Source: Planctomycetota bacterium (GTDB lineage: Bacteria > Planctomycetota > Phycisphaerae > UBA1845 > UTPLA1). From it: a DNA stretch of 64,000 nt. Positions 1 to 64,000 of the stretch are shown here, piece after piece. A program made the position numbers and the translations under genes. The stretch covers positions 1-64,000 of the forward strand of contig JACRIM010000028.1 in assembly GCA_016235815.1 (NCBI GenBank). The letters are read 5' to 3'. The notes beneath the pieces were generated by a model that had not been told where the DNA came from, did not search any database, and was given only the letters and a program-made list of their open reading frames with translations. Positions within the stretch are counted from its first letter, which is position 1. Each line of letters begins with the position of its first letter.

Positions 1-54
1 GTGCAAATACTCGGTCAAAGCTGGCTTGATCCTCATAATCGTCGCCGCATCCAT
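1..54 (-). CDS. Partial transposase-like protein, N-terminus only
   Basis: A reading frame enters from the left edge on the minus strand and its start lies inside the window. The peptide begins MDAATIMRIKPALTEYLH. I associate this opening with IS701/IS4-type transposases of planctomycetes and related phyla, from memory of the family rather than a search. A strong AGGAGG (minus strand, near 68-62) sits 8 bases before the ATG at 54. The alternative ATG at 60 is too close to it. Only 18 codons are visible, so family and integrity cannot be judged. If correct, an insertion sequence lies just left of dnaE. Confidence 0.4.
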   Translation of the reverse strand, partial: MDAATIMRIKPALTEYLH

Positions 55-60
55 GCCCAT

Positions 61-293
61 GACCTCCTGAGTGTAAGGCTCACCCAGGAATCTCATCGAG
101 TTGCGGCCTAATGGAACTTGAGCCTTCTTAGCGTTGTAGTATTAGAAGACCGGGACCCTCGGATCCGCCGCAGTGGAGTGAGCGAAAACGGCGCTGTGAA
201 TTGTTTAGCATCGGGGAGGGAATACACCATTCACGAGTACGGTGCGATTTCGTATGATGCCGGTTTCTTCGCTTCATGGAGGATTCGGCCCGC
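61..293. other. Intergenic region upstream of dnaE
   Basis: This is the divergent gap between the partial left-edge gene and dnaE. A weak promoter candidate on the plus strand is TTGAGC (118-123), 16 bases, TATTAG (140-145). The dnaE Shine-Dalgarno GGAGG is at 78-82 of the third hundred (278-282), 11 bases before the ATG at 294. No terminal inverted repeat of an insertion sequence could be recognised. Confidence 0.3.
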
Positions 294-3200
294 ATGTCGA
301 ACGGCGAAACGACCACGCCCTTTGTTCATCTGCACGTTCACACGCATTACAGCTTGTTGGACGGGGCCAATCGTATTGACGAACTCGTCAAGACGGCCAA
401 GCAGATGCACATGCCCGCCATCGCCATCACCGATCACGGCAACATGTTCGGGGCGATTGAGTTTTACAAAACGGCGTTGTCGGCGGGCGTGAAGCCGATC
501 ATGGGGCTGGAAGCGTACATCGAGCCGGCGGGGCGGTTTACGCGCCAGGCGAAGAGCAAGGGGGACGCGGCGTATCACCTGTTGCTTCTGGCGATGAACA
601 ATGTTGGGTATCACAATCTGCTGAAACTGGCGAGCATCGGCTATTGCGAGGGGTTCTATTATGTGCCTCGCATCGATCGCGAGGTGCTCGAAGCGCACAG
701 TGAGGGATTGATCTGCACGAGCACGTGCCTGGGGGCGGAGATTCCCTATGCGTTGATGAACCGAGACCGGGCGGCGGCTGAGGAAGTTTCGGATTGGTAC
801 CTGAAAACGTTCGGCCCGGAGCGATTTTTCATCGAGCTGCAGGATCACGGTATTCCGGAACAGCGGATGATCAATCCGGAGCTGATCGACATCGCCAGGC
901 GCAAGGGCGTTGGTTTGGTGGTGACGAACGACGTGCATTACCTGACGCACGACGACGTCGAGGCGCACGACGTGCTGTGTTGCATTTCCACGCGGGCACT
1001 GCAGAGCGACGAGGATCGGTTCAAGTTCCCGTCGGACCAATTCTTCCTGAAGACGCCGGATCAAATGAAAGTCTTGTTCCCCGAGGTGCCCGAAGCGATG
1101 AGCAACACGGTGGCCATCGCCGATCGGTGCAACGTCGAGCTTGACTTCAAGAAACGGTACACGCCGGTCTATCGGCCGCCGGATAAGAAATCACCGGAAG
1201 AGTATCTGCGCGAGCTGGTTTATTCGGGAGCGAAAGAGCGCTATGGAGAGGTCAGCACCGAGTTGACCGAGCGGATCGATTATGAACTCGGTGTGATTCA
1301 AAGCAAGGGCTTTTCGAGCTATTTCCTGATTGTGTGGGACTTCGTGCATTACGCGCGAAGCAAGGGGATCCCGTGCGGGGCGCGCGGAAGCGGCTGTTCG
1401 TCGGTGGTGGCGTATTGCCTTTATTTGTCGCAGCCCGATCCGTTGCGATATGGGCTGTACTTCGAGCGTTTCATGGATCCGGACCGTGACGAGATGCCGG
1501 ATATCGATATTGATATCTGTCAGGATGGGCGCGAGGAGGTACTGGAATACGTCCGCAAGAAGTATGGACACGTGGCGCAGATCATCACGTTTGGAACGCT
1601 GAAGGCAAAGGCCGTGATTCGTGACGTGTGCCGGGTAATGGCGGTTCCGCTGGCCGAGGCGGACCGGATTGCGAAACTGGTGCCGGAAGTTCTGAAGATG
1701 ACGTTGGACAAGGCACTGGCGCAGGAGCCGGAATTGAAGCGGTTGTACGACGATGATCCGCGCGTACGGAAAGTGATCGACATTGGAAAGCGATTGGAGG
1801 GACTTTCGCGACATGCGGGGATTCATGCAGCGGGAGTGGTGATTGCGGATCAACCGTTGGACACGTTGCTGCCGTTGTACAAGGCGTCGGGGAATGACGC
1901 GATCATCACGCAATTCGAAGGCAATACGGTCGAAAAGGTCGGCCTGCTGAAGATGGATTTCCTTGGATTGCGGACGCTGAGCGTGCTTACGCTGGCGTGC
2001 AAGTTGGTGGAAAAGAACTACGGCGAAAAGATCGACGTTGAGCATTTGAATCTTATGGATGCGAAGGTGTTTGCGCTGTTCGCATCGGGTGCGACGAAAG
2101 GGGTGTTCCAGTTCGAGTCCGGCGGAATGCGCGACGTGCTGATGAAGATGCGGCCCGACCGGGTGGAGGATTTGATCGCGGCGAACGCGCTGTATCGGCC
2201 GGGGCCGATGGTGAATATTGATAAGTATGTATCGCGGAAACATGGCGAGAAGTGGAGTACGCCCAGCAAAATCATGGATGAGGTGCTGGAGGAGACGTAC
2301 GGCATCATTGTGTATCAGGAGCAGGTGGCGCGGCTGGTCAATCAACTCGGCGGCATCGAGCGCAAACGGGCGTTCCGTCTGGCGAAGGCGATCAGCAAGA
2401 AAAAGACGGACATGATCGAGGCCGAGCGCGAGCCGTTTGTCGCAGGCGCCGTGAAGAACGGAATGAAGGCGTCGGCGGCGGAGGATGTGTTCAATCAGAT
2501 TCTGCCGTTCGGGGAGTATGCGTTTAATAAGGCGCATTCGACAGGCTACGCGTTGGTGGCGTATCAGACGGCGTACTTGAAGACGTATTTCCCGCTCGAA
2601 TTCATGGCGGCGTCGCTGACCTATGAAATGGGGGACACGGACACCGTCGTTGAATACATCGAGGAATGCAAGCGGCTGGGAATCGATGTGCGTCCGCCGG
2701 ATATCAACTCGAGTGAGTCAGAGTTTACGGTTATTTCGGATTCATCCGGCTCGAAAGGGAAGGGCTATCTGCGGTTCGGCCTCGCGGCGATCAAGGGCGT
2801 CGGCGAAAAGGCCGTGCGGGCCATCGTCGCGGCTCGAACAGAGGGCGGGCCGTTTGCGAATTTGTATGACTTTTGTGAACGCGTGGATCTGACCGCCGTG
2901 AATCGCGGCGTGATTGAGGCGTTGATCAAGGCAGGGGCGTTTGATACGACCGGCGCGATGCGAAAGGCGCTCATACTCGTGCTGGACAAGGCGTTGCAGG
3001 TCGGGTCGTCGGCGCAGCGGGATCGGGCTAGCGGGCAGATGAGTATGTTTGGCGCATCGGGAGGAACAAGCAGCGCGCCAGCGCCCGCACTTTCCACACA
3101 GGAGTGGAGCGAGGCCGAGATGCTGGCCCATGAGAAGAGCGTGCTCGGGTTTTATGTCACGAGTCATCCGCTTGCGAAGCAGTCCGAAACCCTCAGCAAG

Positions 3201-3836
3201 TTCTCAACGGCGTCATGCGGGGAATTGCCGAATCTGGACGACGGGGCGATGGTGACGGTCGGTGGGATGATCAGCCGGATTCGCACGATGGTGACGAAGT
3301 CGGGGCGGAATGCGGGTTCGAAGCTGGCAGTGCTGATGTTTGAAGATTTGACGGGGAGCACCGAGGCCGTGATCTATAGCGAGGAGTTGGAGAAGTTCCG
3401 CGATCTGGTGGGGCCGGATCGGTTGGTGTTCCTGCGCGGGCGGGTCGACAAACGGCGGGAGGATCCGTCGCTGCGCGTGCAGGAGGTCATCGCGCTGGAG
3501 GAGGGGGCGGCACGTCTGGCAGATGCGGTGATTGTGAATCTCACGACGATCGGACTTGAGGTCGCGATCCTGGAGAAGTTGAAAGATGTCTGCCGAGCGC
3601 ATCGTGGGGATCGAAATCTTTTCCTGCGGGTGAAGTCGCCGGGCGAATTGGTGACGGTGGTGCGCGTGGAGGAGTCGATGGGCGTGCGACCCGATGCGGG
3701 GTTTGTGGCGGATATGGAGCGTTTGTTGGGTGAAGGGTGTGTGGAGATCGTGGGGCGCCGAAGGGCTGCGCCGAAGGCAACGCCACCGCCGACAGAAGTG
3801 GCGGAGGAAGAGATTCTGGAGCCGGCAGGGGTATAG
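294..3836 (+). CDS. dnaE: DNA polymerase III alpha subunit
   Basis: This is the replicative polymerase catalytic subunit, 1180 residues, close to the length of E. coli DnaE. The N-terminus carries the PHP domain (HLHVHTHYSLLDG, then ITDHGN). The polymerase catalytic acidic motif PDIDIDI has Asp403 and Asp405, and the third Asp lies in KMDFLGL at residue 555. All are nearly at the E. coli positions 401, 403 and 555. A C-terminal OB-fold (VTVGGMISRIRTM onward, about residues 985-1070) follows. I chose ATG 294 because GGAGG lies 11 bases upstream; ATG 276 has no Shine-Dalgarno. It ends 5 bases before a convergent membrane-protein gene. It belongs to the DnaE1 type, not PolC. Confidence 0.97.
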   Translation: MSNGETTTPFVHLHVHTHYSLLDGANRIDELVKTAKQMHMPAIAITDHGNMFGAIEFYKTALSAGVKPIMGLEAYIEPAGRFTRQAKSKGDAAYHLLLLAMNNVGYHNLLKLASIGYCEGFYYVPRIDREVLEAHSEGLICTSTCLGAEIPYALMNRDRAAAEEVSDWYLKTFGPERFFIELQDHGIPEQRMINPELIDIARRKGVGLVVTNDVHYLTHDDVEAHDVLCCISTRALQSDEDRFKFPSDQFFLKTPDQMKVLFPEVPEAMSNTVAIADRCNVELDFKKRYTPVYRPPDKKSPEEYLRELVYSGAKERYGEVSTELTERIDYELGVIQSKGFSSYFLIVWDFVHYARSKGIPCGARGSGCSSVVAYCLYLSQPDPLRYGLYFERFMDPDRDEMPDIDIDICQDGREEVLEYVRKKYGHVAQIITFGTLKAKAVIRDVCRVMAVPLAEADRIAKLVPEVLKMTLDKALAQEPELKRLYDDDPRVRKVIDIGKRLEGLSRHAGIHAAGVVIADQPLDTLLPLYKASGNDAIITQFEGNTVEKVGLLKMDFLGLRTLSVLTLACKLVEKNYGEKIDVEHLNLMDAKVFALFASGATKGVFQFESGGMRDVLMKMRPDRVEDLIAANALYRPGPMVNIDKYVSRKHGEKWSTPSKIMDEVLEETYGIIVYQEQVARLVNQLGGIERKRAFRLAKAISKKKTDMIEAEREPFVAGAVKNGMKASAAEDVFNQILPFGEYAFNKAHSTGYALVAYQTAYLKTYFPLEFMAASLTYEMGDTDTVVEYIEECKRLGIDVRPPDINSSESEFTVISDSSGSKGKGYLRFGLAAIKGVGEKAVRAIVAARTEGGPFANLYDFCERVDLTAVNRGVIEALIKAGAFDTTGAMRKALILVLDKALQVGSSAQRDRASGQMSMFGASGGTSSAPAPALSTQEWSEAEMLAHEKSVLGFYVTSHPLAKQSETLSKFSTASCGELPNLDDGAMVTVGGMISRIRTMVTKSGRNAGSKLAVLMFEDLTGSTEAVIYSEELEKFRDLVGPDRLVFLRGRVDKRREDPSLRVQEVIALEEGAARLADAVIVNLTTIGLEVAILEKLKDVCRAHRGDRNLFLRVKSPGELVTVVRVEESMGVRPDAGFVADMERLLGEGCVEIVGRRRAAPKATPPPTEVAEEEILEPAGV

Positions 3837-3841
3837 GCCGC

Positions 3842-4681
3842 TCAGCCCTTGGCGGCTTCTTTCGGGGCATCGCCGGATTTCTTCTTTGGGAAGCGAGCCT
3901 CCTTGGCTTGCATGATGAGGCCGAGGAGCCAGATGCCAAGGATGGTCTCTGCGATAACGTCGGGGTGGGCGATGACATCCGCATGGAATTGGGGCCAATG
4001 CGCGATGGCGACCGATGCGGCGCCAATCACGGCCGTGAACGCGCCGAGCAACCCCAACCACACGACAGCAAAGATTCGTAGCGCCCACCACGCGAGGACC
4101 GCGCCAATGATCCCGGCGGCGAGCGGGATGAGCCAGTTCATCGGACCAAGGTTGGTAAGCTCCACCTTGACTTTTTCCCACATCTTGGCGAGGGCGTCGG
4201 ATCGGCTGGGGTGGAGGTTTTTCAACTGTTCGGCCTGGCTGACCAGTGCGACCTGGCCGTCCCGAAGGGCTTGATTCGTTTCTTCAGGAGTTGGCAGATA
4301 GCGCTGCAAATCGCCGCGGCCAAGCTGGAAGACAATGGCGAGGATAAAGAGCACGACCACCGAGCCGGCGGCGAGCCACCATTTGTAGGTGTGGTAGGCG
4401 GCAATGGTGAGGCCGACCGCGCCGATGGCGGCCGAGATGGGCTGCGGCGTGCCGATCAACAGGCTGATTCGATAGCCGATCCAGGCGCCGATGAACAGGG
4501 CGGCGGTGGCGACGATTCCGCGTTCATACTTGGCTGCGCGTACCACGAGAAACAGGCCGGCCACAAAGGCGGCGATCCCCATCACATTGGCGGCGGGTGT
4601 GTTCTCCAAGGGGGGGAGGTAATAGTGCAGCAGGGACTGAAACGTCCGCGACCAGGCTTCGGGATCGAGGTTTTGCGTCAT
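3842..4681 (-). CDS. Multi-pass membrane protein of unknown function
   Basis: This is a 279-residue protein with about seven hydrophobic segments. Three lie near residues 30-100, then one around 105-120. A hydrophilic stretch (about 125-180, with YLPTPEETNQALRDGQ and a Lys/Glu-rich helix) follows, and then three more segments to about residue 258. The C-terminal tail is Lys-rich (KKKSGDAPKEAAKG), suggesting a cytoplasmic end. The overall pattern resembles small DUF4203-like membrane proteins, but I see no diagnostic motif and assign no function. It is convergent with dnaE and divergent from the PEP/pyruvate-binding gene, so it is probably its own transcription unit. Confidence 0.8.
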   Translation of the reverse strand: MTQNLDPEAWSRTFQSLLHYYLPPLENTPAANVMGIAAFVAGLFLVVRAAKYERGIVATAALFIGAWIGYRISLLIGTPQPISAAIGAVGLTIAAYHTYKWWLAAGSVVVLFILAIVFQLGRGDLQRYLPTPEETNQALRDGQVALVSQAEQLKNLHPSRSDALAKMWEKVKVELTNLGPMNWLIPLAAGIIGAVLAWWALRIFAVVWLGLLGAFTAVIGAASVAIAHWPQFHADVIAHPDVIAETILGIWLLGLIMQAKEARFPKKKSGDAPKEAAKG

Positions 4682-4858
4682 TCAGTCACCGTGGGAAAGG
4701 ATAGCTGCGGCGGCGATTGCCTGCTAGGTATTGTGATCGGCGGATTCATTATTCGTGCGGGAGACACATTTAGGGTATTGGGATTTGAAACCAGGGCGGA
4801 TCTGATCCAACGATGATACCATTTGTCGATTGATACCGTTCCTGGTGAGGGAGGTTGC

Positions 4859-7231
4859 GTGGAGTCGGATCAGGAAAACCCGGTGGTGGCGCAGACCGCT
4901 TCGGAGCGGTTGGATGAGTACCTGGCGGCATATCCGCATTTGGCGGATCGGATCCTGCGTCAATTCCTTGTCTCTCTGCACGAGCGTGGCGTCGTTTCGA
5001 TCGATCAGATTTACGACGAGGCGAGGATTTCGGCGGGGGCAGGTCCGACGAACTCGTCCGGCAATCCGAACGTGGTGGAAGCGCCGCGCGGGGGTTCATC
5101 GGAGCGGGAGATCGTCAACGACCTGACGCGCAAATATGCCGTCTCGTTTTTCAGCCGGCATCAGATCGACAGCATTATCAATTTGGCGCTGAAGCGCGAA
5201 GAAGCAGACAAGCTTCGGGCGATTGTCTCTCTGAATTCCGTCTCGTTTCGATTGATCTCGGATACGTTGCGGCGATTTTGCGCGCTGCCCGAGGGGGAGA
5301 TGCAGCTTCCGCCGGACGAGGCGATCGGCATTCGTGTCGGTCTTATTCGCCACTTCATCAGCGATCAATTGGAGTTCATCGCGATTGCGAAGAAGTATCT
5401 GCGCATACGCGATTTCGAGCAGATCGTGGATCGCATCATCGGAGCCGAGTCGGGGATGGGCCGGATCGGCGGCAAGGCGGCGGGCATGTTTCTGGCATCG
5501 ACCATTATTTCGAATCGCCGAGAGCCGTCTACGCAAGAGCCGGCGTTGCCCAAGGAGTTCATTACGCCACTTCAGAGGGCTATGGATGGAGAGGACTCGG
5601 TCGCGATTCCAGAATCATTTTTCCTGCGAAGCGACGTGATCGAGGACTTCATCGCGTTTAACGGTTTCGGCGAATATCAGAATCAGAAATACAAGACGCC
5701 GGAGGAGATTCGCAAGGAATACCGACTCATCCGCGGCGTGTTTCGCAACGGCGAATTCCCGGCGGGAATCGTGGACCGGTTGCGCGGCGTGCTGAACGCA
5801 GTCGGGCCGCACCCGCTCATCGTGCGGTCGAGCAGCTTGCTGGAGGATCGCTTCGGCACGGCGTTCTCAGGGAAATACGCCAGCATCTTTGTGGCGAATC
5901 AGGGCAGCATGGAGCATCGCCTGCGTGAGTTGCTCGGCGCGATCGCCGAAGTGTATGCCAGCGCGCTGGGGCCGGACCCGCTGCTCTACCGTCGCGAGCA
6001 TGACCTGATCGACTATCAGGAAGACATGGCGGTGCTCATCCAAAAGGTCATCGGCCGGCGATTCGGGCCGTATTTTGCACCAATGTTTGCAGGGGTGGCA
6101 TTCAGCCAGAACGAATATCGGTGGAGCCCGCGCATCAAAAAGGAAGAGGGCCTTATGCGAATCGTGATGGGCCTCGGAACGCGTGCGGTGGATCGCGTGG
6201 GTTCCGAGTTTCCGCGCATGGTGGCATTGGGAATGCCGACGCTACGGCATGAATCAACCATGCCGGAAGTAATGAAACACTCACAGCGAACGATCGATGT
6301 GATTAACATGCAGCGCAACAAGATGGAGTCAATCACCATCGATCAGCTCTGGGCGCAAGCCCAGGATCTACCGATGCTGGATCGCCTATTCTCGATTCGT
6401 AAGGATGGGATGCTGGCCTCGCCTCCGGGTACATACATTGATTGTCCGGCGGGCGATTTGTTTGTGACGTTTGACAAGCTGATGGCAGAGGCGCGATTTC
6501 CGAATCAAATGCGGAGAATACTTGGCAAGCTGGAGCAGGCCTATGGCGTTCCGGTGGATGTGGAGTTCGCCCACGATGGAGAGCGGCTGTACCTGTTGCA
6601 ATGCCGGACACTTTCGCAGGTGGAGGAAGGCGAGCGCGTTCACGTGCCGACCGATGTCCCGGATGAACGTGTGGTGTTCACGGCAAACAAGTTCATACGG
6701 ACCGGCTTGATCGACGGCGTTCAATTTGTGGTCTACATCGACCCGCGGGATTACGACGGTCTGGCAACGAAGGAGGCGCGAACAGCCGTGGCCCGCGTCG
6801 TTGGTCGACTGAACGACGCCTTGGCGAAGCGGTCGTTTATCTTGATCGGGCCGGGTCGTTGGGGGAGCAACGATATCCGGCTGGGCGTGCCGGTGACCTA
6901 CGCGGATATCAGCAAATCAAAAATGCTCATCGAAGTGGCACGGGAAAGGGATGGATATGTCCCGGAGGTGTCGTTCGGAACGCACTTTTTCCAGGATCTG
7001 GTGGAAGCACGAATCGCCTACTTGCCGCTGTATCCCGACGACCGGCGGAATCGATACAACGAAACATTTTTGCACGAAAGCCCGAATTCGCTGGCACGCG
7101 TCTTACCCGAAGCGGCGGATATGACCGGTGTTGTGCGGGTCATTGATGTCGCTGGGGTGTCGGATGGACGCCTGCTGCGCGTCGTAATGGACGGCGAATC
7201 GGACCTCGCTTTGGCGTATCTTGCGGATTAG
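4859..7231 (+). CDS. PEP/pyruvate-binding domain protein (PPDK N-domain-like)
   Basis: This 790-residue protein has an unfamiliar helical N-terminal region (about 1-195), followed by a pyruvate-phosphate-dikinase type ATP/PEP-binding domain. Visible marks are GGKAAGMFLA (about 203), the substrate-loop-like IVRSSSLLEDRFGTAFSGKY (about 320) and a YLLQCRTLSQ end (about 577) matching the usual WxLQ(S/C)R motif. The swivelling phosphohistidine domain and the C-terminal PEP-utilising barrel of true PPDK or PEP synthase are absent, so it cannot be a complete dikinase. The C-terminal 200 residues include GPGRWGSNDIRLGVPVTY, typical of this uncharacterised group. GTG 4859 is chosen because GAGGGAGG ends 4 bases upstream; a TTG at 4823 is in frame but lacks such a site. 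The substrate is unknown. Confidence 0.85.
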   Translation: MESDQENPVVAQTASERLDEYLAAYPHLADRILRQFLVSLHERGVVSIDQIYDEARISAGAGPTNSSGNPNVVEAPRGGSSEREIVNDLTRKYAVSFFSRHQIDSIINLALKREEADKLRAIVSLNSVSFRLISDTLRRFCALPEGEMQLPPDEAIGIRVGLIRHFISDQLEFIAIAKKYLRIRDFEQIVDRIIGAESGMGRIGGKAAGMFLASTIISNRREPSTQEPALPKEFITPLQRAMDGEDSVAIPESFFLRSDVIEDFIAFNGFGEYQNQKYKTPEEIRKEYRLIRGVFRNGEFPAGIVDRLRGVLNAVGPHPLIVRSSSLLEDRFGTAFSGKYASIFVANQGSMEHRLRELLGAIAEVYASALGPDPLLYRREHDLIDYQEDMAVLIQKVIGRRFGPYFAPMFAGVAFSQNEYRWSPRIKKEEGLMRIVMGLGTRAVDRVGSEFPRMVALGMPTLRHESTMPEVMKHSQRTIDVINMQRNKMESITIDQLWAQAQDLPMLDRLFSIRKDGMLASPPGTYIDCPAGDLFVTFDKLMAEARFPNQMRRILGKLEQAYGVPVDVEFAHDGERLYLLQCRTLSQVEEGERVHVPTDVPDERVVFTANKFIRTGLIDGVQFVVYIDPRDYDGLATKEARTAVARVVGRLNDALAKRSFILIGPGRWGSNDIRLGVPVTYADISKSKMLIEVARERDGYVPEVSFGTHFFQDLVEARIAYLPLYPDDRRNRYNETFLHESPNSLARVLPEAADMTGVVRVIDVAGVSDGRLLRVVMDGESDLALAYLAD

Positions 7232-7378
7232 CGGCGTCTGGAATACGGCATTGGTAGCCTGCCGGCGAACACTTCTGGGTCGCAATGCCAGACCATCGGC
7301 GTTTACGACCCCATTGGGGCCAATCCGATTTTTTCGCTGGGAATTGGGTGTGTCCGTAAAGGGAAATTGCGAAGAATA

Positions 7379-7408
7379 TTGACCCGAGGCCCAAAAACAA
7401 GGTACTAT
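7379..7408 (+). promoter_or_regulatory. Candidate sigma-70 type promoter for the first PEP-CTERM gene
   Basis: TTGACC (7379-7384), an 18-base spacer and TACTAT (7403-7408) stand in the otherwise featureless 288-base gap after the PEP/pyruvate-binding gene. A start near 7415 would give a leader of about 105 bases before ATG 7520. No -24/-12 sigma-54 element was seen. The match is by eye only. Confidence 0.35.
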
Positions 7409-7519
7409 GACTGGTATCCGCGTCTCAAGTTGTCCGTTGAGGGAGGGACAGATTGAGTGTCGCCTTGCGTTGGGGTGCGCCGTCATCTCTCGGACTCAAA
7501 CAGGAAGAAGAGGAGGTTT

Positions 7520-8329
7520 ATGAGGAGCAGAAATGTTACATCATTACTACTGGCAGGTATTCTCGCCGTTATGGCGAGACCATCAACGAGCCGCGCGGAG
7601 CCGGATGCGTTCGTTGATGAGTTAATCACTAACTCCGGCACTTACGATATTGGTGAGCGCACCGCGTTCTCGCCGATCGGCCCTGCGATTGCTCCCGTCG
7701 TCGTTCCCAATGCCGTTACGGGGGGAACCGTTCGCGGCCAGTTCGAATTCACTTGCGGTACGGGCGGCACGCCGGCAGATTGCCCGGATGCAGCGTACGC
7801 GGCGAGTGCATTCAATTGGAAGTGGGGCGTACTGAAAGTCACTGATTATTCGAATTTTCCGACATTAGTGGCGGATTTCATCAGTGTATCTGGGAAGACT
7901 CTTTTTGAGTCGGATCTCGTAGCCAACGAAGGTTTCACGACGATCGAGACTCAGGGGTTCGATGGGAATTCGTTTACGCGACTGGCCCATTTTGAATTCA
8001 ACCTGGAAGGTGCGGGTGTCACGCTGGACCCAGGGTTCAGTTACATCATCTTTTCCGTGTTGAGTGAGTTCTCGATCCCGGATTTGGTCCCCGGTGCGGG
8101 GCCCGGATTTACGGGTCTCGCGGAAGAGTCAATCTTTCAGTCGTCCGCGATTGATGGTCCTCCGTTCCAATTTCATCAAGCATTTCCGGTTTTCGATCCG
8201 ACGGGGAACTTGAACCAGCTGGCAACGAGCCGCCTGATCAAGGTCGAACCCGAGCCGGCATCGTGCTTTTTGATGTTGATCGGGGCGGCCTGCATCGCGC
8301 GCATGCCTCGGCGGAATAGGCACTTATGA
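7520..8329 (+). CDS. Exported PEP-CTERM protein
   Basis: This is a secreted protein of 269 residues. It starts MRSRNVTSLLLAGILAVMARP with a signal peptide ending near ASTSRA and finishes with a PEP-CTERM sorting tail: EPEPASCFLMLIGAACIARM followed by a basic RNRH end. The Pro-Glu-Pro, hydrophobic helix and Arg cluster are the recognition signal for exosortase/archaeosortase-type sorting. The body is a beta-rich domain of unknown function, with phrases such as LVADFISVSGKTLF and FEFNLEGAGVTL. ATG 7520 is preceded by AGGAGGTT with optimal spacing, which excludes the longer frame from 7457. A second PEP-CTERM gene follows directly. No exosortase gene lies in the window, so sorting must rely on one elsewhere. 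Confidence 0.85.
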   Translation: MRSRNVTSLLLAGILAVMARPSTSRAEPDAFVDELITNSGTYDIGERTAFSPIGPAIAPVVVPNAVTGGTVRGQFEFTCGTGGTPADCPDAAYAASAFNWKWGVLKVTDYSNFPTLVADFISVSGKTLFESDLVANEGFTTIETQGFDGNSFTRLAHFEFNLEGAGVTLDPGFSYIIFSVLSEFSIPDLVPGAGPGFTGLAEESIFQSSAIDGPPFQFHQAFPVFDPTGNLNQLATSRLIKVEPEPASCFLMLIGAACIARMPRRNRHL

Positions 8330-8462
8330 GTTATCCTCCGGTTTGGCTTGCCTTTTAGGGTGCGTTTGAGGTACGATTCACGAAGAAGTGGATGGAAGCG
8401 TCCGCTAAAGTCGTGGAGAGTAGCCTCAACTCCCAGGGGCCAATCAGGAGGAGAAACTCATT

Positions 8463-9428
8463 ATGCTTCGTTCTAACTCATCAGGTTCCGCGTTCGCTAC
8501 TTTTGCGGTCCTGTCGTTGATCTGCTGCGCGCAGGCATTCGGCGGTCAACCGGTCGAAGTGGATCAGGGATATCTCGACACGTTCAACCTGACCGATGGT
8601 CGAGTTCTCGACATCGGCGCGTTGGGTGGCGGCCTCGAAGGTCAGCCGGGTGTTCACAAGATTACCGTTTCACCGCAGCCGACGTCTCCGTCTCCACCGT
8701 TTCCTGTGGATGGTCGCTTGACGGGTACGGTCCACGGCAAATTGCGCGTGGTATTCCTTGGCGATCGCAATGCCGACGGATTTATCAATGGCGGTGATCT
8801 TGACGCGGCGTTTGACGTGACATGGGAGTTGATCGGCTATGACAAGAACGCCGGTCCATCGAGTGCGTTTTTTCGACAAAGCTCGAACCCCGGTCCTGAA
8901 GGTACACCTCCGCCGTTTGGAAATCCCCCATCCGTGAATTTCCCGCCGACTCCCGGCGGAACGGCATCCGTGTGGAACATTGCGGCATGTGATGGAACGG
9001 GCTTCAATCCCGGATCCGGTAACAGCTTCTGCAATCAATTTGCAATTCCCGCCGCGACGCCCTTTACCGGTTTCGTCGACTACACCTTCCCTGTCAGTAT
9101 TCCCGGCGTCAATGATTTCACTCCGGGACCGACCGTTGGCCCAACGAATTGGATTTTCACGGCATTGGTCGGAAATACCTCCGATGCGGTCGGCGGCGTG
9201 ATTTCCTACGGTCGAAATGCTTTGTTCAACCCGCAGATCGGCGTCACGGAGTCGCTGACCGACCTGTTCGCTCCGGCCCTCCTGCTGAATTTCCCCGGCG
9301 AAGACGCGAATATCCCCAAGGCGAATCTTCTCGCGTCGGTGCAGATTGAAGTTACGCCGGAGCCGGCGACCGGGTTGCTCGTGATTGGCGGCCTTCTGGT
9401 TGCCTTGCGACGACGATCGGCCCGGTAG
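8463..9428 (+). CDS. Exported PEP-CTERM protein with an embedded calcium-loop-like motif
   Basis: This is a 321-residue secreted protein. The N-terminus has a signal peptide (AVLSLICCAQAFGG, cleavage near residue 27) and the C-terminus a PEP-CTERM tail (TPEPATGLLVIGGLLVALRRRSAR). Inside, DRNADGFINGGDLDAAFDV (about residues 101-119) looks like a single dockerin or EF-hand-type calcium loop, unusual in the middle of a PEP-CTERM protein. The remainder is rich in Pro, Gly and aromatic residues with no recognised fold. GGAGGAG precedes the ATG at a good distance. It lies 133 bases after another PEP-CTERM gene of different sequence; the two share only export and sorting signals. Confidence 0.87.
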   Translation: MLRSNSSGSAFATFAVLSLICCAQAFGGQPVEVDQGYLDTFNLTDGRVLDIGALGGGLEGQPGVHKITVSPQPTSPSPPFPVDGRLTGTVHGKLRVVFLGDRNADGFINGGDLDAAFDVTWELIGYDKNAGPSSAFFRQSSNPGPEGTPPPFGNPPSVNFPPTPGGTASVWNIAACDGTGFNPGSGNSFCNQFAIPAATPFTGFVDYTFPVSIPGVNDFTPGPTVGPTNWIFTALVGNTSDAVGGVISYGRNALFNPQIGVTESLTDLFAPALLLNFPGEDANIPKANLLASVQIEVTPEPATGLLVIGGLLVALRRRSAR

Positions 9429-9610
9429 CGGGTATTGGTTGTTCGGGTTCCCAATGGGTTCCGAAACATTTTGGGGTGGTTTCGGGTGCCCGTGAACGGG
9501 AATGAATGGCTGGTTGAATGTACTCGGGGTGAGGACTTGGTGCAGATCTGATCCGTGCGAACAGATCCATCGTTCCTCGCCAACATTTTGTTTGAGGAGA
9601 GGGGAATCGA

Positions 9611-10984
9611 GTGGGGCAGAACCTGCAAAGGCCGCTCTCTCTCTGCCTCGCCACCTGCTTTATCGGGGGGGTGGTGGTTCCAGCCTTTGGTTCGGTCGAT
9701 CAATCTGTTGTTATAAATGAACTGTGCGTCACTCCGGCATCGGGGCAGGACAAGTACATCGAAATCCTGAATCGGGGACCCAACACGGTCAGTACTCTGA
9801 ATTGGTGGATTTGCGATCATCCCATTATCTATTATGCGCGGCTCTTGCAGGTGCCGCAGACCGGCGGTCCTCCTGCAGCCCCTCCGATTCTGTTGCAGCC
9901 AGGCGATTTTCTTGTTGTGCGGATTCACCCCCAGTTTCCGCCCCCTACAGGAAATTACTCATCGCGATCGAACTCCGCCGGGACCACCACACACATTTTG
10001 CAGCTTAACATTCCCGCTCCCGCGGTACCGAGCTTCTTAAACCAAAACGGGGGAAACTTCTCGATTTGGGATCAATCGCCTCCCAGCAATCCGGATGACC
10101 CGTCGTTTGATGTCCCTCAGGCAATGCGTGATTTTTTGGCATGGGGATTAACCGGCACGAACTCAGGATTAAAGCGCGGATGTGTGGCATCGAGTCCTGT
10201 GGCGATGCTCTGGCCGCCGCCCGTCTCAGGTGATTGCCTTGTACCGACTCCGCCGCCGGTTTTCATGGCGGTGAACATCGCGGCAGTTGCCGTGGGAAGC
10301 GGCGAATCGATCAATTACAACGGGCATTCGGCGAACGACCCGGCGGATTATTTCCTGGCACCGTCGACCGAGGGCGAGCCGAATGTGATGCCCGGCGATA
10401 TCGACGGGGACCTCGACATGGATGCGGATGACTACGCCGGGTTTGTTGCCTGCCTGGGACAATCCGGCGGTTCTCCGCCATGCAGCCGGGCCGATCTCGA
10501 TGGAAGCATGACGGTCGATTGTGCGGACTGGCCTCTCTTTGCCTCGGATTGGGCGAAGTATTCGTCGCTCTCCGAGCCGCCGGTGCCGAGTGCATGCTTG
10601 ATGTGTCTCCATGGAGACGTGAACAATGACGGAACGATCAATGGCGAGGATATCGGGGCATTCATGGGAGTCGCCGTTGGCGACGACATGGATCCGGTGC
10701 ATCGGTGTGCCGCCGACGTAGATGCGAATGGAATAATGAATTGCGAGGACGTGGTTGGGTTTGTTCGGCTTGCGCTCGGAGCGGCGCCGGATTGCCTCGC
10801 AGGCGATATCAATCTCGATGGGCTGGTGGACGGGGGCGACATTCAGCCGCTTGTCGACATGCTGCTGAACCCGGGGTGCCGCACCAACGTGGAAATCTGC
10901 CCGGCGGATGTCAATGGCGATTCGACTATTTCGCCGGCCGACGTGGCGGGGTTTGTGGACCTGCTTCTCTCGCAGGGTTCTTGA
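9611..10984 (+). CDS. Secreted lamin-tail-like protein with multiple dockerin repeats
   Basis: This 457-residue protein starts at GTG 9611 after GAGGAGAGGGG. A signal peptide (LCLATCFIGGVVVPAFG) is followed by a lamin-tail-like domain: VVINELCVTPASGQDKYIEILNRG matches the usual opening I-x-E-h and the YIEI/N strand. The last 170 residues hold several dockerin type I calcium loops: GDIDGDLDMDADDYAGF, ADLDGSMTVDCADW, GDVNNDGTINGEDIGAF, ADVDANGIMNCEDVVGF, GDINLDGLVDGGDIQPL and ADVNGDSTISPADVAGF. Three tandem pairs are more than the single pair of a cellulosomal dockerin. No cohesin is encoded nearby. The likely role is at the cell surface or outside, with calcium-dependent folding; the partner is unknown. 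Confidence 0.87.
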   Translation: MGQNLQRPLSLCLATCFIGGVVVPAFGSVDQSVVINELCVTPASGQDKYIEILNRGPNTVSTLNWWICDHPIIYYARLLQVPQTGGPPAAPPILLQPGDFLVVRIHPQFPPPTGNYSSRSNSAGTTTHILQLNIPAPAVPSFLNQNGGNFSIWDQSPPSNPDDPSFDVPQAMRDFLAWGLTGTNSGLKRGCVASSPVAMLWPPPVSGDCLVPTPPPVFMAVNIAAVAVGSGESINYNGHSANDPADYFLAPSTEGEPNVMPGDIDGDLDMDADDYAGFVACLGQSGGSPPCSRADLDGSMTVDCADWPLFASDWAKYSSLSEPPVPSACLMCLHGDVNNDGTINGEDIGAFMGVAVGDDMDPVHRCAADVDANGIMNCEDVVGFVRLALGAAPDCLAGDINLDGLVDGGDIQPLVDMLLNPGCRTNVEICPADVNGDSTISPADVAGFVDLLLSQGS

Positions 10985-11027
10985 ACTGGAGTAGACTCGC
11001 ATCGGCGCGTGGGCGAGAATCGCTCGC

Positions 11028-11726
11028 ATGTCTGGGGACGAAAGCACCTGTTGGACGATGATTGAGAGCGCGGCCGGAGCCGATGCCGCGACCCGCGAGT
11101 CTTTTGCGCGGGTCTATGAGCCAGTTGTTAGAGCGTATTTGCTGGCCCGATGGCGCGGCGGACCTGTACGTGAGCATGTCGACGACGCCGTGCAGGATGT
11201 GTTCGTGGAATGCTACAAGAGTGGCGGGGCTTTGGAGAGGGCATCGCGGGATCGATCGGGCGGGTTTCGGGCGTATCTCTATGGCATTGCCCGAAATGTG
11301 GCGCTGCGCGTGGAAGCGTCGCGCGGCCGCAAAGTGCACGGGGTTGGCGGCGACGATGATGTGCTCGTGCAGCAGGCGGGCGACGAGCCAAGTTTGTCGC
11401 GCGTGTTTGATCGTTCGTGGGCTGAGTCGATGATGCGGCAAGCGAGGGAGCGGCAACAGGCGAAAGCGCAGGCGCAGGGAGAGCGATGTGTGCGCCGCGT
11501 CGAGTTGCTTCGGTTGCGATTTAATGACGGTCTGCCAATCCGCGAAATCGCGGAAAAATGGGGCGAACCGGCCGAGCAGGTGCATCGAGAATACGCAAAG
11601 GCTCGAGAGGAGTTTCGGGCGGCGCTGTTCGAGGTCATTCGATTTCATCGTCCAGAATGCACCGCCGCAGCGGCCGAGCGGGAATGCCTTGAATTACTGG
11701 GCCTGCTTGGTTCGGACGGACGGTAG
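11028..11726 (+). CDS. RNA polymerase sigma factor, ECF-like
   Basis: This 232-residue protein has a sigma-70 region 2 (ESFARVYEPVVRAYLLARWRGG, then HVDDAVQDVFVECYKSG and FRAYLYGIARNVALR) and a C-terminal region 4 helix-turn-helix (RRVELLRLRFNDGLPIREIAEKWGEPAEQVHREYAKAREEF). A charged linker rich in Arg and Gln joins them. The sequence resembles the ECF sigma factors abundant in planctomycetes. An internal ATG at 11058 is also possible and would remove ten residues that do not look conserved. No anti-sigma factor is adjacent; the neighbours are exported dockerin proteins, so control of cell-surface genes is a guess from context only. Confidence 0.85.
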   Translation: MSGDESTCWTMIESAAGADAATRESFARVYEPVVRAYLLARWRGGPVREHVDDAVQDVFVECYKSGGALERASRDRSGGFRAYLYGIARNVALRVEASRGRKVHGVGGDDDVLVQQAGDEPSLSRVFDRSWAESMMRQARERQQAKAQAQGERCVRRVELLRLRFNDGLPIREIAEKWGEPAEQVHREYAKAREEFRAALFEVIRFHRPECTAAAAERECLELLGLLGSDGR

Positions 11727-11759
11727 TGGAATTAGAATGGTGGATTCGGGCAGTTATTC

Positions 11760-11789
11760 TTGTAAATTCCCTCACCAAGTTGGTACGAT
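11760..11789 (+). promoter_or_regulatory. Candidate promoter for the duplicated-module gene
   Basis: TTGTAA (11760-11765), an 18-base spacer and TACGAT (11784-11789) lie 51 bases before ATG 11841 and just after the sigma-factor stop. The -35 match is fair and the -10 match weak. Confidence 0.3.
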
Positions 11790-11840
11790 AGAAACAGGCG
11801 TTTACACAGGCGGTCCGTTTCGGACCAGCGGAGATTTGCC

Positions 11841-13982
11841 ATGTACCAACGAGACCGTGAATCCGTACCAAACGTTCGCATGGTTCTTGCGGGTGTTGCC
11901 ATGGCATTTGTTGTGGCTGCCGCGAGTAACGCCGGCCCACCCGTTGATTGCGGGCCGGATGACACGGGGCGTCGCTGCGAACCGACGGTGTGTGATGGCG
12001 CGGGCACGACATGCGTGCCGACGTGCATTCGGCACGACCCGTTCTCAGGCTCGAATACCATCCTTGCGTGCAGTTGCAGCGGCGAGACGTCGTGTCACGC
12101 AGAAATCGCACCGGGCAGCCCGCTTGGCTGCGTGGTGCCTGAGGATGGCACAGGCACCGTGCATCTTCCACCGAGTGGGTGCGCTTACATCAGCCCCATT
12201 GGTGACACGATGCGTATTGTCGATGGATTGCCGATCGGTTCGACGGTTGAATGTGCGCCGACGCATCACAATTTCCTATGCGGCTTGAACAGCGTTTGTT
12301 CGTTTGCGGTGCCGAGCGGACCGATTTGTTATGCGCCGGGTGGATCGCTGGGCGGTGAGAAATCCTGTGCCAATTCGACGCTGAACTGGCAAATGCAGGG
12401 GACGGGGGCCTATGCGGCTTATTCGCGCATCCTGAACATCCCTGTGGATATAGAGATTCACGCGGCACCGCGTACGCCGGGAAATCCGTTTCAGTCGTTT
12501 AACACGGACATGTCCCGGATGTTTGGGCAGATTCTCGGTGACCCGGATTTCGACCTGCTTCGCGTCGTCGCGGGAACGGATTTCGGGCTGCCAAGCCCGG
12601 GCCATACGACGTTGACGCAATTGCCCGGCTCGCAATGGGCCGTCGATAGTTTTTTTGACATCACGTATCGAATCGACTTCGTGGGTAAGGCAGGCGGGCC
12701 GTTTTCGGGACGCTCGGGCTCGACCACTGGAACGATTCGGATTTCAACGGGCGGCGGTCCACGTTGTGTGAGCAGCTGTTTCCCCGGCTTTGAGTGTCGT
12801 CAGACGGTGACGGTCAATCCGAACGGAACGTACGACGTCTGTTGCGAATGCGTGTCCATCCCATGCGAACCTGAGCCGGATGGGTCGGCATGCAAACTGG
12901 CGATGTGCGGCCCGTTCAGGAGCTGCACGCCGCGTTGCCTAACATTGAATCCGGGAACGGATCAGGTATTCGTCACGGATTGCACCTGTCGCGAGCAGGG
13001 CGAATGCAGCGCCGTGCAGATTCACCCCGGGGCGACGGCCTGTGTGCAGCCGAACGACTTTACCGGGACGGTTCACCTCCCTCCGACTGCATGCGACTAT
13101 CGCAGCGCGAATTATCAACCGATGCAAATTATTGACGGACTACCGCCCTTTTCAACGATCGACTGCATGCCGACGCATTTCAATTTCTCATGTGCAGCAA
13201 ACGCAGTTTGTTCGTTCGCAACGCCCATCGGCCCAATTTGCTATGCGCCAGGAGGGTCGCTTGGGGGTGAGAAGTCTTGCGCGAATTCGACGCTGAACCT
13301 GGTGATGCAGGGGACGGGCGCCATGGGAGCCTTCAATCGCAACATCAATGTCCCGATTGCGTTTGAAGTCCACACCGCGCCGCGCGTGCTGTTTTCAGCG
13401 GAGCAGGGATTTAACACGGATATGTTCCGGTTCTTTGGACAGATCACCGGCGATCCGGATTTCGATCTGCTTCGGTTTGTGGCGGGCACGGATTTCGGCC
13501 TGCCGAGTCCGGGCCACACCACGCTCACACAACTGCCGGGCGGCAACTGGGCCGTCGACAGCTTCTTTGATGTGACCTATCGCATCGACTTCGTCGGAAG
13601 GCCCGGCGGATCGCTGTCGGGCAGGTCGGGCTCCACAACAGGCGTGGTTCGTCTGGCAACAGGCGGCGGCGTGGCATGTGAAGGAATGTGCCCCCCGGGG
13701 TACACGTGCTTCAAGCAATTGACGGTAAACCCCTCGGGTACGATCACCTACTGCTGCGATTGCATTACCGATTGCGTTTGCCGCGGCGATATGAACGGCG
13801 ACACAAAGTTGAACGGTAAAGACATCCAACAGTTCGTGGACTGCTGGGTCAACTACTTCGGGGGGTATATCGATGCCCCCTGCGTATGTGCCGACATGGA
13901 CTCTGATGGCGTGCTTTCCGATACGGACGTCAACTTGTTCGCCACGAAACTGTTGACTGACCCGGACAATCTGTGCCCCTAG
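11841..13982 (+). CDS. Secreted Cys-rich protein with two tandem 300-residue modules and a dockerin end
   Basis: This is a 713-residue exported protein with a signal peptide (VRMVLAGVAMAFVVAAASNA). Two homologous modules follow, about residues 37-340 and 341-640, offset by about 912 bases in DNA. Both contain GTVHLPP, the stretch from GPICYAPGG to GEKSCANSTLN, GDPDFDLLR, AGTDFGLPSPGHTTLTQLPG and SGRSGSTTG, with many conserved cysteines that suggest disulfide-bonded extracellular folding. I do not recognise the module. The C-terminus has a dockerin pair (GDMNGDTKLNGKDIQQFVD, then ADMDSDGVLSDTDVNLF). The conserved blocks are near-identical while linkers differ, which points to an intragenic duplication under constraint. 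Confidence 0.85.
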   Translation: MYQRDRESVPNVRMVLAGVAMAFVVAAASNAGPPVDCGPDDTGRRCEPTVCDGAGTTCVPTCIRHDPFSGSNTILACSCSGETSCHAEIAPGSPLGCVVPEDGTGTVHLPPSGCAYISPIGDTMRIVDGLPIGSTVECAPTHHNFLCGLNSVCSFAVPSGPICYAPGGSLGGEKSCANSTLNWQMQGTGAYAAYSRILNIPVDIEIHAAPRTPGNPFQSFNTDMSRMFGQILGDPDFDLLRVVAGTDFGLPSPGHTTLTQLPGSQWAVDSFFDITYRIDFVGKAGGPFSGRSGSTTGTIRISTGGGPRCVSSCFPGFECRQTVTVNPNGTYDVCCECVSIPCEPEPDGSACKLAMCGPFRSCTPRCLTLNPGTDQVFVTDCTCREQGECSAVQIHPGATACVQPNDFTGTVHLPPTACDYRSANYQPMQIIDGLPPFSTIDCMPTHFNFSCAANAVCSFATPIGPICYAPGGSLGGEKSCANSTLNLVMQGTGAMGAFNRNINVPIAFEVHTAPRVLFSAEQGFNTDMFRFFGQITGDPDFDLLRFVAGTDFGLPSPGHTTLTQLPGGNWAVDSFFDVTYRIDFVGRPGGSLSGRSGSTTGVVRLATGGGVACEGMCPPGYTCFKQLTVNPSGTITYCCDCITDCVCRGDMNGDTKLNGKDIQQFVDCWVNYFGGYIDAPCVCADMDSDGVLSDTDVNLFATKLLTDPDNLCP

Positions 13983-14055
13983 CCGGCCCGAGCAGGCGCT
14001 TGTAAGCGGTTGGCAGGTCGTGGGTTGGGTGTTTTCGGCCCGACGCAGGGCCGTC

Positions 14056-14084
14056 TTGACGGCTGCCGATAGAGGGCGTATATA
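14056..14084 (+). promoter_or_regulatory. Promoter of the tRNA-Gly gene
   Basis: TTGACG (14056-14061), an exact 17-base spacer and TATATA (14079-14084) form a near-consensus sigma-70 promoter. The predicted start is near 14091, about 26 bases before the mature tRNA. A GC hairpin at 14037-14055 precedes it and could help end the upstream transcript. Confidence 0.75.
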
Positions 14085-14116
14085 AATGGGTCCGGGTGGA
14101 GCGCATCCGGGGCTAC

Positions 14117-14188
14117 GCGGGTGTAGCTCAGTGGTAGAGCGTCACGTTGCCAACGTGAATGTCGTGAGTTCGAATCTCATCACCCGCT
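14117..14188 (+). tRNA. tRNA-Gly (anticodon GCC)
   Basis: The sequence folds as a complete cloverleaf. The acceptor is GCGGGTG/CACCCGC, the D arm GCTC-AGTGGTA-GAGC, the anticodon arm TCACG-TTGCCAA-CGTGA with anticodon GCC, and the T arm GTGAG-TTCGAAT-CTCAT. The discriminator is T and CCA is not encoded (TGT follows). The T-loop TTCGAAT is canonical. Confidence 0.97.
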
Positions 14189-14253
14189 GTTCGAATGCCG
14201 GCTTCGAGTCTTCGGGCTAGAATCCGGCGACATCAAAGGCCCGTCGCAGGGTA

Positions 14254-14356
14254 CCGACCGGGATGGTCAGGCGTTGGCTGCGGCGAGGTTGGACACCTAC
14301 GGATCGATACTCAAAGTCGGTCGGGAGTTTATGAAAACGCCTGACCGGCTTTTTTT
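14254..14356 (+). promoter_or_regulatory. Leader with competing terminator and antiterminator upstream of tig
   Basis: An intrinsic terminator is formed by 14316-14325 pairing with 14340-14349 (10 pairs, two wobble), extended by GTTT/AAAC inside the loop and followed by seven T (14350-14356). Its 3' arm is also claimed by a perfect 11-pair helix, 14265-14275 with 14336-14346, which would act as an antiterminator. The 5' arm of that helix can in turn fold locally with GACC at 14256-14259. A -10-like TAGAAT at 14218-14223 could start a leader near 14230. Two readings fit: a plain tRNA terminator, or an attenuator controlling tig. Pairing was found by eye; no energies were computed. Confidence 0.6.
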
Positions 14357-14417
14357 GTGCGCGGGTGTCTTCCAGTAGGAATGACCGACGCGTCGCACCG
14401 CAGAATGGAGCACTTCG

Positions 14418-16034
14418 ATGGGACGAAATCAGATTCAGGGCGACCAGACAGATGACGGAGAGGTCGCGGTAGCGGACGAAGCGGAAGACATCAAGACCCA
14501 GCTTGGCAAGGCGATTGCCGTCAAAGTGGCGGATGCCGGTGTGCTTCGCAAGACGCTGACCGTGACGGTGCCGCGCGACAACATCCAGAAGGAGTTGGAC
14601 CGCGAGTTCGGGGATCTGATAAAGGAATCCATTGTGCCGGGATTTCGACGTGGTCGTGCCCCTCGCCGACTGGTGGAGAAGCGGTTCGGCGGCGAGGTCG
14701 GCGCTCAGGTTCAGACACGTCTTGTTTCCAACGCGTACCTTGCGGCCATTGAGAAGGAAGATATCAAAGTGCTCGGCGACCCCATGATGTGGGTCCGCGA
14801 AAAGGGAGCCAAGGATAACAACGAGCGACTGGTGGATATGCCCACCGCGCTTCAGCAGATGAAGATTCCCGAGGATGGCCCGCTTGAGTTTCGTTGTGAA
14901 GTCGAGGTGAAGCCGCAGTTTACCGTGCCCGCGTTGGACGGCGTGGAGCTGGAGCGGCCCGACTTAAGCATCTCGGATGACGATGTCTCGAAGCAGATTG
15001 ACCGCATCCGGGCACGGCGAGGCCACTGGGCGCCGATGATGGATGGCAAGGTGCAGGAAGATGACCTGCTCATCTGCGATATGGTCCTTACGGTGGATGG
15101 CAAGGAAGTAAAGAAGACTGAAAACATTCAGGTCTTCGCACGTCCACAGCGAATCGAAGGTATCGCGTTTGAGGATCTTGGCGAAAAGTTGAAGGGCGCC
15201 AAAGCAGGGGACTCCAAGACCCTGACCTGCGAGATTCCGGATGACTATGAGATTGCCGAACTACGGGGCAAGCAGGGTGCGTTCGAACTGAAGGTCAATG
15301 AGATCAAGCGAATCGAACTGCCGCCGCTCGACAAGGACTATCTGTCAAACATGGGCTTCGACAGCGAGAAGGAGTACCGCGACTGGGTTCGCAAGCAGAT
15401 GGAGGATCAGCTCGAAACCGAGATCAAGCGCGGCATGCGCGGTCAGGTGCGAAAGTACCTTCTCGACAACACGAAGCTCGATTTGCCGGAAGGTATTTCC
15501 TCACGGCAGACGGAGCGGGCCGTCATGCGCAAGGCCATGGAGCTTCGACAGGCCGGCATCCCCGAAGCCGAGATTATCAAGCACTCCGACGAACTGAAGA
15601 CGGTCGCCCATGAAGAGGCGACCGCCGAGTTGAAGCTGTACTTCATTCTCGAGGAGATTGCAGAGGCTCAGAAGATCGAAGTGACGGAAGAAGAGATCAA
15701 CGCAGAAATTGCCGCCATCGCCCGCTCCTATAACCGCCGCTTTGACCGCGTGCGGGATGATCTGGCCAAGGCCAATGGCATTGAGTCGTTGTATCTCCAA
15801 ATCCGCGACGACAAATGCATCGACGGCATCATCGCCAAGGGCAAGATCGTGAAGATGGATCCGTCGAAGAAGCCGGCCGAAAAGCCCAAGAAGGCGTCCG
15901 AAACAAAGGCGCCGAAGGCGGAAAAGGCCGACGCCGATGAAAAACCGGAAAAGGCGAAGAAGGAGGCCGCTCCGAAAGCCGAAAAGCCAAAGGCGGAAAA
16001 GAAGCCGGCTGCCAAGGGCAAGCCCAAAGCGTGA
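14418..16034 (+). CDS. tig: Trigger factor, ribosome-associated chaperone
   Basis: This 538-residue protein has the ribosome-binding signature PGFRRGRAPRRLVEKRFG (residues 73-90) in the N-terminal domain. A PPIase-like middle domain (about 185-275) and the helical C-terminal chaperone domain (to about 470) follow. It is about 100 residues longer than E. coli Tig: a 35-residue acidic N-terminal extension and a C-terminal tail made of Lys, Ala, Glu and Pro repeats (PKKASETKAPKAEKADADEK onward). GAATGGAG lies 7 bases before the ATG. It is followed by two clpP genes, the common tig-clpP order, although clpX is missing. Expression may be controlled by the terminator-containing leader immediately upstream. 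Confidence 0.95.
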   Translation: MGRNQIQGDQTDDGEVAVADEAEDIKTQLGKAIAVKVADAGVLRKTLTVTVPRDNIQKELDREFGDLIKESIVPGFRRGRAPRRLVEKRFGGEVGAQVQTRLVSNAYLAAIEKEDIKVLGDPMMWVREKGAKDNNERLVDMPTALQQMKIPEDGPLEFRCEVEVKPQFTVPALDGVELERPDLSISDDDVSKQIDRIRARRGHWAPMMDGKVQEDDLLICDMVLTVDGKEVKKTENIQVFARPQRIEGIAFEDLGEKLKGAKAGDSKTLTCEIPDDYEIAELRGKQGAFELKVNEIKRIELPPLDKDYLSNMGFDSEKEYRDWVRKQMEDQLETEIKRGMRGQVRKYLLDNTKLDLPEGISSRQTERAVMRKAMELRQAGIPEAEIIKHSDELKTVAHEEATAELKLYFILEEIAEAQKIEVTEEEINAEIAAIARSYNRRFDRVRDDLAKANGIESLYLQIRDDKCIDGIIAKGKIVKMDPSKKPAEKPKKASETKAPKAEKADADEKPEKAKKEAAPKAEKPKAEKKPAAKGKPKA

Positions 16035-16121
16035 CCCCGCAGGGATGACTACACTCCCGCAATCGGAGCCGACAACGGACAGGTCGTGTCGGCCCGGTGC
16101 GAGTTGAGAAGGGACTGAATC

Positions 16122-16781
16122 ATGGATGAGATCCGCATGTTTCCACATATGACGACGCACACCGGCCGGCCCGATCCGTTTGGATCGATGGCTCAGGGTG
16201 CGCCGTATCAGCGTATTCGAGAGATGTCGATCGAGGACATGCTCCTCGAGAATCGCATTATCTTCCTGGCCGGGCCGATCAATGAACGATCGGCAAGCCT
16301 GGTGATCATGCGATTGCTCTATCTCCAGAGCATCAAGAAGGACCAGGACATTCACCTGTACATCAACTGTCCAGGTGGCATGGTGGATCAGACGCTGGCC
16401 ATCTATGACACGATGCGATTTTTGCAGTGTGACATCGCGACGTACTGCATCGGTCAGGCCGCCAGCGGCGGAGCGATCATCCTGACGGCCGGCACCAAGG
16501 GCAAGCGCTACGCCCTGCCGAACAGCAAGATCATGCTGCATCAGCCGTGGGGTGGAATCACCGGTCAGGCTGAGGATATTCGCATCCAGGCCGAGGAGAT
16601 TCTGAAGGATAAGAAGAAACTGAACGAGATCATCGCGTTCCACACCGGAATGCCGACGGACAAAATTCAGGAAGAAACGGAGCGCGACCGCTACATCGAT
16701 CCGTTTGAGGCGGTCAAGTGGGGCCTCGTGGATGAAATCCTCGAAGCCGGCGGACCGAAGAAAGACAAAGAGAAGAAATAA
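16122..16781 (+). CDS. clpP: ATP-dependent Clp protease proteolytic subunit, copy 1
   Basis: This is a 219-residue serine peptidase of family S14 that forms the barrel of the Clp protease. The catalytic triad is complete: Ser115 in GQAASGGA, His140 in MLHQPWGG and Asp189 in ERDRYIDP, with the 25- and 49-residue spacings of E. coli ClpP. The motif around Ser reads ASGG instead of the usual ASMG, a small change beside the nucleophile. The C-terminus is Lys-rich ([10 protein letters not shown]). GAAGGGAC precedes the ATG. The gene lies 87 bases after tig and 19 bases before the second clpP, so the three are probably cotranscribed. The pair may form a mixed ClpP1P2 barrel, which is an inference. 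Confidence 0.95.
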
Positions 16782-16800
16782 CGGCAAGAAGGAGCGGCCG

Positions 16801-17442
16801 ATGGTCAGCAATAATGGTACGTTGATTCCCTTCGTGATCGAGCGAACGGGCCGCGGCGAGCGGTCCTACGACATCTATTCGCGCCTGCTGAAGGACCGCA
16901 TTGTGTTCCTCGGCGGACCGGTGGATGACGACGTGGCAAACGCGATCGTCGCGCAGATGCTCTTCTTGTCGAATGAGGATCCGAACGCGGACATTCACTT
17001 CTACATCAATTCGCCCGGTGGAAGCGTCTCGGCGGGTCTGGCCATCTACGACACCATGCAGTTTGTACGGTGCGACGTGGCGACCTATTGCGTCGGCGTG
17101 TCGGCCAGCATGGGCGCGATCCTGCTTTGCGGCGGCGCCAAGGGCAAGCGATATTCGTTGAACAACTCGCGCGTGCTTCTGCACCAGCCGCTCATTGGCG
17201 GCTATATGCAAGGTGCGGCGACGGATCTATCCATCGAGGCCCAGGAAATCCTGCGACTTCGCGAGATTCTCTACGGCATCATCCAGAAACACTCCGGCGC
17301 TCCGATGAAAAAGATCGAGAAGGACTGCGACCGAAACCTCTGGCTGGCTCCCACCGAGGCGATGGAATATGGCCTGATCGACAAGATTCTCGAACGGCAG
17401 CCGGATGTTGCACGCCGGCCGGCTTCGTCGGATGATGAGTAA
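16801..17442 (+). CDS. clpP: ATP-dependent Clp protease proteolytic subunit, copy 2
   Basis: This 213-residue paralogue of the preceding gene also has a full triad: Ser103 in [10 protein letters not shown], His128 in LLHQPLIGG and Asp177 in CDRNLWLAP, with the same spacings. Its serine motif is the canonical ASMG. It differs from copy 1 over most of the remaining length, so the duplication is old rather than recent. ATG 16801 is favoured by AAGGAG a few bases upstream; the frame is open further left but overlaps copy 1. The stop codon TAA is followed at once by the ATG of the next gene, indicating one operon. Usual partners ClpX/ClpA must be encoded elsewhere. Confidence 0.95.
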
Positions 17443-18090
17443 ATGAATTCACGACTGTCGAGGTTGCCGGGGGGCAAGATAGCGGCGATGGTCTGCGCGC
17501 TGATTGCACTCACCGGTTGCGACCCGACAGCCGGCGGTAACGGCGTTTCCCAATCAAATGATTTCGAACAAAAGCTCGCGGAGGCCAACCGCATCCGCGC
17601 GGCACAGAGCGATCAGCTTGCCGAACAGGCCCGCGTGATACAACAGCTGCGCGGCATGGATGCCTCGAAGCGGTTGGAGCAATTGGTCCATGTCGATCGC
17701 ATCGAAATTGAACGCCTTTCCGGCGGCTACGACGACGACAAAGACGGCCGCGACGACGGCGTCATCGTGTATTTGCGGTTGCTCGACGCCGAAGGCGATG
17801 TCATCAAGGCGACAGGGTCGGCGTCCGTGAAGTTGTTCGACCTCTCCAAAGGTGATGGCGGACAGCCGGTTGCCCAGGGCCGATGGACGGCTGAGCAGAT
17901 GCGGACACTCTGGTTTGGAAAAATGATGACCGACCACTACTCATTGCGCGTTCCCTTACCCAGCGGCATCTCGATTACGCCCGGGGCGCCACTTACCGCC
18001 ACAGTCGAATTCACGGATTTGATGACCGGGCGGACCTTTCAAGCTCAAAAGCCATGCGAAGTCGCCGGTCTGGCGTCGGCAAACCCCTAG
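17443..18090 (+). CDS. Lipoprotein of unknown function at the end of the clp operon
   Basis: This 215-residue protein has an N-terminal signal and lipobox (ALIALTGC, Cys near residue 26). A short coiled-coil segment (FEQKLAEANRIRAAQSDQLAEQ, about 45-70) and a beta-rich domain (about 85-205) follow. That domain contains YDDDKDGRDDGVIVYLRLLDAEG and ends FTDLMTGRTFQAQKPCEV. The Asp-rich loop could bind calcium. The ATG abuts the stop codon of the second clpP, so translation is probably coupled. I do not recognise the domain. A role in envelope stress would fit the operon but is not shown by the sequence. Confidence 0.8.
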   Translation: MNSRLSRLPGGKIAAMVCALIALTGCDPTAGGNGVSQSNDFEQKLAEANRIRAAQSDQLAEQARVIQQLRGMDASKRLEQLVHVDRIEIERLSGGYDDDKDGRDDGVIVYLRLLDAEGDVIKATGSASVKLFDLSKGDGGQPVAQGRWTAEQMRTLWFGKMMTDHYSLRVPLPSGISITPGAPLTATVEFTDLMTGRTFQAQKPCEVAGLASANP

Positions 18091-18528
18091 GTCGCTTCAT
18101 TCAATCTTCGACGCCGTCAAATGTTACGCGCATGAATCCACTGGCGTGACCCATCGATCCCTGACTCGCGTTTTCCAGCCTTGACCAGCCGTTTTTCCGG
18201 ACCATCCCGCATCTCAGCATTGAAAAGGCAGTTTTTGCGCATCGGTGTCGGGTGCAACAGCCCCAATTTTTTTAGTGGTTGGAGGCATATTATCGGCATT
18301 CTCGTAAGGTTCGGAGGCCAAAACGGCCGTTTATAGGAGATAGGTTTGGCTGAACGAGCGTAAGCCGTTGGCAGGCCTGTCCCTGTGTGCATTGGCCGCA
18401 GGGCATGAAATTGCGCGTCGGGCGCAAAAAGATGCCGAGCCGGAACGAGGGTGGTTCGTTCGAATCGGCGTTGCCGACGTGCGTGAAGCAGCCACCGAGC
18501 GGGACCGCAGTAACCAGGGTGATGACCA
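18091..18528 (+). other. Intergenic region between the clp operon and the FHA/coiled-coil locus
   Basis: This gap of 438 bases has no convincing gene. Near 18248-18281 a weak GGG/CCC hairpin followed by seven T may end the clp transcript. GGCC-AAAAC-GGCC forms a small hairpin near 18320. Two short frames, one per strand, overlap the FHA start and are discussed under rejected items. No clear -35/-10 pair was found. Confidence 0.3.
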
Positions 18529-20997
18529 GTGAGCATGGAAGCACGCGGGTGGAATGAACAAGGGGCACGGGTCCGGCTGGTGGCGCAGCATCGCAACGCG
18601 CGGCAACCCGTGCGCGAAGTGAAAGAGATCGTCACGGTGCTGGGGTCGGGTGACGGATGCGATTTGATTCTTGCTTCGAGCAAGGTTGACACGGCGCACG
18701 CGGCAATCATCAAGCTAAATGACACGGCCTATTTGTGCGACCTCGGCGCGGTCGGCGGCACGACGCTGAATCGCCGGCGAATTCGTTGGGCGCGATTGGC
18801 GGATGGCGACAATCCGGTGTTGGGTCCGTTTAGTTTCAAAGTCGAAATGGAAGAAGGACCGAATCCGATTCACTCGGCGCATCCGGCGTTCTCGATGCGC
18901 GAGGACCAAACCGTCGGGATCATCAAGAGCGTTGACCCCGTGCTGATCATCGGCAGCGATGCGGGATGTGACATTGTCATCAAAGATGCAACCGTTGCTC
19001 CGCGGCAGGCGATGGTGGTGTGGACGCAGGCCGGACCACTGGTGCGCGATCTGCTTCGTCGCAACAGCGTCCGACGAAACGGCGAGCGCATCAACGAGGC
19101 CATGCTTGAGCATGGCGATTGCGTCGGCGTCGGCCGGTTTGAATTGGTTTTCGAAATTCTCGCCAACACCGAGTATGCCCCCACAAAACGAGAAGCGAAC
19201 GACTACGCGAACGCCATCACCGAACCAGCAATCGAATCGATGCCGGCACCGGTGACGACGCGGTCGGCTGCAACGAGCAAAGTGGCCCACCCAGCGGCGA
19301 CGCTGTCCATGCCGCTCGTGTCAGTCGGTCAGGTGCCGAGCGTAACGCCGCCGACCTACGGAGCGACGGATCATTCCCTTATGCCGGATCGAGTGTGGAC
19401 GCCCGCGGCAAGCAACGATGTCATGACGCCGGCAATGAACGATCGGGAAATGGACACAAAAGCGCGATTCGCCGCGGCACAGACGGCGCTCGATGAGCGC
19501 GCTCGAAAGATGTGGGACGGCATTCAGGCCGAGCGCGAGCGGCTCCGGGCCTATCAGGAAGAACTGCAGCGCAAATCGAGAGAGCTTCTCGATACGGCGC
19601 AACGGAAATACGACGAGCTTCGGCAACGTGAGGAACAGATGGCCGAGGAGGCGAATCGTCGCGAAACCATCGTTGCCGAATCACCTCCGCCCATCATCAT
19701 TGATGAGATGCCGACCATGATCGAAACGCCGTCGGCTGTCACCACGTCGCCGACCCCGGCGCCTCCCCCGCGTGAGGATGAGTCCACGCTCGATCGAATC
19801 TTCAGCGGCATTTTTGAACCGGAAGCTGCTACGCTTCGCAACGCCGAAGAAACGGCGCGGATTGCGGAGTCGCTGGCGACAAACGGAATCAAGACGCCCG
19901 AGGCCGACACCAACCTCGCGCGACAGGCGGGCGAATTGGCGGAGTTGGTGCGGTACGAGCGGGAGCAGATGGAAACCGCGGAAGGCCGGCTGGAGACGCT
20001 GCGTTTCGAAATCGAACGACTGCACGCCACGGTCGCGCGTACGCAGGACAGAATCCGAACTCAAGAATCACAACTGGAGACCCGCACGCAGTCGATTCGC
20101 ACGGCGCAGACGGCAATTCGCAAGGATCGAGAGGAAATTGCCGCCCGTATACGTCAGCTCGACGCCAAAGACGCCGCCCTCAAGGCCCGTATGGAAGAGG
20201 CGGACCGGGCACGGCGAGAGTTGGAACGCGAGACACGTCAGTTGGCCCGATTGCAGGAGGAGCACGAGGAACGACGCCGCGAGCTGCGACTGAGCCTTGA
20301 GAGCGAGCGACATCGATTGCGAGTCCGTCAGGCCGAGCTGCAGAAGAAGGCGGCCGAGCTTGTCAAAGCGGCCAAAGCGAAGCGGCGGATCATTGAGGAT
20401 GAAGTAGCCTTCAAGCAGGCCGAGATCGAAGAACGCGAAATCGAATTGAAGGCCCGTCGAACAGCCCTGACCGACGCGGGCCGTGCCCAACTGGAACGCA
20501 CGGCAGCCGAGTTGGAACAGGTGCTAACGGTGCGCCTGAATGACATCGAATCCGAAGTCGCCCAGCGACAACAGGAATTGGACGCCCGGATGGGCGAACT
20601 GATTTCCACGACCGGCGCGGGCGATCCGCAGTCGTCGGAGTCGGCGACATTGGAGATGTCGCTCGAAGAGATTGCCGCACTCGCCCGGTTGGATGCAAAC
20701 GACGGGCAGGGCGACTTGTCTCGACTCGAAGTATTACAAGGCGAGGTCGAGGCGCTGCGCCATGCGGTCGGCCGGTTTGACGATCAGGAAGAATCGCTTC
20801 GCGCCGCGACGCATGAGGCGCAGCTCGCGGCGCTGGCAAGCCGCCGAAATCAGCTTCAACGCGAACAGCGTTGGGCAACGATCCTCCGCGCCAAACTGAA
20901 TGAGAAGGCGGCTGCTTTGAGAGATGGTCAACCGGAGGCGTCCACCGAGCCTTCCGCGGAACAGGCTGCGAAGGAAAAGTCAGCGACCGCGTCGTGA
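18529..20997 (+). CDS. Double FHA-domain protein with long coiled coil
   Basis: This is an 822-residue cytoplasmic protein without a signal peptide. Two forkhead-associated domains occupy about residues 12-95 (VLGSGDGCDLILASSKVDTAHA) and 120-205 (LIIGSDAGCDIVIKD, then NSVRRNGERI); FHA folds bind phosphothreonine. A Pro/Thr-rich linker leads to a coiled coil of about 450 residues rich in Glu, Arg, Gln and Ala. The segment TALDERARKMWDGIQ, then ERLRAYQEELQRKSRELLD (about 317-350) is homologous to part of the giant protein encoded next. Start GTG 18529 or ATG 18535. It is followed after 158 bases by that giant gene, then a glycosyltransferase. A Ser/Thr kinase-dependent assembly role is plausible but inferred. 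Confidence 0.85.
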   Translation: MSMEARGWNEQGARVRLVAQHRNARQPVREVKEIVTVLGSGDGCDLILASSKVDTAHAAIIKLNDTAYLCDLGAVGGTTLNRRRIRWARLADGDNPVLGPFSFKVEMEEGPNPIHSAHPAFSMREDQTVGIIKSVDPVLIIGSDAGCDIVIKDATVAPRQAMVVWTQAGPLVRDLLRRNSVRRNGERINEAMLEHGDCVGVGRFELVFEILANTEYAPTKREANDYANAITEPAIESMPAPVTTRSAATSKVAHPAATLSMPLVSVGQVPSVTPPTYGATDHSLMPDRVWTPAASNDVMTPAMNDREMDTKARFAAAQTALDERARKMWDGIQAERERLRAYQEELQRKSRELLDTAQRKYDELRQREEQMAEEANRRETIVAESPPPIIIDEMPTMIETPSAVTTSPTPAPPPREDESTLDRIFSGIFEPEAATLRNAEETARIAESLATNGIKTPEADTNLARQAGELAELVRYEREQMETAEGRLETLRFEIERLHATVARTQDRIRTQESQLETRTQSIRTAQTAIRKDREEIAARIRQLDAKDAALKARMEEADRARRELERETRQLARLQEEHEERRRELRLSLESERHRLRVRQAELQKKAAELVKAAKAKRRIIEDEVAFKQAEIEEREIELKARRTALTDAGRAQLERTAAELEQVLTVRLNDIESEVAQRQQELDARMGELISTTGAGDPQSSESATLEMSLEEIAALARLDANDGQGDLSRLEVLQGEVEALRHAVGRFDDQEESLRAATHEAQLAALASRRNQLQREQRWATILRAKLNEKAAALRDGQPEASTEPSAEQAAKEKSATAS

Positions 20998-21034
20998 TGC
21001 GGCGAGTGGATAGGATGACGGGGGATGAACGGCG

Positions 21035-21049
21035 GGCAGGATGCCTGCC
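21035..21049. repeat. Short intergenic palindrome (GGCAGG-ATG-CCTGCC)
   Basis: A 6-bp stem with a 3-base loop stands in the gap between the FHA gene and the giant coiled-coil gene. Palindromes of the same CAGG/CCTG design occur at 50386-50405 and 63591-63609, and a related one at 52087-52106. This suggests a dispersed REP-like family. Confidence 0.55.
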
Positions 21050-21155
21050 GTGGTTGGATGAGAACGATCGCGATCCCATTAAGGGCGCGACCGACTCGAT
21101 GACCGAATAGGGCGGACCCGTTGTTGCGGCGGGTCGGCCACGAACGGAGTAGTTC

Positions 21156-24100
21156 ATGGATCGGGACAATCAGCAACCCACACCGAACAAGACGACTGCG
21201 CCCCCCAACGGGCGGCCGCCGGGTGTCCCCGGTTTGGCGGCCTCCGCCGAAGCGGACTTTGCAAGCGATCTCGAGCGCATTGCGTCGGCATCATGGAACA
21301 TCGAGACGACGACCAAACGGCTGGATTCCGTCGCGCCCGGCGAGACGCCGCTGGACGGGTCGCGCCTGGGTCGCGTGGGACGCCTGTTTGGCGGTGCCAA
21401 GAGCGGCCTTTTGTCGGCGGTGGGACGGTCGGGCCGGAATGGCGAGAGTCTGCGCACCGGAGCGACGACAAGCGGGGTACAATCAGATATCGCGGCGCAA
21501 GGGGCGGCGCACGACGAAGTGGGGGAGTATACTGGTCACGTGGACGAGCCGGATGTACTGGCGTCGTCTGACGATACGTCGATTCAAGTCGGTGCGAGCG
21601 AGCGCCGCCTGACGGACCCGCAACGCCACGACCGCCTGGACGGCGACATGCCTACTCCCCCTATCTCACAGGATGCGACGGCCAACGCCGCTGAACCTGA
21701 CTTGCTCAGTCAGGCTGCCGGACCGCTTCAGGGCCTCGATCGATTGCAAAATGAGCTAAAGCAAGCTCGCGAGGAGTTGAACAATCTTCGCAACAAGGGC
21801 ACCGGTGCCTCACCGACAGTGGGGTCTGTTGATTCGCAACGAGAGAAGCTGGATCAACGCGCCATTGAGCTTCGCGAGCGGGTCGTCCGTGCGCAGCAGG
21901 CGCTGGATGAGCGGGCCAAGAAACTGAGAACCACGCTCACTGAAGAACGCGAGAAACTCAAGGCCTACCATGCGCAGCTGCAACGAAAACAGCGACAGCT
22001 TGAGGAGGCATCCCGAAACCAAAAGGTTGCCGTCGAGGGCGAATTAGCCAAGCAGCGAGATTTGCTGGAAGCCGAGCGGACGGAGTTGGACCGTCGGCGC
22101 ATTCAGCTTGATGCGTTGGAGGCCGACCTGCGCGATCAGTCGCGACAGGAAGTCGCCAAGCGTCGAAAAGAGCTGGAAGCCGCGGTTGAGAATCGGCTGG
22201 CCGAGTTGCAGAAAGAGTTTGAGGTCCGCCAGATCCAGTTGGACGCCAAAGAACGGGCCTTGGCGGAAAAAGAGGCCGGCGTTGAGCAGATCATCCAAAA
22301 GCGGATGATGGATGTGAAGCATCAATCGTCTCAGTGGCAATTGCAGCTGGAAGAAAAAGAACGGTCGATTCAGATTCGCGAGCAGCAATTACAACATGCC
22401 GCGGCGAATCGGCTCGATCAGGTTCGTCGGGATGCGGAGGCATATGAGCAGGAACTGCTGGCCCGCGAACGCGAACTGAACGACAAAGAAGCCCAGTTGG
22501 CGTCTTCGATCGACTCTCGAATCGCTACGCTTGAGCGCGAGCACGCTGAACGACAGGCCGAATACGACGCAAAGCTTCGCAATCTCTTCGAACGCGAAGG
22601 TCAGCTCAATCGCGTCCACGAAACCCGCATGAACGAGCTTCGCCGCGAATGGGAGACGCGCGAGCACGAATTTCAGCAGAAGGTGCAATCACTGGCCGAC
22701 CAGGAGACACGGCTGCGGCAGGAGTTGGAGCAAAAGCGTGCCGAGTCGGATCGAGAAGCGGCACAACGGCAGGCGGATTTCGAGAACAAACTGCGTCAAC
22801 TCGCCGAACGAGAAGAGACGCTTCAGGACGCGGTGAATGCCCGTCTTGAGCAGGTCAAGCGCGAAGCAGCAGCCAAGGCCGCGGAATTCGACGCCCGCGA
22901 ACGGGCCATCCGGGACCGCGATTCCGAACTTCAGGAGGCGGCAAACCTCCGCATTCTGGAGATGCGCCGACAAGTCGAACTGAAGTCCGTCGAGTTGGAA
23001 GCCCTCGAACGCTCGCTTACCAAGCGCGAGTCGGATCTTGAAACAGTCGTCAAGGAACGCATTGAAGAAATGCAGCGGGCCTTGGCCGAGAAGCGCGCCG
23101 AAGTCGAGCGTCGCGAACGCGCCGTCGGTGAAGCGGAAGGCGACCTTAAGGGGCGCCGTGAGGCATTTGAGAAGGCCCGGGACGCTCGTGAAGCCGAATT
23201 GAAGGCCAAGGCCGAGGAGTACGCCGAACTGGCAAGGCTCTACGGCGACAAATCAACGGCCGAGGCCACGCTCGCCGGCCGCCGCGCCGAATTGGAATTG
23301 CGTCAGGAAGAAATCGCCCGGCGAACCGACGACATCGAATCGCGCGAGCGACGACTGCGCGAATGGCAGCACCGCCTGGAGAGCATGGAGCCGTCGCTGG
23401 AGACGAGCCGGCTCGAATTGCAGCGTCGCCAGGCCGCCGCGGAGCACGCGGAGAAGTCGAACCAGCAGATCGCGGATCAATTGGCCGAGCGGTCGGAGTC
23501 CATCCGAAAACAAACCGACGACCTGTGCCGGCGCGAAGATCAACTGCGAACGCGAATCGATGAGCTGAATCGAAGTGAGTCGACGCTTCGACAACAGCAC
23601 GACGAAGTATTGCGGCTCAAGCGCGGCATCGAGGATGAATCCGCACGGCTCAAGCAGGAACGCGAGCGCTACGCAGACCTCGAAAAAGGCTGGCAGGAAC
23701 ATGAGAAGCAGCGCGCGACCCTGCTGGAAAAGACGAGCGAGATTACGAATCGCGAGTCGGCGCTAAAGCAGCGCGAGGTCGAGCTTTCCGGCGAAATTGC
23801 CAAGGCCGAGCAGGCCGGGCGTGAGTTGGCGGTGGCTCGCCAGAAGCTGGACGCCGAGCGGGCGGATTTGGCGGCTCGCGAGGAAGCGATTCGGCAGGAA
23901 TCGATCCAAATCAAGCGAACGGAAGAAGAAGTCACTCGGATTCGCGGCGAGATCGACCGTGATCGTGTGAAGCTGGTCGAGGCGCAAACCGCCCACGCCC
24001 AGATCGTCGCGGCGAGCGAGCGCCGGCTCGAAGAAATTTCCCGACAGCACAGCGAACTGGCCGAAGCGAGATCCGCCCTGCAGATTGCGCAGACACAGTT

Positions 24101-27100
24101 GCAATCAGAACGCTCGGCGCTTCGATCGGAACAGGCCGCATTGCAGCAGGAGCGACAACGCCTCGCCTCCGATCGCTCGGTGTTGGATCGCGACCGGCAA
24201 TCGCTGGATGAACAGATTGCGACGATTCAACGCGACCGGGATGAACTCGGCGCGAAGAAAGCGCAGCTGGAATCGGAACTGGCCCGCCTGGAGCGGGATC
24301 GCATTTCATTAAAGGATCGGGAGCGGACCGTTTCGGAGCAGAAGAGCCGGCTCGATTCGGCCCAGAGTGAGATTGAGCAACTCCGCATCGAGCTTGGCAA
24401 ACGCACCGACGAGACGGACGAAATGCGCCGCGTTCTGTCGGAGAAGGCCGAGCGAATGCGCATGCGAAAAGCCCGTCTGGCCGAAGACGCGGCAATGGTC
24501 GACACCAAGATCAAGCAGCTCAACAACGAACTTGAGACGGTTCGCGTTGAAAAGGCAAAGATTGCCGAGGATCGCACATCCCTTGACGAGCGGTTCAAGG
24601 CCTTCGAGATCGAGCGACAACAAATCGCGACCCAGCGCGACGAATTGACGGCCGGACAGAACTTGCTCGAGCAGGCCCGCACCGCATTTGATGATGAACA
24701 ACAGCGATTGGCCGACCGTGAAGCGAGACTGACCGAGCGTGGGAATCAGTTGGAGGCCTTTGGCACCCGGCTCAAGACGGAATATGCCGAACTTCAAAAA
24801 CAGCGAGCCGAATTAGTCGAAGTCGAGGCCCGTGGCGAAGCCCACGAAAAACTCGCGGCCCTTCTCAAGCAGGCCGAGGCCCGCGAATCGGCCGTACGGG
24901 AACGGGAACAGGCCCTGTCGGCGCAGGAGCGGGCATTGTCCGCGGTTGCGGCGGAGGTCTCGGCGGCCGAGGAAGATATCAAACGCAAGACCAAGAGTGT
25001 TGAATCCCGCTCGCGGGAACTGGAGCAGGAGATTCGGGCGCTGGAAACGCAACGCCGCGAATTCCAGAACCTGATGGACGAACAGCGCGGCGAGTTGTCG
25101 CATCTGCGGCGGCAGGCCGAATTGGAAATCGCCCGCGAGCGCGACAAACTGCGCGAGCAGGAGCGTGAGCTGGAGATTGCCTTCGCCCGCCAGCGCGATG
25201 CCATCGACACCGAGGGAGAACAGCGCGAAGAGATGACCATCGGTGAGATGCGGCGTCGCGTCGAGGCCAGTCTGGCGGAGCGGCTTGCGGAGATTGCCCG
25301 CAAAGAGCGGCAGGTCGAGGAACGCTGCGAGAAACGAATTGCCGAAGTCGAGCGTGACATTGAACAGCGGCTGGCGCAGCTCGCGGAAAACATCAAGAAA
25401 CAACGTGAACGGGCCGAGCTTGACCTGCACAAGGAGTTAAACGTTTCCGTATTGCCGACGGAACCGACGACGCAATCGATCCAATCGCGACCGGCGGCAG
25501 AGGCCGACTCTGGTCTTGTGGATTTGAGTCAATCGTCCGAGCTGGACGAGAAAATCGCCATCGCAACGGCCGCCGTCGATCAGGTCTTGGCGAAACCGAT
25601 TCCCGATGAATCGATCACCGTCCCGCCGCCGGAGACCCCGCTTGCAATCGCAGACGCCGCGCAGCCCGCACCGGCCATGGATGATCGGGTTTGGTTGGAT
25701 GAGTCAGCCGTTGATCTGCAGGAACCGGTTGGCGAGATGACGAACTCCGACTTCGTCTTGGTCGCGGATGAGGACGAGTATGTGTCGCCGGTGGCCACGG
25801 CGGGCGGCGCGCGGGGGCGATCATGGAAACAATTGGCCGTAATGACTGGAATCTTTGTGATCGCAATAACCGTCGGCGGATTGGCCGGCACCGCCTACCT
25901 CTATTCGCCGACAGGCGACGTCGAAGTACGCAGTGTCATTCGGCCGGCCAACGGTGACGGCCGCAGCGTTTCCGAGCATCTTGCCGCGATCACCAGCGAC
26001 ACGGTTCTGAGCGAGGCCACGCGGCGCAGTGGGTCGGATATGCAGGCCATGATCCGTGACCGTCGACTGACAATTACGCCGTCCCCAGAGGGCAACGCCC
26101 TGCTCCTGGTGGTGAACGCAACCTCAAGTCAGCGGGCAGCGGCCCAGGGCTGGCTGGACGCGATCGCCACGGCCTATCAGGCATCACTCGCGACGACGAC
26201 CGAATCGAAGGAGTCCATGGAACAACGGGTGACCGCGCTGGAAACCGAACGTGCGGAAAAGCAAGAGGCGCTCGAAGCCGCCCGACGAGAGGTCGAGCGA
26301 CTTGAGTCGTCCGCTGCGGACCGGGTGGATCCAGCCGAACTGCAAACGATTCGCGATCGCCGCGAAAACCTTAAGATCGAACTCGCCAAGGCGCTGTCGG
26401 CGGTTGGCGAATTGAAGGCAAAACTGCAGGCGTTCGAAAATGAACCTGCCCCGAGCGGGCCGGTGGTGCCGTCGGAGGCCCAACTCGCCGAAGCATACGA
26501 AGGCGACACCGAGCTTCGCCAGGCCATGGAGCATCAACGGACGAAGTCGGTGGAACTGCATGCGCTTCTTCTTTCGTCGATGGCCAAATCGCAGGAACCG
26601 TTTGACGGCTTGTTGAAATCGATTGACGCATGGCTTGGGGAAATCCGCAAACAACTTGAAACACAGAGCGACAAGGATATTAAGAAGGAGTTGGAGCTAC
26701 TCGCCGTTGATGTGACGGATTATTTGCAGCAGGCTCGCGGTTTCGAAGCTCGTTGGAATGAGTTGAAGCCGAGGGTCGAAGCGTGGCATGTTGGAATCGA
26801 TCCAACCGCGCTGAGTGAATATCAGAAGCAGGCCGAGACCCTTATTCGAGAGTTTCATGCCAGGAGTCGAAACACCTTTGCCGAAGCGGCGAAAAAGGCG
26901 GACGACCTGAGCCGGAGCGGCTCGGAGATGGCCCAGCGGCGCGTATTGCAAAGCACCATGACGCGATACGCCCATGACAGCCTCGCCGCGAGGAACACAT
27001 GGACCATCGCGGCGCGCAGCATCGTGCCCCGCTACGAGGTCGAGTTGAAGGCGCTGATGGCTGCGGTTGCCGATGTCGCGCCGCGAATTAGTGAGCGACA

Positions 27101-27575
27101 GAATCATCATCGCGAACGAGTCGCCGAACAGTTGCTGAAAGCCCGGGCGGATGAACATCATGCACGGTACGAACGACTCAAGGCCGAGTTGGAGGCCGCC
27201 AATCGCCGGCATGAGCAATTATCCGACGACTTTTTGAAGATCGACAAAGCCGCGGCTGCATCGACGGTGTCCACAGAAACCGTTGAACAGCATCGACAGG
27301 CACTTGCGGCCGCCCGTCAGAAAGTAACGGACCTCGAGTCCGTGATTGCTTCCCTGGGCGAAACGATCGATTCCGCAAAGGCCACTCCGATGGGAAGTGT
27401 GCGCCGCGCCGGGACCATTCGCTATGACCGGCTTGGCACGTCCGAATCACCGATGTTCGACATGACCAAAGCGCGACAGGCAATCGCGCTCGGTGCTGTC
27501 GTTTCGTGTCTCTTCGTTGTCTGCGTCTGGATTCTGAATCGAAGTCGCCCGCGTCCCGTGACGACGCGGGCGTGA
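21156..27575 (+). CDS. Giant coiled-coil protein with C-terminal Wzz-like two-transmembrane module
   Basis: This 2139-residue protein has no signal peptide. Residues 1-190 are low complexity. About 190-1490 are an almost unbroken coiled coil with recurring heptads and phrases such as DARERAIRDRDSELQEAAN. After an acidic linker comes transmembrane helix 1 (about 1561-1584, LAVMTGIFVIAITVGGLAG). A segment of about 520 residues with further coiled coil and the opening YSPTGDVEVRSVIRP follows, then helix 2 (about 2109-2127) and a basic tail. The last third has the topology of Wzz/polysaccharide co-polymerases, which set chain length, but without a kinase domain. Residues near 245-275 match the preceding FHA protein. 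A glycosyltransferase gene follows within 40 bases. The overall architecture is new to me. Confidence 0.85.
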   Translation: MDRDNQQPTPNKTTAPPNGRPPGVPGLAASAEADFASDLERIASASWNIETTTKRLDSVAPGETPLDGSRLGRVGRLFGGAKSGLLSAVGRSGRNGESLRTGATTSGVQSDIAAQGAAHDEVGEYTGHVDEPDVLASSDDTSIQVGASERRLTDPQRHDRLDGDMPTPPISQDATANAAEPDLLSQAAGPLQGLDRLQNELKQAREELNNLRNKGTGASPTVGSVDSQREKLDQRAIELRERVVRAQQALDERAKKLRTTLTEEREKLKAYHAQLQRKQRQLEEASRNQKVAVEGELAKQRDLLEAERTELDRRRIQLDALEADLRDQSRQEVAKRRKELEAAVENRLAELQKEFEVRQIQLDAKERALAEKEAGVEQIIQKRMMDVKHQSSQWQLQLEEKERSIQIREQQLQHAAANRLDQVRRDAEAYEQELLARERELNDKEAQLASSIDSRIATLEREHAERQAEYDAKLRNLFEREGQLNRVHETRMNELRREWETREHEFQQKVQSLADQETRLRQELEQKRAESDREAAQRQADFENKLRQLAEREETLQDAVNARLEQVKREAAAKAAEFDARERAIRDRDSELQEAANLRILEMRRQVELKSVELEALERSLTKRESDLETVVKERIEEMQRALAEKRAEVERRERAVGEAEGDLKGRREAFEKARDAREAELKAKAEEYAELARLYGDKSTAEATLAGRRAELELRQEEIARRTDDIESRERRLREWQHRLESMEPSLETSRLELQRRQAAAEHAEKSNQQIADQLAERSESIRKQTDDLCRREDQLRTRIDELNRSESTLRQQHDEVLRLKRGIEDESARLKQERERYADLEKGWQEHEKQRATLLEKTSEITNRESALKQREVELSGEIAKAEQAGRELAVARQKLDAERADLAAREEAIRQESIQIKRTEEEVTRIRGEIDRDRVKLVEAQTAHAQIVAASERRLEEISRQHSELAEARSALQIAQTQLQSERSALRSEQAALQQERQRLASDRSVLDRDRQSLDEQIATIQRDRDELGAKKAQLESELARLERDRISLKDRERTVSEQKSRLDSAQSEIEQLRIELGKRTDETDEMRRVLSEKAERMRMRKARLAEDAAMVDTKIKQLNNELETVRVEKAKIAEDRTSLDERFKAFEIERQQIATQRDELTAGQNLLEQARTAFDDEQQRLADREARLTERGNQLEAFGTRLKTEYAELQKQRAELVEVEARGEAHEKLAALLKQAEARESAVREREQALSAQERALSAVAAEVSAAEEDIKRKTKSVESRSRELEQEIRALETQRREFQNLMDEQRGELSHLRRQAELEIARERDKLREQERELEIAFARQRDAIDTEGEQREEMTIGEMRRRVEASLAERLAEIARKERQVEERCEKRIAEVERDIEQRLAQLAENIKKQRERAELDLHKELNVSVLPTEPTTQSIQSRPAAEADSGLVDLSQSSELDEKIAIATAAVDQVLAKPIPDESITVPPPETPLAIADAAQPAPAMDDRVWLDESAVDLQEPVGEMTNSDFVLVADEDEYVSPVATAGGARGRSWKQLAVMTGIFVIAITVGGLAGTAYLYSPTGDVEVRSVIRPANGDGRSVSEHLAAITSDTVLSEATRRSGSDMQAMIRDRRLTITPSPEGNALLLVVNATSSQRAAAQGWLDAIATAYQASLATTTESKESMEQRVTALETERAEKQEALEAARREVERLESSAADRVDPAELQTIRDRRENLKIELAKALSAVGELKAKLQAFENEPAPSGPVVPSEAQLAEAYEGDTELRQAMEHQRTKSVELHALLLSSMAKSQEPFDGLLKSIDAWLGEIRKQLETQSDKDIKKELELLAVDVTDYLQQARGFEARWNELKPRVEAWHVGIDPTALSEYQKQAETLIREFHARSRNTFAEAAKKADDLSRSGSEMAQRRVLQSTMTRYAHDSLAARNTWTIAARSIVPRYEVELKALMAAVADVAPRISERQNHHRERVAEQLLKARADEHHARYERLKAELEAANRRHEQLSDDFLKIDKAAAASTVSTETVEQHRQALAAARQKVTDLESVIASLGETIDSAKATPMGSVRRAGTIRYDRLGTSESPMFDMTKARQAIALGAVVSCLFVVCVWILNRSRPRPVTTRA

Positions 27576-27614
27576 TGGCGCTCACCACTTCATCGCAAGG
27601 GCACTGATCACACC

Positions 27615-28706
27615 ATGATCCGCGTCATGATCGTGGCGACGGACTTGGAACTCGGCGGTTTGCCGCTGCGGCTCGCCCGTCTCGCGCCCTACCTTCGACG
27701 GGCGGGAGTGGAGCCGATCATCGGGTGTCTCTCCCGGCCCGGGCCGGTGTCGGCGATGCTTGAAAAGGCCGGTTTTTCGACATTTTCCTGCGACGCCGCC
27801 GGTCGATTCGACGCATCGTGTTTGGCGCGGCTGGCGACTCGGGTGCGTCGGTTCAATCCGGATGTGCTTCAGGGCGGTCTGTTTCACGCGAATCTGGCGG
27901 TTCGGATGGTGGGGCGGTGCGATCGTGTTCGGCCGATCGTGACATCAACGGTCACAATTGAGATTGAGCGCCGTTGGCATTGTTGGGGCGAGTCTCTGAC
28001 GGCGGGGCTTTCGGACGCGCATGTGGCGAACTCCAATGCTGTGGCGTCGCACCTCGTGGAAGAACTTGGCTTTCCGCGGGAACGAGTCTCCGTGATTCCC
28101 AATGGCGTGGACGCCGACGCCATCGCTGCGGCGCCTCCAATCGATCGCGCAACATGGATGCTGCCCGCCGATGCTGCGTTGCTCGTGTGGGTAGGTCGTA
28201 TGGACCCGGTGAAAGACCTGACGACGCTTGTAAACGCAGTGAACATCGTGCGGGATCGTCATCCCGTGGCTCTCGCCCTCATCGGCTCCGGGCCTGAGCG
28301 AAGCGCCGTCGAGCGACGGATCGCGGAGTGCCAACTGTGTGGCATCGTCCGATGCGTGGGATGGCGCGAGGATGTTGCGTCGTGGCTGCGGGCGGCGGAC
28401 GCCCTTGTGCTCACGTCTCGAACGGAAGGCTCCCCCAATGTCGTACTTGAGGCCATCGCAGCGCAGTGTCCGGTCGTGGTAAGTGATCTTCCATGCTGCC
28501 GGGAGTTGGTCACCAGTCCATTCGTGGGGCGGTTGTGTCGGGTTGGTGACACAGCCGATTTCGCATGGGGAATTGAAGCGGTTCTGTCAGGGGGGCTTCG
28601 GGCGTTGGCGGCCGCGAACCGCCAGGCCATCCTTAGCCGCCATCGACTTGACGCCATTGGCTGGCAGTGGCGACAGTTGTACGATTTGGTGCTGTCGCAC
28701 AAATAG
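27615..28706 (+). CDS. Family 4 glycosyltransferase (GT-B fold)
   Basis: This 363-residue protein starts MIRVMIVATDLELGGLPLRLARL, the usual glycine-rich N-terminal strand and loop of GT4 enzymes. Later motifs are HVANSNAVASHLVEELG with VSVIPNGVD (about 138-172), VWVGRMDPVKDL (about 194), a LIGSGPERSAVE donor-site strand and the E-x7-E element EGSPNVVLEAIAAQCPVVVSD (about 275-295). These enzymes transfer a sugar from a nucleotide donor with retention. Donor and acceptor cannot be read from sequence. It lies 39 bases after the giant Wzz-like gene, so both probably act on the same surface polysaccharide. Confidence 0.9.
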   Translation: MIRVMIVATDLELGGLPLRLARLAPYLRRAGVEPIIGCLSRPGPVSAMLEKAGFSTFSCDAAGRFDASCLARLATRVRRFNPDVLQGGLFHANLAVRMVGRCDRVRPIVTSTVTIEIERRWHCWGESLTAGLSDAHVANSNAVASHLVEELGFPRERVSVIPNGVDADAIAAAPPIDRATWMLPADAALLVWVGRMDPVKDLTTLVNAVNIVRDRHPVALALIGSGPERSAVERRIAECQLCGIVRCVGWREDVASWLRAADALVLTSRTEGSPNVVLEAIAAQCPVVVSDLPCCRELVTSPFVGRLCRVGDTADFAWGIEAVLSGGLRALAAANRQAILSRHRLDAIGWQWRQLYDLVLSHK

Positions 28707-28845
28707 CCCGATAATGCGGCCTTGTGAATTCCTTGAGGGGATCAGGAACAATCGCCACAAACTTATTCCCTATCGAAACTTCTAAACAACGAGCGAATCC
28801 GCCGAAAAAAAGTCGGAGACAATCGGTTTTTCCCTTGCACGCAAG

Positions 28846-28891
28846 GTGGGGCTTTGTGTAGAGTAAGCCCATGAAGTGGGGATTGGTGGGT
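28846..28891 (+). promoter_or_regulatory. MraZ operator: phased GTGGG boxes
   Basis: GTGGGG at 28876 and GTGGGT at 28886 are exactly 10 bp apart. A third box, GTGGGG, lies at 28846, three turns upstream, with a degenerate GTGTAG at 28856. MraZ proteins are known to bind direct TGGGN repeats at 10-bp spacing in front of their own gene. The boxes lie 24-69 bases before the mraZ ATG. Confidence 0.75.
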
Positions 28892-28914
28892 AACGCCAAT
28901 TCCTTAGGAAAACC

Positions 28915-29364
28915 ATGGTTTTCACTGGCTACTACGAGCACTCCATCGATGAAAAAAACCGCCTCGCAATCCCGGCCAAGTTTCGAAGCCGCCTGGATGC
29001 TGAGCGCGATGGCCGGTGCTTCGTGCTCGTTCCGGGGCAGCCGGAAAACACCCTTTGGATCTATACGGAGCGCGGCTTCGAAAAGATCGCCGAGCGTACC
29101 GAACCGACTTTCACCCCCAGCAAGGACCGCCTTCGCTGGGAGCAGATGTTCTACTCCAGCGCCGAAACCCTTGAGCCCGACACACAGGGGCGGATCGTTA
29201 TTCCGCCCCGGATGCTGTCGCGTGCCGGCCTTGGGCGCGAAGTCGTTATCTGCGGCGTCCGCGACCATCTTGAGATTCGTCGACGGGATGAGTTCGACCG
29301 TGAGCTGGAAGGCTACTGGTCCGACCTTCGCCGACAACAGTCGTCTGGCGCAAGTGAATCCTAA
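28915..29364 (+). CDS. mraZ: Transcriptional regulator MraZ
   Basis: This 149-residue protein has two SpoVT/AbrB-like halves. The first is FTGYYEHSIDEKNRLAIPAKFR (residues 3-24), with the family signature of a D-x-K-x-R loop. The second is EPDTQGRIVIPPRMLSRAGLGREVVICGV (about 87-115). MraZ binds DNA as a ring oligomer and represses its own operon, normally the division and cell wall (dcw) cluster. Here no rsmH, ftsI or mur gene follows; the next genes are a doubtful small frame and a convergent DUF1264 gene. The operator is intact just upstream, so autoregulation is likely, but its targets must be elsewhere. Start ATG 28915 opens MVFTGYYEH, as in family members. Confidence 0.95.
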   Translation: MVFTGYYEHSIDEKNRLAIPAKFRSRLDAERDGRCFVLVPGQPENTLWIYTERGFEKIAERTEPTFTPSKDRLRWEQMFYSSAETLEPDTQGRIVIPPRMLSRAGLGREVVICGVRDHLEIRRRDEFDRELEGYWSDLRRQQSSGASES

Positions 29365-29469
29365 GTGCGGCATCTGCCCTCAGTGCGGGCAGTCAACCTG
29401 ACCAACGGGATGATGCGTGGTCGTCCCGGAGGTGGGTAGTTTCGAGACTGGCGGCGGAAGGAGACTCGG

Positions 29470-29919
29470 ATGAGGGCCTCCTTTCGCCCGCCAACTTCGA
29501 GGCCAATAACAATTTGTTTGGCGCATCTCGCGAGGCTTCACGGAGGAAGTGCCCGCGGGCAGCGCGAGTGGAATGCGTCGTTGAAACCCAACCCCGCTGA
29601 TTCGACCGTTTCCGTCGTAAGGGCCGCCATGGCTCAGCCCGATCGATCCCGCTCCCCCGAGGAGCAGCGATCGCTCGCGGTGGGGCTGATGGATTTGCAG
29701 GCCAGATTGCGGACGGTGCGATCGTGGGGCGGCCAATTCGCCGGTGTGGAGACATCGGAGCATGTGGCCGCGTTGGAGAACGCGGCGCAGTCGGGCGGCA
29801 CCGTGGCGCCGCCTGATCACCAACGCGTTGAGGCGCACCGGCTCGCCAGGGATGGGGAGACCGGGCGCCATTTTTTCATCCTGGGAAAAAAAACGGCGTC
29901 CCGACGGATCGCGTCGTGA
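29470..29919 (+). CDS. Hypothetical protein downstream of mraZ
   Basis: This frame of 149 residues follows a good GGAAGGAG at 29455-29462. Only the part from about Met53 (29629 onward, MAQPDRSRSPEEQRSLAVGL) has a codon pattern like that of neighbouring genes; the N-terminal 50 residues use rare codons and read poorly. A different frame (through 29469) looks more protein-like over 29400-29610, so a frameshift or decayed gene is possible. The 3' end overlaps the terminator of the convergent gene. There is no similarity to RsmH, the usual neighbour of MraZ. Function unknown, and the gene may not be real. Confidence 0.35.
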   Translation: MRASFRPPTSRPITICLAHLARLHGGSARGQREWNASLKPNPADSTVSVVRAAMAQPDRSRSPEEQRSLAVGLMDLQARLRTVRSWGGQFAGVETSEHVAALENAAQSGGTVAPPDHQRVEAHRLARDGETGRHFFILGKKTASRRIAS

Positions 29920-29925
29920 CGCCGT
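29886..29925 (-). terminator. Intrinsic terminator of the DUF1264 gene
   Basis: Read on the minus strand, ACGGCGTC/GACGCCGT (29918-29925 with 29893-29900) encloses a second CGACG/CGTCG stem and is followed by eight T (29893-29886). This is a strong Rho-independent terminator placed 28 bases beyond the stop codon of the minus-strand gene. Confidence 0.85.
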
Positions 29926-29952
29926 GAATGGGCCTGTCAGTTTCGTTTTTTG

Positions 29953-30690
29953 CTAAGGTTTTGCGTCGGGCCGCTTTGTCGGCTCATCCTTGCCCTTGTT
30001 TGTCCATCGCCGGGCAATGTCCTTCATGGATTTCGGCGGCGAGACCTGCGGCACTTCAAATCCCATGAACTCGCGGCGCTTGCGGATTTCACTCGTGCTG
30101 ATGTTGAACTGCGCATCGCGCTTGGAGATTAGTGCCTCGTTGATCTGACCGTCTCCATTGGCCGACCACATCAGCATCGGCTCGCCCATGGGGATTGCCG
30201 TGCTCGGGTCCGGCCACGTGTGCCATGTTTTACCCCACGACGTAATGAACCCGACAAATGCGTCGTCGCCCATCTTCGGCATATCCGGTGCGACGAGCTG
30301 CCCAGAGAGAATCTCATAAGCGTGCGGGTGCCAGTACTTCTTTTCGTCGCTCGGGAGCTTCTGGTAGATCTCGTCGTTGATGATGTACTCCGTGCCAAGC
30401 AGCTTGGAGTTCGGGCCGCGCGAATCGAATACGGCGCACTGGTGAATGTCGCCGATCGGTGAACAATAGTGGTGCGCCTCGACTTGGAATTTGGGGTCCT
30501 TCTTTCCAATGTGGAAGGCACACAGGTACAGGCCCATCTTCTCGACCGGCGCCCAATTGACCGGGTCCTTTTGCCCGCCCTTGTGGTCATCGCCCTGCAC
30601 GACGGTGTGGTTCGACCATGCCACCGCCAGGGCCAGACAACAACCGATCACAATGCAGCCTCGCAGCAGGCCCTTTTGACGTGGAATCAT
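29953..30690 (-). CDS. DUF1264 (oil-body-associated-like) exported protein
   Basis: This 245-residue protein has an N-terminal signal or membrane anchor (GCIVIGCCLALAVAWS). The conserved core matches DUF1264: VEAHHYCSPIGDIHQCAVFDS, LLGTEYIINDEIYQKLPSDEKKYWHPHAYE, then GKTWHTWPDPSTAIPMGEP and the D-GQINEALI turn. This family includes plant oil-body-associated proteins and many bacterial members of unknown function; conserved His and Trp residues suggest ligand binding, but no activity is established. The C-terminal tail is Lys/Pro-rich. It is monocistronic, with a strong terminator just beyond its stop codon. Confidence 0.88.
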   Translation of the reverse strand: MIPRQKGLLRGCIVIGCCLALAVAWSNHTVVQGDDHKGGQKDPVNWAPVEKMGLYLCAFHIGKKDPKFQVEAHHYCSPIGDIHQCAVFDSRGPNSKLLGTEYIINDEIYQKLPSDEKKYWHPHAYEILSGQLVAPDMPKMGDDAFVGFITSWGKTWHTWPDPSTAIPMGEPMLMWSANGDGQINEALISKRDAQFNISTSEIRKRREFMGFEVPQVSPPKSMKDIARRWTNKGKDEPTKRPDAKP

Positions 30691-30853
30691 GTGTACTCCT
30701 TGGTTTCAGTTTTTCCGCCGCGAGTCGCAGGACCGATACACGCCATCGGACAAGCCTGACTCGGGCGATTGTCTTCGGCGAATACGGTAAGACGTTCGTG
30801 AAAAGGTGGCAAGCCGCCTGTTGCCATGGCGATTCGTTCCTTACTATCCCGTC

Positions 30854-32839
30854 ATGGCCGCAGCGCGTCGTGAATCTAAGCGTCGAACCGGGCAAACGCC
30901 GAAGGCGCCGCGATCGCCAGAATGGTCAGTACGACTTGGATTACTGATGATCGTGTCGGCCGGCTTCATCGCCTATTTGCCGAGTTTCGGTGGTCAGTGG
31001 CTGTTTGATGATTATTTGCAAATCGTGAGGAACGGGCGGATTCGGGACGTCTGGCACCTGTCGGAGTTTTTCAAGGATACGCGACCAGTCGTGGACTTTA
31101 CATTCGCGGTGAACTTCGCGGTTCACGAACTCTGGATTCCCGGATATCACGCAGTCAATCTGTTTATCCATCTTTCGAGCGCCATGCTGCTCTATGGGTT
31201 GGTGCGGCGGACGCTGTTGTCTCCCGCCGTTTCGCCGGAATGCAGGAGTGCCGCCCAGTCCATCGCCATGCTTGCGTCATTGCTGTGGGTTGTCCATCCG
31301 CTCGGCACACAGGCCGTCACCTATGTCGTTCAACGGGCCGAATCGCTGATGGCGATGTGCTATCTGTTAACCCTTTATTGTTTGAACAGGGCCGCCGGTC
31401 CTCGAACGGCATTTGCGTGGGGCGCCGCCGCGATCGTTGCGGGTTGGGTGGGAATGGGTTGCAAGGCCGTGATGGTCACGGCGCCGTCCGTCGCGCTTTT
31501 ATATGACCGCATCTTTCTGGCTCCTTCAATTCGCATGATGCTTCGAAATCGATGGTGGCTCCATCTTGCCCTGTGGTCATCGACTGCCATGCTGTGGGTG
31601 GTCGGTGTTGTCGGAGGCTTGTATCAAAAGGAACAGGGCGGCGGAACAACCGTCGGCTTTGCCATGGAGGGCATCACGCCGGTTACCTATGGGCTGACCC
31701 AGTTGGGCGTCATCCTTCATTACCTTCGACTGTGCGTCTGGCCCTATCCACTTTGCCTCGATTACGGCTGGCCATTAGCCCATTCAGTGTCGGATGTGGC
31801 GCTTGGGGCCGTGGTGGTCAGCGCGCTCGTACTCGCGACCGTGTGGCTGATGTTCAAGCGGCCCGCGGCAGGGTTTCTGGGAGCGGCTTTTTTCCTCATC
31901 CTCGCTCCCACGTCGAGCATCGTGCCCATCAAGGACCTGGCGTTTGAGCATCGAATGTATCTTCCGCTTGCCGCGATTACTGTCGCGGTCGCGATTGCGG
32001 CGCATCGATGGATCGCAAAGCCCGCGCGGGTCGTCACGATCATCGCGATCACACTCGTTTTTATAGTAGTCACCGTGAATCGCAATCTGCTCTACGGCGA
32101 TCCGGTGAGGCTCTGGTCACAAAATGTAGACCTGGCGCCACATCATCAACGACCACGGAACGCATTGGGATATGCCCTCCTTCGGGCGGGTCGACCAGCG
32201 GAGGCGGAGGGACGCCTCAAGGAAGCGCTTCAACTAGATCCGAATTCGCCCGGGCCGTATGCCAATCTCGGAATGGTCTATTGGTCGCAGAAGCGATTTG
32301 CGGAAGCCCTGCCCTTTTTTGAAAAGGCCTTGTCGCTTAGCCCGAACGAATTTGGTGCCGAGTTTTTTTATTGCTTTGGAACGGCACTGTTTGAATTGGG
32401 TCGGCGCGAAAAAGCAGTCGACATGCTGCGTACCGCTGTGGAGATCTTTCCTGATTACCCTGAGGCGCAATACAACCTCGGAAACGCATTGCTCGACTGC
32501 CGTCGCTATGACGAAGCCGTCGTCGCGCTGACCCACGCGATCCGACTCAGCCCCAAAACAGTTGAGGCGTACGTTAATCTCGGATTGGCCTATGACCGTT
32601 CTGACCGAATCAATGATGCAATTGCAGCATATCGGGAAGGGATGAAGACATTGCCGCCGGATTCCCGCACCGATCCGGCGTTTAAGTGTCGTTACAATCT
32701 GGGACTTTCCCTCATTAAAGCGGGCCGCACAGGAGAGGCTGCCGACATTTTGAAGGCCGCGGTGGCGATTCGCCCAGACCACGCAGGGGCCGTGGCAGCA
32801 CTTCGCACAGTCACCAGTCCTAGCGGTCCTTCAAAATAA
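30854..32839 (+). CDS. TMTC-like membrane glycosyltransferase-fold protein with TPR repeats
   Basis: This 661-residue protein has about ten hydrophobic segments in its first 410 residues. The first lumenal loop contains the acidic motif WLFDDYLQI, as in GT-C glycosyltransferases. Further marks are NLFIHLSSAMLLYGLV, WVVHPLGTQAVTYVVQRAESL and LAPTSSIVPIKDLAFEHRMYLPL, typical of TMTC/DUF1736 proteins. From about residue 430, five to six tetratricopeptide repeats follow (ALGYALLRAGRPAEAEGRLKEALQLDPNSPGPYANLGMVYW and on). Eukaryotic TMTCs are O-mannosyltransferases; bacterial members are uncharacterised. ATG 30854 is preferred over GTG 30806, but neither has a clear Shine-Dalgarno. Confidence 0.83.
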   Translation: MAAARRESKRRTGQTPKAPRSPEWSVRLGLLMIVSAGFIAYLPSFGGQWLFDDYLQIVRNGRIRDVWHLSEFFKDTRPVVDFTFAVNFAVHELWIPGYHAVNLFIHLSSAMLLYGLVRRTLLSPAVSPECRSAAQSIAMLASLLWVVHPLGTQAVTYVVQRAESLMAMCYLLTLYCLNRAAGPRTAFAWGAAAIVAGWVGMGCKAVMVTAPSVALLYDRIFLAPSIRMMLRNRWWLHLALWSSTAMLWVVGVVGGLYQKEQGGGTTVGFAMEGITPVTYGLTQLGVILHYLRLCVWPYPLCLDYGWPLAHSVSDVALGAVVVSALVLATVWLMFKRPAAGFLGAAFFLILAPTSSIVPIKDLAFEHRMYLPLAAITVAVAIAAHRWIAKPARVVTIIAITLVFIVVTVNRNLLYGDPVRLWSQNVDLAPHHQRPRNALGYALLRAGRPAEAEGRLKEALQLDPNSPGPYANLGMVYWSQKRFAEALPFFEKALSLSPNEFGAEFFYCFGTALFELGRREKAVDMLRTAVEIFPDYPEAQYNLGNALLDCRRYDEAVVALTHAIRLSPKTVEAYVNLGLAYDRSDRINDAIAAYREGMKTLPPDSRTDPAFKCRYNLGLSLIKAGRTGEAADILKAAVAIRPDHAGAVAALRTVTSPSGPSK

Positions 32840-33019
32840 ACTTGGAAATCGCCCCCTGCGGTCTTTCCTATGGCCCATCCTACCCGGTAATATAGTGTTT
32901 AACGATAACATTCGCTGCAAGGTCAGGGGAAGAGTGGAGAAGCGCGTTGTTATCCATTTCCCTTGAACCCGCTGGCGAGCGCGCGCATGGCAGGATGCCG
33001 TGTGTTGAGGAGCCATTCA

Positions 33020-36000
33020 ATGACGTTCAGGAAGATTCTAACGGTCGCTTTTCTGTCGCTAGTCGCATACTCCACGGCTCAGGCTGAGACCAAGCCGATT
33101 CGATTTAAGAATGAGCAGCTTCGCGTGGAAAAGTGCTCGGCAGATGAATTGAAGGCCCAACTCTCCGCCCTAAACGATCGAGCTGCCACCGGCTCCAAGC
33201 ATGTCATCATGCAATTCGAACAACCGATAACGGAGGAGCTTCGTGCAAAACTCAATGCCGTTGGTGTAACACTGGCCGATTACCTCGGCTCCAACGCCTT
33301 CTTCGCGTCCATTCGCCGAGAGCAACTCAACGTCAATGCGCTGGTTTCGATGCCGGAGCTTCATGGTGTCGCGGATATTCAGCAGGTTCACAAATTGCAC
33401 AGCGACCTGTTCTTCAACGTTGTCCACGACTGGATGGTGGTCGGCGTGAAGCCCGAGGACAAAGCCAAGCCCGACGCCCCTGCGGACGAAAGCGGCCGAG
33501 CGGCAAACGACCCGACGGTCGGCGTATATGTGAAGTTCCATTCCGATGTGTCCATGGATGACGTCGCTCGTCAGACGGTTCATCTCCATGGCGGCATGAT
33601 TCGGTCACGCATCGATGATGTTCGTGTGATGGTCGTCGAGTTGCCATACAGCCAGATCAAGCAGCTTTCCGATGAGGACGCCGTATCATGGATCGAGCCT
33701 CCGCTGCCGGGCATGTCAGAATTGAATGCGGAAAACCGCGTTATCACACAGGCGAACACGGTGCAGGCAGCTCCGTACAGCCTGACAGGATCCGGCGTGG
33801 GCGTCATGGTGTATGACGGTGGTCGTGTTCGAACCACCCACCTGGATTTCCAGGGCCGAGCGCAGATTGGTGCCGGCGAATTGGCCTGCACAGCGGTTAG
33901 CGACCACTCAACGCACGTCGCGGGTACCATCGGCGGCGCGGGCGTGGCCGTTGCAAATAACAAGGGCATGGCCCCCGGCGTTTCAATTGTGTCCTATGGA
34001 TTGAATCAGAACGGAGGATGCAGCCTCAGTCAGGGCTTCCTTTATACCGACCCCGGTGACATGAACGCGGATTACGGCGAAGCGATCAATACCTACGGTG
34101 CTGACTTCGCTAACAACTCCATCGGCACCAATACGGCGCCGAACGGCTTCCCTTGCTCTTGGGAAGGCGACTATGGTGTCACGGATACCGTGATCGATTC
34201 AATCGCCCGCGGCAGCTTAAGCAGCGGCGCTCCGTTCCGAATCGTTTGGGCCAACGGTAACGAACGACAGGTCTCGACATGTAACGATCCGAACGTGCCC
34301 GCCGGCTATCACAAGACTGCTCCCCCTGCGTGCGCGAAAAACCACATCACCGTCGGCGCACTGAATGCGAATGATGACTCCATGACCAGTTTCTCAAGTT
34401 GGGGCCCGGCCGATGACGGTCGAATGAAGCCCGACATCTCCGCACCTGGTTGCCAATCGAATGGTGACGGCGGTGTCACGTCGTGTGCCTCAAGCAGCGA
34501 CACGGGATACTCGGTCAAGTGCGGTACTTCCATGGCCAGCCCAACGGTATGCGGATTGTCGGCGTTGCTCCTGGAAGATTATCGCGTCCAATTTCCGGCC
34601 CGACCGGATTTCCGTGGTTCAACGCTTAAGATACTCCTCGCCCATACGGCGGTTGATCTTGGAAATCCCGGACCAGATAACCAATTCGGCTACGGCTCGG
34701 TTCGCATCAAAGATTGCATCGACTTCATGCGAACTGGTAACTTCAAAGAAGGCTCCGTCTCAAACGGCGGCGTTGATACGGTCTTCGTCGTCGTCGGACC
34801 GACCGACAACGTCCTGAAAATCACCCTCGCGTGGGACGATCCTCCCGGCACGCCAAACGTCAGCCCCGCGCTGATCAACGATCTCGACCTCGTCGTGTTC
34901 GACCCGTCCAACAACCAGCGATTCCCGTGGACCCTCGGCGGTTTGGCCAATCCCGCTGCACTTGCAGTTCAAACGCAGAAGAACGCAGTCGACAACATCG
35001 AGCAGGTCTACGTCGCCAGCCCGCCCCCCGGCGTCTATCGCGTCGAGGTTCGCGGTTTCAACGTACCGACCGGCCCTCAGCCATTCTCCCTCTGCGCATC
35101 ACCGCTTCTCGTCAATTGCTCAGATGCCGGCACGATCGGCCTCGATCGATCGAAATATCCGTGCAGCGCGACCTCCACGATCACCGTTGTCGATTGCGAT
35201 CTGAACACCGATGACAACGTGGCCGAAACCGTCAACGTCACGATCGCCTCGACAACTGAGCCGGGCGGCGAAGTTGTTACCCTCACGGAAACAGGCCCGC
35301 TGACGGCTTTGTTCCAGGGTAACATCAACCTTTCGACGACGAATAGCTCGGGTGTGCTGCAAGTCGCCAATGGAGACACCGTTACCGCGACCTACGTCGA
35401 TGCTGACAACGGCATGGGCGGATTCAACGTCATCGTCACGTCGAACGCGGTGGTGGATTGTGCTCCGCCGATCATTTCCAACGTGCAAACGACCAACATC
35501 CAGGCAAATTCCGCGACGGTGACATTCACCACCGATGAGTCGGCCAAGGGCACGGTACGATGGGGTACGAGTTGCGGCTCATTGCCGAACACCGTGTCGG
35601 AGGCGGGATTTGTGACCAGTCACAGCATCGCCATCTCCGGCCTCAGCCCAAGTTCGACCTACTTCTTCGCTGTGGATGCAGTTGATTCAGCTGCCAACGC
35701 CGCGACGGATAACAATGGCGGGGCGTGCTATACGTTCATGACGCCGGTTGTTCCAGAGCGATGGACCCAGATCTTCCCAGGTGCCGAGGCCGCCAACGAC
35801 CTCGACAATAAGATGGTTCTGTTCACGCCGGACCCGGGTATCAGCAAGTACAAGGCTTGCACGTTCAACATCTCGGCATTGCCTACCGATCCGACGGGCG
35901 GGACACCGATCACGACCTGGACCGGCTCGGCCGACGACGGCAATTCACTGGTGACCGTGACGGGCGGACAGACCGTGAAACTGCACACCATTGCGTACAG

Positions 36001-37363
36001 CAGCTTCTGGGTCGGAACGAACGGTAACCTGACCTTTACCTCCGCAGAGACGGATTACACCGAAACGCTCGCCGAGCACTTCTCGCAACCGCGCATCAGT
36101 GCATTGTGGGACGACTTGAACCCGGGTGCCGGCGGGCAGGTCAGTTACAAGCAACTGGCGGATCGAATGGTCGTGACATGGCTCGGCGTGTTTGAATACA
36201 GCACCACGAACCCCAACACCTTCCAGATCGAAATGTTCTTCGACGGTCGAATCACACTAAGCTGGCTGGCCTGCTCGTCAGCGGACAATGTGGTTGGACT
36301 CTCGGCTGGTGGCGGATTGTCACCGGACTTCTTCGAGAGCGATCATTCGAACCACTCGAGTGGTTGCGGCCCGTTGCCGCCGACGGCAAGCAATGGTTCT
36401 GTGACCGTCGACACCTATGCGAACGCGGAAGTTACGCTCACGGGTTCTGATCCCAATGGTGACGCGACCACCTTCGTCGTGTTGTCGCTGCCGGCATTCG
36501 GCACCTTGACCGACCCGAATGCGGGACAGATCACCAGCGTGCCGTATTCGATTCCGGGTGGCCTCAATGGCGTCCGCTATCGATCAATTTGCGGATACGT
36601 CGGAGCGGATTCGTTCACGTTTAAGGTGACGGCAAACGGCGACGATTCGAATATCGCGACGGTGTCGATCAATGTCATCCCGATACTGGCGATCTCGTTC
36701 TCAGACGACTTCCCGAACCTGACCTTTGATAACACCAAGTGGGTCTCAACGACCGCCACGATTGACACGGTCGGCATAGGCGAGCCTAGCGCTCCCAATT
36801 CAGCCCGTTTCAACGGCGATCCTGACGGAAGCGATGAGATCGTCAGCAAGGTGTTCAACATGTCCGCCGAAAGCGCAGTGAAACTCACGTATTGGTACGA
36901 GCAGCGCGGCGGTGGCGAAAGCCCCGACGCCTTGGACGACCTCATCGTGGAGTACCTGAATTCGTCGGCGGCATGGGTTGAGATCGACCGCCAACTCGGC
37001 AGCGGGCCCGATCAGACAACTTACACCAAGCGCGAATTGCTCCTCCCGGCCGGTGCCTATCATGCGGCCTTCCAATTCCGCATCCGGAATACGGCGACCA
37101 CCGGGGCCTTTGACGACTGGTTCGTGGACGACGTGAGCCTCTCCACGCCGGTTGCCTTCCCGATCTGCTCATGTGTGCAGAAGGGCGACGTTGATCTGAA
37201 CGGTGTGATCGACGGACGCGACGTGTCGCGATTCGTGCAGGTCGTGTTGGCGCCGGGTTCGGCCAACGTGGACGAAAAGTGTGCCGCGGACTGCGACAGC
37301 AGCCTCGCCCTGAGCGTGGCCGACGTCGATCCGTTTGTTACGATCTTGCTCAGCCAGCCGTAA
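33020..37363 (+). CDS. Secreted subtilisin-family (S8) protease with dockerin end
   Basis: This is a 1447-residue exported serine protease. The signal peptide MTFRKILTVAFLSLVAYSTAQA is followed by an I9-like N-terminal region (to about 240) and the S8 domain. Its catalytic residues are Asp266 in VYDGGRV, His299 in DHSTHVAGT and Ser504 in GTSMASP. Downstream are a P-domain-like beta region (about 570-690), a fibronectin type III-like domain (about 820-905), further beta domains and a C-terminal dockerin pair (GDVDLNGVIDGRDVSRFVQ, then ADCDSSLALSVADVDPFV). ATG 33020 is preceded by GAGGAG. It probably digests extracellular protein. An intrinsic terminator follows. Confidence 0.93.
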   Translation: MTFRKILTVAFLSLVAYSTAQAETKPIRFKNEQLRVEKCSADELKAQLSALNDRAATGSKHVIMQFEQPITEELRAKLNAVGVTLADYLGSNAFFASIRREQLNVNALVSMPELHGVADIQQVHKLHSDLFFNVVHDWMVVGVKPEDKAKPDAPADESGRAANDPTVGVYVKFHSDVSMDDVARQTVHLHGGMIRSRIDDVRVMVVELPYSQIKQLSDEDAVSWIEPPLPGMSELNAENRVITQANTVQAAPYSLTGSGVGVMVYDGGRVRTTHLDFQGRAQIGAGELACTAVSDHSTHVAGTIGGAGVAVANNKGMAPGVSIVSYGLNQNGGCSLSQGFLYTDPGDMNADYGEAINTYGADFANNSIGTNTAPNGFPCSWEGDYGVTDTVIDSIARGSLSSGAPFRIVWANGNERQVSTCNDPNVPAGYHKTAPPACAKNHITVGALNANDDSMTSFSSWGPADDGRMKPDISAPGCQSNGDGGVTSCASSSDTGYSVKCGTSMASPTVCGLSALLLEDYRVQFPARPDFRGSTLKILLAHTAVDLGNPGPDNQFGYGSVRIKDCIDFMRTGNFKEGSVSNGGVDTVFVVVGPTDNVLKITLAWDDPPGTPNVSPALINDLDLVVFDPSNNQRFPWTLGGLANPAALAVQTQKNAVDNIEQVYVASPPPGVYRVEVRGFNVPTGPQPFSLCASPLLVNCSDAGTIGLDRSKYPCSATSTITVVDCDLNTDDNVAETVNVTIASTTEPGGEVVTLTETGPLTALFQGNINLSTTNSSGVLQVANGDTVTATYVDADNGMGGFNVIVTSNAVVDCAPPIISNVQTTNIQANSATVTFTTDESAKGTVRWGTSCGSLPNTVSEAGFVTSHSIAISGLSPSSTYFFAVDAVDSAANAATDNNGGACYTFMTPVVPERWTQIFPGAEAANDLDNKMVLFTPDPGISKYKACTFNISALPTDPTGGTPITTWTGSADDGNSLVTVTGGQTVKLHTIAYSSFWVGTNGNLTFTSAETDYTETLAEHFSQPRISALWDDLNPGAGGQVSYKQLADRMVVTWLGVFEYSTTNPNTFQIEMFFDGRITLSWLACSSADNVVGLSAGGGLSPDFFESDHSNHSSGCGPLPPTASNGSVTVDTYANAEVTLTGSDPNGDATTFVVLSLPAFGTLTDPNAGQITSVPYSIPGGLNGVRYRSICGYVGADSFTFKVTANGDDSNIATVSINVIPILAISFSDDFPNLTFDNTKWVSTTATIDTVGIGEPSAPNSARFNGDPDGSDEIVSKVFNMSAESAVKLTYWYEQRGGGESPDALDDLIVEYLNSSAAWVEIDRQLGSGPDQTTYTKRELLLPAGAYHAAFQFRIRNTATTGAFDDWFVDDVSLSTPVAFPICSCVQKGDVDLNGVIDGRDVSRFVQVVLAPGSANVDEKCAADCDSSLALSVADVDPFVTILLSQP

Positions 37364-37387
37364 CGAACGATTAGCGGATTGTCTATT

Positions 37388-37431
37388 CAGGCCCCGGGTC
37401 GCCAAAGATGCGCCTCGGGGCCTGTTTCATT
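37388..37431 (+). terminator. Intrinsic terminator of the subtilase gene
   Basis: CAGGCCCCG (37388-37396) pairs perfectly with CGGGGCCTG (37416-37424), a 9-bp stem followed by TTTCATT. It lies 24 bases after the stop codon. Confidence 0.65.
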
Positions 37432-37547
37432 GATTTGGAGCGATCCGGAGTGAACGGGCGTGGCGTCCGAAAAACCATTGCATGGACTTGAATCCGGGAG
37501 GGCGATCGCGTAAACTCGGTTGGTAGTTAAGGAGAGGGATCCTACAA

Positions 37548-38315
37548 GTGAAGAAGCACCTTATCACCATCGCGCTGTCGGTCTGTATTGTGTGCCCCGC
37601 TGTTACAGCGACGGCCTCCGTGATCAATCTCGCGCCGCAAAAAGATAACACTCTTTACCAAAGCGATGCCGGCGACACCAGTAACGGTATGGGCGAACAT
37701 CTGTTTGCCGGTAGCACCGGGTTCGCGGAATTGCGACGAGCCTTGATGGCCTTTGATGTGGCCGGTGCGATCCCAGCCGGGTCGACGATCAATTCCGTCA
37801 GTTTGACCCTCAACATGTCGCGATGCGGCCCGACGTGCAGCACCGCGGTCGCGATGGATCTTCACCGCGTTGACGCCGATTGGGGTGAGGGGCTTTCCGA
37901 TGCCGGCGGACAGGAAGGCATCCCAGACGCGGCCCAGATTGGCGATGCGACGTGGCTGAACAACTTCTACGGTTCTTCGGATTGGGTGAATGCCGGCGGT
38001 GACTTCAGTGGTGCTGTGAGCGGCTCACAGGTTGTCACGAACCTTGGTTTTTACACGTGGGCTTCCACCTCGCAAATGGTTGCCGACGTTCAATCATGGC
38101 TCGACAACCCATCCGGCAATTTCGGCTGGATCCTCCTGGGCGGCGAAAGTGATTCCTTTACGGCCAAGCGATTTGATTCTCTCCAGAACGCTGCGGCCGA
38201 CAAGCGACCACTCCTCAGAGTCGACTACACGCCAATACCAGAACCGTCCACCGTGCTCTTTGTCGCGGCGGGTGCGCTGGGTGTCTTCCGCCTTCGTCGC
38301 CGCAGAGTCAACTAA
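37548..38315 (+). CDS. DNRLRE-domain PEP-CTERM protein
   Basis: This 255-residue exported protein starts at GTG 37548 after AGGAGAGG, with a signal peptide (TIALSVCIVCPAVTATAS). The mature part begins VINLAPQKDNTLYQSDAGDTSNGMGEHLFAG, matching the DNRLRE domain opening, in which an Asp-Asn/Thr-x-Leu loop is conserved. It continues with RRALMAFDVAGAIPAGSTINSVSLTL and TSQMVADVQSWLDNPSGNFGWIL. The C-terminus is a PEP-CTERM tail (IPEPSTVLFVAAGALGVFRLRRRRVN). Such proteins are sorted to the cell surface by exosortase-type enzymes. It is convergent with pilT, 48 bases away. Confidence 0.9.
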   Translation: MKKHLITIALSVCIVCPAVTATASVINLAPQKDNTLYQSDAGDTSNGMGEHLFAGSTGFAELRRALMAFDVAGAIPAGSTINSVSLTLNMSRCGPTCSTAVAMDLHRVDADWGEGLSDAGGQEGIPDAAQIGDATWLNNFYGSSDWVNAGGDFSGAVSGSQVVTNLGFYTWASTSQMVADVQSWLDNPSGNFGWILLGGESDSFTAKRFDSLQNAAADKRPLLRVDYTPIPEPSTVLFVAAGALGVFRLRRRRVN

Positions 38316-38363
38316 TCCACGTTGTATGATTGAGCATAGCCCCGGGCTGAATCTTGAAATGAC

Positions 38364-39503
38364 TCAGCCGTTGTGCTGCATTTCCTCGACAAAGGCAGAC
38401 GGGTTGTTCGCCCATTTCTCGGCTTCAAGCGGTGTGATTGTTCCCGTTCGTACAAGGTTTGCGAGCGATCGCTCCAGCGTCGTCATACGCTCTTCGGGCG
38501 TGTCTTTGGTACGCGTCTGCAATTGTGAATAAAGCTGCTCGGTCTTGGTCAGGCGAATCAAATTCGAGACGGAGTAGATGTTATTGAGAATCTCCATCGC
38601 CACCACACGGCCATCGCCCGCCGCCTTGGGGATGAGCTTTTGACAGATAATGTGCGAAAGGCCGAGCGAAAGCTGGTTGGCCACTTCGTCCTGCTGGCTT
38701 GATGGAAACAGGTCCAGCACGCGTGTGATCGTGCCGCGCGCGTCTCGTGTATGCAAAGTGGAAAAGACGAGGTGGCCCGTCTCCGCCGCCGTAAGCGTCC
38801 ACGCGGCGGAGTCCCGATCGCGCATTTCACCAACAAAGATGATGTCAGGGTCTTCTCGCAGGCAGTCGCGCAGCCCATGCTCGTAACTGGGCACGTCGCG
38901 CCCGACCTCGCGCTGCGAAATGATCGCCGACTTGGAGGTCAACCGATACTCGATCGGGTCTTCGAGTGTAATAATGCGACACGCCTTGCTTTGGGCGATG
39001 CGATCAATCAAGGCGGCAATGGTCGTCGACTTTCCCGCGCCGGTGATACCGGTCACCAGCACCAGCCCGTGTTGCTTCGTCACGATGTCGCGCCAAACGC
39101 CGTTGGGGAATCCCACTTCCTCGACCGGGGGCGGCGTCGTCTCCAAAGCACGAACCGCCATCGCCGGGCCGTCATTGTCGAAAAAGCAGTTCAGGCGGAA
39201 CTGCATTTTGTCCGTGAAGCACGAGCTGTCCACCGAACGATTCTGTTTCAGGCGCTCATACTCCGGCGCTGTCAACATGCACCGCACGAGTGCTTCAACA
39301 ACGGGAAGCGTCAGCGGCGGACCCTTCATTCGCTGCATGGCCCCATCGAGGCGATAGACGGGCTGAACACCGACCTTGAGGTGCAGGTCCGATACGCGGA
39401 GCCGACCCACTTGCGAAAAATAGTCCAGCAGATCCTTCATCGAGAGCGTGCGGTCTTTGCTGACCGGATAGACTTTGGCATCGAGAGTGGTCTCGTCGAT
39501 CAT
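38364..39503 (-). CDS. pilT: Type IV pilus retraction ATPase PilT-like
   Basis: This protein of about 379 residues belongs to the secretion-ATPase superfamily. It has Walker A GITGAGKSTT (about 154-163), the Asp box IITLEDPIEYRL, Walker B-like DIIFVGEMRD (PilT AIRAGEMRD equivalent) and a His box, HLVFSTLHTRDA. The length and the GEMRD motif fit PilT/PilU rather than the assembly ATPase PilB. PilT powers pilus retraction. ATG 39503 or TTG 39509 could start translation; AAAGGTG lies upstream of both. No other pilus assembly gene adjoins it; the only related gene in the window is a prepilin-like protein 6 kb away. Confidence 0.93.
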   Translation of the reverse strand: MIDETTLDAKVYPVSKDRTLSMKDLLDYFSQVGRLRVSDLHLKVGVQPVYRLDGAMQRMKGPPLTLPVVEALVRCMLTAPEYERLKQNRSVDSSCFTDKMQFRLNCFFDNDGPAMAVRALETTPPPVEEVGFPNGVWRDIVTKQHGLVLVTGITGAGKSTTIAALIDRIAQSKACRIITLEDPIEYRLTSKSAIISQREVGRDVPSYEHGLRDCLREDPDIIFVGEMRDRDSAAWTLTAAETGHLVFSTLHTRDARGTITRVLDLFPSSQQDEVANQLSLGLSHIICQKLIPKAAGDGRVVAMEILNNIYSVSNLIRLTKTEQLYSQLQTRTKDTPEERMTTLERSLANLVRTGTITPLEAEKWANNPSAFVEEMQHNG

Positions 39504-39509
39504 CGTCAA

Positions 39510-39891
39510 ATTGCACCTTTACTTGCCTGTTCGAATCGGGTTTTCTCGCCGAGTGGACTCGCCTTCTTCTCGCATCCTAGCTTAAGGGATAGGCGATGGG
39601 GCCATGTCCGGTCTTCAACACAATGATTATTATTCCCGTTTCCGAGGCGATTTGCCATTCAGTCGCGCGGAATTAGTTCCTGGACTCATTCTTCGGGGGA
39701 ATACTTGCAGTGAGTGACCAAATGCTCATATCATAATGGTCTCCCCACGGGTGTCTCTCGCGTATTTGGGAAGTCGGTGAATCGTCGCTGGATCCGAATC
39801 GCGCCTCGTATTTTGATGAATTTGGATTGTGCGATACATCCGGAGCAGTACCCTCGTACCGGCCACCGGCTGAATAAAAGGCTGCCGTCAA
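39510..39891. other. Divergent intergenic region between pilT and the peroxidase-like gene
   Basis: This 382-base gap contains no gene I can support. A plus-strand promoter candidate is TTGCAG (39705-39710), 18 bases, TATCAT (39729-39734), giving a leader of about 150 bases before GTG 39892. No clear minus-strand promoter for pilT was found, although an AT-rich patch near 39620-39640 could contain one. Confidence 0.35.
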
Positions 39892-42800
39892 GTGTCTCAA
39901 CTCGTGAAATATGTAGGCTGGATGATGGCATTCGTTGCTGCGGCTGCGGCCGTGGCGTCGGCCGACCCCTTGGCAATCCAGATCGACGAAGTGTGTGCCG
40001 GACTCAATGGCGATTCACGCGTTCAATTCGTCGAATTGAAATTCCAGACTCCGGCCGATGCGCAGTGGGGGCCTCAGCCGGGTGAGGCAGCAAGCCGATT
40101 GCAGCTTGTTTTCCAGGATGCTCACGGAGATGTCACCGCCACGTTCCAGTTTCCTTCCGATGCCCCAATCGGCGTGATCGATCCCGATACTGGGGGCTAC
40201 AGCTGCCTGCTGGCCACCTCTGAATTCTCTCAATTACCGGGCGCCCCGATCCCAGATTTTCTGATTCCTGCCGTACTGGTTCCTGTTGCCGGCAGAGTAA
40301 GCCTTTCGAACAATCCGGCGAATTCCAATGCCACGCCGCTAAATCTGTGCCTGAGCTATGGAAATTACGCGAGTGACACTGGAACCGACACCCTCGGCCA
40401 GCCGGCCGGGCCGCCAGCCGCGCAGTTGCCAATCACCGGTGTATCGGCCTGCAAGCGGATTCAGAACTTTTCAAATTACGGCACCGGCCAATTCAACGTC
40501 GACTTCAGTGTCTCAACCCCCGCGCCGCGCAACAGTGCGGGCGCGACAGGTGCATTCGTTGCGGCGTCAATCGTTGACCAGGGTCGATCCTTGTTCCTAT
40601 TCGAAACGTTCGCGGGAAACGGACGATCGTGCGTTACCTGCCATCGGCCGGACCAGCAGTTTGGGCTTTCACCCACCAAGATTTCGTTCCTTTCCCCGTC
40701 GGATCCGCTGTTCGTCGCGGAAACCAACCCGGCCCTCTCAGCCCTGGAGAATTCATGTCTGTTACGAAGTTCGCGGGGGCTTAATTTGGAGAACATAGAC
40801 GGGTTCGCAAATCCGCCGATGTTCCGGGCCCCGCCGGTGCTTACAAATATCGCGTTCTCCGCGCCGTACGGCCACAGCGGCGAATTCACAAACTTGAAGC
40901 AATTCGCTGTCGCCGCGGTTCAGCAGCACCTCCCGAAGACGCTCGCGAGAAATTCGGACCCGATGGCTGGATCGCTGGATTTTCGCCTGCCTACCGTGGC
41001 CGAGCAGGAAGCGATGGAAGCCTTCATGCTCACGATCAAGATGCCGGCCGACGGCAATTTCAATGTAACCCGTATGATCGACGCAGCGATTGCCCGCGGT
41101 GGGGATGCAATGGCAATTCAACGCGGACGGGATTTATTCAATGGAACGATCGGCAGCGCGAAGTGCTTCAAGTGTCATAGCGGCCCCATCTTCGCCGCCT
41201 CTGTTCCGGCGTTGGGCGGCGGAAATCGCGCATTCAACACCGGCGTATCCGCCCTCGCAATCAACGCGAGTTTTCCGGACCAGTGCCTGGGTGGCCAGCC
41301 GATGCCCGCGGAAAGTAATGGTAATCGTACCTTCAGCACTCCCGGACTCATCGGTATTTCGCACACCGCGCCCTACTTCCATAACAATGCCGTTCAAACG
41401 CTGCGAGAGGCCGTGGCATTTTACACCGGACCCGAGTTCAACAACTCGCCTTCGGCCTTTGATCCACAAGTGGGAACGATTTCGCTTTCGTCACAGGACA
41501 TCGACGACCTCACCGCATTCCTTACGGCATTGGATGAGCCGTTCGTCGATTGCAATGGCGACAGCCTTGACGACCGCGTTCAAATCGCCCAGTCAGGCGG
41601 AGATTGCAACGGAAATGGTGTTCTCGACAAGTGCGAACTGACTGACAACGACTGCAATGTGAATCTGGTGCCGGATGAATGCGACCTCGCCCGCGTCGTG
41701 TTCGGTCCTCCGGCTTCTATTTCGACGACGACGGGGGGATTTCATGTCGCAGCCGCCGATATTGATGGCGATGGCCATGTGGATCTTGTCGTGCCGGGCT
41801 GGACAGCCGCAAATGTCCGCGTCTTGCTAAACGATGGCATTGGCGGCTTTACGTCGGCCGATCCCTTTTCGGTTTCACCATTTCCACGGGCATTGGCAAT
41901 CGCGGATTTCAACGGCGACGGCAGGCTCGACGTGGCCGCTCCCGCTCTCTTGTCGAATCTGGTTTCCATCTTGTTGAATTCGGGCACCGATGAAATGAGC
42001 AACTGGCTTGGACTGACTGGCGCTACTCCCGTTCTCCTGAACGCCGGCCCGGGACAGCAAACCGGCCCGATTCACGTTCTTGCCGTGGACATTTCCGGGG
42101 ATGGATGGCCCGACCTGGTCGTTTGCAAGAACTTCACCAATCAGCTTGCCGTCGCCATCAACCTCGGATCAGATGGCATGGGTGGATGGAACGGGTTTGG
42201 CCCTTCAACAGATTATCCGACACTCGGGATCAGCCCATGGACGGCTGCGGCGGGCGATCTTAACGGTGACGGCCGCGCGGACATCATCGCATCCAATCGG
42301 TCGACGGACTCGATTGCCGTGTTTTTGAACAACGGCGTGGGCGGCCTGGGTGCGGCGACCCTGAATACCGTGCAAGATAGTCCGGAATCGGTCATCCTCG
42401 CCGACCTTAATGGCGACCAGTTGCTTGATGTCGCGGTCGGCAATGCGGATTCCGACACGGTATCAGTCTTGCTTGGGGATGGCGCCGGCAGTTTTGGGCC
42501 GCAAACGGTGCTGATCGTCGGTTCATATCCATTTGGTGCTCAACCCCATTCAATCGTCGCGGTAGACGTTGATCGTGATGGCGATTTCGACTTGATCGCG
42601 GCCAACAAAGTATCGAAAAACATCTCGGTGTTGCTCAACGATGGCGCTGCATCGTTCTCGCCGCCGTTCAATCTTCCCATGGATGCAGGCCCCGATTGTT
42701 CGGCAATGGCGGATTTCGACGGGGACGGCAGGCTTGATATTGCCGCGATCAAATATGCCGATGCCTCCTGTGTGATCGTCACAAATCTGACTCCCGCCTT

Positions 42801-43080
42801 TGGGGGCGATTGCAACGGCAACGGCATTCCCGATGCATGCGAAATTCTGGAAGGCTCGGAATTGGACTTGAATAATGACACCGTTCCCGATTCATGCCAG
42901 CGCCTTGGCGACTTGAACCTGGACGGCAACCGAGACGAGCTTGATCTGGGAATATTGGTCAACGTACTGCTTGGATTAGACACCGATCCGCCTCACATCT
43001 CGGCGGCCGATTTGGATGGCAGCGGTGATTCAAATGGAGACGATATTCAGATTTTCACACGTATCTATCTCGGCTCCTGA
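39892..43080 (+). CDS. Secreted di-haem cytochrome c peroxidase-like protein with FG-GAP repeats and dockerin end
   Basis: This is a 1062-residue exported protein. The signal peptide ends near AVASA. Residues about 25-215 resemble a lamin-tail domain. A MauG/CcpA-like di-haem domain follows, with two CxxCH sites, CVTCH at 247-251 and CFKCH at 425-429, and peroxidase phrases VLTNIAFSAPYGHSGEF and IGISHTAPYFHNN. From about residue 620 there are several FG-GAP/VCBS-type repeats (AADIDGDGHVDLVVPG, IADFNGDGRLDVAAP, AGDLNGDGRADIIAS), a beta-propeller with calcium loops. The end is dockerin-like (GDLNLDGNRDELDLGILVN). Haem attachment requires export before maturation. An electron-transfer or oxidative surface role is likely. 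Start GTG 39892 is only weakly supported. Confidence 0.88.
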   Translation: MSQLVKYVGWMMAFVAAAAAVASADPLAIQIDEVCAGLNGDSRVQFVELKFQTPADAQWGPQPGEAASRLQLVFQDAHGDVTATFQFPSDAPIGVIDPDTGGYSCLLATSEFSQLPGAPIPDFLIPAVLVPVAGRVSLSNNPANSNATPLNLCLSYGNYASDTGTDTLGQPAGPPAAQLPITGVSACKRIQNFSNYGTGQFNVDFSVSTPAPRNSAGATGAFVAASIVDQGRSLFLFETFAGNGRSCVTCHRPDQQFGLSPTKISFLSPSDPLFVAETNPALSALENSCLLRSSRGLNLENIDGFANPPMFRAPPVLTNIAFSAPYGHSGEFTNLKQFAVAAVQQHLPKTLARNSDPMAGSLDFRLPTVAEQEAMEAFMLTIKMPADGNFNVTRMIDAAIARGGDAMAIQRGRDLFNGTIGSAKCFKCHSGPIFAASVPALGGGNRAFNTGVSALAINASFPDQCLGGQPMPAESNGNRTFSTPGLIGISHTAPYFHNNAVQTLREAVAFYTGPEFNNSPSAFDPQVGTISLSSQDIDDLTAFLTALDEPFVDCNGDSLDDRVQIAQSGGDCNGNGVLDKCELTDNDCNVNLVPDECDLARVVFGPPASISTTTGGFHVAAADIDGDGHVDLVVPGWTAANVRVLLNDGIGGFTSADPFSVSPFPRALAIADFNGDGRLDVAAPALLSNLVSILLNSGTDEMSNWLGLTGATPVLLNAGPGQQTGPIHVLAVDISGDGWPDLVVCKNFTNQLAVAINLGSDGMGGWNGFGPSTDYPTLGISPWTAAAGDLNGDGRADIIASNRSTDSIAVFLNNGVGGLGAATLNTVQDSPESVILADLNGDQLLDVAVGNADSDTVSVLLGDGAGSFGPQTVLIVGSYPFGAQPHSIVAVDVDRDGDFDLIAANKVSKNISVLLNDGAASFSPPFNLPMDAGPDCSAMADFDGDGRLDIAAIKYADASCVIVTNLTPAFGGDCNGNGIPDACEILEGSELDLNNDTVPDSCQRLGDLNLDGNRDELDLGILVNVLLGLDTDPPHISAADLDGSGDSNGDDIQIFTRIYLGS

Positions 43081-43144
43081 TCCTGTTTCGGCTTGGCATC
43101 CAGCGCGGTTCTGATACTCTGTCGCGGCAGAGGAGAGTCGCCCT

Positions 43145-44806
43145 ATGAATCAAGGTGTTGCCCGATGGGCTTTGCTACTGGTGTGCGGAGTTGCCGGATG
43201 CGTCCGCCCCGTGCCGAAGTCCACATCCTTTGCTGCTCCCCACCTCTTCGATGGAATGGGGGACCACCATCGAACGATCACGGCGTACTCGCCCGAGGCA
43301 CAGAAATTCTTCGACCAAGGCCTAATCTGGGCCTTTGCCTTCAATCATGACGAGGCGATTCGAAGCTTTACCGAGGCCGCACGGATCGATCCCGATTGCG
43401 CCATGGGGTGGTGGGGGATTGCCCTCGCCAACGGCCCTCACATCAACAACCCGGTGATGGATGCCGACCATTCGCGCGCCGCGTGGAAAGCGATCGAGGC
43501 GGCTCGCTTCCGTGCCGCGTCGGCGTCGCCGGTCGAGCAGGCCCTGATTCGGGCGCTGGCCCATCGTTATGCTGAGAAACCGCCGGCCGATCGCAAATCG
43601 CTTGACGAAGCCTATGCCCGCGCCATGCGCGATGTCTGGGAGGCAAATCGCAACGACGTCGACGTAGGCGTCCTCTTCGCCGAAGCCATGATGGACCTTC
43701 GCCCGTGGGACCTCTGGACCAAGGACGGCATGCCCCATCCCGGCACTGAGGAAATTGTTGCAACGCTTGAGGAAGTTCTTCGAAAGGCGCCGAATCATCC
43801 CGGCGCGCTGCACTTATATATCCACGCCATCGAAGGCTCGCAGACGCCGGAGCGCGCCATGGACGTCGCAGATCGCCTGTGCAAACTCGTGCCCGCATCG
43901 GGCCACTTGATGCACATGCCGTCGCATATCTACGTCCGCACCGGCCATTGGAAGGAAGCCGGCGACGCCAATGTCCGTGCGATTGAATCCGACAAGGCAT
44001 ACCGCATTCTGCGCCCTCGCCAGGGTTTCTATCGTCTTTACATGGCCCATAACACGCACTTCCTTAATTACTCCGCGATGATGCGAGGACAGCGCGAACT
44101 TGCCCTTCGCATGAGCCGCGAAGTGGTGAGTGGGATTCCCGACGACTTCGCACGCACCTTTCCCGACCTCGCCGACAGTTTCATGGGCGTGACCTACGAC
44201 ACTCTCAAACGATTTGGCCTTTGGGACGAAATCCTTGCCGAGCCCAAGCCCGAATCGCGCTTCCCATTCACGCGCGCCATGTGGCGATTCACACGCGGCG
44301 TGGCTTATGCCGCGAAAGGCGATGTCGCCAATGCAAGGCGTGAGCAGGCCGAGTTCCGAAAGGCTGTCGCCAAGGTTCGCCCCGACATGCTCATTGGCAA
44401 CAACAAGGCCGGCCCCGTGCTCGCCGTCGCCGAACACATGCTCGAGGGCGAGATTCAATTCGCGATGAAGGATTATGACGCATCCGTCGCCGCGCTTCGC
44501 GAGGCTGTCGCCTGCGAAGATAAACTGGCCTACAACGAACCGCCCGACTGGACTCAACCCGTCCGTCACACGCTTGGAGCAGTTTTGATGTCGGCAAAGC
44601 GCTACGCCGACGCCGAGGCCGTTTATCGCGAGGACCTTAAGAAACTTCAACACAACGGCTGGTCGCTGTACGGCCTCGCTGAGTGTTTGCGCGCCAAAGG
44701 CGACACCGCAGGCGCAGCCGATGCCGAAGCCCGCTTCAAAATCGCATGGGCCGACGCCGACACCAAAATTGGAGCAAGCTGCCTTTGTGCCCAACGCCGC
44801 GGGTGA
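43145..44806 (+). CDS. TPR-repeat lipoprotein
   Basis: This 553-residue protein has a short signal peptide and lipobox (LLLVCGVAGC, Cys at about residue 19). Helical TPR-like repeats follow: AQKFFDQGLIWAFAFNHDEAIRSFTEAARIDPDCAMGWWGIALA near the N-terminus, and AVLMSAKRYADAEAVYREDLKKLQHNGWSLYGLAECLRAKGDTAGAADAEARFKIAWADAD at the end. HLMHMPSHIYVRTGHWKEA in the middle is characteristic of a widespread bacterial TPR family without known function. AGAGGAGAG precedes the ATG. It faces the prepilin gene on the other strand with 3 bases between stop codons. Confidence 0.85.
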   Translation: MNQGVARWALLLVCGVAGCVRPVPKSTSFAAPHLFDGMGDHHRTITAYSPEAQKFFDQGLIWAFAFNHDEAIRSFTEAARIDPDCAMGWWGIALANGPHINNPVMDADHSRAAWKAIEAARFRAASASPVEQALIRALAHRYAEKPPADRKSLDEAYARAMRDVWEANRNDVDVGVLFAEAMMDLRPWDLWTKDGMPHPGTEEIVATLEEVLRKAPNHPGALHLYIHAIEGSQTPERAMDVADRLCKLVPASGHLMHMPSHIYVRTGHWKEAGDANVRAIESDKAYRILRPRQGFYRLYMAHNTHFLNYSAMMRGQRELALRMSREVVSGIPDDFARTFPDLADSFMGVTYDTLKRFGLWDEILAEPKPESRFPFTRAMWRFTRGVAYAAKGDVANARREQAEFRKAVAKVRPDMLIGNNKAGPVLAVAEHMLEGEIQFAMKDYDASVAALREAVACEDKLAYNEPPDWTQPVRHTLGAVLMSAKRYADAEAVYREDLKKLQHNGWSLYGLAECLRAKGDTAGAADAEARFKIAWADADTKIGASCLCAQRRG

Positions 44807-44809
44807 TCT

Positions 44810-45757
44810 TTACAGCCCGTAGACGATGTCGATATTCGCAAGAGGCGAAGTAGGCCCGCGGCTGACGGACTTCTTTCTTCCGAGTTCATCCGAAAGATTA
44901 CCCACTGCGCCAAGCCCTTTCGACGAATACGGATGGGCCGTCCCGGCGAGCCGTTGCCCGCTTGCGTGTCCGTCGAGGTAGAGCACATTGGCCCGGCCTG
45001 CGTGTCGAAAGTGGCCATAGCCGCCGTTTACGCCGCTGTTGGTCGTCATCGCTGAATCGCGTTGCCACTGAATGTAGGCCGGCTCGTTGAATCCCTGATT
45101 CATCGGCGGCGAGCTGGAAAGCGTCAGGCGATCAAAATGTATACCGTCGGCTAATGCGAACACATCGCTCGTTCGTCCAACGAACTCCTGAATCTTCCTC
45201 GCACGAACGACAGGCTCCGTCGGCGAACCGAACCCTGCCAATGCCTCAGTGTTATAGCCATAACCGCCGGCTGGATTGGCGAACTTCCGAAAGAAACCGC
45301 TCGCCTCAAATGGAAACGCGGCACAAACAAAATCCCGCCACGATCCGCCCATGTATTTGCCGAGAAATCCTGCCGATTTGTCGAGCGGCCGATTCCGTTG
45401 ATTCGGGTTCATCGCCGGCCCGCCTTTTTCAAATCCGAACCACCATCGACGCCCGCCGCCTGATCCGGGAATGTCCTGAAAGTACGGGAAAAACGTCCCG
45501 TCGTTGTCATCGAGATAACACGTCAGCGCCAGCCCGGCCTGATGGAGTGAGGCGGCGCACGAGGCTCCCCTCCCAACCTCGCGCGCGCGCCCCAATGCCG
45601 GAAGCAGAATGCCAAGCAGCAGCGACATCACCGCCATCGAGATGAGAATCTCGATCAGCGTGAAGCCGCGTTCGGCACTCGCTTGTGTGGCACTCGCTTG
45701 TGTGGCACCGGCAAATAGCCGGTGCGCGCTCGTGTTTTTCGAATGCACTACGGACAA
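44810..45757 (-). CDS. Prepilin-type protein with H-X9-DG signature
   Basis: This 315-residue protein has a type IV prepilin N-terminus, ERG-FTLIEILISMAVMSLLLGILLP, with cleavage expected after Gly31, and a long leader containing an ATQASATQASA repeat. The C-terminal part shows HFRHAGRANVLYLDGHA, the H-X9-DG motif of the large planctomycete family of pseudopilin-like proteins (DUF1559 group and relatives). These are thought to be pilin-like or type II-like envelope components. The start (TTG 45757) overlaps the end of the upstream dockerin gene by 10 bases, so the two are probably cotranscribed and placed under the cobalamin riboswitch. An internal GTG at 45748 is an alternative start. Confidence 0.85.
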   Translation of the reverse strand: MSVVHSKNTSAHRLFAGATQASATQASAERGFTLIEILISMAVMSLLLGILLPALGRAREVGRGASCAASLHQAGLALTCYLDDNDGTFFPYFQDIPGSGGGRRWWFGFEKGGPAMNPNQRNRPLDKSAGFLGKYMGGSWRDFVCAAFPFEASGFFRKFANPAGGYGYNTEALAGFGSPTEPVVRARKIQEFVGRTSDVFALADGIHFDRLTLSSSPPMNQGFNEPAYIQWQRDSAMTTNSGVNGGYGHFRHAGRANVLYLDGHASGQRLAGTAHPYSSKGLGAVGNLSDELGRKKSVSRGPTSPLANIDIVYGL

Positions 45758-46836
45758 AGCAAAGTCTCCACGAATCGCGGAACATCATCGACCGTCGCAA
45801 AACCGTCATAGGTGAAATCGGATCGCTCGACTTGAGCCGGGTTCGGTGTCGGCGACGTAAGCGTTTTCACAAACGGTTCAATATCGCGACCGTTCACGGC
45901 GTTGTCGTCGTTCACGTCGCCCTTCGTCCAGGCCGGGGCGAAGAAGTCGATCTGAAAAATATCCACATCCGCCCTTACCGACGTTCCCGCGAGGTTAAAG
46001 CTGTCCTGCCAGGCCGTCAGGGCAAACCGATCCATGCACAGCGGATCATCCGCGAAAAAGAATGTCTGAATCGTCGCCGGATCCCCATCAGGCCCGCCCG
46101 GTCCGCCCGATCCATCGGCGTTGATCAGCAACGGAATACCGGCCTGATTGATAGTGGTCGTTAATGTTTGCGTGATTGCCGAATAGCGCACCGTCGCCGC
46201 GTAGATGGTGTCGAGGGCCGGCGCCTCATCCCCAAATGCCGTATCGATACGACTTTCCGCGCCAAATGGAAATTCAAAAGCCGCGAAGAAGCTCTGTTCC
46301 ACGTCTGTGTGAATGGCGGTGCCGGCGATGGTCGGCCCGCCGAACGTGGGGCTGACGTTCGGAAAGTAATCAAACGTTGCGACATTGAAGGCATAGGGCG
46401 CGCCCGGCGGGTCGTTGCCCGCGCGATTGCCGCCCGTGCTGACCGAGTTCACCAGACCCCATCCGATCTGTGCGAATTGGTCCGGGTCGGCGACAAAACC
46501 GGCCGAGCGAATGCGAAACGTCACGGAGAATTGAAAATCCCGCGTGCGACATATTCCGGCTCCGCCCGCATCGATCGGCCGCCAGCACAATGCAGTCGGC
46601 AACTGCGTGTCGTAATGCACCGTAAGAACCTGCCCCATGCCGTCATAGGTAAATCGCGACGTCGAATGCCCCGGCGCGACGTTCAGGCGTCCCGCGAGTA
46701 GCGGATCGGTGGCGAAGTTCTCGCTCCATGCGATGGGCGGTGGAAACGCCGTTGCGGGGTTTTGGATCGCCGCGATGCAGAAAGCGAGCGCTCCTCCAAG
46801 TTTCTGGATGATTCGAGTGGGATCGGGCTTGCGCAT
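45748..46836 (-). CDS. Exported dockerin protein downstream of a cobalamin riboswitch
   Basis: This 362-residue protein has a signal peptide (LGGALAFCIAAIQNPATA). A beta-sandwich-like domain (about 30-290) contains WSENFATDPLLAGRLNV, FQFSVTFRIRSAGFVADPDQFAQIGWGLVN and TAFGDEAPALDTIYAATVRYS, resembling concanavalin-like lectin/glucanase folds, though this is a weak visual match. The end is a dockerin pair (GDVNDDNAVNGRDIEPFVKTL, then DFTYDGFATVDDVPRFVETLL). ATG 46836 is chosen because AAAGGAAG lies just upstream; an in-frame ATG at 46860 lacks a site. The cobalamin riboswitch and terminator directly upstream imply repression by vitamin B12 derivatives. Nothing in the protein itself shows corrinoid binding. 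Confidence 0.85.
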   Translation of the reverse strand: MRKPDPTRIIQKLGGALAFCIAAIQNPATAFPPPIAWSENFATDPLLAGRLNVAPGHSTSRFTYDGMGQVLTVHYDTQLPTALCWRPIDAGGAGICRTRDFQFSVTFRIRSAGFVADPDQFAQIGWGLVNSVSTGGNRAGNDPPGAPYAFNVATFDYFPNVSPTFGGPTIAGTAIHTDVEQSFFAAFEFPFGAESRIDTAFGDEAPALDTIYAATVRYSAITQTLTTTINQAGIPLLINADGSGGPGGPDGDPATIQTFFFADDPLCMDRFALTAWQDSFNLAGTSVRADVDIFQIDFFAPAWTKGDVNDDNAVNGRDIEPFVKTLTSPTPNPAQVERSDFTYDGFATVDDVPRFVETLLCP

Positions 46837-46871
46837 GACAAACTTCCTTTCTCCGGCCATCGTCGTGGCCG

Positions 46872-46906
46872 AAAAAAAACTCCGCGCCGGAGTGACCGGG
46901 GCGGAG
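46872..46906 (-). terminator. Riboswitch-controlled intrinsic terminator
   Basis: On the minus strand CTCCGC (46906-46901) pairs with GCGGAG (46885-46880), enclosing CCGG-TCACT-CCGG, and eight T follow (46879-46872). It lies between the B12 aptamer and the first codon, as expected for transcription attenuation. Confidence 0.8.
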
Positions 46907-46990
46907 GTGGAAGCTCGTCAGCGAAGGGGGCGAAAGGCCCGCGCGACAACGAGTCGTGCAACCTGCCCAGATCCGGGGCGGTACGACAAC

Positions 46991-47189
46991 TCGGTGCAGG
47001 CAGGTCTTCTGGCTCTCGGATCAACCAACATGCCGCGCCTTCTCCTCACGTTTTGGCACCGGTCATTAACCCGGTGATCCTCAATGAGAATGGCATCTGC
47101 GGCGGTTGTCCCCGATTACAGCGGCGGGACCGCGGTGGATTTGCACCACCTTCCCTCTTGAACCTCCCAACGCGGGAGACCCACACCAA
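46991..47189 (-). promoter_or_regulatory. Cobalamin (B12) riboswitch
   Basis: The minus strand contains the complete B12 aptamer. The P1 helix is TTGGTG/CACCGA (47189-47184 with 46996-46991). The conserved core GGTGCAAATCCACCGCGG lies near 47147-47130, with the CCGCCGCTGTAA block to about 47117. The B12 box AGCCAGAAGACCTGCC is at 47014-46999. It binds adenosylcobalamin or another corrinoid and normally turns expression off. An intrinsic terminator follows 85 bases later, then an exported dockerin protein and a prepilin gene, not the usual cobalamin synthesis or transport genes. Confidence 0.93.
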
Positions 47190-47242
47190 ACAATATTCAG
47201 TTGTCAGATTCGACGTGCGCGAATCGCCCGTCGAATGTCGGA

Positions 47243-47272
47243 GTGATATCCGATCCGGTACTGAAATGTCAA
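47243..47272 (-). promoter_or_regulatory. Candidate promoter of the riboswitch transcript
   Basis: On the minus strand, TTGACA (47272-47267, perfect -35), 18 bases and TATCAC (47248-47243) precede the riboswitch. A start near 47236 would put about 47 bases before the aptamer. Confidence 0.5.
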
Positions 47273-47289
47273 GATGGTCGTGTCAGCGC

Positions 47290-47431
47290 AAAAAATAAGG
47301 GGCCGCGCCGTCTCCCCACGGCACGACCCCGCTGCCAAATAGCAGCAACCCGCTGAGGGAAGCCCGCGGAGGCTCCAACCTCGCTGCGGAGGCGGTCCCC
47401 AACGACCGCAGGCGTCTCCCAGCAGGCTGCC
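47290..47431 (-). ncRNA. Candidate structured RNA ending in a strong terminator
   Basis: On the minus strand this stretch can fold into a closing stem (CCTGCTGGG with CCCTCAGCGGG) around two hairpins (GCGGTC/GACCGC and CCGC..GAGG/CCTC..GCGG), then a GCTGC/GCAGC hairpin. The last element is a perfect 13-bp stem (47330-47318 with 47311-47299, two G-T pairs) followed by TTATTTTTT. No Rfam family was recognised; it is not SRP RNA, tmRNA or RNase P by signature. It may be an independent small RNA, or the 3' end of the transcript of the minus-strand gene ending at 47693. The 5' end is not defined. Confidence 0.45.
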
Positions 47432-47692
47432 GAACTCACACGATCGTCGCGTTTCGAGATGTGCGAGGCTGACAGGACGTTCCCCCATATGACACGCTGC
47501 GTGCCACATGCCGGACCGGTGACGTCGAATTGTTAACGCTCGCATTCCAACCCATGACCAATGCGAGGATTACGCGAGGTGGTGAATAAAGCTCACATGG
47601 GGTCGCCGAATGGGAAGGAACCCCGTGTGGGGGAATAGTGCCCAAAATTAGGGTGGGAACCATGCGCAATCAGCACCCACTTTTCGACGACT

Positions 47693-48202
47693 TCAGGTTG
47701 TCGGCGGAGTTGGAGGGGCCGGCGGCGGGGTGGTCGGCGGGGCGATGGGTCGCGGCTTGACCACCACGGCGTCCCCTTGGGCCGTGCATTTGCCTGAGCC
47801 GGTACGCTGCTGCGAAAGGTTGATGATGGCGTTGGCACCCAGGCGACCGGCGGCGGCCTTTAGCCCGGTGACCGCCTCCTTGGGTGTGCGATAGCCCTCG
47901 ACGAAGACGGCCTCGACCTGGCGAAGGACGTCGTAGCCGGCGATGCGATTTGTTGAGCTGGTTGCATCAATTAGCCCTGCGGCCTTGCGATCGGCCTCCA
48001 GGTCGGCGTCGGATTTGCCGGAGAACTTGGCGAGTCGCGGGTGCAGGGGGGCCGGCGCTCGCCAGCGACGTATCGCCATGAACATGCGCTGCACGAGGAT
48101 CAGCCCGAACAGCACGAACACGGCGATGATGATCCAGTCGCGATACTCGGCGAGCGTGTCGCCCCATGTCTGCGCCTGAGTTGTGGGAATCAGATCGTCC
48201 AT
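47693..48202 (-). CDS. Membrane-anchored protein with YbjQ-like domain
   Basis: This 169-residue protein starts MDDLIPTTQAQTWGDTL. It has one transmembrane helix (about 23-41, DWIIIAVFVLFGLILVQRMF). The C-terminal domain (about 85-150) resembles the YbjQ/DUF74 family: VEAVFVEGYRTPKEAVTGLKAAAGRLGANAIINLSQQR and AQGDAVVVKP align with the family's typical strand-helix ending GANAVI followed by a G-x-AVVV strand. A Pro-rich tail closes the protein. The longer upstream frame is rejected, since its codons do not look coding. The function of YbjQ-like pentamers is unknown. Downstream, after about 360 bases, is a strong terminator. Confidence 0.75.
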   Translation of the reverse strand: MDDLIPTTQAQTWGDTLAEYRDWIIIAVFVLFGLILVQRMFMAIRRWRAPAPLHPRLAKFSGKSDADLEADRKAAGLIDATSSTNRIAGYDVLRQVEAVFVEGYRTPKEAVTGLKAAAGRLGANAIINLSQQRTGSGKCTAQGDAVVVKPRPIAPPTTPPPAPPTPPTT

Positions 48203-48361
48203 GGCTGCATGATATCGCACGTTCCGCAAATGTCGGCGTGGCAGCCTGTCGCACGGTGTCCCCGCTTCGTGCGCAATAGTCCCCATTGAGCAGGCCCCAT
48301 ATGAACCGGACCGTGCGAGTCGTCTGAAACAGGCTGTTTCTCGGCTTTTTCCAAGAGTTGT

Positions 48362-48391
48362 TTGACTCCGGCGTGGATGGGTGCGTATCAA
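48362..48391 (+). promoter_or_regulatory. Candidate promoter of the tandem-hairpin RNA
   Basis: TTGACT (48362-48367), an 18-base spacer and TATCAA (48386-48391) precede the tandem hairpins at 48436-48591 on the same strand. The start would be near 48398. Confidence 0.4.
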
Positions 48392-48397
48392 TTGATT

Positions 48398-48600
48398 GGA
48401 AGACCGCGACTGCGTTGCAAGACACCACGGACAACCCCGCCCAATGGCGGGCCGTGACAGGAGTATGAGTAGCCCCCCAAACGGTTGGGCGCCCAGCCCA
48501 ACCCTTTATGCCCCGCTGCGGCCGAGCGCCCACTCGGCCGCAACTAAATGGCGCTGCGTCCGCTCACCCTTTGCGAGTCGCAGCGCCATTTCATTTTTTA
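48398..48600 (+). ncRNA. Candidate small RNA with tandem hairpins and a repeated loop
   Basis: This stretch of about 200 bases lacks a credible gene. It contains CCCGCC-CAAT-GGCGGG (48436-48451), GGTTGGGC-GCCCA-GCCCAACC (48483-48503), a perfect 10-bp stem TGCGGCCGAG/CTCGGCCGCA with loop CGCCCA (48517-48542), and a 13-bp stem AAATGGCGCTGCG/CGCAGCGCCATTT (48546-48591) followed by CATTTTTT. CGCCCA recurs in the first (mostly stem), second and third hairpins. The last element is an intrinsic terminator for the plus strand only. No known family was recognised. Confidence 0.5.
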
Positions 48601-48975
48601 CCGGTATGAAATTCGACGCCTTCGTGTGCCATGCCCGCGGCCTTTTTTCGGGCGGAGCGCGGCCGAGAATGCAGGGCAATGCTGTCCCGCGATGCGTTGG
48701 ATTCGTATGGTTGATCGTGAGCGTTCGCGGATTGCGCGTGCGCGGACAACGGGGGAGCGGGGGATCAGGGGAACGGGAAGGCCGAGAGGGGCCAAGGGTT
48801 TGAGGGGCCGAGGGTCTGAGTGGAGGAAGTTGTTGCTTTGCAACGTCTGATGCGAGAAAAAAAGTACCCCCCCAAAAAAGTGCGAAAAACCGTTTTACCA
48901 CGCACAAAAGCGCACAAAGCGTTTGCGCGGTTTTTGTGCCGGGCTGAGGCTGAGTGAGGGGAGAGGATTCCCCGA
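48601..48975. other. Gene-poor region with a two-way terminator-like palindrome
   Basis: No credible gene is seen. The stretch is purine-rich around 48750-48830. AAAAACCG (48885-48892) pairs with CGGTTTTT (48928-48935), with near-repeats of CGCACAAAGCG between them. The palindrome could end transcripts from both sides. All open frames here lack codon periodicity resembling that of neighbours. Confidence 0.4.
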
Positions 48976-49197
48976 GAGATTGGGTGCGAGAAAGGATTGT
49001 CTCCAAGGCGACTCGACGACTCGCACCAGCGAGATTGGGTGCGAGAAAGGATTGTCTCCAAGGCGACTCGACGACTCGCACCAGCGATTTTTGGATGGAA
49101 CCGCAGATTGCGCGGATTGACGCCGATTGCGATTGGGCGAGAAAACCGCTGGCACACGTGGCTTGGGGCTTGGGGCGTTGCTGTTAAGCGCAACCAT
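48895..49197 (-). other. Repeat-derived open frame with strong translation signals
   Basis: A minus-strand frame of 100 codons starts at ATG 49197, preceded by AAAGGAGGAG at ideal spacing and by TTGCCC-16 bases-TATATT further up (near 49256-49229). After the first 15 or so codons it runs through the 55-bp repeats (residues such as SSRLGDNPFSHPIS), so the rest is not ordinary protein. It may be the preserved 5' end of a gene whose body was replaced by repeats. Confidence 0.25.
48976..49085. repeat. Two perfect 55-bp tandem repeats, each with an internal palindrome
   Basis: The units 48976-49030 and 49031-49085 are identical. Each contains GGTGCGAG near its start and CTCGCACC near its end, an 8-bp inverted repeat around a 29-base centre. 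The two copies have no differences, which implies recent duplication or conversion. No spacer array or Cas gene is present. Confidence 0.9.
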
Positions 49198-49270
49198 GGA
49201 TCTCCTCCTTTGGAGCGATACCTAACTGCTACCTAACAAATATAGCACGTGGGCCGGCGGGGGCAAGGGG

Positions 49271-49305
49271 AAAAGTCGAAAAGTCGAAAAATCGAAACGT
49301 CGAAA
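49271..49305. repeat. Short tandem repeat of TCGAAA units
   Basis: Four imperfect copies of (G)TCGAAA(AA), 7 to 9 bases each, lie in succession. This is a simple repeat in a gene-free stretch. Confidence 0.8.
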
Positions 49306-49368
49306 TTGGGCTAAGTCGCGGCCCGGTCGTGGGTTGGGGTGAGTTGGAAATGTTTTCACCAGAAGCTG

Positions 49369-49745
49369 ATTCCGTCGCCCCTCCGGGGCTTGGTTTCCTT
49401 TTTCATCAATACCACTGGCTCGCGCCAGTGGCTACATTCCGGTGCCCCTGTCGGGGCGACAATCGAAACTCGGGACTGGGGCAATTATTCTTGACGTGCC
49501 GACTATGGAATTGTTCCTGTTCCAAATAGTCCGGTTGGAATTGTAATCGACCCAATATCATTCCGTCGCCCCTTCGGGGCTTGGTTGTTTGCGCGACTTC
49601 ATTCCACGGGCTGGCGCCTGTGGCTACGATCCATCGCCGCTGCTGGGGCTGGTATGGGGCCTGTGACGGATCCAGCGCGATGTCGAATCGCAAAAGGTTG
49701 TGCGTCGGTGGCTACATTCCGGTGCCCCGTTCGGGGCAACAGTAT
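49369..49745. repeat. Cluster of REP-like palindromic elements
   Basis: Imperfect copies of a composite element occur here. ATTCCGTCGCCCC-TTC-GGGGCTTGG appears at 49369 and 49560, 190 bases apart. CCACTGGC-TCGC-GCCAGTGG (49412-49431) and a diverged copy (49602-49621) are both followed by GGCTAC. ATTCCGGTGCCCC with a GGGGC partner occurs near 49435 and 49710. Each part is a small GC hairpin. Their order is kept between copies, which suggests a mobile or conversion-prone intergenic unit. No gene is present. Confidence 0.8.
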
Positions 49746-49861
49746 GCGGTCGGTGATGAGATCGGACAGTAGAATCACCGGGGTTTTGTCGTGATGCGAG
49801 TTCAGATTGATTGAAGGGGGTGGGTTGAGTTACGCTATTTGCCATGATTCAAGGAGCACTC

Positions 49862-50317
49862 ATGAACGGCATCCGAACCATTTCGCGAGATCGTACGGCC
49901 GTCGAGGTGTCGTTGTTGATCCTTCGCGTCGTTGTCGGGATTATCTTTGCGGCCCACGGTTCGCAGAAGCTCTTCGGGGCTTTTGGCGGGAAGGGCCTTT
50001 CCAAGACGGTGGAGATGATGGGGACGATGGGCTATCCGGTGACCATTGGCGAATTCTTCGGCGGACTCGGGCTTGTTGTCGGGTTTCTGTGCCGGTTCTC
50101 GGCTGCGTCGTTGATCGTGATCATGATCGGCGCGATCGGCATGGTGCACGGTAAGAACGGATTCTTCTCACAGGGCGGCGGGTTTGAGTACAATCTCGCG
50201 CTCATCGGTTTGCTTGCTCCGATCATGATTGCAGGGCCGGGGTTTTTCGCGATTGGGCGCTTGCTGCCGCTGCCAAAATCGAAGACGACTGGTCGTGTGG
50301 TGGCAGTTTTGGAATAG
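49862..50317 (+). CDS. DoxX family membrane protein
   Basis: This 151-residue protein has four hydrophobic helices: LLILRVVVGIIFAAHGSQKLFG, FFGGLGLVVGFLCRFSAASLIVIMIGAIGMV, EYNLALIGLLAPIMIAGPG and the C-terminal segment. The H-G-x-QKLFG motif after helix 1 is the family hallmark. DoxX proteins are often linked to redox or sulfur metabolism, but most are uncharacterised. ATG 49862 is selected because AAGGAG lies 6 bases upstream; ATG 49844 has no site. The beta-propeller and MoaD-like genes follow on the same strand after 157 bases. Confidence 0.9.
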   Translation: MNGIRTISRDRTAVEVSLLILRVVVGIIFAAHGSQKLFGAFGGKGLSKTVEMMGTMGYPVTIGEFFGGLGLVVGFLCRFSAASLIVIMIGAIGMVHGKNGFFSQGGGFEYNLALIGLLAPIMIAGPGFFAIGRLLPLPKSKTTGRVVAVLE

Positions 50318-50385
50318 ACGATCCCACGTCGACGTGGAGGAACCGGTAGCGATTGCATGGGAACATTTGGTGCCTGTCAGGCGAT

Positions 50386-50405
50386 GGCAGGCAGGGACGC
50401 CTGCC
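50386..50405. repeat. Short intergenic palindrome (GGCAGGC/GCCTGCC)
   Basis: A 7-bp stem with a 6-base AGGGAC loop lies between doxX and the beta-propeller gene. It resembles the palindromes at 21035 and 63591 and could also end the doxX transcript, although no T run follows. Confidence 0.6.
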
Positions 50406-50474
50406 CCACTTAAACAGGCAGGGATGTCAGCTCCTCTCAAGCGCTAACAGCATCGAACAAGAAAGGGTCAAGAC

Positions 50475-51662
50475 ATGAGTGGCGTTCGTGTCCTTGTCGG
50501 CACCAAGAAAGGCGCGTTCATTCTTACGTCGGACGCCAAGCGGCAGAAGTGGGATGTATCCGGTCCACACTTTGCCGGTTGGGAGGTTTATCACCTCGCC
50601 GGTTCGCGCGTCGATCCGAATCGGCTCTACGCTTCGCAGACCAGCAGTTGGTTCGGCCAAGTCATTCAGCGCTCCGACGATGGCGGAAAAACCTGGCATC
50701 AGCCCGGCACGCCGCCGGGAGAGCCGACGACTACGCCGGACGGAATGCCGATGGGGGAGAGCAACAAGTTTGTCTATGACACGTCGCCCGTGACGGGAAA
50801 GCCGCTGACCACGCACATGTGGTATGACGGCAGCCAGCATCCGTGGGAGTTCAAACGCGTCTGGCATATTGAGCCTTCGCTGACCGATCCGGACACGGTC
50901 TATGCCGGCGTGGAAGACGCCGCGATTTTCCGCTCGACCGATGGCGGAAAAACCTGGCACGAACTGGCCGGTTTGCGCGGTCATGGGACCGGCCCGAAGT
51001 GGCAGCCGGGCGCGGGCGGAATGGGTTTGCACACGATCGTGCTCGATCCGAAGAATGCCGGCCGTATGTTTGTGGCGATTTCCGCGGCGGGCGTCTTTCG
51101 CACGGATGATGGCGGCAAGACGTGGGCGCCGAAGAATCGCGGGTTGACCTCCAAGTATCTGCCCGACCCGACGCCGGAGGTCGGGCACTGTGTGCACCGC
51201 ATCGCCATGCACCCTTCGCGGCCGAACGTGTTGTTCATGCAGTTGCACTGGAACGTGATGCGCACCGACGACGGCGGCGAGAATTGGCAGAAGGTCAGCG
51301 GCAATCTGCCCAGCGACTTCGGATTTCCGATCGACGTGCATGCTCATGAACCGAATACGGTTTATGTTGTGCCGATCCTGAGCGATTCGCTGCACTATCC
51401 GCCGGAGGGGAAGCTTCGCGTTTATCGCAGCCGCACCGGCGGGAACGAGTGGGAGCCGCTGACGAAGGGACTGCCGCAGAGCGACTGCTTTGTGAACGTG
51501 CTGCGCGATGCGATGTGCGTCGATTCACTCGATTCGTGCGGCGTGTATTTCGGAACCACCGGGGGGCAGGTGTATGCGTCGGCTGATAGCGGCGATTCGT
51601 GGAACGCGATCGTTCGCGATCTGCCGGCGGTGCTGTCGGTGGAAGTACAGACATTGGCATGA
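50475..51662 (+). CDS. BNR/Asp-box beta-propeller protein (sialidase-like fold)
   Basis: This 395-residue protein has no signal peptide and starts [20 protein letters not shown]. Five Asp boxes are visible: [48 protein letters not shown] and [11 protein letters not shown]. They mark a beta-propeller of the BNR or photosystem-assembly Ycf48-like kind. The catalytic Arg triad and Tyr/Glu pair of true sialidases are not evident, so the common label exo-sialidase should not be taken as activity. The stop codon overlaps the ATG of the MoaD-like gene (ATGA), implying a tight functional link with a sulfur-carrier-type protein. Confidence 0.87.
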
Positions 51663-51955
51663 TTCGAATTGTGCTGCCATTTCATTTGCGCACTCTGGCG
51701 CATGCGACCGGCGAGATCGAACTCGCCGTTGAGGAGACGCCGACTCAGCGCTCGATCCTCGATGCGCTGGAGGCCCGCTATCCCATGCTGCGTGGGACGA
51801 TCCGCGACCACGCGACGAAGGCTCGTCGGCCGTTTATTCGGTTCTTTGCGTGCCAAAAGGATCTGTCGCACGAATCGCCTGATGCGCCGTTGCCGGATGA
51901 GGTTGTCAGCGGGGTTGAGCCGTTTATGGTTGTGGGGGCGATTGCGGGAGGATAG
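51659..51955 (+). CDS. MoaD/ThiS-like ubiquitin-fold protein ending in Gly-Gly
   Basis: This 98-residue protein begins [26 protein letters not shown], the first strands of the MoaD/ThiS beta-grasp fold. It continues with the helix [18 protein letters not shown] and ends [10 protein letters not shown]. The terminal Gly-Gly is the residue pair that is adenylated and thiocarboxylated in sulfur carriers. It is somewhat longer than MoaD (about 80 residues), with an inserted loop ([15 protein letters not shown]). The start ATG overlaps the stop codon of the beta-propeller gene. No moaE, thiG, moeB or other sulfur-transfer gene is nearby, so its acceptor is unknown. Confidence 0.88.
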
Positions 51956-52086
51956 GGCAGGGGGATGGCTAGGCGGGGTGATTAGGCAGTAGGGCGATAG
52001 GAGTTGGATGACGCATGTTCTGAAATGCACTGCGTCACTGACACCTTTTCTGTTCCTCCCTCAGGTGATGAGGTTGCGCGACATGC

Positions 52087-52106
52087 CACAAGGCTGGCGC
52101 CTTGTG
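52087..52106. repeat. Short intergenic palindrome (CACAAGGC/GCCTTGTG)
   Basis: An 8-bp stem with a TGGC loop lies in the convergent gap between the MoaD-like gene and the Gly-rich gene. Its flank GCCACAAGGC is close in design to the CACAGG palindrome at 63591. Confidence 0.6.
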
Positions 52107-52142
52107 CTCGGATTGTGGCGCGCGATCAACTCGCATTCCGCG

Positions 52143-54053
52143 CTAGAGTTGCAGCAGCAGATTCACATACAACTGCATATCCGCACCATTCACCAGTCCA
52201 TCGCGATTGAGGTCGCAAAGGCAGATGTGGTTCGGGTCGAGGTCGCTGCCGAGCAGGATTGGCACGATGTCGGGGACGACCAGCACGAGGGCGACGCCGT
52301 CGCGGGTGTGGCCGAGGGCATCGGTTGAGCGGATGGGGAATGTTGTGTAGCCCGCGAAGCCGGCGTTTGGCGTGAAGCGGAATTGCTGACCGACCTGCTG
52401 CGGTGTGCCGTCGGGCGAGCCGCCGAGCAGGGTGTAGTTGATTGTGTCACCGATGTCGGAGTCTGCGGTGACTGGCGATTGAAGCTGGCTGATGAGTCCG
52501 TAGCGACAATAGAGTCGCACGTGCGTGGCCGTCGGTGTTTGGTCAACGACGATGGGTGAAAGCGGTACTCGAGTGAACTGGCCTGCGGAGATTCCGTTGC
52601 TGCCTGGGTTGGTGCCACTGACGCCGCCGAAGCCCGCGGAGCCGGTTGCGAATCCGCTGCCGCCCAGGTTTACATAAGAGCCGCCGCCTTCGATGAGGAT
52701 TGCGATGGAGTTTCCACCGGCACCGCCGCCGCCGTTTCCGCCGCGGCCGCCAACGCCGCCGGAACCTCCGTTGCCGCCGGTGCCTACTTCACTTGGACAA
52801 ACCGTTCCACCCAGCCCCCCTGTCCCTCCGTTACCACCATCCCCTCCGGCACCGCCCACGCCGCCGTTGCCTGCGGCCGCCGCCTGAAACGTCGTGGCCA
52901 AAGCAGAGGCTTGGCCGCCTTGAATCAGAATGCCATATGAGGAGCCGCCCGACGTACCACCGGTACCGGGAGTTCCTGCAAGCCCGCCCGCGCCGCCACC
53001 TCCACCACCGTTGCCGGGTCCGGGGCCGCAAAAGACGCAACTCTGCCCGCCACCACCACCGCCGCCGCCGCCACCTTTGCCGTTTGTTGCAGCGCCGCCG
53101 TCGCCTCCGATTCCGTAGAATTGTGCGCCGCCGGCTCCGTGCGTGCCATCAATACCTGAGGCGCCGACTGCGCCGTTGATTCCGTCACCGCCCGGATCGC
53201 CGGGGGAACCTCCGGGTCCACCTGAGGCACCACCGGAACCGGCTGTACCCGGTGCCCCCGGATTACCTGATGCGCCGCCGCTACCACCGTTTCCACCCGG
53301 CGCGGCACCGGCGCCTCCGAGGCCTCCGGCGCCAGGGCTTGCGGGATTATCACACGCCCCCGGTCCGCCGTTGTTGCCGGCGAGTCCGGCATTGCCGGGG
53401 ACACCGTTTGTTCCCGAGATGCCGACGAGGGTAAATCCTCCGAGAACCTGGCAGCGATTCAGCCTGAGCATGCCTGCGGCATTGTTGCGGGAGACCAGGC
53501 CCACCGTGACTTCACGTGTGGACGGCGCGTTTCGTGCAGTAATGGTCAGCCGGTCGAGGTTGGTGGCCGTGGTGAAGTTGCTGGCGAACGAGGTTTGTCG
53601 GTCGCCGCGGATGCGCGAGACGTTGACGTTGTTTCGCGCCCATCCGGCGGTCGCGTCGTAGCCGCCGTAGACGCTGACGCCGTCGAGGAAGACGACGGTC
53701 TCGTCAAAGTTGCCGGCGGAAACATAAACGGCGCGGGGTGGCGTGAACGACTTCGCGGCGGCGATGGCTGCGCCGATGGTACGCATGGGGAGTTCGATGA
53801 TGCCGGGGTTGGAGTCGCTGCCGGTGAGGGCGACGAAGATCGGCCCGCAACGCATGCCGTCGATGCCGTCGCCGTTGGTGTCGGTGAAGGCGTCGTCAGG
53901 GATATCGGTCTGTGCCGGCGGTGCGGCGAGATTGCAGCAGTCGGCCACGGCGTGGGTGGGCCGTGCTGCGGCGACCGGGGCGATGAGAATCAGTATCAAG
54001 AAGCGGCGGGTAAACCCGATCCTGCGAGCGGCGATTGGTCGTGAGAGTGGCAA
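52143..54053 (-). CDS. Exported Gly-rich repeat protein with dockerin end
   Basis: This 636-residue protein starts at TTG 54053 after GGAGA. A signal peptide (LILILIAPVAAARPTHA) is followed by a pectin-lyase-like or DUF1565-like opening (GPIFVALTGSDSNPGIIELPMRTIGAAIAAAKSF, then VYVSAGNFDETVVFLDGVSVYGGYD), usual for right-handed beta-helix proteins. About residues 215-480 are extremely Gly-rich, in GGxG and GxPG patterns resembling PE-PGRS or collagen-like low-complexity domains. A cadherin-like segment (GDTINYTLLGGSPDGTPQQVG) and a dockerin end (CDLNRDGLVNGADMQLYVNLL) close the protein. The very GC-rich repeat gives long false frames on the other strand. Likely a surface or matrix protein. 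Confidence 0.87.
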   Translation of the reverse strand: MPLSRPIAARRIGFTRRFLILILIAPVAAARPTHAVADCCNLAAPPAQTDIPDDAFTDTNGDGIDGMRCGPIFVALTGSDSNPGIIELPMRTIGAAIAAAKSFTPPRAVYVSAGNFDETVVFLDGVSVYGGYDATAGWARNNVNVSRIRGDRQTSFASNFTTATNLDRLTITARNAPSTREVTVGLVSRNNAAGMLRLNRCQVLGGFTLVGISGTNGVPGNAGLAGNNGGPGACDNPASPGAGGLGGAGAAPGGNGGSGGASGNPGAPGTAGSGGASGGPGGSPGDPGGDGINGAVGASGIDGTHGAGGAQFYGIGGDGGAATNGKGGGGGGGGGGQSCVFCGPGPGNGGGGGGAGGLAGTPGTGGTSGGSSYGILIQGGQASALATTFQAAAAGNGGVGGAGGDGGNGGTGGLGGTVCPSEVGTGGNGGSGGVGGRGGNGGGGAGGNSIAILIEGGGSYVNLGGSGFATGSAGFGGVSGTNPGSNGISAGQFTRVPLSPIVVDQTPTATHVRLYCRYGLISQLQSPVTADSDIGDTINYTLLGGSPDGTPQQVGQQFRFTPNAGFAGYTTFPIRSTDALGHTRDGVALVLVVPDIVPILLGSDLDPNHICLCDLNRDGLVNGADMQLYVNLLLQL

Positions 54054-54305
54054 GTGGATCTCCCGGAAAAGGTGTTGGCGGATTTAAGCAACCAGTGTAA
54101 ACGATCGGGCCACTCGGATTCAAAAGGCAGGGGCGTGAAATGGCCGGAAATCAGTGAGAAATTGGGGTGTGGCGAGGCGTGTGGCCGCGAATTGACGTGT
54201 TTTTCCGGGGATTGGAAGTTAGTGGTAATTGTGTCGCAGTCGGCTGGGCGGTGAGAAATCGAGTCCGACCGTCTCTACAATTCGCAGGGGACGAGTCGCA
54301 ATGCC

Positions 54306-54755
54306 ATGAGTGCGAATGCCTCACCAAATCCGGGAGTGCTCGGGCCAGCGTTTTGTGCCCGCTTTCGAGGGGTTTGCGCCGAGTGCCCGGAGAATCGGCG
54401 ATCGGCGTTGGAATCGAGTCCAGCATCGCAGGTCGTCGCGTCACTTCCGCCGTTTGCTGATCTGGCCATTGCGGCATTGGCGCGCTGCGTCAAGCTTACG
54501 CGTCGCGAGTGCGATGTTCTTACGCTTTGTTGCAGCGGCCTGAAGAACCTGAGCATTGCTCATTCGCTCGGGGTTTCGACGTCGGCGGTTCGGCGTCACC
54601 TTCGCAACCTCCACGAGAAGACGAACACGTCGGACAAGTCGGAGTTGATTCTCAATCTCTGGCACGCGTCGCGCATGTGCGTGGAGATGAAACGTGTGCA
54701 TCAGGGCACATCCTCGCGCCGATCGAATCGTCGGCGCGCGTCGGCGGTGCGATAA
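54306..54755 (+). CDS. LuxR-type helix-turn-helix regulator
   Basis: This 149-residue protein carries a LuxR C-terminal DNA-binding domain at about residues 64-120: LTRRECDVLTLCCSGLKNLSIAHSLGVSTSAVRRHLRNLHEKTNTSDKSELIL, with the usual LT-x-RE start and G-x-S-x-x-x-V-x-x-H-L helix. The 60 N-terminal residues are too short for a receiver domain and contain a Cys pair (CARFRGVCAEC). The C-terminus is Arg-rich. No cognate kinase is adjacent. It is followed by a dockerin gene on the same strand, a possible target. No good Shine-Dalgarno precedes the ATG, so the start is uncertain. Confidence 0.78.
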   Translation: MSANASPNPGVLGPAFCARFRGVCAECPENRRSALESSPASQVVASLPPFADLAIAALARCVKLTRRECDVLTLCCSGLKNLSIAHSLGVSTSAVRRHLRNLHEKTNTSDKSELILNLWHASRMCVEMKRVHQGTSSRRSNRRRASAVR

Positions 54756-54953
54756 TCCATTTCGCGGCACAAGGTATCCATAGAGATACGTACCCAACTT
54801 CATCGAATCGTTGTAATTACGTGTCACTGCCCGGCATTCCGCAGTACACAACGGCGATTCGCAATCCATGTCACTCAAAACGAATCGACGATGAACACGT
54901 GACTTCGGGGGCGGGCACGCGACTTGCATAGTGCATCAACAGGAGTCACACCA

Positions 54954-57260
54954 ATGACAATTATGAATGTCTCTACCAGCGTTTGTTCACGATCGATTCG
55001 CGGTTTCCGATTCGTGGCAATGGCCCTGTTGTGTGTTTTATTCCTCAACGACGTGGCTGAATCCGCACCGCGCGAACGGCCGCGGTTGGGGCGGGGCGAA
55101 AACAATCGAAAGCAATCCGCTGTTGCAACGTCACGAGCCGTGATCACACAGAATCTTAATTCCGGCCTTACGCCCGCGGATCTCGTTACGGCTCTGCTCG
55201 GTCCCGGTGTGTCGGTATCCAACGTCACTTACACCGGCGTCAACGTCGCGGCCGGTACGTTTTCCGGCGGCACGGGGATCGTCGGGTTTGCGAGCGGCGT
55301 GATTTTGAGCAGCGGGGATATCTCGTTTGTTCCCGGGCCGAATTCGCAGGACTCGGTCAGCGGCGTGAACACTGGTATCGGCGATGCGGATCTGAACGGG
55401 TTGATTCCCGGTTACACGACGTTTGATGCCAGTGTGCTGGAGTTTGATTTTACATGTGCGGGCACACAGATCATCCAGTTTCAATATGTGTTCACGTCGG
55501 AAGAGTACAACGAGTGGGTCAACACATCGTTCAACGACGTGTTCGGATTCTTCCTCAACGGCACGAACATCGCACTGATTCCCGGCAGCGCGGGGACGGC
55601 GGTCAGCATCAATAATCTGAATTGTGCAAACCCGTTCAACCCGCCAACCGGCAGCTATTGCAACCTATTTGTGAACAATCGGTGCGCTGACATTCCACCG
55701 GGAATCTTCCCCTGCGCAGGTGCTCGCGACACTGAGATGGACGGACTGACCGTGGTGTTGACGGCGACGGGGACGTTGAATCCCGGATTGAATCACATCA
55801 AGCTGGCCATCGCGGATGCGGGGGACCAGGTCCTTGATTCGAATGTGTTCATTCAGGGGCAGAGCTTTGTGTGCGGTGCACCGAGAGGGGCCTGTTGTGA
55901 TACGAGTGGCGCTACGCCGACTTGCATCAACAACGTATTGCAAGCCGACTGCCAGGGACCCGGTAAAGTCTGGAGCGTGGGTCTGACGTGCGACCAACTG
56001 AATCCCCCGTGCCCCACGGCCCCGCCTCCTGCCGGGACGAATTGCGCGAATCCAATTCCGATTACGTCATTACCCTTTGTCAACGTCAACACAACGAGCG
56101 ACAAAAACAACGATTACACCGACACGTGCCTTGGCAATTATGACAATGGTCGTGACATCGTCTACGAACTTATCGTCACAGCCACACAATGTGTCGACAT
56201 CACGGTGACGGGTGCAACGCCGCAAGACAACTGGATCGGGGTGGCGCTGGGTAGTGCATGCCCGCCAGGTTTGACGTGCATCGCGCAGGGGACCAGCCAG
56301 AGTAACGTTGCGACCATCAGCAATCTGACGCTGGCGCCGGGCACGTATTATCTGATGATCGACCGCTGGCCCCAGGGGAATGACGGGCTGAATTTCACGC
56401 TCAGCATCACGGACTGCGGAGGAGCGCCGACTGGTGCATGTTGCAACACCGTTAATCTTGTGTGCACCAACAATGTCCTTGAGGTCAACTGCCAGAACCT
56501 GAATGAGGTGTGGAGCGTCGGGCTTACTTGCGATCAACTGGTTCCGCCCTGCGCCCCATCTGATGATATACACGGCAAGGATTGTGAGTTTTCGTTTTAT
56601 GTTCCGGCAATACCGTTCGAGGACATCAACACCACGGCTAACAAGCAGGAAGACTATTCCTTGACGTGCCTTGGTGCTTACGACACTGGAAATGACATGA
56701 TTTACCAGTTTTCGATCACCACCACGCGGTGTATCGATATCGTCGTATCCGGAGCAACGCCGGACGACCATTCCATTGGTGTCGCGCTGGATAATTCATG
56801 CCCGCCGGGTGCTTCCTGCCTCGCATTTGCGACGACCCCGGGTACCGTGGCGCAGATCAGCAATCTGACGTTGGCCCCCGGCACTTACTACCTCATGATC
56901 GATCGACTCCCCCTGGGCGCCGCTGAAAGTCTGGACTTCAGACTCAGTATCACGGATTGCCCGGCGGCGATCGGCGCATGCTGCTTTGCCGATGGCCATT
57001 GCCAGCAGCTCTCCGCTAGTGAGTGCAAACTGGGCGGCGGGTTCTTGTGGTCCGAGGGTGTGCCGTGCAATCCGTGCCCGTACGTGAAGGGCGACGTCAA
57101 TTGTGATCACGTCGTGAACCCTGGTGACATTCCGCAGTTTGTCGAGGCGTTGATCGGTAACTACACCGGTTGCGATATCACACTGGCGGACATGAATGAT
57201 TCCGGACTGGCCGATGGCGACGACATTCATTTGTTTGTCGGCGCGATGCCAGGGATCTGA
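54954..57260 (+). CDS. Secreted choice-of-anchor L domain protein with dockerin end
   Basis: This 768-residue protein starts at ATG 54954 after AGGAG. A signal peptide (FVAMALLCVLFLNDVAESA) precedes a choice-of-anchor L domain (about 55-300), recognised from LTPADLVTALLGPGVSVSNVTYTG, GFASGVILSSGDIS, FQYVFTSEEYNEWVN and GFFLNGTNIALIPG. Two related modules of about 180 residues follow, each with GACCxT, CQxxxxVWSVGLTCDQL, Ca-loop-like segments and APGTYYLMIDR, resembling pre-peptidase C-terminal domains. The end is Cys-rich, then a dockerin pair (GDVNCDHVVNPGDIPQFVEAL, DMNDSGLADGDDIHLFV). The protein family name reflects variable C-terminal anchors; here the anchor slot is occupied by dockerin. 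Confidence 0.9.
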   Translation: MTIMNVSTSVCSRSIRGFRFVAMALLCVLFLNDVAESAPRERPRLGRGENNRKQSAVATSRAVITQNLNSGLTPADLVTALLGPGVSVSNVTYTGVNVAAGTFSGGTGIVGFASGVILSSGDISFVPGPNSQDSVSGVNTGIGDADLNGLIPGYTTFDASVLEFDFTCAGTQIIQFQYVFTSEEYNEWVNTSFNDVFGFFLNGTNIALIPGSAGTAVSINNLNCANPFNPPTGSYCNLFVNNRCADIPPGIFPCAGARDTEMDGLTVVLTATGTLNPGLNHIKLAIADAGDQVLDSNVFIQGQSFVCGAPRGACCDTSGATPTCINNVLQADCQGPGKVWSVGLTCDQLNPPCPTAPPPAGTNCANPIPITSLPFVNVNTTSDKNNDYTDTCLGNYDNGRDIVYELIVTATQCVDITVTGATPQDNWIGVALGSACPPGLTCIAQGTSQSNVATISNLTLAPGTYYLMIDRWPQGNDGLNFTLSITDCGGAPTGACCNTVNLVCTNNVLEVNCQNLNEVWSVGLTCDQLVPPCAPSDDIHGKDCEFSFYVPAIPFEDINTTANKQEDYSLTCLGAYDTGNDMIYQFSITTTRCIDIVVSGATPDDHSIGVALDNSCPPGASCLAFATTPGTVAQISNLTLAPGTYYLMIDRLPLGAAESLDFRLSITDCPAAIGACCFADGHCQQLSASECKLGGGFLWSEGVPCNPCPYVKGDVNCDHVVNPGDIPQFVEALIGNYTGCDITLADMNDSGLADGDDIHLFVGAMPGI

Positions 57261-57279
57261 TTTTGCATCGCCGATTCAT

Positions 57280-57313
57280 GGCAACGTCGCCTCGTTTTCC
57301 GAGGCGCGTTGCC
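57280..57313 (+). terminator. Hairpin between two dockerin genes
   Basis: GGCAACG/CGTTGCC (7 bp) encloses GCCTCG-TTTTC-CGAGGC (6 bp). This is a strong stem 20 bases after the upstream stop codon, but without a T run. It is probably a transcript-end or 3'-protecting structure. Confidence 0.45.
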
Positions 57314-57362
57314 GGGATTGGCATTGGAGGATTTTGTCCAGACAAATTAGAGCGGGGAACCC

Positions 57363-59463
57363 ATGAGAACTGCTTGTGCATTTGCTTTGGTTTTCGTTGG
57401 AGCCTTTCTGGCTTCACAAGCGGCCGCAGACGTGCTTTACACCCAGCCGCCCAACCCGGCCGGCGGCCAATACAAATCGGCGTGGTATTCGCCTGATGGC
57501 CTCGACAGCGACGAGCACGTGTGGGATGCCTTTACCCTCGCATCGGGCGGCGCGATCAACGAGGTCCGCTGGCGCGGCGCATACGCCTATTACAACATGG
57601 GAGTCGGCAAGGCGCCTGTTTACGACTTTACTGTTTCCATCTATCGCTCTATCGCGGGTGGGAGCCAGCCAGACGTAGGGGCCGGCGGTCGACTTGTTCA
57701 ACACTTCGTCGGCGGAAACGCCGGCGAGACCGCCGTCGGGACCTTTGGTGGCGTGCTCATGTATGACTACGCCTTTGTCCTTCCTGCGCCATTCCAGGCG
57801 GTGGCCGGGACGAAGTATTGGGTACAGATCGAAGCCTATCAGGGCCTCACTCCGAACTTCGGGTGGCCTCCGGACTGGAGCATCGCCCGCGGCACCGGCG
57901 GCGATGGCTCGCATTTCCGCAGGGTCGGGGGGACCCGGGGGCAGTTTTACGTCCATCACGGGCGACTGCGCGTTCACGCTTCTTTCCTCCGGCGCGCCGA
58001 CCTGCACGATCAGCGCAAGCGTCTCACCCACGAACTCTGGCACGATCACGGGCGCCGGCTCCTACCCGATCAACTCCACCGCAGTTCTGAATGCCACGCC
58101 CAACGCGGGCTGGGGGTTTGTGAATTGGACAGAGAATGGGACGCAGGTCAGCACCAACCCACATTACACATTTATCGCAACTGTTGATCGTACGCTGGTC
58201 GCCAACTTCGCCACGGCTTACACCATAACCACCTTTTCGTATCCGACCTACGGCGGCACCACCACGGGCGGAGGGATCTACCCAAGTGGATCGACCGTAA
58301 CGCTGGTTGCGACTCCTGCGCATGGGTTTGTTTTCTCGGGATGGTCCGACGGTGGCACTACAGCGACGCACTCTTTCCCCGCGACCGGCGATATCTACAT
58401 TACCGCCTTCTTCGTTTCTGCACCTCTTTCGGCAACGTTCGACTTTGACAATGCTCCCGCGTACACCACGCTTCCGATCGACCAGACGATCAATGGACTC
58501 TCGGCGCACTTTTCGGCGTATGCGGTTTCCGGCGGGACTTATGCGATTTGGCCGTACAACACGTGGGGCATCAGTCCGCCGGGCTTTGCAGGGCTTAGCC
58601 TCTTTCCCACGTCGGTGTTCGGCGCGGATCTCATCGCCGATTTTTCAGAGACGCTCGTGGACTTTTCAGTTTTGTATTGTCCGCAGGAGCTTGGTTGTGA
58701 TGATTCGGCGACCATGCGAGCGACGGCCTATTTGGACGGCGTGTTTGTAGCAACCGCTACGATGACCGCGCCGGTGCCCGGCACTTACCCGACGGCGACG
58801 CTGAGCATTGTCGCACCGGCCGGATTTAATCGAGTTGTGGTTCATTACGACGCCCCTCCGGCGACATGTCAGGACTGGGGTCCGATCTTCTTTGCGGATA
58901 ACGTCACCGTCACGCGCGCTTGCTCGACGGCCAGTATTGCCGTGCAACCCGTATCCACCTCGGCCTGTCACACCGGTATGGCGACCATCAGCGTGACCAT
59001 GTCGGGTTCGTTGCCTTTTGCATATCAGTGGCAACGTGAGGTAACGCCGAACTCCGGGACATTCGTGGATGTTGTCGATGGTCCGACCGGAGATTGGGAC
59101 GGAGGCGCACCGGGTGTTGGCGCGATCATCTCCGGATCATCCACCGACACGATTGTCATTTCCGCGGATACGGCCAATGGGCTGACCCTGTCCGACGCGC
59201 ACGCGATTCGGTATCGCTGTGTGATGTCCAACCCGTGCGCCAATCTGACCAGCGATCCGGCGACGCTCGCCGTTATCGTTTCGCTGCCCGGCGATGTGAA
59301 TGGCGACCAACTTACTGACGCGGCGGATATTCAACCATTTGTCGATTCAATGCTCAGCGGCGTGACTGTCAGTGCGGCGTTCTGCGCCGCGGACATGAAT
59401 CATGACGGCTTCATCGATGAGTTCGACGTGCCGGACATTGTCTTGGCGCTGCTGGCCAACTGA
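57363..59463 (+). CDS. Secreted InlB-B-repeat-like protein with dockerin end, split by a frameshift
   Basis: Two overlapping frames read as one protein. The first (from ATG 57363, signal peptide AFALVFVGAFLASQAAA) runs sensibly to GTGGDGSHFRRVGG. After a G6 run at 57927-57932, protein-like sequence continues in the +1 frame as GPGGSFTSITGDCAFTLLSSGAPTC. Removing one G restores a product of about 700 residues. The first half has a beta-sandwich-like domain (LYTQPPNPAGGQ, WDAFTLASGGAINEVRW). Next come divergent InlB B-repeats (NATPNAGWGFVNWTENG, VATPAHGFVFSGWSDGG), a beta domain and a dockerin pair (GDVNGDQLTDAADIQPFVD, DMNHDGFIDEFDVPDIV). The cause may be sequencing error, mutation or slippage. 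Confidence 0.8.
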
Positions 59464-59578
59464 CGATGGCGGATCGTTCTCCACGAACTTTCATCCAAGC
59501 AGGATGTTCGCGCGCGCTCCCGATTTCCAAGGCTCCGTACGATTGTGAGTAGCACGGGACACCGATTGAGGCCGCAAA

Positions 59579-60151
59579 TCAACGCTGCAAGCGGCATGGT
59601 TTGCGTGCGTGGAGTAGTGCGGCGAGCAATGCCGCGCTCGTGGTAATAGCGAGGAACTGAAATACAGGGCCGGGCAAACCGAGTTCCATGGCGGCTTCGT
59701 AAGGTTCGGAACCGCTGCGTGGGCCCCAGAGGATGGATCGGCGAATGCCCCAGCTTGGCAGCGTATAGGTGAAGAGGTCGATCCACCAAAGTGACAGGCA
59801 CGCGAGCACCCAGCGTGCTGGTCGTTTCCAACGGCGCGCCAGAAGCAGCCCCGTGGCGGTTACGGAGGCGAGCCAGGTGGAGAGTGCGCCGCCGAGCGAC
59901 ATCCAGGCGCGGGCGTGCGGATCGGCGATTCCGGTGACCCCGCATACACCGTAATGACCCTGCCAGCCGATCCACTCGATGCGCGGCCAGATGACAACGC
60001 CGAGTATTTCGACATGCACGAGTTCGCCACCGGCGAGCAATCCGACTCCGCCGTGGCCGATGAGTTCGTGAGTGATGACGCCGAGGGGGTAGAGTGTAAG
60101 TAGGAGTGTCAGGAATTTGGCGAAAGCTGCGATGGGATTCATAGAGGCCAT
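59579..60151 (-). CDS. HExxH-containing membrane protein (M50-like)
   Basis: This protein of about 190 residues has several hydrophobic helices. The first contains LYPLGVITHELIGHGGVGLLAGGE, where H-E-x-x-G-H resembles the zinc site HExxH of membrane metallopeptidases such as M50 (site-2 protease). Further helices are AWMSLGGALSTWLASVTATGLLLA, WVLACLSLWWIDLFTYTL and a C-terminal FQFLAITTSAALLAALL. The second zinc-ligand motif of M50 (N/D-x-x-P) is not obvious; ADPHARAWMSLGGAL is a candidate. ATG 60151 or 60142 could be the start. Activity is uncertain. Confidence 0.72.
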   Translation of the reverse strand: MASMNPIAAFAKFLTLLLTLYPLGVITHELIGHGGVGLLAGGELVHVEILGVVIWPRIEWIGWQGHYGVCGVTGIADPHARAWMSLGGALSTWLASVTATGLLLARRWKRPARWVLACLSLWWIDLFTYTLPSWGIRRSILWGPRSGSEPYEAAMELGLPGPVFQFLAITTSAALLAALLHARKPCRLQR

Positions 60152-60248
60152 TCTTGACGCGGGCAATGTCAATGAATGTCACGTGCGTCGTAGGTAGATG
60201 CACGAAGACGAAATGTCGCGCAGCCAATCGATTCACCAACTCGGCCCA

Positions 60249-60452
60249 TTACCGAGTTGAGTGTGATTTTCTTGTCCGTGCTCGTGGCGCAGCTTTCTTG
60301 GGAAGCGTTTTACTGGACTTGGGAGCAGGAGATATCTTGTCGAGCATCGCGTGCAATCCGGCGACAGTACCACCGGCCTTCTTCCAGAGTTTGGCACGGA
60401 TTCGGCGGACTTCTTCGACTACAGGATCGTCTTTTTTATGACTGCGTCTCAT
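60249..60452 (-). CDS. Small basic protein downstream of sucD
   Basis: This 67-residue protein starts MRRSHKKDDPVVEEVRRIRAKLWKKAGGTVAGLHAMLDKIS, with a basic Pro/Lys/Arg tail. The D-P-(V/I)-x-x-E-V-R-R-x-R opening resembles small proteins that often lie beside toxin-antitoxin or PIN-type genes. No toxin adjoins it. It begins 16 bases after the sucD stop codon and is probably cotranscribed. Confidence 0.65.
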   Translation of the reverse strand: MRRSHKKDDPVVEEVRRIRAKLWKKAGGTVAGLHAMLDKISPAPKSSKTLPKKAAPRARTRKSHSTR

Positions 60453-60468
60453 GGGTCCGGCCTCGTGA

Positions 60469-61362
<894 letters not shown>

Positions 61363-61449
61363 GCTCAATAATCTCAGTTAGGGGTAATAAGTTCTGCTTC
61401 GGACTGTCGGGATTCTATCGGGTCGTTCCGAGTGTGAAAAGTTTAGCAC

Positions 61450-62715
61450 CTACTGTCCGCGGAGTAGCTTTAACAGTGGTTCCATTGCACACCATGCTTC
61501 TGCGATGGTATTCAGTGCCACACGGCGATTTAGTCCGGGCGTGCCCCAAGGCATCTTAACCTCATAGCCAAATTGTATATTCGCGCGCTTATTCTTGAAG
61601 AGTTTCATTAACAACTCGGTCCATTCAGGTTGTGGCCTCACCTTACTCTTTCCGACTCGATGTGAAGTTTCAAGTTTGAAGTGTACTTTTGCATCATGAA
61701 TCGCTGGCGTGTTTTGACTCAAGTAGTGTCGTTGCTCTGCATAAGCCTCTATAGACGCTCCATTCTTGCAAAGGCGCTTGGCACGTCTCAGTATTTGGGC
61801 ATGGAGTCTTGAGAGACTTTCATCATTTTGGTTCTGCATTCTTTTTCGAACACCCAGAATCACGCTGTTTGGAATCGTGACGCTTGCAACAAGTGAATCG
61901 TCCCTGACACCAAGCGTTAGATGAGGGAACGCAGTGAACTGCTTGTTCTTAGGTCGATCCTTTAGGGCAAGGTAGTCCCAGACAGATCGGCCGCCTGTGC
62001 CAGTGATTTTGCCTCGACCTGAATGTTTTGGATCGACCCCAAGCCTTTTTAGTTGAGGGTTCTTGCGAAGCTCGTCCATTGCGAGCTTTAGGAGTCGCTT
62101 GGCCTCGCCGTAGGTGTAGGATTGATCTTCTGAGAATGGGAAGCCATCAAACATCGTCAATGTCCCTTCCGTAAGGTATCCCTCGCGCGCCAACCGCACC
62201 TCCGCAGACCTCAAATAGGCTCGCAATCGCTCTGGCCACTCGCGGCGCATTCCGGATTCGCCGAGCCATTCGTAAAGTCCACACCATGTCCGGCCAACAA
62301 CTCCCGCAAACCGTCTGACTTCAGATTTTGAAATTAACGAGTGTTTATGCTTCTTGGTAAGCGACACACTCGTGATCTTGTCGAAACCGCGTTTTGTTAG
62401 GGTCTTCGCATGGCGTATGAGTTGCCCCGTGGTGAGTCTCGCCTGAATCTTGGACTCAATGAATATGCACCACGACTCGCCGTCATGGATGACAATGTCT
62501 GGGAGACCCCTGCGTTCACTATCTTCCTCAGTATCTGGTGGATCACCAGGTAGCGATTGTTCGGCGACACTTAGTTTGGAGCCAGTGGCAGGGCAAGAAA
62601 CCCCAATCCATTGAACAAACTCTCTAAGCATTGCTCGATCTTCGTTAAGGCATACAGCCAGCGCATGGCTTAACCGGTTCTCCGGTTGGTTGTACTGGTC
62701 GAAAAGATTACGCAT
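61450..62715 (-). CDS. PD-(D/E)XK nuclease-like protein, likely acquired
   Basis: This 421-residue protein opens MRNLFDQYNQPENRLSHALAVCL, typical of stand-alone PD-(D/E)XK family proteins annotated near restriction or defence genes. The catalytic pattern is Pro72-Asp73 in GLPDIVIHDG and Glu87-Ser-Lys89 in CIFIESKI, followed by the helix TTGQLIRHAKTL. The C-terminal 200 residues have no recognised domain. Two sampled 60-base lines count 30 and 31 G+C, against 40 in a line of neighbouring pdxJ, suggesting horizontal acquisition. It separates sucD from the position where sucC would be expected. A single-gene nuclease defence or a remnant of a larger system are both possible. Confidence 0.78.
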   Translation of the reverse strand: MRNLFDQYNQPENRLSHALAVCLNEDRAMLREFVQWIGVSCPATGSKLSVAEQSLPGDPPDTEEDSERRGLPDIVIHDGESWCIFIESKIQARLTTGQLIRHAKTLTKRGFDKITSVSLTKKHKHSLISKSEVRRFAGVVGRTWCGLYEWLGESGMRREWPERLRAYLRSAEVRLAREGYLTEGTLTMFDGFPFSEDQSYTYGEAKRLLKLAMDELRKNPQLKRLGVDPKHSGRGKITGTGGRSVWDYLALKDRPKNKQFTAFPHLTLGVRDDSLVASVTIPNSVILGVRKRMQNQNDESLSRLHAQILRRAKRLCKNGASIEAYAEQRHYLSQNTPAIHDAKVHFKLETSHRVGKSKVRPQPEWTELLMKLFKNKRANIQFGYEVKMPWGTPGLNRRVALNTIAEAWCAMEPLLKLLRGQ

Positions 62716-62820
62716 CAGACTTGGTCGGCATCTTCAGCGGTCGAACCGCATTGATCAATGGTGGTCTATGCTCGTTTTGACGCAGCTACTCGTGTCGGTG
62801 ACTCAGTCTATAATGCCGTC

Positions 62821-63543
62821 ATGCCGAAACTTGGCGTCAATATCGATCACGTAGCGACGGTTCGACAGGCCCGGCGAACGGATGAACCAGACCCGGTCTG
62901 GGCCGCCATGGAGGCGCAGCTTGGCGGGGCTGATTGCATCACGTTTCACCTGCGCGAGGACCGGCGGCACATCATCGATCGCGACGTGCCACTGCTGAAG
63001 GAAGCGGTTGTCACCAAGCTGAACATGGAAATGGCGATCGCGCCGGAGATCGTGAAGATCGCGATTCAGAATCGGCCGACGCAATGCACGCTGGTGCCGG
63101 AGAAGCGCGAGGAAGTGACCACCGAGGGTGGGCTTGATGTCGTGCGATTGGGCAGTCGCATCGTGGAGGTGGTGAAACAGCTTCGCGGCGCGGGGATCAT
63201 TTGCAGTGCTTACATCGAACCGGATGTAGCGCAGATTGAGGCATCGAAGGCTGCGGGGTTCGAGGCAATCGAGCTATGGACCGGCGGCTATGCAAATGCG
63301 AAGACGCCGAACGAGCGGGATGCCACGCTGAAGCGCCTAAAGGATGGGCTGGCGGTGGGGCAGCGGTGTGGTTTGGAAGTTCATGCCGGTCATGGACTGA
63401 CGTATCGAAACGTCGGACCAGTCGCGGCAGTGCCGGGCTTTTCGGAGTTCAACATCGGCCATAGCATCATCGCGCGGGCCGTATTTGTGGGGCTTCGTGA
63501 GGCGGTGCGAGAGATGAAGCGGTTGTTGGATATGGCTGGTTGA
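62821..63543 (+). CDS. pdxJ: Pyridoxine 5'-phosphate synthase
   Basis: This 240-residue TIM-barrel enzyme condenses 1-deoxyxylulose 5-phosphate with 3-amino-2-oxopropyl phosphate in the DXP-dependent vitamin B6 pathway. Motifs are MPKLGVNIDHVATVRQARR at the N-terminus, DCITFHLREDRRHI, NMEMA, CTLVPEKREEVTTEGGLDV, the catalytic HAGHGLTYRNV and EFNIGHSIIARAVFVGL. The start ATG 62821 gives the family's usual beginning. The frame is open 21 codons upstream, but that part is not conserved and no site favours it. It precedes dapA on the same strand. Confidence 0.97.
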   Translation: MPKLGVNIDHVATVRQARRTDEPDPVWAAMEAQLGGADCITFHLREDRRHIIDRDVPLLKEAVVTKLNMEMAIAPEIVKIAIQNRPTQCTLVPEKREEVTTEGGLDVVRLGSRIVEVVKQLRGAGIICSAYIEPDVAQIEASKAAGFEAIELWTGGYANAKTPNERDATLKRLKDGLAVGQRCGLEVHAGHGLTYRNVGPVAAVPGFSEFNIGHSIIARAVFVGLREAVREMKRLLDMAG

Positions 63544-63590
63544 CGTGCTGCGTGCGGCCCATCGTGGGATCAGTTATCCAGTTGGTCTTA

Positions 63591-63609
63591 CACAGGTTGA
63601 AAACCTGTG
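63591..63609. repeat. Short intergenic palindrome (CACAGGTT/AACCTGTG)
   Basis: A perfect 8-bp stem with a GAA loop in the gap between pdxJ and dapA is followed by CCACCG. It resembles the elements at 21035, 50386 and 52087. No T run follows, so it is better explained as a dispersed repeat than as a terminator. Confidence 0.6.
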
Positions 63610-63647
63610 CCACCGTTGCCGTTTGTAGGAAGAATGGAGTCAACCTC

Positions 63648-64000
63648 ATGTTCAAGGGATGTTACGTCGCATTGGTGACGCCGTTTCGCGGCGGTGTGCT
63701 GGATCGGGCCGCGCTCGATGATCTAGTGGAACATGTCGTGACCGGCGGCGTGGCCGGCGTGGTGCCGTGTGGGACGACGGGGGAGTCGCCGACGCTGACG
63801 GAGATGGAGCAGGCCGACGTAATCTCGGCGGTCGTGAAGCGCGTGCGCGGCCGGGTGCAGGTGATCGCGGGAACGGGGACAAATTGCACGGAGAAGACGC
63901 TGCAGCTATCTCAAGCGGCTGTTCGCGCCGGGGCAGATGCGGTGATGCTCGTGTCTCCGTATTACAACAAGCCGAACCAACGGGGGCTTTACGAACACTT
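63648..64000 (+). CDS. dapA: 4-hydroxy-tetrahydrodipicolinate synthase, 5' part
   Basis: The gene runs off the right edge; 117 codons are visible. The product begins MFKGCYVALVTPFRGGVLD, then GVAGVVPCGTTGESPTLTEMEQ with the conserved Gly-Thr-Thr-Gly-Glu motif that binds pyruvate. VIAGTGTNCTEKTLQLSQAAVRAGADAVMLVSPYYNKPNQRGL follows, containing the catalytic Tyr of the YYNKP motif. The Schiff-base Lys lies beyond the window. It catalyses the first committed step of lysine and diaminopimelate synthesis. ATGGAG upstream may serve as ribosome-binding site. The family also holds N-acetylneuraminate lyase and related aldolases, but GTTGE with YYNKP strongly favours DapA. Confidence 0.93.
   Translation, partial: MFKGCYVALVTPFRGGVLDRAALDDLVEHVVTGGVAGVVPCGTTGESPTLTEMEQADVISAVVKRVRGRVQVIAGTGTNCTEKTLQLSQAAVRAGADAVMLVSPYYNKPNQRGLYEH

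Follow-up and report, generated by a model that had tools for sequence, protein, structure and literature searches.

The locus described here is best read as an elaboration, specific to one lineage, of the start of the dcw (division and cell wall) cluster in a planctomycete order that lacks FtsZ. We propose, with a probability of roughly 45%, that a membrane-anchored scaffold resembling the polysaccharide co-polymerases (PCPs) couples a cytoplasmic coil to dcw-linked assembly of an envelope glycan or of the wall. The anatomy and the genomic context of the locus are well supported, and it is from these that we infer the function. The window, i.e. the whole stretch of 64,000 nucleotides that was analysed, contains three ORFs confirmed on the + strand (822, 2139 and 363 residues). 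They and their neighbours, with f1 standing for the family of the window genome, are as follows.

14418-16034, +, trigger factor gene tig, kept as upstream neighbour (TIGR00115 and Pfam; synteny in 9 f1 genomes)
16122-17442, +, two clpP genes, kept as upstream neighbours (Pfam CLP_protease; synteny)
17443-18090, +, predicted lipoprotein X, 215 residues, between clpP and the FHA/PCP-like genes
18529-20997, +, double-FHA coiled-coil protein, 822 residues
18631-18846, +, FHA domain 1, phosphothreonine contacts R, S and N changed to S, D and G
18934-19152, +, FHA domain 2, with replacements at the same positions
19435-19605, +, conserved coiled-coil start (ALDERA...ERxRLxAY), common to the giant (phmmer)
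21156-27575, +, giant coiled coil with C-terminal PCP-like membrane module, 2139 residues
21816-25454, +, cytoplasmic heptad coiled coil of the giant, about 1213 residues (periodicity and proline map; conservation)
21831-22085, +, conserved coil-start motif of the giant
25824-25901, +, TM1, residues about 1557-1582 (AF2 model and hydropathy)
25917-26180, +, alpha/beta base domain with homology to the base of Wzz/Wzc (hhalign; AF2)
26208-27383, +, periplasmic helical bundle, partly absent from Wzz
27462-27539, +, TM2, residues about 2103-2128 (AF2 model and hydropathy)
27615-28706, +, GT4 glycosyltransferase, 363 residues (Pfam)
28915-29364, +, mraZ, first gene of the dcw cluster (PF02381, E=1.5e-23), following GT4 in f1 loci

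The first-pass annotation had assigned a PCP-like topology to the C-terminal module of the giant. This was borne out by the AF2 model and by hydropathy, which place only two TM helices in the protein, around a periplasmic domain of about 530 residues; after TM2 the chain runs on for only about 12 residues, with no kinase. Pfam gave no match on the giant as a whole, and PF02706/PF13807 (Wzz/GNVR) matched neither the window module at E<=10 nor any of 19 family members at E<=1, so that by Pfam's criterion the module is not a member of the Wzz family. In contrast, hhalign linked the base domain to Wzz/Wzc at 95.4% (E=1.9e-8) and the whole module at 98.2%, while base controls (reversed, shuffled, unrelated families) reached at most 2.6% and independent subfamilies gave 52-96% in an unchanged register. 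The comparison with Wzz/PCP profiles thus upheld remote homology but not a Pfam match and, because this profile-profile link involves the base domain, we conclude from sequence comparison that the module is a remote relative of the PCPs to which a periplasmic helical bundle has been added.

The elements of the base follow the expected order, b-a-a-a-b-b-a, in the AF2 model, with a closing strand before TM2. A PCP-like fold, the lack of which had been named beforehand as evidence against the assignment, is predicted, though by itself this prediction is a hint and no proof. KpsE chains gave the top TM-scores in a Foldseek comparison with the PDB (up to 0.41), at a non-significant E of about 0.1. 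With the whole module, unrelated coiled coils dominated the Foldseek matches and Wzc appeared only at ranks 24 and 39. One PDB profile search reached Wzc at E about 0.07-0.1, and another, run with the whole module, returned generic coiled coils only; a search of a viral fold library gave nothing of note. The proline-rich motif typical of Wzz before TM2 (PMC7809406) is mostly missing, no PxxPxxP being conserved in the module alignment. The helical bundle carries a conserved W348 and a GxEMTxRR block (module numbering).

The comparisons covered the 17 genomes of f1 and two wider sets, 61 relatives and 114 genomes of the order. The module is conserved in 23 of the 61 relatives when searched with one sequence and is single-copy in at least 90 of the 114 order genomes when searched with a profile, which argues against a chance occurrence. 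A search of the class, with 21 candidates scored, further detected it in two genomes earlier scored negative and in one family of another order; it is a better test than the phylum-wide search, in which only 4 candidates were scored per genome and negatives are accordingly weak. A search for related loci with a narrow alignment gave just four. The periplasmic part is nearly constant in size across the order (483-531 residues), whereas the cytoplasmic tail varies from 16 to 2016 residues and in most of the order has fewer than 100 or a few hundred; members of f8 include a protein of about 620 residues in all. The conserved part is therefore the periplasmic one and not the coil, and the coil, missing in its long form from members of other families, cannot be required for the core role.

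In the giant, this tail is a long heptad coil. Residues 221-1433 contain a single proline (746) and show a strong hydrophobic period of 3.5 residues (power 21); conserved blocks lie at residues 226-300 and 1051-1125, and the coil would measure about 180 nm if extended. A recent origin from tandem DNA repeats was rejected, as none were found. The coil-start segment, used as a phmmer query, matched every FHA ortholog tested, and since this motif is common to both proteins, the sequences suggest that the FHA protein and the giant co-assemble.

The FHA fold itself was recognised by profile in two stretches (PF00498 and PF16697, E about 1e-18 to 1e-19). We scored its phosphothreonine contacts, namely R (GR), S (SxxH) and N (NG), in 16 orthologs: R, S and N were retained in 2, 1 and 0 of them in FHA1, and in 1, 2 and 2 in FHA2. 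Taken as control, an FHA protein that is unrelated but encoded in the same genome retains all of these contacts. In view of the loss of binding residues from both domains in nearly all orthologs, we rejected a phosphothreonine switch, and the description of the scaffold as phosphorylation-responsive in the first-pass annotation is not supported.

The FHA protein and the giant are adjacent or fused in 16 of the 17 f1 genomes, and FHA, giant and GT4 form a conserved set in 16 of the 17, fusions included; the loss of gene order among relatives, which had been put forward as a possible objection, was not observed. Three genomes encode a single fused FHA-giant protein, and these fused forms are basal in the tree. 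The two proteins were originally one that was later split. On the 5' side, the FHA gene is preceded by tig-clpP-clpP and then by lipoprotein X, which matches nothing in Pfam or NCBIfam, has a hydrophobic N-terminal stretch followed by an LTGC lipobox (read from the sequence), and is conserved in f1, f2 and G003. On the 3' side, the next same-strand gene after GT4 is mraZ, which had been overlooked; the minus-strand ORF at 28633-29373 that hid it on the opposite strand is spurious.

GT4 (PF13692, E=2e-27; PF13439, E=6e-18) has one ortholog per genome in 102 of the 114 genomes of the order. In other families it stands at the dcw head in the order GT4-mraZ-mraW-LysM-ftsI-murE, with a longer GT4-dcw run in f7 and f8 and a partial one in f5. 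The f1 arrangement is giant-GT4-mraZ, extending to mraW-LysM-ftsI in G003, G009 and G011; the fused giants are likewise at the dcw head, and in crown f1 mraZ is separated from mraW. Outside f1 the PCP-like gene usually lies apart from GT4 and dcw, adjoining an aldo/keto reductase or a diadenylate cyclase. The FtsZ family is absent from 61 of 61 relatives (control 13/14), in agreement with the loss of ftsZ in Phycisphaerae (PMC12283558), a paper in which the words glycosyltransferase, FHA and coiled-coil do not occur. The idea that GT4 replaces MurG was rejected, since 58 of the 61 genomes have a MurG-family domain.

The core of the proposed system is a single-copy inner-membrane protein, remotely related to the PCPs and made of TM1, the alpha/beta base, the large periplasmic helical bundle and TM2. 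It would oligomerise in the membrane as Wzz does, and the oligomer would organise a periplasmic or membrane site for assembly of a lipid-linked envelope glycan or of the wall itself. The dcw-linked GT4 would provide a sugar-transfer step on the cytoplasmic side. In f1 the cytoplasmic tail has expanded to a coil of about 1200 residues with degenerate FHA domains on top; this coil may position the complex by serving as its tether or scaffold, and the FHA domains may act as phosphorylation-independent interaction modules. A PCP-related protein with a giant coil sits with a sugar transferase at the dcw head, and for this reason the giant may serve envelope building as a scaffold that has gone unrecognised. 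We consider it improbable that, beyond this, the giant and its FHA partner span the membrane as a scaffold for wall growth or division without FtsZ in this order of Phycisphaerae, in which a PCP ring bearing bundled coils of ~180 nm would position the dcw-encoded synthases and a dedicated GT4 pathway.

Several observations count against the preferred explanation. A gene's neighbours do not establish its function, and in families other than f1 the PCP-like gene mostly lies off dcw and the long coil is absent. The non-significant KpsE match, the prevalence of unrelated coiled coils in the whole-module search, the largely missing proline-rich motif, the separation of mraZ from mraW in crown f1 and the lack of a Wzy or Wzx partner in the locus weigh in the same direction.

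We considered the possibility that the module is a conventional PCP controlling how long the chains of a surface polysaccharide made by Wzy become, with GT4 adding a sugar to it and the coil serving as an unusual cytoplasmic regulator. This equals the earlier reading without its phospho-switch. The remote PCP homology and the adjoining GT4, most similar to EPS-type GT4s, speak for it. Yet no Wzx, Wzy, Wza or other EPS gene was recognised beside GT4 among the window flank genes and the families examined, the genome's canonical Wzz lies on another contig in a full exosortase/EPS locus with Poly_export, the kinase is absent and GT4 is linked to dcw across families. Surface polysaccharide assembly, as first put forward, is thus not supported, GT4 being the only EPS gene of a locus whose conserved context is dcw, and we regard the conventional role as unlikely. 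Equally doubtful is a scaffold whose part in division or cell shape without FtsZ is primarily cytoskeletal or positional, the coil doing the work and the PCP-like domain being a mere anchor in membrane and periplasm without a role in glycan assembly: the long heptad coil with its two conserved blocks, the start motif shared with the FHA protein, and dcw linkage in the absence of FtsZ would all fit, but most of the order has a short tail and conserves the periplasmic part. That the locus is what passively remains of an old tig-clpP-X-PCP-GT4-mraZ-dcw supercluster, its products acting in separate pathways, agrees with the derivation of every arrangement by splitting one ancestral order, as seen in G003, and with PCP and GT4 being unlinked in most families, but it is quite improbable given the FHA-giant fusions in three genomes and the block FHA-giant-GT4-mraZ kept intact even away from tig-clpP (G005, G009, G011, G014).

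The locus bears on the question of how planctomycetes, lacking FtsZ, build their wall and divide. It yields two order-wide, single-copy candidates tied to dcw, the PCP-like membrane protein and GT4, of which we found no earlier description; a literature search on planctomycetes for FHA, Wzz or giant coiled coils gave nothing relevant. One family adds a giant coiled-coil version and a partner protein. A PCP-type module of near-fixed periplasmic size carries a coil ranging from almost nothing to about 2000 residues, which suggests that the PCP base is of use beyond exopolysaccharide loci as well.

A very long heptad coil combined with a membrane tether, as in the giant, is also known from bacterial coiled-coil scaffolds and cytoskeletal proteins; in sequence, the matches found were generic coiled-coil ones (SMC, HmpF). 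With the PCPs (Wzz, PCP-1; Wzc, PCP-2a; KpsE, PCP-3), the module shares two TM helices around a periplasmic domain, a predicted membrane-flanking alpha/beta base (N-terminal b-a-a-b-b-a, with the closing strand before TM2) and similarity to Wzz/Wzc at the profile level; its best structural TM-scores, at non-significant E, are to KpsE. It differs from them by an extra helical bundle of about 170 alignment columns, by lacking a kinase, a clear proline-rich motif and a Pfam match, by its dcw rather than EPS context, and by a cytoplasmic N-terminus of up to 2000 residues. The FHA region has as its best Pfam match the SctD/YscD cytoplasmic domain (PF16697) and gives a weak NCBIfam match to GltG of Myxococcus gliding; like these FHA-fold scaffolds, it retains the structural residues and has lost the phosphothreonine-binding ones. 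Unlike them, it has a tandem pair of FHA domains joined to a soluble coiled coil, lacks a TM helix of its own and lies away from secretion or motility genes. The closest parallel for the gene context is the PVC dcw cluster, with its order mraZ-mraW-ftsI-murE-murF and the ftsZ loss in Phycisphaerae (PMC12283558), but here the cluster is headed by a single-copy GT4 and, in f1, also by the giant PCP-like gene.

The locus described here encodes a relative of the polysaccharide co-polymerases (PCPs: Wzz, Wzc, KpsE) carrying a giant coil, and its context is the division and cell wall (dcw) cluster of bacteria that lack FtsZ. The first-pass annotation was right about the three open reading frames, which we found at the same positions, and they are of interest for this reason rather than as a surface-polysaccharide locus. 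The features are as follows:

17443-18090 (+), X, a 215-aa predicted lipoprotein of no known family
18529-20997 (+), P0001, 822 aa, two FHA domains (Pfam) and a coiled coil
21156-27575 (+), P0002, the giant, 2139 aa, no Pfam family matched
27615-28706 (+), P0003, 363 aa, GT4 glycosyltransferase (Pfam)
28915-29364 (+), mraZ, immediately 3' of GT4 (Pfam, E=1.5e-23)

A longer antisense ORF overlies the last gene, which had been missed for this reason. That ORF (28633-29373, minus strand), which has no Pfam match, was rejected as an artefact; several relatives show it too, so placed that it looks 'conserved'. The FHA gene is preceded on the same strand by tig, two clpP genes and X, the latter being directly 3' of clpP in the window's family (f1), in f2 and in genome G003. 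Downstream are genes for a DUF1264 protein (29953-30690), a TPR protein (30806-32839) that recurs 3' of the locus in several f1 genomes, a 1466-aa subtilase (32963-37363) and a 1062-aa FG-GAP repeat protein (39892-43080).

Near its C-terminus the giant has two transmembrane helices, TM1 and TM2, separated by about 530 residues and followed by a tail of about 12. Residues 221-1433 contain one proline (746) and display a sharp hydrophobic period of 3.5 residues; as a helix rises 0.1485 nm per residue, this coil would measure about 180 nm if straight. Inside it, a second strongly conserved block, residues 1051-1125 (window 24306-24530), shows a mean identity to the window of 44% across f1, versus about 25% around it, and is a possible binding site.

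A profile search found the C-terminal membrane module in 90 of the 114 genomes of the order, with one member per genome and few exceptions. A broader profile added G020 and G027, both earlier scored negative, and three genomes of f105, a family in another order of the class; beyond these it gave weak partial matches alone. The periplasmic part measures 483-531 aa in all members, while the cytoplasmic tail ranges from 31-92 aa in f8 through 16-260 in f5, 206-752 in f4 and 750 in f6 to 1375-2016 in f1. The conserved part, presumably ancestral, is therefore the periplasmic module, and the giant coil is an extension specific to one lineage. By eye, the PCP-like gene adjoins ORFs resembling diadenylate cyclase and YbbR-like repeats in f4 (L109 6684-9260, L111 12966-15878), and an aldo/keto reductase gene immediately precedes it in f8, one f5 genome and G003 (loci L117, L118, L120, L121, L114 and L104).

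An FHA gene adjoins or is fused to the module in 16 of 17 f1 genomes, counting G006, where the two are on contig ends. In G004, G009 and G011, FHA domains and membrane module share one open frame of 2085-2261 aa. These fused forms diverge first in the module tree, (G009,G011) and then G004, and the 13 split forms make a single clade (support 96/96), most simply explained by one gene fission. The motif ALDERAxKLRxxLxxERExLKAY begins the coil in both the FHA protein and the giant, and in the FHA orthologs tested it is what the giant's segment matches best; this suggests fission via duplication, and perhaps co-assembly of the two proteins. The member in G003 is short (802 aa), falls outside the clade and has no FHA gene beside it. 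The giant and GT4-mraZ are separated in G010 by about 5.6 kb of ORFs in which no domain was recognised (L058 1441-7063).

The FHA domains had been read as making the scaffold phosphorylation-responsive. Phosphothreonine is contacted in this fold by the R of GR, the S of SxxH and the N of NG. Among 16 orthologs these residues are kept in 2, 1 and 0 for FHA1 and in 1, 2 and 2 for FHA2, and the structural His persists in 16 and 13, respectively; all contact residues are intact in a further FHA protein encoded by this genome (L144). In Pfam the region best matches the SctD/YscD cytoplasmic FHA-like domain. These results make a phosphorylation switch unlikely, and a structural interaction module would be the more likely function.

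GT4 is single-copy across the order (exactly one in each of 102/114 genomes, E<=1e-50) and rare outside it (E<=1e-40). It precedes mraZ in 15 of 16 f1 loci, the remaining one being at a contig end, and the run extends through mraZ-mraW-LysM-ftsI in the basal fused G009 and G011 and in G003. In f8, f7 and partly f5, GT4 heads the dcw cluster unlinked to the PCP-like gene, the longest run being miaA-ABC-ABC-GT4-mraZ-mraW-LysM-ftsL?-ftsI-murE-murF. Splitting the gene order of G003, clpP-X-aldo/keto reductase-PCP-GT4-mraZ-mraW-LysM-ftsI, can yield the other arrangements. In f5 and f4 genomes GT4 immediately adjoins a gene for a GKRP-like SIS-domain protein that may be related to MurQ (L163 7330-8241, L156 9472-10518). 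FtsZ (PF00091) was absent from 61/61 genomes and detected in 13/14 control genomes, and its absence has been reported for Phycisphaerae (PMC12283558). We rejected GT4 as a MurG replacement, since a MurG-family domain is still present in 58 of the 61 genomes.

The genome's canonical Wzz kinase lies on another contig (L143 2391-14219, contig C7), in an exosortase/EPS locus encoding Poly_export-SLBB, exosortase EpsH, a TPR protein, Wzz fused to an AAA domain and a SIS-CBS protein. Exopolysaccharide therefore already has its own PCP, and the surface-polysaccharide context proposed at first gives way to the cell-wall/division cluster. Most likely, we infer, the PCP-like module would form a membrane oligomer organising a site of dcw-encoded envelope-glycan or wall assembly, conceivably with a part in division; GT4 would act on a lipid-linked precursor at the cytoplasmic face, and in f1 the long coil with its degenerate FHA domains would tether or position the complex. 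Three rival readings are less likely. That the module is an ordinary chain-length regulator is favoured by its resemblance to Wzz and opposed by this separate Wzz locus; that the giant is a pure cytoskeletal scaffold is favoured by the length of the coil and opposed by the constancy of the periplasmic part. That the genes are passive neighbours is favoured by the families with GT4 unlinked to the PCP-like gene and opposed by the FHA-giant-GT4-mraZ order kept in f1.

The topology had been likened to that of PCPs. As the Wzz and GNVR Pfam models matched no member, we set up a profile-profile comparison with PF02706-positive Wzz/Wzc proteins of the same order (20 loci). The base domain scored 95.4% (E=1.9e-8; 81% without TM1), versus at most 2.6% for reversed, column-shuffled and unrelated controls. 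Independent subfamilies aligned in the same register (f4, 96%; f8+f2, 94%; f1 alone, 52%). In the AF2 models (pLDDT 81.5 for the window's module, 78.6 for the base alone), TM1 is followed by a strand, helices, two strands, a helix, the helical bundle, a further strand and TM2. With the base, the top Foldseek TM-scores were for KpsE (PCP-3; up to 0.41, E about 0.1), and Wzc ranked just below significance in a PDB profile search; taken by itself, the predicted fold would be suggestive of a PCP rather than decisive. The whole module scored 98.2%, collinear from TM1 to TM2, versus 25% with reversed Wzz, which is coiled-coil background. It exceeds Wzz/Wzc by one block of about 170 columns. We conclude from the profile comparisons that the module is a remote PCP homolog, forming a divergent branch rather than belonging to the Wzz family.
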